Assembly: GCF_004210375.1 (NCBI RefSeq)
Contig: NC_134825.1
Span: forward strand, 6,262,001-6,326,000
DNA: 64,000 nucleotides
Reading direction: 5' to 3'
From: Tachypleus tridentatus
Taxonomy: Eukaryota > Arthropoda > Merostomata > Xiphosura > Limulidae
Shown here piece after piece: positions 1 through 64,000 of the stretch (its first letter is position 1; the number at the start of each line of letters is the position of its first letter). The notes under the pieces are model-generated. The model was not told the origin of the DNA and did not search any database. It worked only from the letters and a program-made list of their open reading frames with translations. A program made the translations under genes and the position numbers.

Positions 1-1181
1 ATTGTAAAACTATAAAAATACCTTAATACACAATACTTTACACTTCTAATATACATCATTGTAAAACTATAAAATACCTTAATTCACAATACTTTACACT
101 TCTAATATACATCATTGTAAAACTATGAAAATACCGTAATTCACAATACTTTTACACTTCTAATACACATCATTGTAAAACTATAAAAATACCTTAATTC
201 ACAATACTTTACACTTCTAATACACATCATTGTAAAACTATGAAAATACCTTAATTCACAATACTTTACACTTCTAATATACATCATTGTAAAACTATGA
301 AAATACCTTAATTCACAATACTTTACACTTCTAATAGACATCATTGTAAAACTATAAAAATACCTTAATACACAATACTTTACACTTCTAATAAACATCA
401 TTGTAAAACTATGAAAATACCTTAATTCACAATACTTTACACTTCTAATATACATCATTGTAAAACTATGAAAATACCTTAATTCACAATACTTTACACT
501 TCTAATATACATCATTGTAAAACTATGAAAATACCTTAATTCACAATACTTTACACTTCTAATAGACATCATTGTAAAACTATAAAAATACCTTAATTCA
601 CAATACTTTACACTTCTAATACACATCATTGTAAAACTATAAAAATACCTTAATTCACAATACTTTACACTTCTAATACACATCATTGTAAAACTATGAA
701 AATACCTTAATTCACAATACTTTACACTTGTAATATATATCATTGTAAAACTATGAAAATACCTTAATTCACAATACTTTACACTTCTAATAGACATCAT
801 TGTAAAACTATAAAAATACCTTAATACACTATACTTTACACTTCTAATATACATCATTGTAAAACTATAAAATACCTTAATTCACAATACTTTACACTTC
901 TAATATACATCATTGTAAAACTATGAAAATACCTTAATTCACAATACTTTACACTTCTAATAGACATCATTGTAAAACTATAAAAATACCTTAATACACA
1001 ATACTTTACACTTCTAATATACATCATTGTAAAACTATAAAATACCTTAATTCACAATACTTTACACTTCTAATATACATCATTGTAAAACTATGAAAAT
1101 ACCTTGATTCACAATACTTTACACTTCTAATAGACATCATTGTAAAACTATAAAAATATCTTAATTCACAATACTTTACAC
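1..1181. repeat. 57-bp tandem satellite, about 20 copies
   Basis: Direct repeats of a 57-bp AT-rich unit (key pieces ATTGTAAAACTATGAAAATA and CACAATACTTTACACTTC) run from the first base of the window, so the left end is not seen. Units differ by a few substitutions, e.g. TATACATC versus TAGACATC or TACACATC before the next unit. The minus strand is open over much of the array only because 57 is a multiple of three and the unit has no stop in one frame. I see no sign that it is coding. Confidence 0.95.
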
Positions 1182-1410
1182 AGCAGATCTACATTTCATT
1201 GCAGAACTACATTAGAAATAATATAACATTAATTCACAATAACTTACACTAGAAATAATATATATATTACTGTAAAAACTTTATAAAAAATACCTTAGCT
1301 CACTTAAACTTACACTAGAAATTCCATATTTTGTTGTAGAACTATATTATCTAATAAGAATATAACACCTTAATTCACATTAATGTATACTCTCAATATA
1401 TCATTGTATG
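1182..1410. repeat. Decayed edge of the 57-bp satellite
   Basis: Diverged copies continue past the regular array. Pieces such as TTAATTCACAATAACTTACAC, ACTGTAAAAACTTTATAAAA and CACCTTAATTCACATTAATG recur with many substitutions and altered spacing. This is the usual picture at a satellite border, where units escape homogenisation. Confidence 0.65.
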
Positions 1411-1911
1411 TTGATACTTTTTGTCAACTATGGATAAATGTATTCCTCAACTAACTGTAATAAAAATGTTTATACATTAATAATGGATATAAGTGAGGAA
1501 AACACTATCAATACACAAGCAAGAGTCACAAAGTGAAAGAACTAGCAACTAGTTAGTGAATTTATTAATGATACAAAACACTGTCAGAGGAAACAGACAA
1601 GTTAATAATTTATACAAGTTTGTTTACATGAGCTGTATATAGTATGTTACATCTTGTTTAATTTAACAATATATAGATGTGGAACATTTTAAATATCCTG
1701 TATGGTTTCCCACAATTTACTCAAGTTCTTTGGCCATCTTTGGACTTCCTACATTTTTACACAAACTTGTACATCTTAAGAACATTCATATCAGAACATA
1801 CTGTACACTAAGCCATAGCTGCCAGTACTCCATTGACTTCTTTACCATCAATATTTTAAATTTTCTGTTTTTTTGAGATGACCATCTTATTACGAGTCCT
1901 CACTCAACAAA

Positions 1912-2041
1912 TCAAATTGCTGCAGGAATGGTACGATAGGTTGAAATGTTCTGTAATTTTGCAGAACTTGGAGTACTATCAGTTTTGTGTTGACCAATCA
2001 GGTAATTAGTATGGAAATACCACTTATCTCCCTCTCCAACA
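1912..2041 (-). CDS. Possible terminal coding exon, unrecognised protein
   Basis: On the minus strand an acceptor-like TTTATGTAG is followed by 42 codons and a TGA stop. The peptide contains GEGDKWYFHTNYLIGQHKTD and then a Ser/Thr-rich tail ending in IPAAI. Its balanced composition (W, G, H, D) looks more like real protein than the surrounding AT-rich spurious ORFs. It could be the last exon of the minus-strand gene that starts near 7.3 kb, but that gene's second exon ends in phase 1 and this one begins in phase 2, so at least one further exon would be needed. I do not recognise the family. Confidence 0.3.
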
Positions 2042-2109
2042 CTACATAAATAATATATATAATTATCACAAAATTTTTCTGAACTAGAACAAAATCTAGT
2101 TGAGGTCAT

Positions 2110-5100
2110 GAGCTAATTTCAGATTAAGATGTTTGTTACTTTCTGTATACTGTGTGGTCAAAGAACTTGCCTACTGTTACACAAAGATTCTACACTGTGC
2201 AGAATGGATGACCTTGTGAATGTTGTGCAGAGCAGAGATATTTCTGTATTCCAGTGCCTGTTTTATGTTTTATGTCTGACAGTTATGCTTACAAAAATTC
2301 CACCTTGGTATTACTATTTTACTGCTTTACTCCTGATACTACTTCCAAAACCAATTAAAAAACTCATAAATAAACGTTATTTTTATGTGCTTTATTCAAA
2401 TACAGCTTATTCTGTTAACTTCTTACTTTTATTATTATACCCTACTTCAAAATGCAATATCCCTTTCAACTTGTTAACTGGCCAAACTTTAGTCTGTCTC
2501 CAGTAATGAAGCATTCATACTTCAAACATCACTAACATGTCTTTTCTTCTTTCCCTTCAAACACTAGATCGTAAAACCTCTACTTTCTTGCAGAGATCCA
2601 AATCAGCACACTGACACCCACTGGCTGTGATGCTTTACTAAAGTTCTTCACAGATTAAGTTGCTATTCAACACTTCACTGTCAAACATTTTAAACTGGTA
2701 TTAATCTGTGTATAGCCCACATTTTTTCAGCTTTGCTCATTCTACATTTTATGGTTCAATGGGGATTGGTTACCTCTTCTCAACAACTAGCAGTTAAGCA
2801 ACATATATACATCCACTAAAATAATTTCTCACACATCTCTATCTTACTGCATTCAAGCTAACATTTACATCTGTATTTACAGCAAGAATGTTGGCAATAT
2901 CTGTATTTGAATTCAATTTCTTAAATGCTATAAAAGTCCCTAGATTCATAATTTGAGGTTGACTTTAAAAACAAAAGGATAAACAAAAAACAGAGGCTTT
3001 TTCATTTGTGTTGAAACCATTATCACAACCTTTTGGAAGTCTCAGCACAGAGTCTGAAAGTTAATATTTTCCAACTCTTTAAATATATTTCTGATGGATA
3101 CTTACCTCCTCTCACATAACTTTTCTCATTCAATGCTGCCCTCTATGTACAAATCTTTTGCTTGCCACTAGCCTTCATACTCCCATCTACCCCACATGTT
3201 TAACATAGAGCAGCTACATTTTAGTGTGCAAATAATCATGAGATCCTTTCACAAACAGAAGCACAATACACTCTTCTGTCATAAGCTATACTGTAGAACC
3301 CAACTTTTAACTTTCAAATTAAGTAAAGAAAAATGCACTTGAAGTTGGAATGTAGGGTGTGAAATGTAAAAAGAGGTAAGTATTAGAAATACATTCAGTG
3401 TAGAAAAAATTTTATCCTCTTATATAATACCTTACCTCTTCTCACATAATAGGTAGGTACACAATGGCATAATGGAGAGATGGATGCAAATTTATTTAGA
3501 TGAACTTCCTTTGCAGAAAGTCTGAGGAATTCCCATGAAGTATGCTATTTCTTGATGGGAACACAACCATGGAAGACTGCACCACATCTGCCTGTTGTGA
3601 ATATATGTCATTAAGAGAGGCAGAAAAGGAGCATACTATGCACTTAGTTAGATGTGCTAAGTGGTGTAGAGAGGCTAGGGTGCACCAGATAGGTTCTGTT
3701 CTGCCATCCTAGTGTAGACCTGATACACAATCAATACCAGGCCACCCAGGACCTTGACATCTGGGTTGTGGTAGAAAGAGGAGGTTCAACATGGTGGTCC
3801 ACTCAAATAAAAAACCTGGTAACCTTGGGAATTTATCATCTAGTCTGCAGTAAAAAGAGGGCTCCCTACCAACCTTGTTTATGAAGACTTATGTTCAATG
3901 GTCCACTTCTAATCCAATATCAGATCACCCAGGAACCAACATCTAGTCAGCAGTAGGATAAAAGTTTCAAGCCAGAGGGTGAACTGCATTTTAATGGATT
4001 ATCTGCAGACCAGGTGGCATCAGATAGTTTTCTTTTAGGTCTACAGTAGGACAAGGATTCATGCCATCTACATCAGCAGGACACCACCACACTACTTTCA
4101 AATGAATGGACTGAACACATCTTTAAGTGAAGTCCTTACCTCTTACTAGCTCTTAATTACTGGGATGGTGGATAATGAGATGGGGAGTCAAGAGGAATGC
4201 AACACTGAAGAAAGTGCAATGAGTAAACACAATTTTTTTTTAAAGGAGGCCAGTTCCAATTCATTCAACTAGGATGAGATGGATCAAAGTTTTCTTGATA
4301 TTGCTTTACTCATGATAGTCCATAAGTTGGTACAATCTGACCAGGGCATATACTGCATGGATAAGCATACTAGCAGTCCTGTGGAACATCCCATCTCAAC
4401 AGTGGGCATTATAAATGTGAAAGGTCATACAGTGCTGATTTATGGATTACTATCCCTGGACAAGCACCATTTATCAGAGAGCACAATCCAACATATTAAA
4501 TTGAGCTACTATAAATGAATAAATATGAAAACATTCATCCACTACAGTTGAACCCAACTGTGGATGATGACAATGGGCAGTATTCAGTATCCCAATCAGG
4601 AGGAGGGGGGCACATCATGAAGTTAATGAGAGATGAAGATGTGTGTGCTGTTGTGTACATACGAGTTTGGATGAGCTCCACAAGTAGGTGATGGAAATGG
4701 GTAGTCAAAGAAAGGATGAAATGCTGGATCTAATGCAAAGAGAATGCAAAAAAGACAGTGTGAGACAGAAGACAAGGAAGTGTAAGCCAACTCCATGAGC
4801 TGGTGAATTCAACCCATAAACCAATAACTGTGAAAGGAGAAATATCTTGGGAAGAGAAAGGGAATCATAGAAGGAAACCCTGTAGGTAATAAGAGAACAC
4901 AAACAATAAAAACAAATGACCCAGCTTGGAATGAGGATAAAAATGGAAAATGGAAGAGAGGGTAACAGCTGTAAATGTGGTTTCAAATTCCAGAGCTGCA
5001 AACATCGTGGGAAAAATCTGCAATCTAGATATAGGAGAAACATAAATACAATGGTAAAGGATACATGAAACATCAAGGACAAAAAACATCCAACCTACTA

Positions 5101-7044
5101 GGTAAGGAGAGGTGAATTAGGGGATCCAAAGCCAAATCCCATTTATTGTGCAACAGCATGCAAGTAAGCAAGACCCTAGGGAATGCAGGCTTTCATGGAA
5201 GCCCAAGTCCCCAAAAGAGAAATAACCTCTCATGTAATAACAGAAGTAGAGGATTGAAAGATCAAAACTAAGAGCTCAATCAATATTAACAGAAGAGGAT
5301 ATGGCTAGGCCCCATTGAATTAGGAGTTGAAGAACCCTTTTAAGTAGATGATGGAGCATCCTTCAGAAGAATAATCCAAAATATTCTGTAGATGCTGGCA
5401 ACAAAACCAGATCCCAAGGAGGAGGGAGAGAAATCAGAAATAAGGATCAGGAAGGTGTAGAGATAAAACAAATGGAAAGATCTCCAGACAGCTCTTGAAA
5501 TATCTAATGAGCCAAGGTGAAATCACACCACAGGTAAATAAACCTGTCTAAATGTGCTCTGTACTCACCAGATCCTATAGTATAGTAACCAAGGATTGCA
5601 AGAGGTTAATTAAGATGAGAGAAGTGGAAAATTTGATCCTTGAAAATAAGTTGCAATACCATCAGGGCCTGATACCCAAACAGGAACAAAAAACTCCAAG
5701 ATCCGAAAGTCTCTTAATAGAAAATCTGAATTGTGGCATATTAATAAATAAGTATCCAAGGTACATGGAGATACAATACATGCTTCTCCCAATACATAGT
5801 AGTGCAAAGAACAGGTCTGCACATACCCTGACTTCTCAAGAAGGAAAACAAAAATCTAGTTAATCCATAGAAGAAGTAGAACTTAGGATTGAAGGAGAGG
5901 AATCATTAGGCACAGGAGATAGAAATAAAAAGTAACATTCTTATGACAGCATGTTTAGAAAGGCAGAAAATAGTTTGGGAGTTTCCACAGTAGGAATTTG
6001 GGATTACATGGCAAAGTAAAGAAGACGAAACAGGCTATAAACATCTGCATCTTTCTGAATAGATTTCTCATAAAAAAGAAAAAAAGAAAATCTGTCTGTG
6101 ATCGGTAGACACAGTAGGCTACATAATGGACCCCAACTCAAAACATGGTACCTTTTCAGCAGAAAGCACAAAGGCTGAAACTAAGAAACTACAGGTTGAA
6201 GCGTAATGACAGTATAAACAATAGTAGCAGCTGTTCTGAATTGAAATTCCAAAATTAAAATGAATAATGAAATATAAAACTATAGCAGTGAGCTTCACTG
6301 TAAAAACAATTAAGAAAAACTAGAAACAACCAAAAAAGTAGTTTAAACTGTTAATGCAAAATACAAAGTAAACAGAAGCAACACTTTGAAATATCTGTAT
6401 TCTACTGTCCCAAACCAAGAAGTTAAAGCTAGGTTATACAGGACATAGGGAACCAGCTGTGACAGGAGAGTGTGTCGTGCTCCTACTGGTGAAGGATTAA
6501 TCTCATGGTTCTTTGCATATTACAATACAGCTGTACCAGATTAAACATGATACAGATGGAAGTATGAAGACAAGTGGAGACTGAAAAAAATGTGTATTTG
6601 AGAAAAGCTATTATGGTGATGACATGCCATATTGGAATATTATTTTTCCATGAACCCACCAGTGATTCAACTCAAACAGTTACTCAACACTGCTAAAATA
6701 TATACTGTGCATACACAAAAAAAGGAAAAAAAGACATTCACAGTTTATTTAAAAGAAACTAATTTGACTAACAAAAATTACTTTTGAACTAGCTTAATTA
6801 AAAACTTGCTATTAAGTATAAAAATTTAAAAATGTCAACAGCATAAATAACTGTAGCTAATACATTCTCATGACAATAAAACTCATTCTTGGCTATAAGT
6901 ATACTTACAGACAAGCACTGTATTTAACATAAGCACAATCCCAAATATACTTTCATTACTTCCCACAAGTCTCAGTCACTCAACTCTTAAAAAGCAAATG
7001 GAGACTCTCTAATGACAACCAACCAAGTGTAAATAATTACTTAC
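2110..7044. other. No supported gene; candidate element and purine-rich stretch
   Basis: Open frames here (for example plus strand 2129-2506) are hydrophobic, low-complexity translations with no recognisable motif, and I do not call them. 3.4-6.1 kb is purine-rich on the plus strand, with many short GA runs and no exon-like pattern. It may be an old repeat or intronic DNA of the gene that starts at 7.3 kb. Confidence 0.5.
3084..3397. mobile_element. Candidate short element with terminal inverted repeats
   Basis: The left end carries TACTTACCTCCTCTCACATA. The right end carries an approximate reverse complement (GTGAAATGTAAAAAGAGGTA followed by AGTATTAGAAATAC). The ends are about 310 bp apart with no coding capacity between them, as in a MITE. 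A further related piece, CCTTACCTCTTCTCACATAA, lies at about 3430. The match is imperfect and no target duplication was found, so this is tentative. Confidence 0.3.
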
Positions 7045-7321
7045 CATCAAACTTAAAATAAAAAGCTGTGCTGCTTTTGACATTTATACCTGAAAGATCA
7101 AAATTACCAAACATCTTACAATCTTTCCAATATGAACATTTTGACCAAATTATGATAATAAACATGTTTAAATAACTTTCTAAGTAAGTTGATTTTTTGC
7201 ATAACCATATTTTTGAAAATTTCTTACCTTGTTCACTACTGTTTCCATTCTGGTTTCCCCCCACTGCCATGGTAATTCTGTCTCTCCAACAACATTGAAG
7301 TCAGATTTGTGCAACTTTCTT
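7045..7321 (-). CDS. 5' end of an unrecognised gene (two coding exons)
   Basis: The minus strand has ACC-ATGG, a good start context, at 7270, followed by 14 codons (MAVGGNQNGNSSEQ) and a GTAAGA donor after 7228. The next exon, 7089-7045, lies between TTTCAG and GTAAGT and reads INVKSSTAFYFKFD after the split Gly codon. Both junctions are phase 1, so the exons join in frame: 29 whole codons and two split Gly codons. A possible 5' UTR acceptor (GGTTTAG) lies just above 7321. Later exons should lie at lower coordinates, but I cannot place them confidently. The N terminus is polar and shows no signal peptide. I do not recognise the protein and assign no function. Confidence 0.5.
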
Positions 7322-8310
7322 CTAAACCGACAGTGATAAATCAGTAACAATTAAGGTCATAGTTTAAAAGTAAGAAAATATTACTTCAACTTCCCTGAAT
7401 ACATTTTAAATTTATAGTTATCATTTCTCCAAAGTAATTTCTTTTTATCACTTCAAATTTTGTGAGACACATGTTCCAAGTCATTTCAACATGGTGATGA
7501 ACTGACATGCTTCGTATGCAGTATGTATACAGATTATGTAGTTACATGAAATTCAATATTTATAACCTAATAGATACTTATTTGCATTTATTCAAACTTT
7601 ACAGTGTTAACAATTTTTAATTATTTTAATTACTAATTCTATGATTCTTGTACACATAAACTCTGGATGTAAAATTTTCCCACAATTGGTATACATTAAT
7701 TAAAACATCAGTGTGGATTACATTGCAAGGCATTTCACATTTTTCACCTAAAAAATCAGACAGTGTTGAACTTTTGGAAGAGTTTGCACTACATTCATAT
7801 TCACAAATCTGAATCAAGAACAAAATTAATTATTGTTTAAAACCCAGGAATTACATTTTATACCCTAAAGTTTGAGCTACAATGATAACATATTTTCAAG
7901 TTTATATTTTCCTGCGAGTACCTTTAATATGTAGAAAGAACACAGACATATTAGATTTCTAAATTCAAGGAAAACTTTTAAACCTATTTAAATAGTTTTA
8001 AACTCTCAAATATTTTAGAATCTATATTCTGTTATTTAAGAAAGAACAATAACTATTTGGAAAGTATTGAAATAAGATAATCATTCCAGATTTGGAAGGA
8101 TTATAACAGGAAAGACTAAAATTAACATTTTTTAGTAAAGCAAAGGCCTTGATAGAAACATATTTGAGACTTTAGAATCACTGGAAGTTTGGAATCCATA
8201 AATCCAAACAATGATTCTACAAAAAAGCCTATGCAGACAGTAAGAGTAAAAAGCCAAACCTTAAGACACAGATATCTTAGACATGATTCCAGTTGAGGCA
8301 GTTTTGTTTG
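7322..8310. other. No gene seen
   Basis: AT-rich sequence upstream of the start codon at 7270. It is either an intron within the 5' UTR of that gene or spacer. I find no motif, array or recognisable mobile element. Confidence 0.5.
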
Positions 8311-8405
8311 TTTTCCAGCAGGGTGGTCAGCCTATGGAATAGTTTTCCTCCAAGTGTGGTCAAACCTGCAAAGTAGTTTAAGAGGAGACTAGATAAATTA
8401 AAGAG
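8311..8405 (+). mobile_element. LINE relic, C-terminal end of an L2/CR1-type ORF2
   Basis: Conceptual translation on the plus strand gives RVVSLWNSFPPSVVKPA, a stop, then FKRRLDK. This matches the well-known C-terminal signature of L2/CR1-type reverse transcriptase proteins (RVVxLWNSLPxxVVxAxxxxxFKxxLDK). It is a short, broken fragment. Sequence down to about 8560 may be the rest of the element's 3' end. Confidence 0.6.
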
Positions 8406-8919
8406 GAGAGCTTGGAGGAGAGGAAAACTGGACAACCTATATGAATAGATGGAGTTAAGTGCCTTTTGACTGTTATCTCAGTGTTTGCTGAGAAATTCAA
8501 GCTCTGCATAGCCTATTCACCAATTTTTGTCATCTGTTTTAGCTATGTAAAGCAATATATACATAAAATATTTATAAATTGTTATTTAAGATGGCTCAAG
8601 TGACACAGATAAACACAACTTTAAAACCATGTGGCTCCAATGCTTCAACAGTTGGAATGAGATTCCAAATTCATGTTTCTTTATGTTGTTGTTACAATCA
8701 CATTCAAATCAAAATTGTTTGTACAACGTCAAAAGAAACGTATGGTACACTAACAGTTCTTGTATGCTATAGAACACAGATGATTTAATCAAGTTTAAAA
8801 AATTAATTAAATGATCTTCATTGTAATTTCAATAACATATAGTTTGAAACTGTCACCGAAGTACATCACTGAATTAAGAAAATAAATAAAACAGAGCTAA
8901 AAATTATTAATAAAAATAT

Positions 8920-9500
8920 GTTTATACGGTTTTGTCTGTCTCACTGCATTTGTAGGAAAGAAGTAAGTGCAAAGTGGTGACAGACCTTACTGTAATATGG
9001 TAAGAAAGAAACAAAAACCTGGAACATTCCTTCCCTACACGACGACTAGACAGTGTTACTTGTACTATTACTGCTACTACTACTACAGTACAAGTAACGT
9101 GATTAACGTCAGTCACACTCACAGATAAAGTTACTTACGACTTATGTTACTGCACTTAGTAATATATGATAGCAATTCTATTATTAGTATTAGTTGTACG
9201 TCGTTGAAAAAAAAACTTCATAATTGACACTTATAATATAACAGCACATTTCATACCTCAACATTTAATTTGAAGTTCTATGCCACTCAACAAATATATA
9301 AACTACCCCAATAAGTTAACCAACTCTATCGTTTACAGTTTTAGTTTATCCCACAAAAGATTGGATATAGCAGAAAGCGCCCTCTGATAAATGTAATTTT
9401 GAACTTATTCGTTATTATTTATACGCTGTTTCTATACTTCGTGTAATTACGTTCGTACTTTTCTTTGTGATTAGATTACGTTTTTTCGAAAAATGAATCG
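8920..9500. promoter_or_regulatory. CpG-bearing stretch, possible promoter
   Basis: This stretch has clearly more CpG dinucleotides than the DNA on either side (for example ACGACGACTAG, TTACGTTCGTAC and TTTTTTCGAAAAATGAATCG). It lies upstream of the minus-strand start at 7270, so it could be that gene's promoter with an untranslated first exon. No TATA box or initiator stands out. Confidence 0.2.
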
Positions 9501-9635
9501 ACTACTGAAAAAAAACACTTGAAATAATTCATACAATTACCATTGTTTATTCAAAGCTCTAGGGTTTTTCCTTTTATTTCGAACATGTTCTGTATTGTAC
9601 ATTGGGTAAAACACATTTAGTTATTTTTTGCCATT

Positions 9636-9886
9636 GGCATGGCCAGGTGGTTAAGACACCCGACTCGTAATCTGAGGGACGCGGGTTCGAATACCCGTCA
9701 CACCGAACATGCTCACTCTTTCAACCGTGGGGGCGTTATTGTGTTACGATCAATGACACTACTTGTTGGTAAAACAGTAGCTCAAGTGTGTGTGGTTCGT
9801 GGTGATGATTCACCGCCTTCTCTCTTGTCTTACACTGCTAAATTAGGGACGGCTAGCACATATAGCCCTCGTGTACCTTTGCGCGA
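9636..9886 (+). mobile_element. tRNA-derived SINE (family 1)
   Basis: It begins with a tRNA-like head carrying an A-box (TGGCCAGGTGG) and a B-box (GGGTTCGAATACCC), the two internal RNA polymerase III promoter elements. The body follows with the family landmarks GTGGGGGCGTTAT, CACTGCTAAATTAGGGACGG and AGCCCTCGTGTA. The same body recurs at least six times in the window in both orientations. Confidence 0.9.
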
Positions 9887-9935
9887 CCCTTGGATTACGA
9901 GCTGAGTGCCTTAATTACTTGGCTATGCCGGGCCC
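9887..9935 (-). mobile_element. Inverted SINE head fragment
   Basis: Directly after the SINE body comes the reverse complement of the tRNA-like head (TTGGATTACGAGCTGAGTGC, then GGCTATGCCGGGCC). This is either a second SINE inserted in the opposite direction or a fold-back product. The LINE target duplication overlaps its end. Confidence 0.75.
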
Positions 9936-9955
9936 GCTTGTTACTGATCTATTAA
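9927..9955. repeat. Left copy of 29-bp LINE target-site duplication
   Basis: The segment starting GCCGGGCCCGCTTGTTACTG and ending ATCTATTAA is repeated exactly at 11965-11993 on the other side of the LINE. Confidence 0.9.
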
Positions 9956-11964
9956 TAATAATAATAATAATAATAATAAATTTATTAAGCAATAAATTAG
10001 ACACAAAAAATCAAATATCAATATAAAACCATCAACAAAGAGTTAACTCGTCCTGTGATGGTTAAACACATAATAAAGTAAAATCAAAACTTACAAAATC
10101 AATATAAAGTTCCCAGAATATTATCATCAGTATTTAAGATCCATTGTTTTAAGTATTTCTTTTGATTAACACGATTAATAGAAGATCTTATACTATAATG
10201 AATAAAATTATGAATACGAGGTGCCAAATAAAGATATTGATGAAGTGTAACTGTTTTACGTGGTGTGGGTACATTAATTGGAAAAAAAGATTGAAGTCGT
10301 GTAAAATATGAAGTGACTTTAAAAGGCCTATTAAAAGAAACATGCAATGTAGATAAAGCTAAAAAATATAAATAAAGTTTATCATATGAAAGAGGGGAGT
10401 TAAATTTACTGAAATCGGTATCAAGCCTATGAGTAAAATAAGAGAGAAAACACTTTTTGCAACTTGTGAATAGGAATTAAAAAGTCTTATATGTGCCACC
10501 CCAAATTGAAATACAATATTGTAAGAAAGATTGAAAGAGAGCATAATATACACTTAACAAAATATGATAAGGAGCACAATGACTAAGTTCAAAAATTAGC
10601 ATAGAACTATATTTTAATTTATTAACTAAAGAATTAATATGAAATTGCCAATTTAATTTTCGATCTAAGATAATTCCTAAATATTTAACAGAGGAAACTT
10701 GAGTCAATTTGGGACACTTACAATTAGGGTAAGTATAACAATCACTAGAATGATAAAAAATAGAAGGAAAAGCTGGAATGACACCATAAAGGTTAAACTG
10801 AAGAAGAAAAGATTTAGATATATTTAAGGATAAGTCATTACAGAAAAGCCAATTTTAATTTTATTAAGATCACTAGAAATAATGGCTTCATTAATTAGAT
10901 TTGGCTTACTATAGACAACAGCAATATCATCGGCATAGGCTTGGATATCTCCAAAAACTGTTGGTAAAGAATATCATTTATATAAATGAGAAATAATAAA
11001 GGGCCCAGAACAGAACCTTGTGGTACTCCAACATTAATTGTAAGCCAATCACTATAATTATTATGGATACAAACCGATTGCTTTCTATTGTGAAAGTAAG
11101 AAAAAAACCAATCAAAAAACAATGCCTCTAAAACCATAATAAGATAATTTATTTAACAATATTTTATGATTAACAGAATCAAAAGCTTTGGCTAAGTCAA
11201 GAAAAACAGCAATTGGATGAAGATCAGAATCCAAAGCTTCTGTAATACTTCCCACAAGTTTAGCAACAGCAACCTCCGTTCCAAGCCCAGGCCGAAAGCC
11301 AAATTGAGAAGGAGACAAAACTGAATGTCTATCAAGAAATGATAAAATTCTAATCTTCATAGATTTTTCAAATAGTTTAGAGAAATGTATTAATAAGGAA
11401 ATAGGTCTATAATTCGTAAAATCAGAAATATTACCAGATTTATAAATAGGAATGACCAATGATAACTTTAAAGCATTAGGAAACTTCCTTGAGTAAAAGA
11501 TAAATTAATTAAAAAAAGTCAAAATTGGTGCAAAAGATTAGCATTAGCTTTCAAAATCTTAACCGAAACACCATCTACACCATTAGAAGCTGAATTTGAT
11601 AAGGAGAAAATATTATTCATAGTTTCAGATACAGTAACAGGATATAGATAACAAGAAGAAGAAGGAGCAGGAGGCATGCCCTGAGAACAAAATTTAGGAT
11701 TGGAGCAAGTAGATTTAGCAACATTAACAAAAAAATAATTCAAATCAGATAAATCAGTAGTACCAAAATTACAAAATTTCTTTTTTTTTTTTTTAACATC
11801 AATAATAGAGTTAACAATATTCCAATTCTGTTTAATAGTTTTAGCATTCTTAAACAGGTTATGATAATAAGTCCATTTAGTCTTACGGGTCAAGCTAACA
11901 ACATAATTCCTTAAACACTTAAATCTAATCTTTAGATAAATATCATCAGAAAATTGATGTACAA
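9956..11964 (-). mobile_element. 5'-truncated non-LTR retrotransposon (LINE)
   Basis: The minus strand encodes a reverse transcriptase in pieces. Around 11.4 kb is [19 protein letters not shown]. Motif A is [14 protein letters not shown] near 11.2 kb. Motif B is [20 protein letters not shown] near 11.0 kb. The catalytic YADD ([13 protein letters not shown], near 10.9 kb) lies in another frame, so the ORF is shifted between motifs B and C. Thumb-like sequence (SVKYLGIILDRKLNW) follows near 10.7 kb. The 3' end is a (TAA)n tract next to the left target duplication. The upstream part, with any endonuclease domain, is missing, which is a typical 5' truncation. The motifs suit the Jockey/CR1 group; I cannot place the clade. 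The element inserted into SINE sequence. Confidence 0.92.
10895..11459 (-). pseudogene. Reverse transcriptase domain of the LINE, frameshifted
   Basis: This is the palm region of the LINE reverse transcriptase, which copies element RNA into DNA at the target. Fingers (NYRPISLL), motif A (FLDLAKAFD, catalytic Asp) and motif B ([12 protein letters not shown]) lie in two overlapping minus-strand frames. The YADD motif is present in a third reading. At least two frame changes mean no functional protein could be made from this copy. Confidence 0.85.
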
Positions 11965-11993
11965 GCCGGGCCCGCTTGTTACTGATCTATTAA
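11965..11993. repeat. Right copy of 29-bp LINE target-site duplication
   Basis: Exact repeat of 9927-9955. The identity of the two copies indicates a fairly recent insertion. Confidence 0.9.
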
Positions 11994-12700
11994 CGAGAGA
12001 ACTCTGCAATTAGGTTCGTGTGTTAGGCATACGTAGGTATCAGTTTCAATATCTTGTTTGTGACGGTAGACCTACAAGTGAGCATAGCCTGTAGCAAAGT
12101 TATATAAAATAATTTATAGTTTTTCACATGGCATTATTTTGGCTAATGATTCAAAATAATTCGTCTAATGACAGACATGTTTCAAAAGTTATGACAAAAG
12201 TGGGATTACTTTGCTGAAAATTAAATAGAACTTTGTCTAAATTTCAACTTTAATATAATAAAAAAAGACTGTAAAATGTGATTAAAACTTTTCTGGATTT
12301 GATGAAACAATTAAACGAAGGTCAAGAAGAAAGATAATATTAGATTAATGAAACAGGAATTTAAAAGAGGGTTAAAAGGACAAAATATTTAAATAGAAGA
12401 AAAATAAATATGACTGGGAACCAATTGAATTTTACAGAGGGAGTACGTAAACAAGATGTGAGACGTTCAGAAAAGGAGCTGTAAAAAACAAAATTGAAGA
12501 AGTACAAAAATCTATATAAAACCTATGAAGTACAGAAAAATTATAACAGCAAGATTAAGGAAGTTGAAAAAATACCATGGAAATTAATTAGTAGTTTAAC
12601 CAGTCTTTAAGCCCTCTATTCTATTTGAAACTCAGAACGTGAGCAGCCGTGAAGTGAAAGCTCTTTCAAAATGCTGCCTAAGATATTTTAGTTCTACAGT

Positions 12701-12977
12701 TCGGCCCAGCATGGTCAGGTGGGTTAAGGCATTTAACTCGTAATATAAGGGTCGCGGGCTCGAATTCCTGTCACATCAAACATGCTCGTCCTTTCAGGGC
12801 TGGGGGCATTACAATATGACGGTCAATCCCACTATTCGTTGGTAAAAAGAGTAGCCCAAGAGTTGGCGGTGAGTGGTGATGACTAGCTGTCTTCCCTCTA
12901 GTCTTACACTATTAAATTATGGACGGCTAGCGCAAATAGCCCTCGTGTAGCTTTGCGCAAAATTCACAAAAACAAAC
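12701..12977 (+). mobile_element. tRNA-derived SINE (family 1), with target duplication
   Basis: A full-length copy from the tRNA-like head (GCATGGTCAGGTGGGTTAAG) through the body (CCCTCTAGTCTTACACTATT) to a CAAAAACAAAC tail. The 9-bp AGTTCTACA flanks it at 12690-12698 and 12978-12986, which supports retroposition. Confidence 0.93.
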
Positions 12978-13329
12978 AGTTCTACATTTTGAGCATTCAT
13001 AGTATCCATAATCATAGTATGTTCGAGGATTAGATCAAATACTAGAATATCTATTTTATTATTTACATACGACTTTTTTAGATCTTGACTATTTATTTGT
13101 GGTTAATATCAGAATCATTTGTTTTCTGGTCTGCTAAGAAATCAAGATATGGTTTCCTTAAAGGCAAATACTTCCCTCTCCTTTCCTTGACAGACACAGT
13201 ATCTTTAACCAATTTATTATACCTTGCATCAATGAAATTCTTAGCAAATGCTATGATTAATCTTTCTACATGTAATTTGTAGAAAGCAGGGCATCATTTT
13301 AAAAAAAATGTTAAATGAAGTGAGAATGC

Positions 13330-13527
13330 TCAATGCATCACTCCCTGTTTCAAATACCCGTCCCACCAAATATGTTGGCTTTTTCAGCCGTGGGAGCATT
13401 ATAATGTTATGGTTAGTCCTACTATTCATTGGTAAAAGAGTAGACCAAGAGTTAGAAATGGATGGTGATGACTGGTTGCCTTTCCTCTTGTCTTTCACTG
13501 GTAAATTAGGGACAGCTAGTGCAAAAA
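13330..13527 (+). mobile_element. Degenerate SINE (family 1)
   Basis: The B-box region (TTTCAAATACCCGTCCCACC) and body landmarks (GTGGGAGCATTATAATGTTA, AGAGTAGACCAAGAGTTAG, AAATTAGGGACAGCTAG) are recognisable, with about 10-20 percent divergence. The A-box end is missing. Open frames over this stretch are shadows of the SINE. Confidence 0.85.
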
Positions 13528-14191
13528 GATTGCATGAAATGCATAACAAACAAGGAAAGCTTTCATGCATAGATTCTGTAATTGAAATACAATGTATCAA
13601 TTGCCAGGTGTAGGATCTTCAACAAGGAGTGATGTGTAATAAAATTGTAATGGAACCCACTGATCAAGCATTTTATCCAAAGTTTGCTTACTGTCTAACC
13701 AAGAACAATCATTTAATGTATTTTACAGCCTAAAAATAATTAAAGTATCCATAGAAACAAAACAGGAATAGTTGTATATACACTATCGCTTTGACAATAA
13801 AATTCCATGGACATATTTCTTTTATCATAGGTGAAATGAATGACTAACATCATTGCATTTTTTTTTTGTTAGTATAAAAGTAACTCAGTTTCTTATAGCT
13901 ACATTGAATATTGCAAATGAGGATATTGTCTAATCAAACAGTCTTAGTAGTTCAATTTGCACAAGTGGGTACATATACAATACCTATTGTAGTCTCAAAA
14001 CCATCATTGCATTAAACTGCACACACACTTCCATCTGTTTATATCAAATCTTTCATCTGTGATTACTGACAAAGTTGTATCTCTTTGCTTTTCTGCCAAC
14101 ACATCATTAAAAAATGGTGAAACATTCTGTTTAACAAAACTAAAAACTTTAAAGTATCCACTATTGGCTTAAAAGGAATGAGCTTTCTACT

Positions 14192-14305
14192 TTGTCTCAC
14201 AGTGGTATAATGGTACTTCTGTCGAATTATACCGCTAAAAAAATAGGTTCCGATACCCGTGGTGAGCAGAGCACATATTTAGCTTTGTGTTTAACAACAA
14301 ATAAC
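14192..14305 (+). mobile_element. tRNA-derived SINE (family 2), fragment
   Basis: This is a different head and tail from family 1: GTGGTATAATGGTACTTCTG, a B-box-like GGTTCCGATACCCGTGGTG, then GCAGAGCACATATTTAGC and an ACAAATAACAA tail. A second copy lies near 57.9 kb. Confidence 0.6.
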
Positions 14306-17300
14306 AACATCAACAGTAACAGCTTTCTAGTTCATTTGGGAAGGAATATGGAATATCATTTTGTACTATAAATATAAGCATGTGTACTTCTGCTTGAAAT
14401 ATCTTGTTAAGCCTGATACTAAATTCAGTAAGCTTCTTACTTCTGCTTGTTCTTACAGTTACATTCAATATTTAAATCTATATAATATTCTCATTTTCAT
14501 AACAAAATGCAACTAAAGTATTACAGAAACTGCAAAAAGCAATCACATGTGCTTAGTAGTTTTAATCAGGTTTTGAAAACCTCTATCCATGATATTTGTA
14601 AGACTAAGCATATTTTGACTTCTTTACTCTTTGTTTCTTGATAGATTAACAGCTCTATCATTTGAAACCATTAGAAATAAATTGTAAAGTATTCTACATT
14701 TCAATTTTGCAGGAAATTTAATTTAAAACTTTTATTTATTATCAGTTTATCTGAACTTTTATTACAAATATTGTTTGTCAATTAACAGTGGTATGTACAA
14801 ATTACTATAATGCTTAATCCAATGTAATTTTCACCTTCTGATTCTGAAGAAAATCATATATTTCAAAGTAAATAAAACTGTTGGTAAATTAGGCTTGTCA
14901 AGTAAAATAAACTGTAAAACTCAGGAGAAACAGTAACCTTGTAATATGTCGTAATATGTCAGTTATCAGCATAAACTTTCACTAGCTTGTATCATAAAGG
15001 AACTCAAAATACGATACGTAATGATAATGGTGTATATGGTCTTCTTTCATTGACACGTTCTTTTAAACCATATGGTCATGTCATCTATAAACTGGTCATG
15101 TGCCAAAAGTTCACCATTATACGAAGAACATGAGGGTAAGATGACTAAGCAAGTCTTTCTAAATTTTTCATAAATACGCCTATAGTCTTTATTCCATACC
15201 CTGTTCCAGAACTTTCCTCTGGATAATTCTTTCTGTTTCAATACTCCAAACACATGGTGACTGCTAAAGTTTACTAGTTGTCATGGCTCTCAGCTCTAAT
15301 GTTACTCTGTAGTTAAAAACATAATTTTTAAATGAACAGCTTTCTGTTTGTTATTCACTGTTTGGCCCATTTACCCTAGAAATTACTTCAGGCTCACTTA
15401 AATTCTGATAGTACCTTGCCATCATAATATTTTGGTTTCTTTATTGGCTGATTTTAAACTAGCTACCTGATGCGTGCAACTGGAGCTGGAAATGTCAGGC
15501 TGAAGCAATCCAGGAAGCTCCTTCAGTTACAAGTGTAAATCAAATAAGCTATGTTCTACACCTTTTAGCAGATGAAATTCATAGCTAGAATACCTGAGAT
15601 GATGTAAAAAGAGGAGGCGACTAGTTTGCTCTTTACATTTAATAATTCGTTTCTTGGTTGTATCTGCCATTATCTGTCTGTCAGGAAATCTCTTTGTCTG
15701 ACATTACCACATCACTACATAATTTGACTTTTTCCTATTTATAAGAATGATGTAATTTGAAACTTTCTTGTGGATTTTTACTACATAAGGTAACCCAGCT
15801 CTTTTGTTTTTATATTTCTATTAAGAACAGAGCCTCATGCAAGTCTATTATTACATATTACCTGATACTTTCTTGTTTCTGTTCAAACAATATCTTATTT
15901 CAGTTTAAAACTAGGTTTTACTGCATGACATTATTTAACTTCTGTTTAAAACAAGGATTCCCATACAGGTTTTATTATTATCTGATATTTTCTTGTTTCT
16001 GTTTAAACAATACAGCGTGCTGATTACTACTACACAGTGTAACCATTTCTGTTTAGAACAGAATGAAACAGATATTTATCTTTAAAAATCACAAGTGAAT
16101 TTAAGAAAAGACACAAGTAATCATAACACTCAAAATGAACATCACAAAAACCACATTTATTGCTGTTATCTATGTGGTTCACTGTTCTTGGCAAGTAAAA
16201 GCAGAGCAAAAAATCATCCCTTGTAATAAAAACTGATTTTGTAAACAACAGGGTGAAATTAAAATAAATATTGGTTCATGTAAACCCGTTCAGCATATAC
16301 AAAAGTGTAAGATTTTATTATACCATACTACCAAACCAATGTTTTTGTACATCAGTTTCACAATACCCACCAAATACATAATGGTAGAGTAACAGTGTAT
16401 ATAAAGGAAAACAATTCACATCGATTAAAATGAGTGACAACCAGTAAAAATGTAATAATATTATACACTTGGACATACTACTACAGCTAATAGCAAGTCT
16501 CAATATCAGTAGTATTACAGCAAATATTAGGACCATACACTGAAAGATGAACTTTGAAACTATATTTATGCTGGCTTATCACACACCTTTGTTTTTGATA
16601 ACATTAACTGCAATAGTTGCACATTTCTGTAGAACACACTCAAGAAAGAACAATGAACTAAGAGTCACTACTCTAAGTTTTAAAATGAAATACAAGTTAT
16701 ATTTCAGTTTTGATGAAATGTTCATTTATCAAATGTTTAAGAACCAGGTAGAAATAAATAAAGCCTGTCCAAAAATGTGGATATTTTGAGGTCTGTATGT
16801 TAAGTTATCAAAGATGACGTAACAAATCGCAAACACACAGTATGGAAATACTAAGATGTATTAAAAAGAAACACTGTTAACCTTTAAAAAGTCACTAATA
16901 ATAAAGTCCAGCATTATTAAAAATATGAATAATAATGAAAACACAACTGTTAATAAGTCAAAGTTACAGTGGAACAGTCAAAACTGTTAGGTGTATAAAC
17001 AATGGTACTACAGTTACATATGGATCAATAAACTTTTATTACTGTAAATATATAATGAATTCTGTGATAAACACCACACATTATGAAAAACTCTAATTTT
17101 AAAACAATAACTACTAATTTAGTCACATAAATTATAATAGTATAATGCAGTTTTTTATTTATTTATAATCTGTAAATATTTAAATGTCTATTTAAGTGAC
17201 AACTGTCTATTTCTCCCTCAACATTTCAGTAAACACATACGTTCGCAGTTTAAGGTTTACTTCTAACAATTCTGTACTTTCATGAGTCAAATGATAACAT

Positions 17301-20147
17301 AAAGAAATTCATGTTATGCTGCTTCATAGTTTATACATTATTGTTTATAATTCTATGAACAAATAATGACAAAGATAATTCATCATGCTATGCTCTACAC
17401 AGTTCAAAATTTACTATTTTTATTGTTCATATTATAGAATTATAATGTGGCAAACACTGATAAAAAATTCATTAATAATAAATAAATATCACCATAAGCC
17501 ACAGCCATAACAGTGTTTAGGCAAGTATAAATCAGAAATATTCTAAAACTGAAAATAAAATATTATAGGGAATAAAGGTTGTAAGTTATACAAACAAACA
17601 AAACGTTCTTGTTCACTTGGCACAAATGGTTAGATGAGCAGTAAAACTGTTTGCACAATATCTGAAAAATACTCATATTAAGAAAATTAATTTTCTGTAT
17701 AATCTTTACATCTGATTAGCTCCTGATGTAATAAGACTTTGTACTTGTCCCTAGAGAGAGAGAGCTATGCTTCAGAGGATAGATACATTACTCAAAATAT
17801 TTTAATTCAAAAGTGCAATGTTTTCCTAAATTTTTATAACAGTTTCCTACAGCACTGTTTCACTTTACTTATTTAAACAATAATACACTATTGGGCCACA
17901 TTCCTGAGTACACTTCTTAAATCAGCATACAACTTTAATAGGGTTTACATGTTTCCTCTTGCCATAGCAATTAAATTCTTCCTCATTTGGCATACCGTTT
18001 TAAAGGATAGTCTGGAAGACACAAGAACATTCATATCGAGAGGTTACAACATTCCAGTGTTAGACCCTACATTAAGATAATAGCCTATTTTAAATAATAT
18101 AAGGGTTTCTAAATTCTAAAGACACATTTTCACATACATCAATCATGACTTTTTTCATTTACCTAAAAACACCTACTACCTGAGACTAAAAAAACAGAAA
18201 TCATCTTTCAAAACTGAGAACATAAATATTACCCATCAGCCTCAGCTGTCAGTAAATGGAAAACTTTTATCTATTTGTTAACTTTACATCATCCTTCTCT
18301 ATAATTCTACTTAGTGAGAAGTGTAGGCACAAGATCTTACCATTACAGGACATTTGTTAATATAATGTTTTGAAAAGTACCACTGAAGTATGAAAAGAAG
18401 TCATGTTATTTGTTTGTATGTATGAAATCAAGATATGTCTTTTTTCTCAGGCATGCTCTTCACACCAGCCCAGCTATATCCACTTAACATATTTTATTAA
18501 AGGGCAGCAAAAGACACTTTTCAGTGTATTGTATATGTCTAGGCTCTATACCTATACAGTTATCTTTATTGTTAATATAGAATAATATTAACAAGGTTTA
18601 AAATGAGAAACATTCAGACAGGAATGAAAGATTTCTGACTGTCCATCAGGAGCTGTTTTTTTTTAAATAAATAACCTCTATAGCTTCCCTCATTTCTCCT
18701 ATTTTTCCATTTTCAGTAAAAGCTGCTTGAGATATAATTTCTATTCTATAAAAGATATTAAAAAGTTTATGGAATCAGTTCTACTAAAATTAGGTAGTGG
18801 AAGTAATATATTAAAAATACAAAGCATTCAAGTGTCACAGTAAGTCAAGTGTGTTTTGCTGTTAAGCCTAAAAGGTCTCAACACTTTGTCAGCTTTAAGA
18901 CTTTTACACCAATATGATACACTATTTCCTGAAAGCTGACATATTGCAACTCAAAATGTCCTACTTACACAGCAGTTAATAATAAACAGTCAGAGTAACT
19001 AATCAGTATAGTTACATACTGTTTGTTATCTTCAAAGAATGTAGATTAAACTAAGTCACTACTCTAGTATTTTCAACTTTGTTCATCAAGGTGAGTACAA
19101 GTTCATTTAGAAATAAAAATATTTCTCATACATTTATCTGTAACAGAATAACAATTCTGACAACAACCTCACAGAAGAAAAGATACCATGACATGGTACA
19201 TAAATTTAAATGTAATACTAATATTAAATGTGAACTTAATTTAACAATGGTGAACCTATATTAGGTTTTTTCTGTAATGTTAATTTTTGAACTAAACTGA
19301 ATAGAAAATTCACTATATTCAGAAAAGGAGCCAAACCATAAATACCAGACCACACTTACATACTGACTGGAATAAATACATTACAGTAACATTTCACTCA
19401 CAATTTTCACTGTTTTCAGAGAGGAAGTACTACAGCAAAGTCCTAAAAAAACCAGTAAGGGTTATAAAATGCCAGAAACTTGGTACAATACATTATTTTA
19501 TGGAAATGTGGGGACGGACCACGTACAAGAAGAAAAACCTTGTCTAAACTATAGTGTGAGTGGGGAGAACTTACAAATTGTTACAATAATGATCTGTACC
19601 AAGTATGATTGAAGTGGTGATTTTTTTTTGTTATAATTTCTGTATTTTACACAAATACCTTTCAAGCAAAAGCCCTAAAATATTTGTTTTACAGTTAATT
19701 TAGTTAAAATTGAAGTTTGGTGTGGAATGATGAATAATATGGTTTATCGATTATAAAAAAAAGTGAAAAAACCAAAAACAAATAAAAGATCTTGAAGACA
19801 CCCATGTTCTATTGCTGACATACTGTAGTTTAGCACAACAAATTCAAAAACAAAGACAAGCATTTAGACCACCCACAGTATCTGAAAGAACTTGAATTAT
19901 CAAATGATGAATATGGAACACACAAAGAAACCTACTGGAGATTTCCACAATGGATTGTCATCCATTCTGGTAAAAGTAACATTTGATAAAACATGTCAGG
20001 GCAGAAAACAATTTCTTTCTATTTTGACAACAGTATCAGCTGTAAAGTTATAACACTATTTTCTGATACAATTTACCACTTTCAGTTTGAAATTAGTTTC
20101 CCTGCCCTTCATTCATGATGGTCAGAAAAAGGGTTGAGCTGATTACA
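14306..20147. other. AT-rich DNA, probably includes the Top2 3' UTR
   Basis: No exon, SINE or array stands out apart from a weak internal repeat at 15830-16015 (CTTGTTTCTGTTTAAACAAT and variants). The minus-strand Top2 stop codon lies at 20155, so part of this stretch must be its 3' untranslated region. Minus-strand AATAAA hexamers occur at several places (for example near 18494 and 18563), and I cannot choose the real polyadenylation site. Confidence 0.5.
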
Positions 20148-20154
20148 CTACTGT

Positions 20155-20309
20155 TCAAAAACCTTCGTCGCTAGATTCGTCACCAAAGTTATACTTAATT
20201 GGAGCACAGGAGCGCGTCGAAGAGATCTAGGAGCAGGGGCACTGCTGCATTTTATTTCAGGTTCATCACCATTATCATCACTGTCTGATTTAGCCTTTTT
20301 CTTCAGATC
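20155..20309 (-). CDS. Top2: Top2 last coding exon
   Basis: The exon follows an ACAACAG acceptor in phase 0 and starts DLKKKAKSDSDDNGDEPE. That frame runs on to a stop at 20148 with an unrelated tail (ending TLVTNLATKVFEQ). Shifting by one base near 20193-20205 gives PIKYNFGDESSDEGF and a stop at 20155, which closely matches the conserved C terminus of the family. Either the assembly has a small indel here or this allele has a changed end. I prefer the shifted reading. Confidence 0.8.
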
Positions 20310-23300
20310 CTGTTGTACGGAGAAGATAATTTCAATTAATTAAGTGGAGATCAGAATGAAGTTAAAATGAGCATATTTTAACAAATATAATTAATATTTC
20401 CAACATTACAACAGCAACCAGAAAATATTCACTTCTTATTTAACTGAAAACTCTTACTTGCTTACTCTGATACAATCAGTAGAAAATTCATAAGTTCACA
20501 CATTGTTTCACAAGAACAAGTAACATAACAATGTTGAATAAACAATTAATGTCATGAAACTAATCAACAAATTACAGCAGTGTTTTTGATTAATTCAAAG
20601 TTGTTTTGCTTAATTATTTGTTATTCGACTTGAAAAACTAGTAAACTAATAAAATTAGTATTTCCATTTAACATTGTTTTTGATTATTCCAAATCTCATT
20701 AATTATCTATCATGAAGTAACGATCTGGACAATTAATCGATTATCATATTCCACTAGCTGACAAACTTTAACAATGGATTTTTGATTATTCCGAACCTCA
20801 TTAATTATCTATCATGAAGTAACGATCTGGACAATTAATCAATTATGATATTCCACTAGCTGACAAACTTTAACAGTGAGTTACAAAACTTAAGCAAGAA
20901 TTTTCTGTGAATATTTCTGTCTGGCTGGATTCTTAGTTCAGTCACACAGTGTTATTGAATAACATCTTAACTCACTAAAACAACAAATGAATGAATTTAT
21001 AATTTTAGTATTAAGAAAACTGTATAACAATCTAAGAAGCTCTTGGTGATTCTGGCATTTTATCATATGTATGTTTAGCTTTAGAAATCAGAGACACTTG
21101 TCAATTACAGTAAAGGTCTAATTAATTATGAGCCTTAAATATCATTATTATTCAATATAAAAGACTAAAAATATACTGGAGTACAGGAAATTAATTTTAA
21201 GACTCATGCACAAACACAACAAATAACCCATTTCTAAGAACAATAAGACTTACAGCCAACCATGTCATTTCAAACTCAGAATTGGGCATTATATAGTATA
21301 ATAAATAATTCACACAGTTTTAACACTTATGATGGCTTCAGTACATGCTGGGCAACTGAGAATAGTTCTTAAACATTTAATAAGCTGATGAATTAATTAA
21401 AAGGCAAACATAATTCACTAATGACCGTAAATAAACATTTTTCCTTAATCTAATAAAAATTTACTTTTTTAGGACGCTTTGCTGGTTTTGCAGTAGATTC
21501 TCTTTTCTTCCTCTTTTCTCCACCTGCAGTTGTAGGTTTTTTAGATGGAGCACGAGACTTCTTAACCTCAGGAATAAATTCATTGTCTGAGCCATCAGAT
21601 CTATCCTCCTGCTGTTTCACTACTGATACAATAAACAAGAGCTTTATCTTAACAGATCTATCCCCCTTGTGTTTCACTACTGATACAATAAACAAGAGCT
21701 TTATCTTAACAGATCTATCCCCCTTGTGTTTCACTACTGATACAATAAACAAGAGCTTTATCTTAACAGATCTATCCCCCTTGTGTTTCACTACTGATAC
21801 AATAAACAAAAGTTTTATCTTAACAGATCTATCCCCCTTGTGTTTCACTACTGATACAATAAACAAAGTTTTATCTTAACAGATCTATCCCCCTTGTGTT
21901 TCACTACTGATACAATAAACAAGAGCTTTATCTTAACAGATCTATCCCCCTTGTGTTTCACTACTGATACAATAAACAAAAGTTTTATCTTAACAGATCT
22001 ATCCCCCTTGTGTTTCACTACTGATACAATAAACAAAAGCTTTATCTTAACAGATCTATCCCCCTTGTGTTTCACTACTGATACAATAAACAAGAGCTTT
22101 ATCTTAACAGATCTATCCCCCTTGTGTTTCACAACTGATACAATAAACAAGAGCTTTATCTTAACAGATCTATCCCCCTTGTGTTTCACAACTGATACAA
22201 TAAACAAGAGCTTTATCTTAACAGATCTATCCCTCTTGTGTTTCACTACTGATACAATAAACAAGAGCTTTATCTTAACAGATCTATCCCCCTTGTGTTT
22301 CACTACTGATACAATAAACAAGAGCTTTATCTTAACAGATCTATCCCCCTTGTGTTTCACAACTGATACAATAAACAAGAGCTTTATCTTAACAGATCTA
22401 TCCCTCTTGTGTTTCACTACTGATACAATAAACAAGAGCTTTATCTTAACAGATCTATCCCCCTTGTGTTTCACTACTGATACAATAAACAAGAGCTTTA
22501 TCTTAACAGATCTATCCCCCTTGTGTTTCACTACTGATACAATAAACAAGAGCTTTATCTTAACAGATCTATCCCCCTTGTGTTTCACTACTGATACAAT
22601 AAACAAGAGCTTTATCTTAACAGATCTGTCCCCCTTGTGTTTCACTACTGATACAATAAACAAGAGCTTTATCTTAACAGATCTATCCCCCTTGTGTTTC
22701 ACTACTGATACAATAAACAAGAGCTTTATCTTAACAGATCTATCCCCCTTGTGTTTCACTACTGATACAATAAACAAGAGCTTTATCTTAACAGATCTAT
22801 CCCCCTTGTGTTTCACTACTGATACAATAAACAAAAGTTTTATCTTAACAGATCTATCCCCCTTGTGTTTCACTACTGATACAATAAACAAGAGCTTTAT
22901 CTTAACAGATCTATCCCCCTTGTGTTTCACTACTGATACAATAAACAAGAGCTTTATCTTAACAGATCTATCCCCCTTGTGTTTCACTACTGATACAATA
23001 AACAAGAGCTTTATCTTAACAGATCTATCCCCCTTGTGTTTCACTACTGATACAATAAACAAGAGCTTTATCTTAACAGATCTATCCCCCTTGTGTTTCA
23101 CTACTGATACAATAAACAAGAGCTTTATCTTAACAGATCTATCCCCCTTGTGTTTCACTACTGATACAATAAACAAGAGCTTTATCTTAACAGATCTATC
23201 CCCCTTGTGTTTCACTACTGATACAATAAACAAAAGTTTTATCTTAACAGATCTATCCCCCTTGTGTTTCACTACTGATACAATAAACAAGAGCTTTATC

Positions 23301-26300
23301 TTAACAGATCTATCCCCCTTGTGTTTCACTACTGATACAATAAACAAGAGCTTTATCTTAACAGATCTATCCCCCTTGTGTTTCACTACTGATACAATAA
23401 ACAAGAGCTTTATCTTAACAGATCTATCCCCCTTGTGTTTCACTACTGATACAATAAACAAGAGTTTTATCTTAACAGATCTATCCCCCTTGTGTTTCAC
23501 TACTGATACAATAAACAAGAGCTTTATCTTAACAGATCTATCCCCCTTGTGTTTCACTACTGATACAATAAACAAGAGCTTTATCTTAACAGATCTATCC
23601 CCCTTGTGTTTCACTACTGATACAATAAACAAGAGCTTTATCTTAACAGATCTATCCCCCTTGTGTTTCACTACTGATACAATAAACAAAAGTTTTATCT
23701 TAACAGATCTATCCCCCTTGTGTTTCACTACTGATACAATAAACAAAAGTTTTATCTTAACAGATCTATCCCCCTTGTGTTTCACTACTGATACAATAAA
23801 CAAGAGCTTTATCTTAACAGATCCATCCCCCTTGTGTTTCACTACTGATACAATAAACAAAAGTTTTATCTTAACAGATCTATCCCCCTTGTGTTTCACT
23901 ACTGATACAATAAACAAAAGTTTTATCTTAACAGATCTATCCCCCTTGTGTTTCACTACTGATACAATAAACAAGAGCTTTATCTTAACAGATCTATCCC
24001 CCTTGTGTTTCACTACTGATACAATAAACAAGAGCTTTATCTGAACAGATCTATCCCCCTTGTGTTTCACTACTGATACAATAAACAAGAGCTTTATCTT
24101 AACAGATCTATCCCCCATGTGTTTCACTACTGATACAATAAACAAGAGCTTTATCTTAACAGATCTGTCCCCCTTGTGTTTCACTACTGATACAATAAAC
24201 AAGAGCTTTATCTTAACAGATCTATCCCCCTTGTGTTTCACTACTGATACAATAAACAAGAGCTTTATCTTAACAGATCTATCCCCCTTGTGTTTCACTA
24301 CTGATACAATAAACAAAAGCTTTATCTTAACAGATCTATCCCCCTTGTGTTTCACTACTGATACAATAAACAAAAGTTTTATCTTAACAGATCTATCCCC
24401 CTTGTGTTTCACTACTGATACAATAAACAAAAGTTTTATCTTAACAGATCTATCCCCCTTGTGTTTCACTACTGATACAATAAACAAGAGCTTTATCTTA
24501 ACAGATCTATCCCCCTTGTTTCACTACTGATACAATAAACAAAAGTTTTATCTTAACAGATCTATCCCCCTTGTGTTTCACTACTGATACAATAAACAAG
24601 AGCTTTATCTTAACAGATCTATCCCCCTTGTGTTTCACTACTAATACAATAAACAAAGTTTTATCTTAACAGATCTATCCCCCTTGTGTTTCACTACTGA
24701 TACAATAAACAAGAGCTTTATCTTAACAGATCTATCCCCCTTGTGTTTCACTACTGATACAATAAACAAGAGCTTTATCTTAACAGATCTATCCCCCTTG
24801 TGTTTCACTACTGATACAATAAACAAGAGCTTTATCTTAACAGATCTATCCCCCTTGTGTTTCACTACTGATACAATAAACAAAATTTTATCTTAACAGA
24901 TCTATCCCCTTGTGTTTCACTACTGATACAATAAACAAGAGCTTTATCTTAACAGATCTATCCCCTTGTGTTTCACTACTGATACAATAAACAAGAGCTT
25001 TATCTTAACAGATCTATCCCCCTTGTGTTTCACTACTGATACAATAAACAAGAGCTTTATCTTAACAGATCTATCCCCCTTGTGTTTCACTACTGATACA
25101 ATAAACAAAAGTTTTATCTTAACAGATCTATCCCCCTTGTGTTTCCTACTGATACAATAAACAAGAGCTTTATCTTAACAGATCTATCCCCCTTGTGTTT
25201 CACTACTGATACAATAAACAAGAGCTTTATCTTAACAGATCTATCCCCCTTGTGTTTCACTACTGATACAATAAACAAGAGCTTTATCTTAACAGATCTA
25301 TCCCCCTTGTGTTTCACTACTGATACAATAAACAAGAGTTTTATCTTAACAGATCTATCCCCCTTGTGTTTCACTACTGATACAATAAACAAGAGCTTTA
25401 TCTTAACAGATCTATCCCCCTTGTGTTTCACTACTGATACAATAAACAAGAGCTTTATCTTAACAGATCTATCCCCCTTGTGTTTCACTACTGATACAAT
25501 AAACAAAAGTTTTATCTTAACAGATCTATCCCCCTTGTGTTTCACTACTGATACAATAAACAAAAGTTTTATCTTAACAGATCTATCCCCCTTGTGTTTC
25601 ACTACTGATACAATAAACAAGAGCTTTATCTTAACAGATCCATCCCCCTTGTGTTTCACTACTGATACAATAAACAAAAGTTTTATCTTAACAGATCTAT
25701 CCCCCTTGTGTTTCACTACTGATGCAATAAACAAAAGTTTTATCTTAACAGATCTATCCCCCTTGTGTTTCACTACTGATACAATAAACAAGAGCTTTAT
25801 CTTAACAGATCTATCCCCTTGTGTTTCACTACTGATACAATAAACAAGAGCTTTATCTTAACAGATCTATCCCCCTTGTGTTTCACTACTGATACAATAA
25901 ACAAGAGCTTTATCTGAACAGATCTATCCCCCTTGTGTTTCACTACTGATACAATAAACAAGAGCTTTATCTTAACAGATCTATCCCCCTTGTGTTTCAC
26001 TACTGATACAATAAACAAAAGTTTTATCTTAACAGATCTATCCCCCTTGTGTTTCACTACTGATACAATAAACAAAAGTTTTATCTTAACAGATCTATCC
26101 CCCTTGTGTTTCACTACTGATACAATAAACAAGAGCTTTATCTTAACAGATCTATCCCCCTTGTGTTTCACTACTGATACAATAAACAAAAGTTTTATCT
26201 TAACAGATCTATCCCCCTTGTGTTTCACTACTGATACAATAAACAAAAGTTTTATCTTAACAGATCTATCCCCCTTGTGTTTCACTACTGATACAATAAA

Positions 26301-29300
26301 CAAGAGCTTTATCTTAACAGATCTATCCCCCTTGTGTTTCACTACTGATACAATGAAACAAGAGCTTTATCTTAACAGATCTATCCCCCTTGTGTTTCAC
26401 TACTGATACAATAAACAAGAGCTTTATCTTAACAGATCTATCCCCCTTGTGTTTCACTACTGATACAATAAACAAGAGCTTTATCTTAACAGATCTATCC
26501 CCCTTGTGTTTCACTACTGATACAATAAACAAGAGCTTTATCTTAACAGATCTATCCCCCTTGTGTTTCACTACTGATACAATAAACAAGAGCTTTATCT
26601 TAACAGATCTATCCCCCTTGTGTTTCACTACTGATACAATAAACAAAAGCTTTATCTTAACAGATCTATCCCCCTTGTGTTTCACTACTGATACAATAAA
26701 CAAAAGTTTTATCTTAACAGATCTATCCCCCTTGTGTTTCACTACTGATACAATAAACAAAGTTTTATCTTAACAGATCTATCCCCCTTGTGTTTCACTA
26801 CTGATACAATAAACAAGAGCTTTATCTTAACAGATCTATCCCCCTTGTGTTTCACTACTGATACAATAAACAAAAGTTTTATCTTAACAGATCTATCCCC
26901 CTTGTGTTTCACTACTGATACAATAAACAAGAGCTTTATCTTAACAGATCTATCCCCCTTGTGTTTCACTACTAATACAATAAACAAAAGTTTTATCTTA
27001 ACAGATCTATCCCCCTTGTGTTTCACTACTGATACAATAAACAAGAGCTTTATCTTAACAGATCTATCCCCCTTGTGTTTCACTACTGATACAATAAACA
27101 AGAGCTTTATCTTAACAGATCTATCCCCCTTGTGTTTCACTACTGATACAATAAACAAAAGTTTTATCTTAACAGATCTATCCCCCTTGTGTTTCACTAC
27201 TGATACAATAAACAAGAGCTTTATCTTAACAGATCTATCCCCTTGTGTTTCACTACTGATACAATAAACAAGAGCTTTATCTTAACAGATCTATCCCCCT
27301 TGTGTTTCACTACTGATACAATAAACAAGAGCTTTATCTTAACAGATCTATCCCCCTTGTGTTTCACTACTGATACAATAAACAAAAGTTTTATCTTAAC
27401 AGATCTATCCCCCTTGTGTTTCCTACTGATACAATAAACAAGAGCTTTATCTTAACAGATCTATCCCCCTTGTGTTTCACTACTGATACAATAAACAAGA
27501 GCTTTATCTTAACAGATCTATCCCCCTTGTGTTTCACTACTGATACAATAAACAAGAGCTTTATCTTAACAGATCTATCCCCCTTGTGTTTCACTACTGA
27601 TACAATAAACAAGAGCTTTATCTTAACAGATCTATCCCCCTTGTGTTTCACTACTGATACAATAAACAAGAGTTTTATCTTAACAGATCTATCCCCCTTG
27701 TGTTTCACTACTGATACAATAAACAAGAGCTTTATCTTAACAGATCTATCCCCCTTGTGTTTCACTACTGATACAATAAACAAGAGCTTTATCTTAACAG
27801 ATCTATCCCCCTTGTGTTTCACTACTGATACAATAAACAAGAGCTTTATCTTAACAGATCTATCCCCCTTGTGTTTCACTACTGATACAATAAACAAGAG
27901 CTTTATCTTAACAGATCTATCCCCCTTGTGTTTCACTACTGATACAATAAACAAGAGCTTTATCTTAACAGATCTATCCCCCTTGTGTTTCACTACTGAT
28001 ACAATAAACAAGAGCTTTATCTTAACAGATCTATCCCCCTTGTGTTTCACTACTGATACAATAAACAAGAGCTTTATCTTAACAGATCTATCCCCCTTGT
28101 GTTTCACTACTGATACAATAAACAAGAGCTTTATCTTAACAGATCTATCCCCCTTGTGTTTCACTACTGATACAATAAACAAGAGCTTTATCTTAACAGA
28201 TCTATCCCCCTTGTGTTTCACTACTGATACAATAAACAAGAGCTTTATCTTAACAGATCTATCCCCCTTGTGTTTCACTACTGATACAATAAACAAGAGC
28301 TTTATCTTAACAGATCTATCCCCCTTGTGTTTCACTACTGATACAATAAACAAGAGCTTTATCTTAACAGATCTATCCCCCTTGTGTTTCACTACTGATA
28401 CAATAAACAAAAGTTTTATCTTAACAGATCTATCCCCCTTGTGTTTCACTACTGATACAATAAACAAGAGCTTTATCTTAACAGATCTATCCCCCTTGTG
28501 TTTCACTACTGATACAATAAACAAGAGTTTTATCTTAACAGATCTATCCCCCTTGTGTTTCACTACTGATACAATAAACAAGAGCTTTATCTTAACAGAT
28601 CTATCCCCCTTGTGTTTCACTACTGATACAATAAACAAGAGCTTTATCTTAACAGATCTATCCCCCTTGTGTTTCACTACTGATACAATAAACAAAAGTT
28701 TTATCTTAACAGATCTATCCCCCTTGTGTTTCACTACTGATACAATAAACAAGAGCTTTATCTTAACAGATCTATCCCCCTTGTGTTTCACTACTGATAC
28801 AATAAACAAGAGCTTTATCTTAACAGATCTATCCCCCTTGTGTTTCACTACTGATACAATAAACAAGAGCTTTATCTTAACAGATCTATCCCCCTTGTGT
28901 TTCACTACTGATACAATAAACAAAAGTTTTATCTTAACAGATCTATCCCCCTTGTGTTTCCTACTGATACAATAAACAAGAGCTTTATCTTAACAGATCT
29001 ATCCCCCTTGTGTTTCACTACTGATACAATAAACAAGAGCTTTATCTTAACAGATCTATCCCCCTTGTGTTTCACTACTGATACAATAAACAAGAGCTTT
29101 ATCTTAACAGATCTATCCCCCTTGTGTTTCACTACTGATACAATAAACAAGAGCTTTATCTTAACAGATCTATCCCCCTTGTGTTTCACTACTGATACAA
29201 TAAACAAGAGTTTTATCTTAACAGATCTATCCCCCTTGTGTTTCACTACTGATACAATAAACAAGAGCTTTATCTTAACAGATCTATCCCCCTTGTGTTT

Positions 29301-32300
29301 CACTACTGATACAATAAACAAGAGCTTTATCTTAACAGATCTATCCCCCTTGTGTTTCACTACTGATACAATAAACAAGAGCTTTATCTTAACAGATCTA
29401 TCCCCCTTGTGTTTCACTACTGATACAATAAACAAGAGCTTTATCTTAACAGATCTATCCCCCTTTTGTTTCACTACTGATACAATAAACAAGAGCTTTA
29501 TCTTAACAGATCTATCCCCCTTGTGTTTCACTACTGATACAATAAACAAGAGCTTTATCTTAACAGATCTAACCCCCTTGTGTTTCACTACTGATACAAT
29601 AAACAAGAGCTTTATCTTAACAGATCTATCCCCCTTGTGTTTCACTACTGATACAATAAACAAGAGCTTTATCTTAACAGATCTATCCCCCTTGTGTTTC
29701 ACTACTGATACAATAAACAAGAGCTTTATCTTAACAGATCTATCCCCCTTGTGTTTCACTACTGATACAATAAACAAGAGCTTTATCTTAACAGATCTAT
29801 CCCCCTTGTGTTTCACTACTGATACAATAAACAAGAGCTTTATCTTAACAGATCTATCCCCCTTGTGTTTCACTACTGATACAATAAACAAGAGCTTTAT
29901 CTTAACAGATCTATCCCCCTTGTGTTTCACTACTGATACAATAAACAAAAGTTTTATCTTAACAGATCTATCCCCCTTGTGTTTCACTACTGATACAATA
30001 AACAAGAGCTTTATCTTAACAGATCTATCCCCCTTGTGTTTCACTACTGATACAATAAACAAGAGCTTTATCTTAACAGATCTATCCCCCTTGTGTTTCA
30101 CTACTGATACAATAAACAAAAGTTTTATCTTAACAGATCTATCCCCCTTGTGTTTCACTACTGATACAATAAACAAAAGTTTTATCTTAACAGATCTATC
30201 CCCCTTGTGTTTCACTACTGATACAATAAACAAGAGCTTTATCTTAACAGATCCATCCCCCTTGTGTTTCACTACTGATACAATAAACAAAAGTTTTATC
30301 TTAACAGATCTATCCCCCTTGTGTTTCACTACTGATACAATAAACAAGAGCTTTATCTCACAAATGTATCTTCTTCCTGCTTAACAGATTTATCACTAGT
30401 TAGAAAAAAACAAAAAAATTTCATCAAAAAGAAATGTATTGTGAAAAATACTAGAACTGTAAAGTCAGCTTAAAAATACTAGAAGTGTAAGAGGGGTGGA
30501 GAAGATTACTTTAAAAGCCTGAAGTAAAAACAGACTATTTTAACACACACACATACATATTAATGAAGTAAAAACAGACTATTTTAACACACACACATAC
30601 ATTAATGAAGTAAAAACAGACTATTATAATACATACACATACATATTAGTGAAGTAAAAACAGACTATTATAATACATACACATATTAATGAAGTAAAAA
30701 CAGACTATTATAAAACATACACATATACATATTAATGAAGTAAAAAGAGACTATTCTAATACATACACGTATTAATGAAGTAAAAACAGACTATTCTAAT
30801 ACATACACATATTAATGAAGTAAAAACAGACTATTATAATACATACACATATACATATTAATGAAGTAAAAAGAGACTATTATAATACATACACATATTA
30901 ATGAAGTAAAAACAGACTATTATAATACATACACATATTAATGAAGTAAAAACAGACTATTATAATACACACACATATACATATTAATGAAGTAAAAAGA
31001 GACTATTATAATACATACACATATTAGTGAAGTAAAAACAGACTATTATAATACATACACATACACATATAAATGATAAATTACTTTACAGTTAAAATAC
31101 CTTTGGTTTCTTGTTGTTTACTGGCTCTCTCATCGTCTGTGCTGGAACCACTATCAACTGGTTTTGCGGAGGGAATGACTGATGGTTCAACGTTGAATGA
31201 AGAGACAGACTCATCAGGTTTCTTATCTGGAGAGGATCCTCCCAATAAAGAATCAAAGAGCCCATCTGTTGCAACATAAGAAGATATATACATAATTCTC
31301 TTTGCAAGTGAATGTGATCATATTTTCTTCCAACATGCAAAAGGAGAACTACTGCCTTCAATCAGCAGAAACACAAAAGAATTAGGTTATCAACAGGGTT
31401 TTTAAGAACATATTTCTATCTTTTGGTACCATCATGTAGTCCCCCAAAATATAAATATGGATTTTAAATAACTAATCTTAATGGTCAAATAATTATAAAA
31501 TTAAAAAATGTTTAATTACACAGTTTAAAAATACACTATTATCATTGATTTAAGCAATCAGTTGAAGTGTTCTAGTTATTTTCAAGTATTTCAGTTAACA
31601 TACAGTTTATTAAACTTCCTATACCCTCTTGTTGTCAAACATATCATGTTAGAGAAGAGTCATAATCCCTGCTTTCTTTGATAGTACCTTGAAACCTCTT
31701 TAAAAGAAAAACAGGTCAAATTTGAGAAACCAACAACTTCAGATAACCTTACGAAATTAAGTCTGCCATCAGTGATGATGAGAAAACCCACTTGTAGAGA
31801 AAAATATATATGTAAAAACCAATAGCTAAACACATGTTGAAGGGGGTTGTGTGACTGAGTGTAGGAATGTAGAGGGTGTGCTTAGATGTTTGATTATATT
31901 TATTAATATAGGTATAAAGGTGTTTCATGTGGTCAGCTATTGGTCAGTTACCTCTTTCTTTCTCTGTGAACCTGACGATGACTGAAGAAGGTCAAAACAT
32001 TGTTCGCTTCTCTACAAAATCATTTTCTCAACCCAAACCAGCCATTTTTACACAAACAAGTCTGCCATGATAAGCCAATTTCAGAAAGCAAAACTTCAGC
32101 AAGTTACTTTTGGATTTAAAAATCAAATTATAAAAACATGAAAGTTCCCAAATTACATTTAACAAGTGAAACGACAACAATTTAATGCATTATTTCTCTA
32201 CTTCAACATACAGAAATTACTCTTTCAACTCTCTTGCTACTGGTAGGTCAAAGAGCATATGTCATGACCTTTTGGAAAGTTACATTCAAAATATAATTAA

Positions 32301-35300
32301 ACAATTTTATAAGAATAAAATTGGCATCAAAACAGTTAAAAAATTAAATATAATACAAGTTTTAAATTTTTAATTTTAGAAGAAGTATTTTTAAAAAACA
32401 ATCTTCTCTAGTATGTGAATCATCACTTCTGTCCTCTAGGCCTTTTTTCCTTCTCTAATCCATTTACTAAACCTATCTGAAGTAAAGGATTCAATATAAA
32501 TTACTTATTACAGCATACACATCACAATCAGTAGATAGCCTAATGTGGCTTAGCTATAGGAAATCACATCACATATGTATCACAAAGGCAAAGTCTAATT
32601 TGTCTAGTTTTCAAGAATATCTTTTATGGTGTCATAATCTGGAAAATTAAACCCACCTATCACAAATAGTTCTCTGTAACAGTTTACACTATATTATTTA
32701 TAATTGATAGAAAACAAAGTTTTAATATATCAAATTATTTTGTTTTCAATACAGTACTGTCTTTTTTCTTCTTCAGTCTGAAAATTTATCTTGTAGTGTT
32801 CGATTTGAAAAGCTTCAAAATTATTTTAAGATTTTTGCATCATAATCAGAAGGCCAGTTACATTATCATTTTGCTTTATGCATGTTATAATTCTCTGTTC
32901 TTAGGTGCATTATGCAAGTAAATAAAAATTATTCAGGATGCTTGTGCTATTAGTATAAAAAGTAGGATTAAATTTCACTGGGAACCAACAGGAAAAACAA
33001 AATATATATATGTATGTATGTTCCTTGTTTTTCATGTTTTTCTTTCTTTATTATTATAAAAATATTAAAAGTAAGAATTTGAAACATCTAAAGCTATATA
33101 AGGTTAGATTAGGTAAGAAAACTGAAGATAGTAATCATTTTTGACAAGATATGCTCGAGGACAGCTTGTGCATAAAGTCCTTCAATACATCAAGCTATGT
33201 GTCCACTAAGTAATTTACAGCTGATCAAGGGTAGATTAGTTAGTTCAAGTTCAAAGGCAATAAAACAAAAAAAAATTAGTTATAAACAGATATATACTGC
33301 TGCTACCAACTTAAAGCAATTCAAAATAAACAACTGTCCTTTCTAGCTACTATCTGTAGTCATTATAGGAACAAAAAATGTGTAATTCAGATTTATTCAT
33401 ATTTGCTTGTGGTGGTTACAAGGCTGATCAAGAATAGATACAATAAGAAATAAAATATACTCTTCAAAACAAGAAGCAAAAAGGATATTTTTGTTATTTT
33501 AAAGAGAAATATATGTAATAACGCTACAAGTTCAGAGTATGTGCTGTTACACGTGTTAAGGCACTGATTGTCAGACCAAAATGACAATAAAAGTTGTGCA
33601 CTTTGAAAATGGAGGAAAACATCGGATTTTTTCGCCAAAATGCACGCATGTCCAATAAATTTGATTGAGAGATCTGCATGTTCTGCAAGTGCAAAATCCC
33701 TATAAAGTGACGGTTTTCGGTTTCCATAGCTCAGTGTTAAGCCACCGACATGCAATACAGTTATGCCAAGACTGACTGAAGCACAACGCAACAACGCCAT
33801 TGGTCGCTTGGAAGCTGGCAAATCTCGATTAGATGTTGCCAGAGCTGTGAATGTCCACCAAAGCACCATCATAAGGCTATGGAATCGTCACCAACAACAT
33901 GGATCAACTCGTGACTGTCCACGATCTGGCAGACCTCGTGTCACCACGCCCCCACAAGATCGCAACATCCAGTTACGTCACCTTCAGGATAGGACCACCA
34001 CTGCGACGTCTACTGCCTCAACCATACCAGGGCTGTGTAGGATTTCCGATCAGACCGTACGCAACCGTCGACGAAATTCTTAGGCCCCATTTGCAGCCCA
34101 TCATGGAGAATGTCAACGACATTTTTCAACATGACAACGCATGTCCTCACACAGCCCGACTCACCACTGTCTTCTTGAGAAACCACAACATCAACATTCT
34201 TCCCTGGACCTCCAGGTCACCAGATTTAAACCCCATCGAACATCTTTAGGACGAATTGGACTGACGTCTGCGACGGCGACAACCTCAACTGCAGACTCTA
34301 CCTCAGCTTGCAGCAGCTTTGCAGGCTGAGTGGACAGCCATTCCACAGGATGTGATTCGTCATCTCATCGCTTCCATGGGCAGGAGATGCCAAGCAGTTA
34401 TTGATGCTCACGGGGCGCATACTCGTTGTTGACGTTGAGTGACGTTAAACGTCAACTAGTGAGCGTGGACTTTGCCTTTGCAGACTTTGGATGTTCAGCA
34501 GTGAATGTGCAAAGTTTCACACGTCATACAGAACTACCCGGAATAAACTTGTTAACAATTTGTCTCATATTTTGCCTTTTGTGTTTCTGTTTTTGAAGAG
34601 TATATAATGGTTTAATGAAAAAAACGTTTGACGTTTATTTAGGTTTGAGAGATTAAGCAAATGAGATTTAGACATTTTCAAATATAAAGAAATCTTTTTT
34701 ATCTTAACACGAATATTATTTTGCACTTGGAGCAGTCAACACTATAAACTTACTGATAAATTATTACTGGTATGTATGATAATTAATTTCATAATTACAT
34801 GTACTAATAACAACTCGTTAAAACTGTATTGCTTTGTCTTATTTCTAAACTACAAGGCTTTACCAAAATTATCAGGTTATTAATTTTGATTTTACATATT
34901 TCAATCTATCCTGTACAAATGTGTAATATTTCCACAGGGTATCACATAGTAATTATCAGGTTGACAATACAAATCAAGTCTCTGATTTAATTTTCATATG
35001 AAAGATGTCCCTTTATATTAAACATCTAATTTATTACTTTTTTCCTAGTTATTATGGCTTCTCCTCGTTTCTTACTTTCTTATCAATAAATTTATTTTTC
35101 TATTATTTCCTTCTTCATCTGCCTTGACTATCCTTAACCTTTATTATATTTATGCATTGCTTACAGTCCAGTTTGAATACTTTCTCTAGTTTTCTCACCT
35201 CCTATTTTACCAATTACTTTATTTCTTCCATTTCCTTCTTCAACAATTACATTTTACATTCTTCTCTTTCCATACACTACAAATCACTGTTACACCAATA

Positions 35301-38300
35301 ACACCACCATTCAAATCCTGTCCTCAGTTGCAACAGTGGTTTGTAATAGATATCTGTCATTGGTCTTCACTATTTTTTCATATTTTAGGACTTTAATAGA
35401 TATGTATATGTCCTCGGTCTTCACTAACTCTCACACTTTATGTCTTTAATAGATAAATGTATCCTTGGTCTTCCCTAACACACATGCTTTATGTCTTTAA
35501 TACATGCTGTTAGTCTTCACTAACTCTCACACTTTATGTCTTTGATAGATGTGTCCTTGGTCTTCCCTCACATGCACACTTTATGTCTTTAATACATGCT
35601 GTTAGTCTTCACTAACTCTCACACTTTATGTCTTTGATAGATGTGCCCTTGGTCTCCCCTAACATGCACACTTTGTCTTTAATACATGCTGTTAGTCTTC
35701 ACTAACTTTCATGTTTTGCACTTCCTACTCATTTCCAATTGACCCCTGAAGTAGGAAGATCCCATGCTAGAATTATAAGTTCTTGTTATTTTTCTCCAGG
35801 GAACTGTTGGACTACAGGTTTAATAAATCTTTAACAGCGTGTAACAATACAATACTCAATAAAACTTCTCTCAACTTTTTATGAATTTCTCAATTATTTA
35901 AGCTTTGTTTAACCCTAAAATCTTTCTTAAGAGTCTATTTTGTGCAAGAAAATAAATTTATTGGTTAAAGGGCACCTAAAAATCTGAGTCACAAAAAACT
36001 TGAACAATAAAACCATCAAAATTCATTAGATCTGCTGAAAGATGAAATACATATAGTTTTCACAGAAAATCTATGAGTTCATCCAATTACTGTTTGGCCA
36101 GTAATAGACAAAAACAAATTACTCAAGACAGTGCAAAATGTTCTCATCATTACAAGTAATCTTACATGTGCTTTGGTATAAAAGTATCACTCTTTTTTAT
36201 TACTCTTATTACTCAGTCAATAAAATGAGTTTCAGGGCCAAAAGTAGGGCGACCAAATTGCAACTAATTAATCTTGAGATATATATATGCAAAATGGCTC
36301 ATTTGGGTTGAGAAAATATTTTACATAGATAAATATTTTACATAAATAAAATTATATATTCAAACATCTAACACCGCCCTCTACATTCCGACACTCAGTT
36401 ACACAACCCCTTTCAAACATGTGGTCAGCTTCCGGTCAGTTACCTCTTTCTTTGTGAACCTGACAATGACCGAAGAAGGTCGAAACGTTGTTCGCTCTTC
36501 TATGTAAAATATTTTCTCAACCTAAACGAGCTGTTTTTGCATATATATTTCTCTACAAGTGGGTTTCTCGACATCACTAATCTTGAGATAACCATTTGAC
36601 AGCAAGTAGAAGAAATGAAGATATTTATCTTTTGATGAAAGTGACATTGAACTGGAAATGTATACAATGACAAATGAAAAGGTAAAGTGTTGGTTTACAA
36701 GATAAACATAGCAGCAAACTTGGATAAAGATAACTTGCAACTAATATGCCAACTCGGGCTACACGTGAATGAGGGGCCTTTGATTTGAAAATGCTATGGC
36801 TATGAAAGAAAAAAACAAACAAAGGAATTTTATCCTATGGAAAACAGGATCTTTAATGAATGGTTGCAGTGCTTTGTAGAATCCGATCAAATAATGTGGC
36901 CAAAGGTCAGCAATTACTCATACTCTGTGCCACATACCTCTTCAAACAATACACTTAATACAAATCTGAAAGCTATGGAAATTAAACTTATATGAAGTTA
37001 AATATTACTGTATAGTAAACAGAACTCATTATGGAAAAAAGTGAAGTGTTTACAAATTATGAATACAATGATTTTTAAATGTATGGGCACCTGAACTTCA
37101 ATTGTAGTCAATGATAACTACAAAAAGTCAGTAATCAGAGGATAAAAATACTAGTAAAATGTAAGAGTTTCATATTACATAGTTTATGTATATATAAATG
37201 TAATAGTTTAACACACCTTTATCTCCACCACCAGTATCATCTGTTTTTTTTGTGGTCCTGGATGGTGGAGCATCAAAACTGTCTTCACTGTCTGATATTA
37301 TCATTTCAGGTGTCGATCCTGGAAAAACATATATATATATATGTATGATTTTGTTATAACTTAAAAAACACGCTGAAACAAAAATAAACAAAAAATGCTG
37401 CACTAATTGAAAATATCCCAGGGTACAAGCTGCAATGTGGGATTATAAAATGTACCCTAGGTTTTGGAGGTGACTGCAGAAGTAGGACCCACAGTGCAGT
37501 GTGGATACACCATCTATCATTCCTAACCTCCATTTGTCAGTCTCACATAAGAAATAAATGTAGTGATAGAAATTAGGAGAGTGTCCCACATCTATATCAC
37601 CCTTCACTGCCTGCACAGTTGTGGGAAGGTGACTGCTTTCCAAACTGAAGGAGAAAAAATAATTGGAATAATAATAAGAATAAGAAAATAAGATATTACT
37701 ACCTGGAGATAAGTAAGTTCAAAACTTATCTCTTGAAGTTAGCATTCCAGCTCCCATTATGGTAGAAAGGCATTAATTTATAGCACAGTAGACAAATTAT
37801 ACTTAACTTTATCAAAATGTATTAATTTTTAATAAAATATATATGTATTGCAACAGATTTACTGTTAAATATTTATTTTAATATCTATGTTTGTTTCAGT
37901 TTAATAAATATTTAGAAATATATGCAATCTTTTTTTTTAATTAAATGTGTATTGCACAAGTCCTGCCTGTTCTCTAAATTTGTAGAAGAATCTTCAGAGT
38001 ATGAATCAATAACACAGGTTTTACGAAAACATTAGCATATATTCAAATAGCTGGTCACAAAATACACTGGTCCAGGTAGATACATTTTGTACAGTTCATG
38101 GATGGTCATTAAATCCCCTGGTCCAGAGAAATATGTGTCTATACATTTCACACCTCTGTACCAAATCATAATTTATGTTCTTCTATTGCTATGATACTGA
38201 GTGCAAGCTCATCCCTCGAGATTTCAGTGTTGAAGGGTTTTACAACAAAAAAATGATGGATAGCATTCTTTGTGGGTGTGAAGAATGGGTTAAACACCCC

Positions 38301-41300
38301 CTTTCTTTTAAAATAGAGCTTCTTCCACAGACTAAAGGAATGAGGGCAAGTTGGAATTACTGCAAAAAACATTGTCAGATACAATGTTTGAGGTCTATCT
38401 ACTTCTATTTTGTGTTGGTTGATGTTAAAACCCACCACAATGGGGCACTGTGAACTCATATTACAGTATACCTTGTGTCATAATGAACCAAACTTTCATT
38501 TTTCCTTTCATTAAGTAAGATTAAATCTCGGTGGTCCGTGCATATATGGTAAAAAATGAAAAGGTACAAATGAAATATATTTTTACATTCTTTACACGGA
38601 TACAGAACTCTGACTGAATTTTGAAATAATTATATCAATGTTTAAGGGTAACACAAATTTAAAGAATTTTGCAATACAAGTTCAGAGCTCCTGGAGCATA
38701 TAATCATACATATTGGATGGTTAAAGCTATTGTATTCTATCAAAATATTTATCTCTTGAGAAGAGTTCAAACTGATTGACAAAGAAATCAAGGGCTTAAC
38801 ACAAGCGTGCCTTTTTATAGTTGTAGTCTATGCTCTTTGTGATCTTCTAGAATGAACAACTACACCCTTCAGTGAGCTCATTGTGATATTAAAGTTATCC
38901 ACACACATATTTAGAACATTCCATTGTCAATACTGCTGTAGCAGTCAGGAGATTTATCAGAATACGTGGTCTCTTTGAAGACAGGCAAATAGGAACTAAA
39001 TATAAAATGGTAAATAATCTTGACATATCGCAGAAAATCTTCACTGACTAGAGGGAAATGTTCCTTTGCAATCCTATGTAACGAAGATAACTCTTTACCA
39101 TATTCAACATCTTAAGTTTAAGAGGGAAAGAGAAAACAAAGATGTTCCTGGAGAAAGACCCAGCAGACTGGGAAGTAATTCAGGAATACAAAGCAATGCA
39201 GCAGCTGGGTTGAAAGTTGTGGATGATTGGGCAGATAAAGGTGTTACTCTGATTCAAGCATTTAACTCTTCTATTGTTAAGGATGAAGATAAAAGTAACA
39301 CCTTCTCCACATAGTTAAACTACACCAAAATACATTGCTAACTTTCACAAAGAAAAATCTAAAGTGATATGATAAACTAGTGTATCATTATTGTTATAAC
39401 AATATTTTATTCAGATATACAGGACACTTTGAAAATTTTATTCAGTTTTCAATTTTTTTTCTTTTTTGATACTGAATAAAAAACAAACATCTATTTTGTT
39501 CGCCCTTCCTCGTAATTTATGATTATACAAAGTGTTTAAAATTCACAACCTCTTAATATGCAGGAACTGACCCAGTTTTTCTTATGTCCAACACTGTTAG
39601 CAGTAGTGAAATATATACAGATATTATTGTGAAACAGTTTTTCAGGTTTATATTTTTGTACCACCCTAATGGAAGTCTTTGTTTCTTTAAACAAACGTTA
39701 TCCATCAGGTGTATTACAGTAGATTATGAGTACTTACTAAATATTTTAACCACAGGCTTACACACTATTATTTAACACTTGAATTTAACAGAACGCAGTT
39801 ATCATATCAAAAGTAGTCAATAAATTTAAACTTGGCAATTGTTTATTTTTAGCTATTAAAGTAACAATTTAAAAAATAGATACCTTCATCATAATGCTAA
39901 CACATAAAATTTTATTGATGTGTTGAGGGGCACTAGTTACTGAAACCATTTTGATCAAAAACATTAAGCATGTGTTTATGGACTATAATGGGCCAAGAGG
40001 CAGAAATGAAATTTTGGACATTTGTACTTTATAACTCTTTGTGAACACTGAAAGTGGAAAATATATTGATACTGACCTGACATATCTTTATTGAAGATAA
40101 TGTTAGGCAACAAATGCTGTGTAAAATTCTCATATCTTTGTGCATTTGGCACAAGGATATGAGAATTTTATTTTTGCATTCAAAATTTTCTTTGGAAGGG
40201 TCTTAACTGTATACAAGTGTGTTAATGGAAATTCTATAAACTAATCATGTGTCTGGAACTGAACACAGTTGATGTCCTGTCACTGTAAAGATATATTCTG
40301 ACAATTTTTAACAGCACTTTTTGTTGACCTAAGTGTTTCTTAGTTGATGTACAATAAAATTCCAATATTGCTGGTTTCATGTAGAGCAGATATCGTGCAA
40401 CTAAGTGTTATGACTGTTTTGCTTGCAATTAATTTCCTATGGCTCATTCTGCTATCTTTTTTACACTGACAGTATCTGGCATATTTTATTATTTGTATTT
40501 ACCAAGATCTCTAGCAGACTAAACTGTGTAGAGTATACACACTATAAACATGAATTATTGGTGCTATACACACAGATTTTGTCACACACACAATCCCAAC
40601 AATTTCATTACACAGGATACAACCACAACTGATAATATATTCTAATGAAATGCTTATCATGACAAAGAACTTCAGGGTATCAAGTCTGAAGATTGATTAT
40701 ACTAACTTGTATTTTAAATTAAAAATCAGATCTAAACACATTTTTTAAAAGCATAAGAAAAATGAAAATGTTTGGTTAACTCACTTCCATTTTGATTTTC
40801 GTTTGTTTTTTCCTCTCTGTGAGGTTCTGGCTGAGACCTGAAACAGACACACATAATGAAATTTACCTTGAATTCGGTTTTTATCTTCCGGTGAAATGAT
40901 TTCTAGCCCAATGAATTTCAAAACTAAATAAATTATTAGTAGTTCCAATTAACAGCATTTTCAGCTCTTCACATGAAACACCACAACATAAATTTCATAA
41001 TCTTTTCACACAAAAACTGGTGATTTGAATTTCATAAATTTTACAACAAAATTAAACTAATGGTGAGAATTTCATATTCTTCTCATGGAAACACAAAGTA
41101 GTAATGCAAGTTCTAAATGGATTTTTACACAAAATCAAGGGTGATAAAAACTTCATAATCTAGTAATACTATCACAAAGTGCTTATGTGTATTACATTAC
41201 ATTACCCTGTAACTAGGCTGGTATACATATAACTCTGATGAAAATATTTAATGTATATTCACAAAACTTTGGCAAGGTTTCAGTAAACTTTAAAGCATCT

Positions 41301-44300
41301 TGTAGACAAAAAATCAAAACTTTTAATTAGGTATTATTACAAATACTGTGTCCATAATTATATGGTGTCAGAGTGCAGTGATTTCCATGTTATGATTAAA
41401 ATAATTTTTCTTAACCTGAAAATTTTTAATTTTTTTCTGCACAATCTTTAGGACCTTCTAAATAAATCAAAAAATGTTTTTTCAGAAGAACGTAATATTT
41501 TATTTCTCATTTCCTACACTGTAACTCTACAGGATTGGTCAGTTTGACTGACCTTGTAACCATTATAAATAAATTAAGAAATGATTTTAAGTTACCTTTA
41601 TCTCTGCCCAATTGTAACAGGAAACAACAATTGTTTATTCTCAGCTTCTAACAATATATATCTATTTACACTTGATTTAATTTTTTTATTATTGACTTTT
41701 GAACCATATCGTGCTGTCACACAAGTTGTGAATTACTTGGCCAATGTGCAACTCATGTTACCTTATTGCACAAGGCTACTACGAACATACTCTGCCAATA
41801 TTTTATCATTATTCTTTATTTTAATGTGAAATTAACCTAGTAAGTTTCTAATTTTTACATTTTAGTAACTTTTATAATAACAAATAAAAATACTTAAAAA
41901 CATAGTATAATAACTTGCACAAAGTGGACAATGTCCTACAACTACTATAATTTTTCTGGCTTTCTACAACTATGCTATAAGAGTCATCAAAAATTCAGCT
42001 AAACCCACTGATGTGTTTTCCATGTGAATGGTTTGAAATGGAAGAGAAATATGTATTTTTCTGTACAGTAAAGAATGTAGTATAATATGCCATATGATAG
42101 ATTAAAACCTTGGCTTTCTATTGATTATAAATAATATAGTATTAAATATCATAGAAAACTACTGGTAATTTATGAAACACAGGACATGACAGGTGGGTGT
42201 GGCAAATGGGTCTGATTTTCTAATTTATGGCTCCTGGTTGGTTGTGCAACCAAATAAGACGGGAGAGGATTAAAAATTATACTGAGTATTAGCTATATGA
42301 TAATAAGTAATTGACATTAAATTCCACACTTCTCACAGGAGAGATAAATAAATTAGAAATGAGGGAAGACAAAGAGAACACACATCATAGTTCTCATATT
42401 ATGAGAGATTGAGGATTTTTATAAACATGTTCTTATAAAAATAAGAATTTAAAACTTGTTTTATTTGATGCTAAGTTTATTTTTGTACATTAATAATCAA
42501 GTAGTTTTATTACGTTTTGAATATAACTCTGTAAATTATTGTCACATGTACACCTTGAGCCACCTATGCAAAAAAGCTGACTCAAAACTACAATAATGAT
42601 ACGAATGTCATGGAAAAGAAGCAAAAAAACACCTGATAGTCCAAAGGGTAAAAGTATAACTGTAAAATTATCTTAGAGAGTTAGGCAATAAGAATCGTAC
42701 ACCTCTCATGTTTTAAAGATAATAGAAGTACATTTTAAATAAATGGCACTTATCAATAAATGTCAGCTCCAGCACTATGTGACATAGATTAAAATTCTAA
42801 CTTTTAACTATACTATCTCAATCTGACACATTTTTCAGCATAACTTGCCACATTCATGGGTTTAAAAACAAAACATCTGTAAAGTTTGAGTTTAATTTAT
42901 CAAAATTTTAAATTCTTATCTTCTTTTCTAATAATTATTCTATGTTATCTCAAACAGATGTTTTTTGTTTAATGAATTTGGATTAAAAAGATACATTTTA
43001 CAGTTCCTTCATTTAAATGTTTTAGATCATTTTACTTTAAATGTTTTTCTAAGTCAGATTACTATGTTTGGGATATCTTTTATAGCTCTTTTCCCTTCAT
43101 GGTTCCTTCTGTGCTTATAATCAACAGGTTAGTTTATACATTCCTTTCCATGCAAAGTTTCTAAATTCATTTTTCATGCTAAGCCAGTTTTTTTTTCTAT
43201 TCATCATTACATGTTACATACAAGACTAGTTCATAATGCTGTCCACTAAGGCATCCACACAATGTTCCTCACATTACTTTGTGAAAAAAACAAATATTAC
43301 CATTTCATTCAGGTAACTGTTTTCATGCTGCACAACTGCTTCAATCTGATCTTACTTTTGTTATATTCCATAATTACCTTTGATGACACTTCTCTCATGA
43401 CACTCTCCACCTGTCTTTTATCTTAATACTGTATATGTAAGCACCTCCTTCAAATAAAATTATCACTTTTACAAGACTGATCCAATCCACATTCCCTAAC
43501 ACTAGCCCTTACTGGGAAGGAAGGACAGGGAGTGTGAGAGGAGATAGGCAATTGAAAATACATTTTTGATTCAAGTAAATGTTAACTTCCAAAACACTGA
43601 CATCCATTTCCTCTACAGCTAGAATCCCACACTGACAAGATGGAGAAGTTAGTGAGGGAATTATCCATAAGGAATGCATCTGCAGAGATTGTGGTTATAC
43701 CAAATCCACTGACTGACAGGATCCACTTACGCTTTACTCAAGATATTTCATGAGGGGCAGTCCAGCATAGTACAGTAACACCATCTGGTTTATCTATAGG
43801 TGGTCTTATAGAACATCTCATTTATATAGATCCTGTTGCAACCTAGATAAAGTATACTGTGGTAGTGGTTACTGTGTGGATTTGATTTGATAAAAGCACA
43901 CCTGATTGGGCAACACTTTCACAGTGTGAGATCCTATGAAAAAGAAGTAACAAGGGACACTGGAAAGGAAAGGAGATGTGAGATTAATAAGGAAAGTACT
44001 TATCCTTCTTTATAATCTAGAGGATAGTTACAGAGGATAGTCAAAAACCCTCAGAGGAATATACTGTCAGATCATGGGAAAAATCATTCAATGTGGTCCA
44101 CACACTAGCCTGCACAATATCCTTCTGCCTGAGGACAGAGAAATGTGGAAAATCTGATGAGACGTCTTGCAGAAGTATTCTGCTTCCAAAGAGATTCTAG
44201 AATAAGTAACATGGATCAATTTTCATAGCAATACCATCAAGACAACTAGATATAAATTCTAGGAAGTTGAAGTGTTACAGTGAATAAAAAGCCATTAGTA

Positions 44301-47300
44301 GAATTATAAAATTTCCTGTGTACTGCACAGTGCAAACAACTCTGACCTGCAACATCCTTGGGCCAACAAAAAATAAACCTCAAAAGAAAGGTGATACATA
44401 GCAAATGAAACCAAGGGCTGAAATGGATGTTGAAAAAGAGCATGTAATTCCATCTATATATCCTTGTTAGGTAACTGAAACAGTTGTTTGGATAAAAGAC
44501 CTTAAATAACTTAAGGAGACCAAAAAGTACTGGGGATTAAAATAATTTCTGTCTCTTCAAATATTAAAAGGTAATCAATAAAGTTCTCCTATTAAGAACA
44601 ATTGTGATAGCAACAGAATGTGACCAGGAGTTGAATGAATCATTGACAGGATTCTGGGGAATAGACAAATAGGTGCATAGGCATGTAGTTGCAGTCCGAT
44701 GAATGCATCTATTACCAATGCCCAAGGGTGAGGTACTGGAGACCAAAATGCTGGTACCTGAGTGTTCCAATGAGTGGCAAATGCATCTATCAATAATGTT
44801 CCAAATTGAGAGCAAATTCAATGGAAAACTCCTTAAAGAAGCATTCCTTCTGTCAGAATAATGTGGCAGGGTCGAGACAATTGATCTGAAACCAAATTTA
44901 TCACCCCTGGAACAAAGTCATCTAGTAGGATGATACAGAAGATGCAAGGTTTGAAAAAAAAGAAAGACCTGGACTAATTGCCACCTTGCTGTGAAATGTA
45001 AGATACCATGTAGGATTGTTGGAGTTTGAAGCATGATGAATTTGCCCCCCTGTAATTGCATAACTTGAGAAATTGCCTTTTAAACAGCATGATGCTCTAA
45101 AATACCAATGTGAAGCAAAGTCATTGTCCATCCATATTTACTGAAACTCCTGAGCACTGAAATATTTATGTCATCCCTAAAACAAGGTATCCACAAAAAT
45201 ACGGATCTCTGGATGAGGTGATGGCAGAATAATACCAACTGTAGTGTTGATCATGAATAAGGAAATTGAGAAATCTAGTGGATCACTGTTCATGATCTTT
45301 ATATATATGTAAAAATGGCTGGTTTGGGTTGAGAAAATGTTTTATGCAGAAGAGCAAACAACATCTGACCTTCTTTGTGAACCTGACGATGACCAAGGAA
45401 GGTTGAAATGTTGTTCACTCTCTGCATAAAAAATTTCTCAACCCAAACAAGTGGGTTTTCTTGACATCACTGATGGCAGACTTAATTTCGTAAGGTTATC
45501 TGAAGTTCTTGGTTTCTCAAATTTGACCTGTTTTTCTTTTAAAGAGGTTTCACGGTACTATCAAAGGAAGCAGGGATTATGACTCTTCTCTAATGTGATA
45601 TGTTTGACAACAAGAGGGAATAGGAAGTTTAATAAACTGTATGTTAAATGAAATACTTGAAAATATGTACAAATATATTTTTCTCTACAAGTGGGTTTTC
45701 TCATCATTACTGATTACTGTTCATGATCTATTTACTGTGTAGAAACCACTAAAGGGATCTAATGTATGCTTGTTCCAAAGAAATGAGGGATTGGAGAGAT
45801 GCCCAAACTCCCAAAGGTTAAAGAACCATGAGAGAAGAAAGAGGGAGACTGCTTGCTCCACAGTTTAGAGCCAGGTGTGAGTTTGTTGAAACTGAAAAGG
45901 CACTAGATATCAAAGGTGAGACAGGAGAGACCTGATTTGCTTCTGCGCTGGATGCATTAATCTAGAAATGCATGCCACAAATCAACTTGGCAAACAATTT
46001 TTTTCAAAGCTTGTCTTTAGTTTTATGAAAATTAAAGAGATAACATAAAGAACACTCAAGTATCTCCAGTTGTCATACTATAGAGAACTCCATTAGTGAA
46101 CACTTTGTCAAGAAAATGTGACAATATTATATGAAGTAGATGCTTATATACAGTAAAAAGATAGAGGGCACATTGATTTATGTGGAACATCACAAGACAG
46201 ATATTATCAAGAATGATTAAGTGAGAAATAACAGACTGGAGCAAGTGAAAAAAAAAAAGAATCATACCAATACTTATATAGCTAAATATACAGAAATCCT
46301 AGCAGTTGAGTAATAGGTGTAGTGTGAGAGAAGGTATGTATGTTCTGGAAATCCATTATCTGTGAGTCAACAAAATCTTCTGCATTTTTCATATCCTTCA
46401 TCCCAGGATTTTTATTTCCTACAAAGGGAATGCCAGTTCTGTGTACACCTTTTTCTACTTCTCCATCTCCTGGCTTTCAATGTGTTGCTCTCTACATTAT
46501 GTCATTCTTGATAACTGCCTAGATTGCATCCCCCTTAGATCACTACTGGAGCTTGGAATCAACCAGATCTCAAGAACAGACTTTACATTATACTTATCCA
46601 ATAAAGCTAAAAATGAATAAAATGAATAACTAGATTTTATCACAAATAACAAAAAAACTTATTTGATGTAATTCCAATCTCAAATACTGAAGAAATTAAA
46701 TATGAAAACTCATCTGTTCGAGAATTTTGTTAAAATAGTCACAGAACCCTTACAAAGAGAAAAATTCCCAAACTTATGAAGACAAATGAAAAATCCTGAT
46801 TCATAAAATGTAGCCCCACCCCTGTCTACTTTGGGCTAAGAAAGATCTTGTTGTTGTTGTTTCAGAAATTTCACACAAAGCTATAAAAAGTCTACATGTG
46901 TACAACTATCCATAATTTTGAAGTGACAGTCAAGGAAGGTAGTTAGCCAACAACACCTACGGCTGATCGTTACATGAATGAGAAGTGGGACTTGGCTGTC
47001 ACTCAAAATACAGCATATATTCTGGAAGCAAAAGGCCATGAACCATTAGCCCTCAGATTCACATTCAATGAATGGCTACAATACACAACTCCTGGCCCTT
47101 TAAGAAAAGTATTTTCTCATCAAGATGTCTCTCATTCCCATAAGTTCTACATGTTATCTGAGACAAAGATTTAGAGATCAGCTTCTGATGACAGTTAGCA
47201 CCAACTGTTCCCATGGAAATCAACTATAACACTTACATCACAATGAAACAAAGAAGTCTATAAGATGTCAAATCAACCAGCTATATGAAAACACAAAATC

Positions 47301-50300
47301 ATACCTTTTTATTGTTTTGCTCTTTGTTCTACTGGGAGGTTCATCTTCCTCACTGTTTCCATCTAGATCTAAACCAATACAGTCAACATCAGCTCCATAA
47401 TTTGGTTTAAAATTCTCATGCTCCTCCTCTTCTTCTTCACTATCAAAGTTATATTTTGCCTTTGAAGCTGTATAGAACATGTTTAAATTGTCATTCATCA
47501 AATTACAGATCCAAACATAACAATATTATACTGTTTCACTGCACTAACCACTCTCTCAAACACGTTGTGACCAATCAAAACACTTTTAGAAAAGCCATTT
47601 CTTAAATGTGTAATAATATTAATGAAGTTACAATAAGTACCGTCCAACAAAAAATCCAAATCTGCAACAAGAATAAATTTGGCTATTATATACATAAATA
47701 CCTCACAGAACTACAATTACTGGCTAGTAAAAGTGTGTGTAAAAAAGAATATGCAATCAGTTGCCTTTACTGTGATACAAAACTAAACTTGTTAAAGTTT
47801 CTCTTACAATACTTTATTTTACATATCTTAAGTGTAACCTAAGCTTGTTCAAATTGACTGAGGTCGTAACCATTTTGTACTTATTATTGTTTATGTAATA
47901 TGCATTTTATTACAGTGTGTATCTACACAAAATCTGGCACTTTTAGTCTAATTACAGAACCTTTTTACACAAAAAAATTAGATTTTGCTACAGGCTCAGT
48001 ATAGTATACACGAGTACATCTACACACGTAAAGTATTTGAATGTAATGTTTGATACAACATTTGTATCTTCACAAAATTTGGTAGACATTTAGTAAAAAT
48101 TAAAAGCATTTTGTTTAAAAAAAAATCAGATTTTTTAATGAAATATTTTGGCTAAAGGTTTATTTGTGAAAATAGTCTTTTCTGTTACTAGTCTTAGTGC
48201 AAAGTGATTTTATGTTATGATTAAAAAATACTGTTCTTTGTCCAAAACTTACTAAATACATTTCAAATGTTTGTTTTCAATTATACTTTATATTATTTTC
48301 TACACTCTAACTGTGTGGGTTCTGTCACTTGACCAACCTCATATAAAATTAGAAAATAAACATAAATTATTTTTTTTTCATGCTTGAATGACTACATATT
48401 GTAAAACGAAAATACATATGTTTAGTCTAAGTCTCATAACGCTATATATATTATACATACACACACACACACTTACATAAATATTTATTTTTATTATATT
48501 GACCTTCCAGTCATGTATAACTTGCATTGACACAATGCACATGCATTCCTGTTACATATCCAGTAATATAAAACTGACCTTTAATTTTTCCCTGTCTTGG
48601 ATGTGTTTTATTGACTAGTATTTTGTAACATACAGTTACATTTCAATTATTATGCATTACATATTTGTATACAGATTATTAACTTTATTTTTCTTAAAAT
48701 ATAGAACATTAAATCAATGTGTGAGGCAAACAATTATCTCTCATTGCTTCAACCTTTGTCCTCAGTTGCTCCTGGACATAGGTTGCTAAGCCTTTTAAAA
48801 TTTCACATGTGGAGGATATCAAACAAAATGTTTTTTAGATTTTATATATACAGTTGTATAACCAAAAAATGATAAATAACTACACTGATACCACAGATTT
48901 ATATTAAAATTTATAGAGCTTAGTAACTAAGATGTATTTAGATTTTTAAAAAATATGAAACTTTGAGTTAATTAATGACACAACCTACTGCCTTGAAATC
49001 TTGGATTAAAAGAATGTGGTAGCCTTTTAACAGATTAAAATGGCTGAAAAAGATCACTAGTGGGACATTATTAGTTATCAATTTATGATTCACATGTCCT
49101 ATATTAAATTAAGTGTATATAGGGGACCATTTAAAAAAACAGAAAGAGGTGAATACTGCCACTATGTGTTTGATTGAGTACAAAATAAAAATACATGAAG
49201 TTTTTATTTTATATTCTAGCTTGATAATATCAGTAAGTTGAGTTCCTAATTTGCAAGAAACTATATACTAGGTATTTTGACATCACAAACATCTAATTTT
49301 AAACAGTGCTGCATTGAACATACTCACTAAAATCTACATCTAGATCAATTCTTCTAATATTTGCTTTAAAGAAGTTAACTTGTATATAATATTAAAATTT
49401 GAACTATAATCTACACTTTATTCCAACCTTACTGACATAAATTCATAAAAAAGTAATTGAGTAAAATTCTGAATGCAAGTCAATAAATATGATAACATGG
49501 CCTTTGACTCCTAACTGGCAGCAAAAGTGGCAGAGTACTGTTTACTTGTCTGAATGTAAAGAGATTTTCATGTTAAGATTAAAAATACTTTTATTTATCT
49601 GAAAATTTTCAAATTTAATTTGTATAATTTATAAATTCTCTTGATTAGTTAAAAAAATCATTTTTTAATTAAAACTTTCTATTTTATCTGTTATTTTCTT
49701 TATCCTAACTCTAAATACAAGGTTGGTCAATTTTACCAATCTTGTAACCTCCAATATATATATTCTAAAAATTCTAAGTTAACCCTTTTTCTAGAATCAC
49801 TTGAAACTGCAATGTGAAACTACCTTTATTTATCCTAAAACTTGCAACAGTATATGTCTGTTTATATTTAAATTTTGTTTTACTGTATGTCTGTTTATAT
49901 TTAAATTTTGTTTCACTGTATGTCTGTTTATATTTAAATTTTGTTTTACTGTATGTCTGTTTATATTTAAATTTTGTTTTACTGTATGTCTGTTTATATT
50001 TAAATTTTGTTTTACTGTATGTCTGTTTATATTTAAATTTTGTTTTACTGTATGTCTGTTTATATTTAAATTTTGTTTCACTGTATGTCTGTTTATATTT
50101 AAATTTTGTTTTACTGTATGTCTGTTTATATTTAAATTTTGTTTCACTGTATGTCTGTTTATATTTAAATTTTGTTTTACTGTATGTCTGTTTATATTTA
50201 AATTTTGTTTCACTGTATGTCTGTTTATATTTAAATTTTGTTTTACTGTATGTCTGTTTATATTTAAATTTTGTTTTACTGTATGTCTGTTTATATTTAA

Positions 50301-53300
50301 ATTTTGTTTTACTGTCTTTTGAACTGTGTCTAAATTAATGTTCCCACCATAAAAATTTAGAAACTCAACTGACAAACATATTAGTTTAGTGACTTGTATA
50401 ATGCATGGGATAGTTACAAGCATATCTCATTAAATATTATTATATTTATTTATTTTGCTCACTACTATAGACATATCTATCATATAACAAACCTCCAGCT
50501 TGTATCACAGCAGTGATTGATATTAACTATTAAAAAAGATTTATCATACTACATGCCTGCAGCTCGTCTTGGAGCAGTGGTTCTCTTCTCTGGTGGTATA
50601 TAGTCACTAGCTTCTACATCCGATTCTTCTGATGAGCTGGGTTCAGATTCTGAAGCTGACCATGGGTTTCTTTTTGGTCCTTTCTTTTTAGATGAGAGTG
50701 ACTTCTTTGGGCTATGTTTAATTTGCTGCTTTAATGCTATAAAGGCATAAATTACATAATATTTTAATTATCTGTATAAATGTTGCATCACAAAAACGAC
50801 TGTATAATTACAGATTTGACCAAATACTATTAAGAAAAGTGAATTCCTACATTCATCTATAAAAATTTCTGTAAAGAAATCCACAACTCTGTTTCATGAT
50901 AAAAATGTTTACCACATAAGTTCTGATAATGTAGCCTAAATTTTCCCACCACATCATAAATGATGCAAAATCAATATATTTCCAGAGAACTATATATGGT
51001 AATATCATGCCCATAGTATTAAAAAGTTTGCAGCAGTAATTATTTGTTTCTTTAACAAAAATAAATGTTTTAAAGGGTGGCTTTTTAATGTTTCTCAATT
51101 TTTATTACACATACATATTTATTAGTAGCTGGTCTTCAATAAGTGAATATTAGCTGCATAACAGTACTTGTGAATAGACTCATGTTAAGTAGCTAGTCCA
51201 CAGTATCACCTAAAATGTTGTAACATTTTTAAAACAAGACCCAAGACTCAGGAGCTTTCAAACAGTTGACTTTTCTTCATTCTCCTGAATAGTCAACCAT
51301 TCAAAAGCGCTTGAGTTTTAGGTTTGTTTTGAAAATATTACAACATGTGAATAGACTTTATAAACAAGTTGCCATGACACTCTTGTTAGCCTAAGCATCA
51401 ACTTACCAGTCTTAGACAAGATTAAATTTATAGGTAGTGCTGCGATATACCAACATAAACACTCTTTTTCTCTCTTTTTAATAGTTTTGGTCCTTCATAA
51501 CCTCTTTTGGAAAAAATGGTTTTTCTTTATCACTTCTATGAGTACCTTTATTTGATAATCCACCACGAAAAGATATCAATAAAAACTACAAGATATTTAG
51601 CAGGACTGAAGACAATACAGTCATTTGTTACTTTATAAGGAAATCAGTTTGATAAACAAACAAGACGAGCATTTCACAAACTACATGCATTTACTAACAC
51701 ATGATACCAAAAATAAATTAGATTTTATGACATTTAGAGACGTGGTGGATTCCATTAAATACTGAGCTGGAAACTTCTCTTCTAACAATTATAAAGATGT
51801 TTCAGAAATTAGAAAAATGTCTTTATTACACTAATGTCTTTATAACACTAATATTACTTTAATTAATTTTCCACTTTTTCAAATGAAAACCAACAGTTAC
51901 AGATATAATTCTGATTTCCTACCTTTTTTTGCCTTTGCTTGTTCGTATTTCTCAGGAGAATTTCCAATTCTTTCAGCAAGAGGCATTGGCTCCTCATCAT
52001 CATCTTTATTCACTTCTCCATCAGTTTCTTTCTTCTAAATATATTTGATGTTAAATGTTTTTTATAAACATAAACTTTAATCTACTATTCCATTTATGTA
52101 AAAACTGTATTATAATAAATGTTAGTACTGCTGCATTAAGACAATTTTGTGTCAAATAATATCATTTTACTGTTTAACTTTGGTTTTCATTTGTACACAC
52201 TGGATAATACTCTGAGGTTATAACAGAAATAAACAGTAAATGTGAACTGTATTACCAAAGAAAACTTTCACTCAACCAATAGGTTATCACAAGTGTATCT
52301 GTTACTTTATATTTGAAGTTCTGTAACTCTGTGGAAGCTAGGTTGGTGGTATAAACTTTATTTTTGATGTTTTAGCTCCAAACTAGTTGGCATAAGAAAT
52401 GTACTAGCACAAACCAATATCCAGCTACTCCAATTACTTTTGCCCATTGAATATTATAAAAGTAAAAATTACAAGATTTAGAACAGTATATGTAAAATCT
52501 ATAGATGTTAACCAATCTACATGCAACAAAATTAAAACAACCACACAACAGCTTGACATTTGAAATCCTTTTCTTTCTTGGCAGGAAAAATTTGCAAAGT
52601 TTCAGCTTTTTAATCTCATATTGATAAAACTTTACATTAGAAAATGACTATTCTAATTCCAACAAAAAATAACCACATAGATTAGAAAGTGTGATAAATA
52701 TGAAACTAAATAATTAGACATTTTAATCTAAAAATAAGTAGCTCAGTAATGCATTGTTGTTTATCAGCTTACAACAGAATAGTACATTGTTGATACACCG
52801 ACCACCACCCTTACAAAAATTTCAATGACAACAGATGTTTAAAATAAAAGCAACAACTTTTTGAAATCCTTCAAATTTCTGCATGCTTCAAATATTTGTG
52901 AAATATAGTAGAAAAGCACACACAAATATTACACCAGACAGAACTACATTTAACAAAAACAAGAACAAAAACATTACATGGCTTGATGTAAATTTATTTT
53001 ATTCTTTAATTACATAAATATGTAACAAGAAAGCTAGAATCTTGTTGTAATGTGTGGAAACTGACTTTTGGAATTACTTTAAAATATTTTTATCTAGTCT
53101 TCAAGTTTTAATTTGCTGCATATGTAAGATCTGTTTGTATTCAGTATGTTAAACCATGATTATACTGGTGGAATTCAATCAATACCAACCAAGTACCGAT
53201 AAATACTTGAAAAACCACTACCATTCAGAAGAAAACTACAAAAATGCTAGGAAAAAATAATATATTCATTCATGTTTAGTACATAAAAACTTTAATCTTA

Positions 53301-54717
53301 TGTGTAAGTAAATAAATGCATTTGTTTGGTGTTTATTTTGCAATATAAATGAATTACCTGGCAACCAAAAATCAAATATTCACTATTGGACCTATTTATA
53401 TTTCAGCAATGAGATAAAGGTATAAAATAATTAAAGATCTAATACCTCTTTTAAATAATATATCTGTGCACAATACACAACAGCATAATTCAAAATGGTT
53501 AACATAAGTTAAAAATGTATGTTTAATTACACATATGTTAAAACTAAATAAATCCCTTAAATATCTTTCTATCCAATTCTTCAAATAATAAGACAAAATT
53601 GTAACAGCACAGTAGAGAAAAAAATATTTAGGTTTTAGAATGACATTTAAAACAAGAATGTTATTAAATACTGGTGAAATCTGAATGGAAAAACGTTTGG
53701 TCCTGTTTGTGATTTTTTGAAACAATTTCTTTAACACCATTCCAAGATAACAAAAGCCCACTTCTCAGACTCAGACTGAAAAAATTACTGTGTCTTTCAC
53801 GATAGGTAATCTTGTCTCAAATAATAAAGTTTTGTTAGTAAGAAATATTTTAAGATTCAGAAATTGATAATAAAATATACAAAGAACAAATAATAATTTT
53901 GAGTTCAGAAATTTAAAGTAGCCAAGAAGAAATACTACTAATATATGTGTTTATAAGTGATTAGAATCTGCTTATGATATAATAGATTCATTATTAAATA
54001 CTTCACTCTTACAAAAATAATGTTTAAATTCATATTTTACTTAGCTTGTAGAATTTAACTGTTATGTACAGTCTTGAGGCTGTGCTACTAGTAACCTGAC
54101 GTTTACTGAAAATAAAAATATAAAGACTATAAATTTTCCCAATGTTACCATTCAGTCCCTTCTCTTTCACTTCTCCAGTTCCTCCAGCCGGTTTCGACTT
54201 TTGCGGAGTTCTGGATCAATCGAGGAATGATTCTCTGGCTGGAGATGGTTTTGTCTCTTCTAAAGCCACCTTCTTTGGACGGACTTTCCACCACCTTGTT
54301 TATGGGCTACTTTCATCATATTTCCTGAAAGTCCAGCTTCTTCATCTTCTTTTCTTTCTTCTCCACTTTCTACACAAAAGTAGGTCTACTCAGTAATTTC
54401 TCCCACAATATCAAACAACCAAAAGCATACAGTAGTTAACTGATAATGCTTTTATTTAAAAAAAAAACAGAAAATATTAAACAGTTATTCACCAGGATTG
54501 CAGTATTCAAAGAGAAGTATTCTCAAATTAACTTCACTCAAACTATTTTAATGTGAAAACACACACACATTATTTAAGTCATTACATTACATTTATTTGA
54601 AATATTTAAGATAATCTCACACATAACATGATTTTTTGTACAACATGTGCTTTTAAAATAAAATATATTCACATCTAGTTCCTCCATGAAGCTCTGAGAA
54701 GATCACTTTTACCAGGT
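20155..54717 (-). CDS. Top2: DNA topoisomerase II, 3' part of gene (C-terminal domain exons)
   Basis: Type IIA topoisomerase cuts both strands of one DNA duplex, passes another through and reseals it, using ATP. It acts in the nucleus in replication, transcription and chromosome segregation. Ten minus-strand exons are placed by family similarity. They run from the end of the cleavage core (SFMEELD, compare vertebrate TFIEELE) through IIPR, KKGPKRNPWSASES and PRRAA to the acidic end PIKYNFGDESSDEGF (compare vertebrate PIKYLEESDEDDLF). Phases agree at every junction except 54149/52034, where indels obscure the frame. The ATPase, TOPRIM and active-site Tyr regions are not in the window; they should lie beyond the N gap. 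The CTD is Lys/Ser/Asp/Glu-rich, as expected for the regulatory tail that carries nuclear localisation signals and phosphorylation sites. Confidence 0.88.
20310..21464 (-). other. Top2 last intron
   Basis: GTAAAT donor and ACAACAG acceptor. It contains a direct duplication of about 100 bp at 20678-20880 and is otherwise AT-rich without recognisable features. Confidence 0.75.
20678..20880. repeat. Two-copy tandem duplication of about 100 bp
   Basis: Both copies share TATCATGAAGTAACGATCTG, GACAATTAATC and CCACTAGCTGACAAACTTTA, with a few substitutions (TCGATTATCAT versus TCAATTATGAT). Confidence 0.9.
21465..21622 (-). CDS. Top2: Top2 penultimate coding exon
   Basis: 158 nt. The acceptor TTTATTGTATCAG is followed by TAGTGAAACAG, and a split Val joins phase 1 of the preceding exon. 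The peptide runs VKQQEDRSDGSDNEFIPEV, then a basic stretch (KKSRAPSKKP and GGEKRKKRES) to KRPKK before GTAAAT in phase 0. This resembles the vertebrate Top2b tail (SDSEFGIPKK...GAKKRK) and probably includes a nuclear localisation signal. Its first 25-30 bases and acceptor are the template of the neighbouring minisatellite. The array is open in the same frame for four units upstream. Confidence 0.85.
21623..30356 (-). repeat. 57-bp minisatellite of about 150 copies in a Top2 intron
   Basis: The unit, read on the Top2 strand, is GATAGATCTGTTAAG, ATAAAGCTCTTG, TTTATTGTATCAG, TAGTGAAACACAAGGGG. It includes an exact copy of the downstream exon's acceptor and first bases. Most units are over 95 percent alike; the main variants are GAGCTT versus AAGTTT/AAGCTT on the plus strand. 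Each unit normally has one AGATCT (BglII) site. The unit is 19 codons long with no stop in the Top2 frame (module VVKHKGDRSVKIKLLFIVS) nor in one plus-strand frame, so long open frames on both strands follow from the period. About a dozen units carry frame-shifting indels (near 21865, 24041, 24519, 24660, 24885, 24905, 24962, 25143, 25814, 26355, 26760, 27239, 27421, 28959). Confidence 0.95.
30357..30400 (-). other. Array edge: diverged relic of the exon start
   Basis: At the far edge of the array the Top2 strand reads GATAAATCTGTTAAG, CAGGAAGAAGATACATTT, GTGAG, then joins the unit at ATAAAGCTC. Relative to a normal unit this has 23 extra bases bounded by AG on both sides. In one frame it reads SVKQEEDTF, similar to VKQQED at the start of the exon at 21622. 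It looks like the founder or a paralogous copy of the sequence that was amplified. A reading as a separate 34-nt exon (30362-30395) does not fit the neighbouring phases. Confidence 0.6.
30500..31065. repeat. Minisatellite, unit about 40-46 bp
   Basis: About 13 copies built on AATGAAGTAAAAACAGACTA and TTATAATACATACACATA, with variable CA/TA stretches that change unit length. It lies in the same Top2 intron, starting about 35 bp downstream of the donor of the exon at 31101-31265. Confidence 0.93.
31101..31265 (-). CDS. Top2: Top2 CTD exon
   Basis: 165 nt, phase 1 at both ends. Acceptor TTGCAACAG, donor AAAG-GTATTT. The peptide begins with split Asp then GLFDSLLGGSSPDKKPDESV and ends SSTDDERASKQQETK. 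It is acidic and Ser-rich, as expected for the poorly conserved Top2 tail. Its phase-1 end joins the exon at 21622 in frame only when that exon's acceptor is TGTATCAG. Confidence 0.75.
31580..32065. mobile_element. Penelope-like dispersed repeat, copy 1
   Basis: The left part (31580-31815) is the reverse complement of 45455-45700. The right part carries GTGAACCTGACGATGACTGA, AGAAGGTCAAAACATTGTTC and TTTTCTCAACCCAAACCAGC, shared with copies at 36.3 and 45.3 kb. The layout, inverted segments around a GACGATGA...GAAAC core, suggests a Penelope-like element terminal repeat. No protein-coding part is visible. Confidence 0.55.
33456..34604 (+). mobile_element. Tc1-like transposon, internally deleted
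   Basis: Terminal inverted repeats start TATACTCTTCAAAA on the left and end TTTTGAAGAGTATA on the right, and TA-containing target sequence is kept. Inside are the N- and C-terminal parts of a Tc1-type transposase with the middle missing. At about 1.15 kb it is shorter than usual full-length Tc1 elements. Confidence 0.9.
33763..34432 (+). pseudogene. Tc1 transposase pseudogene (DD34E tail)
   Basis: The enzyme would cut and paste the element by DDE chemistry. The N-terminal paired-like helix-turn-helix is intact (MPRLTEAQRNNAIGRLEAGK, STIIRLWNRH) and is followed by the GRPR minor-groove motif (SGRPRVTTPP). At about 34080 the frame changes and roughly 120 residues are absent, including the first catalytic Asp. 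The C-terminal part keeps the second Asp (FQHDNACPH) and the Glu (SPDLNPIEHL), 34 residues apart, the Tc1 signature. Two stops follow where the family has Trp and Arg (after EHL and DELD). The end (GRRCQAVIDAHGAHTRC) is well preserved. Confidence 0.9.
35340..35715. repeat. Tandem repeat, unit about 90 bp, 3-4 copies
   Basis: Copies share GTCTTCACTAACTCTCACAC, TTTATGTCTTTAATACATGC and CCTTGGTCTTCCCTAACA. Within each unit two diverged half-units repeat TTTATGTCTTTAATA. Confidence 0.85.
36275..36580. mobile_element. Penelope-like dispersed repeat, copy 2
   Basis: It opens with TGGGTTGAGAAAATATTTTA and closes with the reverse complement form AAAATATTTTCTCAACC, so its ends are inverted. The core is GTGAACCTGACAATGACCGA, AGAAGGTCGAAACGTTGTTC. 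It ends in CTCTACAAGTGGGTTTCTCG. Confidence 0.55.
37217..37318 (-). CDS. Top2: Top2 CTD exon
   Basis: 102 nt, phase 1 at both ends. Acceptor TTTTTCCAG, donor AAAG-GTGTGT. The peptide (STPEMIISDSEDSFDAPPSR, then TTKKTDDTGGGDK) is acidic/Ser-rich with DSED, a plausible casein kinase II site. It joins the next exon (split Asp, GLFDSLL) in frame. Confidence 0.8.
37319..40784 (-). other. Top2 intron
   Basis: AT-rich. It contains an unexplained open segment on the plus strand at 38890-39314 (separate entry). I see no array or recognised transposon. Confidence 0.6.
39057..39314 (+). pseudogene. Unrecognised protein-like ORF, possible retrocopy or exon
   Basis: A plus-strand frame reads VPLQSYVTKITLYHIQHLKF, then a basic stretch, then ERPSRLGSNSGIQSNAAAGL, KVVDDWADKGVTLIQAFNSS and IVKDEDK to a stop. 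Composition is protein-like (Gly, Trp, Asp, few Leu/Phe runs), unlike the surrounding spurious ORFs. Upstream at about 38916-39048, in another frame, is FIRIRGLFEDRQIGTKYKMV and more, ending at a stop, as if a longer reading frame were broken by a frameshift. It is antisense to Top2 within an intron. I do not recognise the family and find no clear poly(A) tail. Confidence 0.35.
40785..40837 (-). CDS. Top2: Top2 CTD micro-exon
   Basis: 53 nt. Acceptor CTGTTTCAG, donor GGAA-GTGAGT. It takes phase 2 in (split Arg) and leaves phase 1. The peptide SQPEPHREEKTNENQNG is hydrophilic. It is too short to recognise alone. It is supported because it is the only segment with good splice sites that reconciles the phase-2 end of the exon at 47305 with the phase-1 start of the exon at 37318. 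Confidence 0.65.
41200..41870. repeat. Dispersed intronic repeat R, copy 1
   Basis: It shares ordered pieces with 47840-48360 and 49400-49850: TTATGATTAAAATAA, then TTTCCTACACTGTAACTC, then GGATTGGTCAGTTTGACTGA and CCTTGTAACC. The last is a palindrome-like block (GGTTGGTCA...TGACCAACC in consensus). No protein or terminal repeat was recognised. Confidence 0.45.
45295..45715. mobile_element. Penelope-like dispersed repeat, copy 3
   Basis: Inverted ends (GGTTTGGGTTGAGAAAATGT and AAATTTCTCAACCCAAAC) enclose GTGAACCTGACGATGACCAA and GGAAGGTTGAAATGTTGTTC. The following 245 bp are the reverse complement of 31580-31815 (TTTCACGGTACTATCAAAGG; GTGATATGTTTGACAACAAG). Confidence 0.6.
46850..47050 (-). 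mobile_element. Old inverted SINE (family 1)
   Basis: Reverse-complement order of family landmarks with heavy divergence: TTTCACACAAAGCTA, GTCAAGGAAGGTAGTTAGCC, ATGAGAAGTGGGACTTGGCT, then GTCACTCAAAATACAGC. The open frame beginning at 46974 overlaps this and is not a gene. Confidence 0.45.
47305..47467 (-). CDS. Top2: Top2 CTD exon
   Basis: 163 nt; phase 1 in (split Ala), phase 2 out. Acceptor TTCTATACAG, donor AAAAAG-GTATGA. The peptide starts SKAKYNFDSEEEEEEHENF and ends EEDEPPSRTKSKTIK. It follows PRRAA of the previous exon exactly as vertebrate Top2a has PRRAATKTKF followed by an acidic stretch. Confidence 0.88.
47840..48360. repeat. Dispersed intronic repeat R, copy 2
   Basis: Shares CACAAAATTTGG, GTGATTTTATGTTATGATTA and TTTTCTACACTCTAACTGTG with the copy at 41.2 kb, in the same order and orientation. 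Confidence 0.4.
49400..49850. repeat. Dispersed intronic repeat R, copy 3
   Basis: Shares AAGATTAAAAATACTTTT, CTTTATCCTAACTCTAAATA, GGTTGGTCAATTTTACCAAT and CTTGTAACC with the other copies. Its end runs straight into the 33-bp array. Confidence 0.4.
49850..50320. repeat. 33-bp minisatellite, about 14 copies
   Basis: Unit TGTATGTCTGTTTATATTTA followed by AATTTTGTTT(C/T)AC. The only common variant is TTTCAC versus TTTTAC. The 11-codon period keeps several frames open on both strands; none is a gene. Confidence 0.95.
50551..50556 (-). other. Probable GC-AG splice donor
   Basis: The exon end reads GCTGCAG-GCATGT. Using GC keeps the frame into the next exon (PRRAA then ASKAKYNFD). The nearest GT (GCAT-GTAGTA) would shift the frame into an early stop. 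Confidence 0.65.
50557..50736 (-). CDS. Top2: Top2 CTD exon with the RNPWS motif
   Basis: 180 nt; phase 1 in (split Ala), phase 1 out. Acceptor GCCTTTATAG. The peptide starts LKQQIKHSPKKSLSSKKKGP, then KRNPWSASESEPSSSEESDV, and ends PEKRTTAPRRAA. KKRNPWSDSES followed by PRRAA is a recognisable hallmark of animal Top2 tails, making this the most diagnostic exon in the window. Confidence 0.93.
50737..51922 (-). other. Top2 intron, nothing recognised
   Basis: AT-rich. Donor GTAGGA, acceptor GCCTTTATAG. No array or transposon seen. Confidence 0.7.
51923..52034 (-). CDS. Top2: Top2 CTD exon
   Basis: 112 nt; phase 0 in, phase 1 out. Acceptor ATATATTTAG, donor AAAG-GTAGGA. The peptide KKETDGEVNKDDDEEPMPLA then ERIGNSPEKYEQAKAKK is mixed-charge and precedes the Lys-rich linker, as expected here. 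Confidence 0.82.
52035..54148 (-). other. Top2 intron, nothing recognised
   Basis: AT-rich, with short spurious open frames (e.g. minus strand 53396-53761). Its two flanking exons do not agree in phase as sequenced, because the upstream exon contains indels; a missed small exon is also possible. Confidence 0.6.
54149..54369 (-). CDS. Top2: Top2 exon around the IIPR motif, multiply frameshifted
   Basis: 221 nt between TTTTGTGTAG and AATG-GTAACA. Family-like segments occur in order but in changing frames: KVEKKEKK, DEEAGLSGN, VRPKKVALEETKPSPA, RIIPRLI / SIDPELRK, KSKPAGGTGEVKEKGLNG. Vertebrate Top2a has the same order (KEKQDEQVGLPGK, then LPSPRGQRVIPRI). At least three single-base indels are needed in this short exon. 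It lies 350 bp from the N gap, so consensus error is the likeliest cause. Confidence 0.75.
54673..54717 (-). CDS. Top2: Top2 partial exon cut by the assembly gap
   Basis: 45 nt visible. It reads KSDLL in one frame and SFMEELD in another before GTGAAT, compared with the family segment SDLWKEDLATFIEELE. It ends in phase 0 and joins KVEKKEKK. The upstream part is in the gap. This is the most N-terminal Top2 sequence in the window, just after the C-gate coiled coil. Confidence 0.65.
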
Positions 54718-55217
54718 NNNNNNNNNNNNNNNNNNNNNNNNNNNNNNNNNNNNNNNNNNNNNNNNNNNNNNNNNNNNNNNNNNNNNNNNNNNNNNNNNNN
54801 NNNNNNNNNNNNNNNNNNNNNNNNNNNNNNNNNNNNNNNNNNNNNNNNNNNNNNNNNNNNNNNNNNNNNNNNNNNNNNNNNNNNNNNNNNNNNNNNNNNN
54901 NNNNNNNNNNNNNNNNNNNNNNNNNNNNNNNNNNNNNNNNNNNNNNNNNNNNNNNNNNNNNNNNNNNNNNNNNNNNNNNNNNNNNNNNNNNNNNNNNNNN
55001 NNNNNNNNNNNNNNNNNNNNNNNNNNNNNNNNNNNNNNNNNNNNNNNNNNNNNNNNNNNNNNNNNNNNNNNNNNNNNNNNNNNNNNNNNNNNNNNNNNNN
55101 NNNNNNNNNNNNNNNNNNNNNNNNNNNNNNNNNNNNNNNNNNNNNNNNNNNNNNNNNNNNNNNNNNNNNNNNNNNNNNNNNNNNNNNNNNNNNNNNNNNN
55201 NNNNNNNNNNNNNNNNN
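54718..55217. other. Assembly gap of 500 N
   Basis: Exactly 500 unknown bases, a typical fixed-size scaffold placeholder, so the real distance is unknown. Top2 lies to the left and agrin to the right, both on the minus strand. Confidence 0.99.
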
Positions 55218-55359
55218 GTTGTTATGAATGGATATGATCGATTACTTCAAACAGGTGAAACGTCGAAATAATATTTTCTTACTTTAATTCCAGTATTAAA
55301 CAAGGGCTTAATTTACTTTAGTGATTAACTAGACCTGATTACAGTTGAATAAAAATTAC
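55218..55359. other. Sequence beside the gap, Penelope-like motif
   Basis: It contains ACTTCAAACAGGTGAAACGT, CGAAATAAT, a second element with a GAAACG core resembling Penelope-type terminal repeats. No coding signal, although it lies downstream of an agrin exon. Confidence 0.3.
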
Positions 55360-55464
55360 AGATACGAACTGGGACAGCCAGCCTTGTTGAGCCCCCTGTG
55401 CTTGAGTTTTTCCGTCGTGGCAACAGCCGTATGGGGATTCAGCACACGTCTTTATCAAAGCCAC
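55360..55464 (-). CDS. Agrn: Agrin exon before the laminin-EGF region, frameshifted
   Basis: Acceptor TTTTTTTCAG, probable donor GTAATT. It starts GGFDKDVC; an indel precedes ESPYGCCHDGKTQAQGAQQ, and another precedes AGCPSSY. With those two corrections it matches the vertebrate agrin segment CAQTPYGCC...AGCPS. The exact 3' end is uncertain (GTATCT at 55365 is an alternative donor). Confidence 0.7.
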
Positions 55465-58400
55465 CTGAAAAAAATGTTTTTTTTTTTCACCTGTAGTATA
55501 AGATTTAAACAGCTGGACTATAATTTAACGTAAGGGATTTAATTTAAACAGTTAAACTATAATCCTGACGTAAAGGAGTTAATTCAAACAGTTGGACTAT
55601 AAACTTGACGTAAAGGATTTAATTCAAACAGCTGGACGGCAAACTTGACGTAAAGGATTTAATTCAAACAGCTGGACTACAAACTTGACGTAAAGGATTT
55701 AATTCAAACAGCTGGACTACAAACTTGACGTAAAAGATTGAATTCAAAAACAGTTGGATTTAACAAACTTGACGTAAAGGATTTAATTCAAACAGCTGGA
55801 CTGACCAAACTTGACGTAAAGGATTTAATTCAAACAGCTGGACTACAAACTTGACGTAAAGGATTTAATTCAAACAGCTGGACTATAAAAGGTAAATTAA
55901 AAGAATAAATAATCATGATAAATTCACAATAAAGCTTTAACTCTAACAAATACTGTATAAATACAAAAAATATTTTCACTCTAAAATTGTTGTATAAACA
56001 CAAACATTTTACCTCTATAAATGATGTATAAATGTAAAAGTCCTTTCTCGCATAAAAATACTATTTAAATACAAAAATATTTTCATCCAAACTTGCTGTA
56101 TAAACACGAAATGTGTTTTTTACCTCATCTACACTTGAAACTCTCATATGACAATAATCAGCGTTGATTGAAAGACTTGTGAGTTTACTGCATGTTTTGT
56201 AAGTTTAAAAAGCTTATTTCTTCCAAATTAAGTAGCAGAATGGAATACTGCGTGACCCAACTATTAAGCATAATGAGATAAAACGTATTACAAATTTCTA
56301 TACATTAAAAGAGATAACTTAAGGAACGGAAAATTAAGGTGGAAAACACAATTAGATGAACATTATTTCGAAGAGTGCTTAGAAAGCTCAAAACTAAAAT
56401 ATTCTGAATTACAATCACTCTTGAACGTGAGGAGAAAGTTAAACAAAAGAACAGATCCGTAATGAAGTTGAGTTTTTTTAGAAAGTGTGTCCAGAAGACG
56501 TAAAATGGAAAGAGCTTGATTATTGTCCCACTTTAATTTTGTTTTATTAGCTTTCGTCCAAATTAGAAGTATAACATAAAACACATATTTATACACACAG
56601 TTGAATGCTATCAAAACTTTGTTATTGTGTTTTAAATAACGTAATTCTGAGAGAAGATGACGTAATAAGAAGATAAAAACATCTCCTCATCTTAGAACAG
56701 ATTAAATTACAATAATGGCGTTGTTAGTAAATCTTACCCTTTCTACAACATTTGGCAAAACTTGAGTTTCGTGGCAATAGCTGTTAGGGGACAACGTTTA
56801 TCTTTAGAGTCCCCACCACAGATGTGTACTCCATCTTAAGGAAGGGATCCACTAACGGATCCTCTCCATCACAGGGTAGCTCCAAAGGTTCTAAAATATT
56901 ACCAACATATAAAAATAGTGTTAGAGTTTCTGTACCATGTCGATAAGATGTTACCAATATATAAAAATAGTGTTAGAGTTTCTGTACCATGTCGATAAGA
57001 TGTTACCAATATATAAAAATAGTGTTAGAGTTTCTGCGCACCATGTCGATCATATGTGACCGACATATAAAAATAATGTTATAGTTTTATGTAACATGTT
57101 GATAAAGTACTACCATGATATAGAAATAATATCATAACTTATTTACAATATATCCATCAGATGTTAACATCATACAATATCACAAGTTTCTGTAACATGC
57201 TGATCTATACATTTTAACGATTTCAAGCAATGAAAACTTCTTATGTTACAAAACAATACAATGTTTCATGAAAACAAGTATTTGTTTAGATGGTGGATTG
57301 TTTGTTCTGTTTTAATTTCGCGCAAAGCCATACGAGGGCTATCTGTGCTAGCCGTCCTTAATTTAGCAGTGTAAGACTAAAGGGAAGGCAGCTAGTCATC
57401 ACCATTCACCGCCAACTCTAGGGCTACTCTTTTACCAACGAATAGTGGGATTGACTCTTAGATTACGGGTCGAGTGCCTTAACCACCTGGACATGTTATA
57501 TAGTGGAAATATACATATTCTGTTAATTTGAAAAATTCACGAGAAATTGGAAAATGAAAACAGTATATATTATTATAACAAGATAGACATACTAAGATAA
57601 TTTTTCTTGTATTATTTTTGGTAACATGTCCAACGGTGAGGCATGGTGGATCGAGAGTTCGAATACTGTTATCGAACATATTCACTCTTTCAGCCATGGA
57701 CGCATTATAACGTGCCAGGCAATCTCACCTTTCATTGGCAAAAGATCTTAATAGTACTGACAATGCTTGGTATTGACTTCCCTTTAGTCTGTCACATTTA
57801 AATTAAGGACGGCTAGCGTAAATATTCCTTGAGTAGCTTTGGGCAGAATTCCCCCAAACAATAACAAACAAAGCCCATTATGCCTCTCAAAGGTGCAGCG
57901 GGAAGTTTGAAAGCTTATAACGTTAAAAAGCCGTTTTCGATACCCGTAGTAGGTATATACCATTGTATAGATTTATGGTTAACAAATAACAAATGACATA
58001 GACACGGTAAACAGATAACCTGCTGTGTAGCTTTGCGCTAAAAATAAAATAAATAAACTTGTAAAATATCAAACCCAACTTTCAAAGTTGTGGTCAACTG
58101 AGTGCTTTAATGAACGAAGGAAAATTTATTAACTGGAGGAGAACCTATTAAAGAACTTGTTGTTTATAATTTTGTTAGAACTTCGAGACTTTACTGTATT
58201 ACAAGACTGTATTGGAGTTTAGAATAAACAACACATGTAACTGGGAAACAAAAACATGCTCCCCACAGATCATGTTAGGTAATAAAAGAATGCCAATACT
58301 TTGTTTTTTACTTAACGTATACAGCACACACTACACCAATACCCAGATTTTGTTAATTATAAATACCTTACTACTCAATCTGCGGGGTGCTTTTCTCGGT

Positions 58401-61400
58401 ATCGGGTAGTGACTAGTGAATTGTCAAACACAAAGTCTGAGTAAGAAAACCCATGAGGTTTTGAAACACAGAAGTTTATGACCTGTCAAACACCACAGAC
58501 TTGACAGTTAGTACTGAGAGCACAAAGCCGGTCGCATTTTATACCTGGAGTTAATAGGGCAAGTAATTATTATTAAAACATATATGTATGAAAATAACAC
58601 ATGTTAATTACCTCGCGGCCTGGCATGGCCAAGCGTGTTAAGGTGAGCGACTCTTAATCTGAGGGTCGCGGGTTCGCATCCCCGTCGCGTCAAACATGCT
58701 CGCCCTCCCAGCCGTGGGGGCGTTATAAAGTTACGGTCAATCCCACTATTCGTTGGTCAAAGAGTAGCCCAAGAGTTGGCGGTGGGTGGTGATGACTAGC
58801 TGCCTTCCTTCTAGTCTTACACTGCTAAATTAGGGATGGCTAGCACAGATAGCTCTCGAGTAGCTTTGTGCGAAATTCAAAAAACAAACAAACAAAAATT
58901 ACCTCGCGAAAAGGTTTTTCGTTGTTTTTTTTTATTCACGAAGTTCATCGCACAAAAAAAACAAAGGCTTTTGCAATAAAATAGCTATGAGGGACCGATT
59001 CTCCTTTGATGCCACCAAACCTTGAATATAATATGAAAAGATACTGTTACAAACGAACAAGTTTTATAATGTTTAATATTTTAAATAACAAACATTGAAA
59101 TATTCCAAAATACTATATTTATGTCAGGGAAATTTTTGTCGTTATCTTGACAAAATCGGATCGAATTTCTTGTGAAAAACTCACCTGCACAGAACTCTCT
59201 AGATACAGGTGTGGTTTCCTGCTGACTTTTACAAGCAGCTTCTCTCATAAGACATTCGTTATCGTACAAATGTCTATCAGAACCACACACAGGTTCTTTA
59301 TCTGTTGAACAGTGAAAGTCACAAACGCAATGGGGCAAACCACGAGAATCGAACTCGCATACTCCATCAAACTGACATAGTTTGTCTCCACAGGATCCGG
59401 AACCAAAATCTGGAACAATACACAGACTTTCTATCTGTTTACTGGAGTTCAAAACTTACAGTTGTTCTAATGTTCTCAAGTTTAGACTGAGGGTAGTGGC
59501 TATTTACCGAAGTAAAATTAATTTCAGGTAACTCGCTTTTTAGTTACCAAGTTTAGACCAAAGTCAAATGACGGGCTTCTCATTTCCAAGTTTAAACTTA
59601 TTCATCTTTTGTTGATATTTGAGGTTTACAACGTGATTAAAACCTAATAAACCAAAATCGAAACCTTGTAAATAATGTATGAGATAAGAAATAAAAGTGC
59701 AATTATTTTGCTATTTTGTGACGTGTAGCAAAAGATCTATGCGTAGCATATTCTATTTGTAATAACACATCTGTCATTACAAATTACACAGTCTCTTATG
59801 AAAACTTGTGAGAAAATATTTTAATTTAAATGTCCTGAAAGACGTCACGTGTTTTACACAATGGACCTTTTAAAGTAATTGAATTTGGGACTACTTTTAC
59901 GTTCTTGCTGCTTTGTGCACAAAAAAAACACAACATTTCTAACAAATGATGCATTGTCTTCTTGGAACTTACCAAAAAAATGCTATCTTTTTGAATGATA
60001 AACATTACTAAGCTCTTCTCAGTTTAATTGGGTCGTAATTACGCGTATTCTAAGGTTTATAAATATACATCAAATATTTATCTGATTTATTTTCTCCCCC
60101 ACACCCAAAAAATAATAAAGCAACAGAGATAAACGTCTTAATAAACCAGACAACTAGTGGAAAATAACTCACTCTGTTTGATTCCACAAGAAGACGAAAA
60201 AATAAAATGCTTTTGTAGCTTAAATCCTATGTACATTCGTAAGTTATTTATGGCCATTCTTGACCAATAACCATTATAGTGGTCTTGATGGAGTTTTAGT
60301 TAAAATTCCATCTATCTAATTGAAGCACGAAAGATAAATTTATGTGATCCGCACAGAGTGTCAGTTAAGATGACATCAGTAGGAGACAAAACACAATAGA
60401 TAACATTTTCTTCCACTATTTTGACATCAATTTATACTGTTGTTGTCCACTCATTCCTGATACACAAAAAAGTACCATAAACTGAGGTTCAATAAACGAA
60501 GTCAGTTGACGGTTGGAATCGTCATTTCATGTTCTCTGACCAGGAATTATATGCAGTTCTACTCCATAAAATGAAAGTTTACTTATTGAGATTGGAAATA
60601 AACTGATTTTTTGTTTTCTTTGGGTTATAATTTTCATTAGTATCGAAAACGTTTGTGATAAATATTAAGGGTTATGAATTTCACGACATATAATTCCGAA
60701 TTCCTCTCATAATAACTTACTACATTCAAATGTAGTTGTCTCACAAGTACAAAATCATAATTTACAACATTGTAATCTAGTTGTGTCACAAGTACAAAAT
60801 TATAATTTACAACATTGTAATCTAGTTGTGTCACAAGTCCAAAATTATAATTTACAACATTGTAATCTAGTTGTGTCGCAAGTACAAAACAAAAGTTTAC
60901 ATTATAATCTAGTTGTGTCACAAGTAGAAATCATAATTTACAACATTATAATCTAGTTGTGTCACAAGAAGAAATCATAATTTACAACATTATAATCTAG
61001 TTGTGTCACAAGAAGAAATCATAATTTACAACATTATAATATAGTTGTGTCACAAGAAGAAATCATAATTTACAACATTATAATCTAGTTGTGTCACAAG
61101 AAGAAATCATAATTTACAACATTATAATCTAGTTGTGTCACAAGAAGAAATCATAATTTACAACATTATAATCTAGTTGTGTCACAAGAAGAAATCATAA
61201 TTTACAACATTATAATCTAGTTGTGTCACAAGAAGAAATCATAATTTACAACATTATAATCTAGTTGTGTCACAAGTAGAAATCATAATTTACAACATTA
61301 TAATCTAATTGTGTCGCAAGTACAAAATCATATGCTAGATATATATTAAAACACATGATCGTGACTTATAGCACTCTTGTGTTTGTGTCACAGGTTCATC

Positions 61401-61623
61401 TCACCTAAACCTGAGCCACCAACGTCATCACATTCACTATAGAACAGAGCTTTAAGTTCTTGTGCTTGTTGACACGCTGCTCGACGCATTTCGCAGGTGT
61501 TAGCATAGCTGGATCCATCGTTGGCACAGACAGGTTCGTAGGTATCGGGGCACTCGGACGGACAGACGCATTGACCATTCTCACAGCGAGCACCATACTT
61601 ACAATAAACGTCCTTACAGAGAT
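55360..61623 (-). CDS. Agrn: Agrin, central part (four exons)
   Basis: Agrin is a secreted basement-membrane heparan sulfate proteoglycan; in vertebrates it organises neuromuscular synapses. Four minus-strand exons occur in agrin order: a follistatin/Kazal module followed by GGSGLG (vertebrate agrin has a GSGGSGSG stretch here), a second follistatin/Kazal module with the characteristic CVCDFHC, a Cys-rich module with PCDGEDPLVDP and SYCHETQ, then SPYGCCHDGKTQAQG (compare TPYGCCQD in vertebrate agrin, just before the laminin-EGF repeats). Junctions are phase 1, as usual for shuffled extracellular modules. The N-terminal follistatin modules lie beyond the right end of the window. The laminin-EGF, SEA and laminin-G parts should lie beyond the gap. 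Confidence 0.85.
55502..55890. repeat. 40-bp minisatellite, about 9-10 copies
   Basis: Unit ACGTAAAGGATTTAATTCAA followed by ACAGCTGGACTACAAACTTG, with small length changes. It starts about 35 bp from the acceptor of the agrin exon at 55464. Most units carry CAGCTG, a PvuII site and E-box-like hexamer. Confidence 0.95.
55891..56737 (-). other. Agrin intron remainder
   Basis: AT-rich; a loose repeat of CTGTATAAACACAAA-type segments at 55930-56130. Nothing else recognised. Confidence 0.6.
56738..56890 (-). CDS. Agrn: Agrin Cys-rich module exon, frameshifted
   Basis: Acceptor AATATTTTAG, donor GTAAGA. After a split Glu it reads PLELPCDGEDPLVDP, then in another frame GVHICGGDSKDKRCP, then PNSYCHETQV, then in a further frame KCCRK. 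Restoring one C in the CCCC run and one T in the TTTT run joins the last three parts into a CGG..CP.SYCH...KCC module that keeps phase 1 at both ends. This module sits between the second Kazal unit and the SPYGCC segment; I do not recall it in vertebrate agrin at this place. Confidence 0.75.
56893..57130. repeat. 52-bp minisatellite, 3 good and 1-2 diverged copies
   Basis: Unit TTACCAATATATAAAAATAG, TGTTAGAGTTTCTGTACCAT, GTCGATAAGATG. It abuts the acceptor of the agrin exon at 56738-56890, and copies degrade away from the exon. Confidence 0.93.
57308..57495 (-). mobile_element. Inverted SINE (family 1), internally deleted
   Basis: Reverse complement of the family: TTTCGCGCAAAGCCATACGA, GCTAGCCGTCCTTAATTTAG, AACGAATAGTGGGATTGACT, then directly TTAGATTACGGGTCGAGTGC. 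The segment between body and head (CGTTATAAC...TCGAA B-box) is missing. Confidence 0.9.
57629..57862 (+). mobile_element. Degenerate SINE (family 1)
   Basis: Diverged landmarks: GAGAGTTCGAATACTGTTAT (B-box), TTTCAGCCATGGACGCATTA, AATTAAGGACGGCTAGCG, then a CAAACAATAACAAAC tail. Confidence 0.8.
57893..58060 (+). mobile_element. SINE family 2, diverged
   Basis: AGCGGGAAGTTTGAAAGCTT, TTTTCGATACCCGTAGTAGG (B-box-like), TGCTGTGTAGCTTTGCGCTA and an A-rich tail, resembling the fragment at 14192. An ATAACAAATGACATAG-like insertion interrupts it. Confidence 0.55.
58606..58908 (+). mobile_element. Full-length SINE (family 1) with 12-bp target duplication
   Basis: AATTACCTCGCG occurs at 58606-58617 and 58897-58908. 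Between them is a complete copy: A-box TGGCCAAGCGTG, B-box GGGTTCGCATCCCC, body CTTCTAGTCTTACACTGCTA, tail CAAAAAACAAACAAACAAAA. The best-preserved member in the window. Confidence 0.95.
58909..59184 (-). other. Agrin intron, nothing recognised
   Basis: Short AT-rich intronic segment between the SINE and the next exon. Confidence 0.6.
59185..59409 (-). CDS. Agrn: Agrin follistatin/Kazal module exon
   Basis: 225 nt, phase 1 at both ends. Acceptor TATTGTTCCAG, donor GCAG-GTGAGT. After a split Asp comes FGSGSCGDKLCQFDGVCEF, then LPHCVCDFHC (EGF-like half), then the Kazal half EPVCGSDRHLYDNECLMREA with AACKSQQ and REFC. All expected cysteines of a follistatin domain are present and the frame is intact. 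In vertebrate agrin the corresponding module also has CVCDFSC and a SQ after its last-but-one Cys. Confidence 0.93.
59410..60714 (-). other. Agrin intron, unique part
   Basis: AT-rich intronic sequence; the plus-strand open frame across 59305-59490 is the shadow of the agrin exon. No element recognised before the 44-bp array. Confidence 0.6.
60715..61335. repeat. 44-bp minisatellite, about 14 copies
   Basis: Unit ATAATTTACAACATTATAAT, CTAGTTGTGTCACAAG(A/T), AGAAATC. The left third uses a variant (ACATTGTAATCTAG, AAGTACAAAATT) and the right part a highly uniform one. It ends about 70 bp from the donor of the agrin exon at 61405. Confidence 0.95.
61405..61623 (-). CDS. Agrn: Agrin follistatin/Kazal module exon
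   Basis: 219 nt, phase 1 at both ends. Acceptor TTATTCACCAG, donor TTAG-GTGAGA. After a split Asp: LCKDVYCKYGARCENGQCVC (EGF-like half), PSECPDTYEPVCANDGSSYA (Kazal start), NTCEMRRAACQQAQE, ending SECDDVGGSGL. Cysteine spacing is that of an agrin follistatin domain and the frame is intact. Confidence 0.93.
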   Translation of the reverse strand: MSVRTFIVSMVLAVRMVNASVRPSAPIPTNLSVPTMDPAMLTPAKCVEQRVNKHKNLKLCSIVNVMTLVAQV

Positions 61624-61689
61624 CTGGTGAATAACAAATTAACATTATAAAATATCCTTAAGATACATAACAAGTTTCTAAGAAAAATA

Positions 61690-61990
61690 TTGTATATATA
61701 TATATATGTATATCTACGATACATAATAAATGTTTGAGTTACTATAGCTAGATTTCTGTAAGATACATTGTGATCCTCTGAAAACACTACTGTTATATAT
61801 ATATATATACACCTTAGACACTTAGGGATTATCTGAGAACACTATTATTATATATACCTAAGATGCATAGGGATTATGTGAGAACACTACTATTATTTAT
61901 TCCTAAGATACATAGGTATTCTCCGAGAGCACTTTTTACATATACGTAAGACACTTAAGAATTATCTGAAAATACCCATTATATTTAGTA
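61690..61990. repeat. TA microsatellites and diverged 55-bp tandem repeat
   Basis: TATATATATATATGTATAT tracts alternate with four to five diverged copies of a unit with TAAGATACATAGGGATTAT and CTGAGAACACTAC-like segments. Confidence 0.7.
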
Positions 61991-62030
61991 CAACAACAAT
62001 TCATTGGAAGTGCTTAAGTTCACCAAATAA

Positions 62031-63184
62031 TTAATATATTGTGTGTCCTCTCTTTACTTTAATAACTGCAGACAGTCTTTCAGGTATGGTTGCTACATAT
62101 TTTATCAAAATATTCTTTGGGACTTTACTATTCCAAATACCTCTAATACATTTCATTGAAGTGTCTTTGGAAGTAACTTTTGGTTTTTGATCTATCAAAT
62201 TTCAGATGTGTTCAACTTTATAGAGATCAGAACTCTGTTTAGGTCACTGATAGAGATCAGAACTCTGTTTAGGTCACTGATATAGATCAGAACTCTGTTA
62301 GGTCACTGATATAGATCAGAACTCTATTTAGGTCACTGACAGAGATCAGAACTCTGTTTAGGTCACTGATATAGATCAGAACTCTGTTAGGTCACTGATA
62401 TATATCAGAACTCTGTTTAGGTCACTGATAGAGATCAGAACTCTGTTTAGGTCACTGTATCATTTGAATAATTCCAACAACGTCTTTCGTAGCCAAGCAA
62501 ATTATACATGGGTCAGTTGAGTGTTTGGGGTCATTACCTTTTTGGTAGTATAATCTTTTACTAATAATACACAAATCATTGGGTTATACCATGATGGATC
62601 AGTATCTGATGGTAGTTGTGCTGGTTCATTATTCCACCTATTTTAAAAGTATCTGCTGTCACCATAGCAGTAAAACACTACCAACCCATCTCACTGCTTC
62701 TTCCATGCTTCATGGTAGATGCTATAGATTAAGGTATCTTTCACCTTTCTTCCACTGAACATACAACTTATGCTTTGAATAAAATATTTTTTAAAACTTG
62801 AACTGAGTCATTCATAACAACCTTTTCCAACCATCAACAGTGCGGTTTTGTACTTTCTAGCACATCTCAGTCTCCGGACAACAATCTGACATCGAAATAA
62901 AGATTTTTAACTTTTTAGTACTGTATATCTGGACACTGTTTCCATACTTGATATCAGTATCAGTCTTCCTTCTGTAAGATAGGCTGCATACTTAACATCA
63001 GTATCATTTAGTTCAGGTTTTCTGCCTCTCCCTCCTTATTTTCAAATATATCTTTATTGGTCTCATGATCTAGGATGTATTTGACAGTATCTGTAGCAGT
63101 TTGTTGAGAGTTCAACTAGCATCGTATAAAGTTTTTATGAGAACTTTCTGCTCTGCCGACAATTTTCCACGCCTTTTGGGCCAT
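62031..63184 (-). pseudogene. Decayed Tc1/mariner-type transposase with internal minisatellite
   Basis: On the minus strand, fragments in several frames occur in transposase order: RGKLSAEQKVLIKTLYDAS (N-terminal DNA-binding part), IDGIMNQHNYHQILIHHGI-like text near 62.6 kb (compare the Tc1-type block before the second Asp), NDPKHST (compare DNDPKHTS), then PKQSSDLYQ (compare WPSQSPDLNPIE), then KPKVTSKDTSMKC, VWNS-like IWNSKVPKN, and PERLSAVIKVKRGHT at the end (compare PRRCQAVIKAKGGHT). Many stops and frameshifts; not functional. The PKQSSDLYQ segment has been amplified eight times (separate entry). It lies in the agrin intron upstream of the exon at 61623, same strand. Confidence 0.8.
62221..62458. 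repeat. 30-bp minisatellite, 8 copies, inside the transposase relic
   Basis: Plus-strand unit TAGAGATCAGAACTCTGTTT followed by AGGTCACTGA, with two one-base-shorter copies. On the minus strand each unit encodes (stop/W)PKQSSDLYQ, the transposase segment containing the conserved SPDLNPIE-like motif. Confidence 0.95.
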
Positions 63185-63276
63185 GGCAAGACAACGAGAC
63201 TAATACATAGTGTTAAACATTGATTTTACCAAGGTTTATTTGTGGAGTGTTAATAAATTGATTTCTTTTAGCATAT

Positions 63277-63487
63277 ACCGGTACCATATGCTAGCTTCCT
63301 TCTATACAGTTAAGATACTGTATAGAGTATTAAGACAATTATTTCATACCGGTACCATATGCTAGCTTCCTTCTATACAGTTAAGATACTGCATAGAGTA
63401 TTAAGACAATTATTTCATACCGGTACCATATGCCAGCTTCCTTCTATACAGTTAAGATACTGCATAGAGTATTAAGACAATTATTTC
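63277..63487. repeat. 71-bp tandem repeat, 3 copies
   Basis: Unit TACCGGTACCATATGCTAGC, TTCCTTCTATACAGTTAAGA, TACTGCATAGAGTATTAAGA, CAATTATTTCA. Differences are single substitutions (CTGTATAG versus CTGCATAG; GCTAGC versus GCCAGC). Confidence 0.95.
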
Positions 63488-63639
63488 AGACCTTAAATCT
63501 GATAAGTATGTTCAGAACCCTTATGACATGCTCTTTATACAAGTATATGTGAATTCTAACGAATGATAAGTATTCTCACACTGGCTCATTCAGTTTTCAA
63601 AAAGGATCAGTGAAGAATTACCATAGTGTTGACATTTAT

Positions 63640-64000
63640 ATATTGTAATGCAATGGAATAATTAGTTCTATAAGGTGTAATGCTATGGAATAATTAGCTC
63701 TATATATTGTAATGCTATGGAATAATTAGTTCTATAAGGTGTAATGCTATGGAATAATTAGCTCTATATATTGTAATGCTATGGAATAATTAGTTCTATA
63801 AGGTGTAATGCTATGGAATAATTAGTTCTATAAGGTGTAATGCTATGGAATAATTAGTTCTATATACTGTAATGCTATGGAATAATTAGTTCTATAAGGT
63901 GTAATGCTATGGAATAATTAGTTCTATATACTGTAATGCTATGGAATAATTAGTTCTATAAGGTGTAATGCTATGGAATAATTAGTTCTATATACTGTAA
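63640..64000. repeat. 32-bp minisatellite running off the window
   Basis: Unit TAATGCTATGGAATAATTAG, TTCTATAAGGTG, with the last eight bases alternating between ATAAGGTG and ATATA(C/T)TG, giving a partial 64-bp higher-order period. About 11 copies, continuing past base 64000. Confidence 0.95.

Follow-up and report, generated by a model that had tools for sequence, protein, structure and literature searches.

A tandem array of near-identical 3' splice sites in a chelicerate Top2 intron, a probable intronic mirage

The Top2 locus and its intronic array

The window, the 64-kb stretch of DNA analysed here (copy A of the locus), carries C-terminal exons of a DNA topoisomerase 2 gene on its minus strand (Table 1). 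The genome is probably that of a horseshoe crab, to judge from its coagulogen genes, which are a marker of these animals; two of three coagulogen pieces were compared with the PDB. The initial annotation named this gene Top2, and Pfam DNA_topoisoIV exons are indeed found upstream in the unbroken copy of the locus; in the window the gene is split, and there is a gap of 500 N at 54718-55217. A second copy of the locus (copy B, below) contains the same upstream exon peptide and acceptor, is identical to copy A between 31050 and 31330, has an identical 158-nt exon, and matches the last exon across 29 residues. Copy A has in its last exon a cluster of five differences from copy B that includes a frameshift. 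The 158-nt exon is real, because the phases agree and a Top2 paralogue on C7 has a homologous exon with the same phases; no array lies across the acceptor of the paralogous exon. It is also needed in frame, since the donor before it is in phase 1, its length is 158 nt and the next exon starts in phase 0.

Table 1. Features of the Top2 locus in the window
Feature	Positions	Strand	Remarks
Last Top2 exon, start	20221..20309	-	DLKKKAKSDSDDNGDEPEIKCSSAPAPRS; acceptor CAACAG; phase 0
Genuine Top2 exon, 158 nt	21465..21622	-	phase 1 in, phase 0 out; VKQQEDRSDGSDNEFIPEVKKSRAPSKKPTTAGGEKRKKRESTAKPAKRPKK; donor GTAAAT from 21464
57-bp array	21596..30358	-	about 154 units; TRF, unit split and acceptor strings
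Array upstream edge	30333..30403	-	strong T tract; CTAAC 30399-30403; TAG ending 30396
Second intronic minisatellite	30520..31065	-	about 40-bp period (86/126 higher order); TRF
Intron, 9478 bp in copy A	21623..31100	-	holds the 57-bp array and the 40-bp minisatellite; donor and acceptor phases agree
Upstream Top2 C-terminal exon	31101..31265	-	...DGLFDSLLGG...ASKQQETK + G; ends in phase 1; donor GTATTT from 31100

TRF gives the array a period of 57 bp, 153.9 copies and 98% matches. Splitting it at the acceptor ATTGTATCAG, with one substitution tolerated, yields 154 acceptors and 153 units, in agreement with the roughly 150 tandem copies of a Top2 3' splice site claimed in the initial annotation. 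All units are 55-58 bp long (57 bp in 141, and 55, 56 or 58 bp in the other 12), so the split missed no acceptor, and with 154 tandem copies chance is not an issue. There are 21 unit types, the commonest of which makes up 89 of the 153 units, all identical. Each unit comprises the final 30 nt of the intron, acceptor TATCAG included, followed by 27 nt that resemble the exon start (TAGTGAAACACAAGGGGGATAGATCTG), and it spans the intron-exon boundary as the units of mirages do (below). Of the first 27 nt of the genuine exon, 24 are the same in the unit; because the unit runs across the boundary with this match, every copy brings an acceptor with it. The authentic boundary closes the cluster at one end, where the last acceptor, at 21623, opens the 158-nt exon, and the earlier proposal that this exon is simply the last unit, running on into coding sequence, stands.

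The further claim that the units are identical to the exon's acceptor is correct for the AG, which all 154 acceptors in copy A and all 92 in copy B retain, but goes too far for the surrounding sequence: exact CTCTTGTTTATTGTATCAGTAGT is present at only 108 of the 154 copy A acceptors, most of the other 46 having CTTTTG, and the exon start differs as described. Constancy of the AG was considered as a sign of selection and rejected, as with 22 distinct variants spread over 57 columns there is a little under an even chance that both AG columns escape variation. The interior of the array is homogenised and its edges are excluded from this; in each locus the exon copy has 3 differing positions, and the upstream edge is degenerate. 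Beyond its TAG this edge resembles a decayed, earlier copy of the intron-exon boundary, to which it aligns with a score of 26 (simple shuffles average 15.7, sd 3.0, and 12 of 2000 do equally well). The 40-bp minisatellite in the same intron stops 35 bp short of the donor and includes no splice site. Minisatellites abound in the window as a whole, for which TRF gives 26 rows, some of which describe one and the same array.

Acceptor strength and reading frame

Acceptors were scored with a small matrix built from the 15 other acceptors of this one gene. Array acceptors score 1.45 (common type) and 3.18 (second type), and the leave-one-out median of those 15 is 1.3; by this measure they are locally equivalent and like a typical Top2 acceptor, which bears out the earlier description of the array as a series of equivalent sites. 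The common-type acceptor is the best of the 6 AGs in its unit, and a score at least this high is reached by 8.1% of 4482 background AGs. As the acceptor and the sequence upstream of it are alike in the units, the unit alone gives no reason for the last acceptor to win. The strongest acceptor-like AG between the donor and the array is the edge TAG, whose matrix score of 5.99 (measured in copy B, which has the same flank) exceeds those of the array sites and, under leave-one-out scoring, those of all but one of the 15 real acceptors; read by hand, its use as an acceptor would lead into a stop. A yTnAy branch point motif 15-50 nt upstream was found at 0 of the 92 copy B array acceptors, the genuine one included, versus 10 of the 15 other Top2 acceptors, and the motif is weakly informative because random positions also give 65%.

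By a simple count of matches to the donor consensus, the five GTs of the unit agree at 3-4 of 9 positions, compared with 6 of 9 for two real donors checked. The units are thus unlike mini-exons, and given the poor match of all five GTs the unit does not supply 5' splice sites in the manner of the human IFI6 minisatellite (below); a unit made of a mini-exon and mini-intron with a GTTAAG donor was rejected on the same ground. RNA hairpins that might hide the acceptors were not convincing in the unit types (z -0.61 and -0.11; -1.40 in another register, with 19 of 200 shuffles as good) or at the genuine exon site (z -1.82, 11 of 200 shuffles as good).

An open, in-frame exon results from 5 of the 154 acceptors in copy A and 28 of the 92 in copy B, and the remaining 149 and 64, respectively, would lead to a frameshift or stop. 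The 22 distinct array variants include about six separate indels, of which none has a length divisible by three, and in copy B 6 of the 91 units depart from 57 bp. A coding minisatellite that encodes a protein repeat was rejected, the frame not being conserved across units. The frame is thus unprotected within the array, which makes a wide set of functional isoforms less likely. A search for a retrocopy carrying the spliced junction, which would be a fossil cDNA, gave 16 matches, each of them with 3 mismatches; a reversed control gave 6, and the outcome is at chance level.

A second copy of the locus

The array of copy B has 92 acceptors and 91 units, against 154 acceptors in copy A. The two arrays lie on separate stretches of C1 with identical flanks; they differ in length, have common ends and unlike middles, and the order of their unit variants agrees at both ends. 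Copy B is probably the other haplotype, and we would prefer this to a recent duplication. A genome-wide search for exact matches to the 20-mer ATTGTATCAGTAGTGAAACA, which lies across the acceptor, found 232, of which 145 are in the window and 87 in copy B, so that by exact match the sequence is confined to the two copies of the locus and is not dispersed in the way of introners or other mobile intron-like elements.

Precedents and interpretation

Arrays that repeat an exon-intron boundary, called mirages, have been described in amphioxus in Adh3, the globin genes BflGb6 and BflGb9 and the troponin C gene, with a similar but imperfect one in PGBD5; regular splicing is reported to be undisturbed and the arrays to be unstable in length (PMC3087553, PMC3902484), and somatic instability has been reported for the Adh3 mirage. 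Like the Top2 array, these are minisatellite-like tandem duplications over an intron-exon boundary (that of BflGb6 includes the intron 3' end and the 5' part of the exon), authentic exons end the clusters, haplotypes differ in length, and interiors are homogenised where edges are not. The units are 150-160 bp in BflGb6 and 10-72 bp in Adh3, compared with 57 bp here; BflGb6 has 6 and 3 repeat units in contrast to 154 and 92 acceptors in Top2, and amphioxus is a cephalochordate whereas the Top2 array, known here from DNA alone, is in a chelicerate. Judged by its structure, the Top2 array is an extreme case of this rare arrangement, in which scale and lineage stand out. It would carry the range of mirages from amphioxus into the chelicerates, with a size far beyond that of the globin cases, and would bear on the gain of introns and exon edges.

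Two human systems are also related. The minisatellite of IFI6 (6-16) is described as giving multiple splice donor sites (PMC4526556; cited also in PMC2572611). Like the Top2 array it places repeated splice sites at the edge of an exon, but the sites are donors and not acceptors, and its downstream units serve as donors in mRNAs. Human segmental duplications contain internal tandem repeats at exon-intron boundaries (on average four units of 30 bp), in which expansion of an edge minisatellite likewise alters gene structure and both spliced and repeat-retaining forms are reported, although in that case the repeat turns into a modification of an exon or intron (PMC2812944).

The initial annotation knew of no described case of this scale; we likewise found none in searches of an open-licence collection of papers, but the kind is known from amphioxus mirages and IFI6, and the largest copy numbers would stand in the original papers on these, which are outside that scope. 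Those papers are Canestro et al. 2002 (Adh mirage) and Turri et al. 1995 (IFI6 splice-donor minisatellite), and the IFI6 minisatellite is said to be far smaller than the Top2 array. NAGNAG and other tandem acceptors also have more than one acceptor competing for a single donor, but these are few, a few nucleotides apart, and do not form a minisatellite. Work on how one 3' splice site is chosen from equal candidates usually relies on a few sites in reporters; this one genome offers 154 and 92 near-identical acceptors with a fixed donor, a fixed downstream exon and an array-free paralogous exon, and the acceptors seen in cDNA would directly separate scanning from exon definition.

We think it likely that the array is an unstable intronic mirage that is passed over by exon definition, with nearby upstream acceptors occasionally used. 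The 3' end of the intron would have been duplicated in tandem together with the 27 nt that open the adjoining Top2 exon, and slippage or unequal exchange would then have enlarged the array to about 154 copies in one locus copy and 92 in the other while it remained intronic. The last acceptor would most likely be the one mainly used, since it alone has a functional donor some 158 nt away and adjoins the real exon. Occasional use of nearby upstream acceptors would add 19 residues per unit, and farther ones would give frameshifts and stop codons in mRNAs that nonsense-mediated decay would be expected to remove.

Regular use of several of the nearest upstream acceptors is a minor possibility; it would lengthen the C-terminal tail by 19-residue repeats (VKHKGDRSVKIKLLFIVSV), over an allele-dependent range. 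The 57-bp unit is open in the frame of the exon, the nearest 4 extra units in copy A and 27 in copy B keep that frame, and the array acceptors are as strong as real ones; IFI6, where repeated splice sites are used, is by analogy a point against the mirage reading, as splice-site minisatellites can evidently serve isoforms. Set against this are the indels, none of them a multiple of three, a hydrophobic stretch in the added peptide that is unlike the charged tail, and the reported silence of amphioxus mirages. It is doubtful that the array forms a variable-length ladder of more than 100 equivalent 3' splice sites in an essential gene, whose length sets both the in-frame tail isoforms (5 versus 28 possible) and the share of transcripts that decay, but if so it would be a length-polymorphic splicing rheostat.

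We regard as improbable a tuning of functional Top2 mRNA by array length, in which more decoys would mean more mis-spliced and decayed transcripts and 154 and 92 copies would differ in output. Copy number does differ between the locus copies, and nearly all acceptors in copy A and most in copy B are predicted to give a frameshift or stop, yet if decoys were costly, arrays of this length should have been purged from an essential gene, and the C7 paralogue may cover the function. The gap, the split gene and the frameshifted last exon of copy A might suggest an assembly artefact, with the repeat collapsed or invented, but this is very improbable given two stretches of C1 that carry the array at differing lengths between identical flanks, with variant orders that agree at both ends. 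Hardly credible is a plain intronic minisatellite that overlaps the exon edge and has no splicing effect; the surroundings, including the 40-bp array of the same intron, are full of minisatellites, but here the unit crosses the boundary, matches the exon start and repeats the acceptor itself. This last alternative departs from the mirage reading solely in denying any use of the array acceptors.

A tandemly repeated 3' splice site in Top2

The minisatellite sits between two Top2 exons of the minus strand, one that ends at 31101 and one at 21465-21622; the latter is 158 nt long measured from its true acceptor. The initial annotation's view that it repeats a 3' splice site in tandem stands. When the array of copy A (the locus in the window) is split at each acceptor, it yields 153 units, which fall into 21 types, and 154 acceptors. 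Most units (141 of the 153) are exactly 57 bp long, with nine of 56, two of 55 and one of 58 bp, and 89 are identical to one another. Read from the acceptor, a unit comprises TAGTGAAACACAAGGGGGATAGATCTG, 27 nt that resemble the exon start, and then TTAAGATAAAGCTCTTGTTTATTGTATCAG, 30 nt of intron end; the genuine exon start, TAGTGAAACAGCAGGAGGATAGATCTG, is the same as the exon-like part at 24 of 27 positions. The AG is kept at all 154 acceptors; the acceptor string originally proposed (through TAGT) is exact at 108 of them, and most of the others have CTTTTG in place of CTCTTG. Distinct variants number 13 in the 27 exon-like columns and 9 in the 30 intron columns, and the seven indel entries (about six events, one a 2-base deletion) include none that is a multiple of three; because both unit parts are hit and indels do not keep frame, the array evolves like noncoding DNA. 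Its upstream edge resembles an older, decayed version of the intron-exon boundary: the two align with a score of 26, which 12 of 2000 simple shuffles at least equalled (shuffle scores 15.7 +/- 3.0). The structure points to a boundary-spanning duplication amplified by slippage or unequal exchange.

Coordinates of the array, assembly gaps and other features (window positions unless prefixed)
Feature	Position	Strand	Remark
57-bp Top2 array	21596-30358	minus	TRF: 153.9 copies, 98% matches
500-N gap	54718-55217		copy A Top2 split here
500-N gap	C1:7498310-7498809		copy A Top2 split here, 5' half side
500-N gap	C1:8007344-8007843		
Reverse-transcriptase-like reading frames	9956-11964		~2 kb, in copy A
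Last-exon differences	20215-20221		A vs B
Tc1/mariner-like fragments (presumed)	33730-34329		within a Top2 intron
Kazal/agrin-like reading frames (presumed)	59081-61657	minus	right of N gap
Second minisatellite, 57-bp period	1-1181		by TRF
53-bp minisatellite, C7 paralogue	C7 stretch 14169-14389		gene orientation of stretch examined; 4.2 copies
DNA_topoisoIV exons, copy B	C1:8016076-8030916		upstream
DNA_topoisoIV exons, C7 paralogue	C7:76093754-76098999		

Two copies of the locus

Copy A aligns, inverted, to a second copy (copy B) at C1:8.04-8.08 Mb on the same contig, with 195 substitutions in 42,251 aligned bases (0.46%) when the arrays are masked. This alignment ends at 54709, beside an N gap; the 5' half of the A version of Top2 is found ~1.2 Mb away at C1:7.50-7.52 Mb, where its alignment starts directly after another such gap, and in copy B the gene is unbroken. 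A gene split at N gaps, together with the A-B alignment, suggests an unpurged second haplotype; the two may instead represent a recent duplication. The arrays themselves behave like minisatellite alleles: there are 154 acceptors in A and 92 in B between identical flanks, and the order of unit variants is common to both at the array ends and different in the middle. An exact 20-mer spanning the acceptor has 232 genomic matches, all in A (145) or B (87).

The six C-terminal peptides of the window are 100% identical in amino acids to copy B over their aligned lengths, which for the last exon is 29 of 35 residues. In that exon A and B show five clustered differences, including one indel that shifts the frame of the last residues of copy A; the end in copy B is the usual Top2-like one and resembles that of the Top2 paralogue on contig C7, and the copy A differences represent either an allele or an assembly error. 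Copy B lacks a stretch of copy A with reverse-transcriptase-like reading frames, which we take to be of non-LTR retroelement type; the insertion is apparently such an element. Pfam DNA_topoisoIV exons occur in copy B and the C7 paralogue (12 matches altogether, one of which, at C1:8030668, is under the family cut-off), and further Top2 exons were recovered through comparison with the paralogue.

Acceptor quality and the choice of site

A small matrix built from 15 other Top2 acceptors scores the common array site at 1.45 and the second type at 3.18; for the 15 themselves, leave-one-out scores run from -6.6 to 6.9, with a median of 1.3. Among 4482 background AGs, 8.1% reach the score of the common site and 3.1% that of the second type. 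As the array scores match those of other Top2 acceptors and the common acceptor is the best of its unit's six AGs, the array sites count, at the local level, as ordinary acceptors of this gene. The motif yTnAy is found 15-50 nt upstream of 0 of 92 copy B acceptors versus 10 of the 15 others, and at 65% of random positions. The strongest AG from the donor to the array start (5.99) is at the upstream edge, behind a long T tract.

Beyond the true acceptor, an exon that is open and in frame results only from the nearest acceptors upstream, 4 of them in A and 27 in B; all farther ones lead to a frameshift or stop. Skipping the exon joins phase 1 to phase 0 and breaks the frame, and therefore Top2 needs it; the homologous exon of the C7 paralogue likewise begins in phase 1 and ends in phase 0, and its acceptor is not spanned by a tandem array. 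About 650 bp ahead of that exon is a 53-bp minisatellite whose unit includes an acceptor-like CCCTGTATCAGTAA, possibly by chance.

Exon definition would be the natural means of choosing the last acceptor: no other acceptor is separated from the donor at 21464 by the length of an ordinary exon (158 nt), and no other adjoins CAGCAGGAGGA, where array units have CACAAGGGGGA. We guess that the contrast between these two sequences is one of enhancer versus G-run. A genome search for a spliced retrocopy gave 16 matches, all with 3 mismatches, versus 6 in the control, which is chance level.

Known relatives and neighbouring features

Boundary-repeating structures as a kind are already described. Amphioxus "mirages" are reported to leave regular splicing undisturbed, to vary in length (one BflGb6 haplotype has 6 units, another 3) and to be somatically unstable in Adh3, and it has been proposed that new introns can arise from them (PMC3087553, PMC3902484). 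In humans, IFI6 has a minisatellite with multiple splice donors, whose downstream units serve as donors (PMC4526556), and segmental duplications contain minisatellites at exon edges (PMC2812944). The Top2 array is far larger than the amphioxus globin mirages of the papers examined and is in a new lineage; no array of such scale was found in that literature. It offers a good natural system in which to test how a 3' splice site is chosen.

An intron of Top2 holds fragments that we assume to be of Tc1/mariner-like transposase. The Kazal/agrin-like frames are right of the N gap, and so perhaps not a Top2 neighbour in the real chromosome. The second very long minisatellite has a unit unrelated to the Top2 array and is also present in copy B; among the alignments listed, its self-similarity starts 20 kb left of the window (C1:6242001 on). 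The genome is probably that of Tachypleus tridentatus. Its mitochondrial contig, 15,008 bp long, carries a COX1 of arthropod appearance. Coagulogen (PF02035), a horseshoe-crab protein, has 19 matches in the genome, two pieces of which are identical (43/43 and 45/45) to PDB 1AOC, presumably the Tachypleus tridentatus protein.
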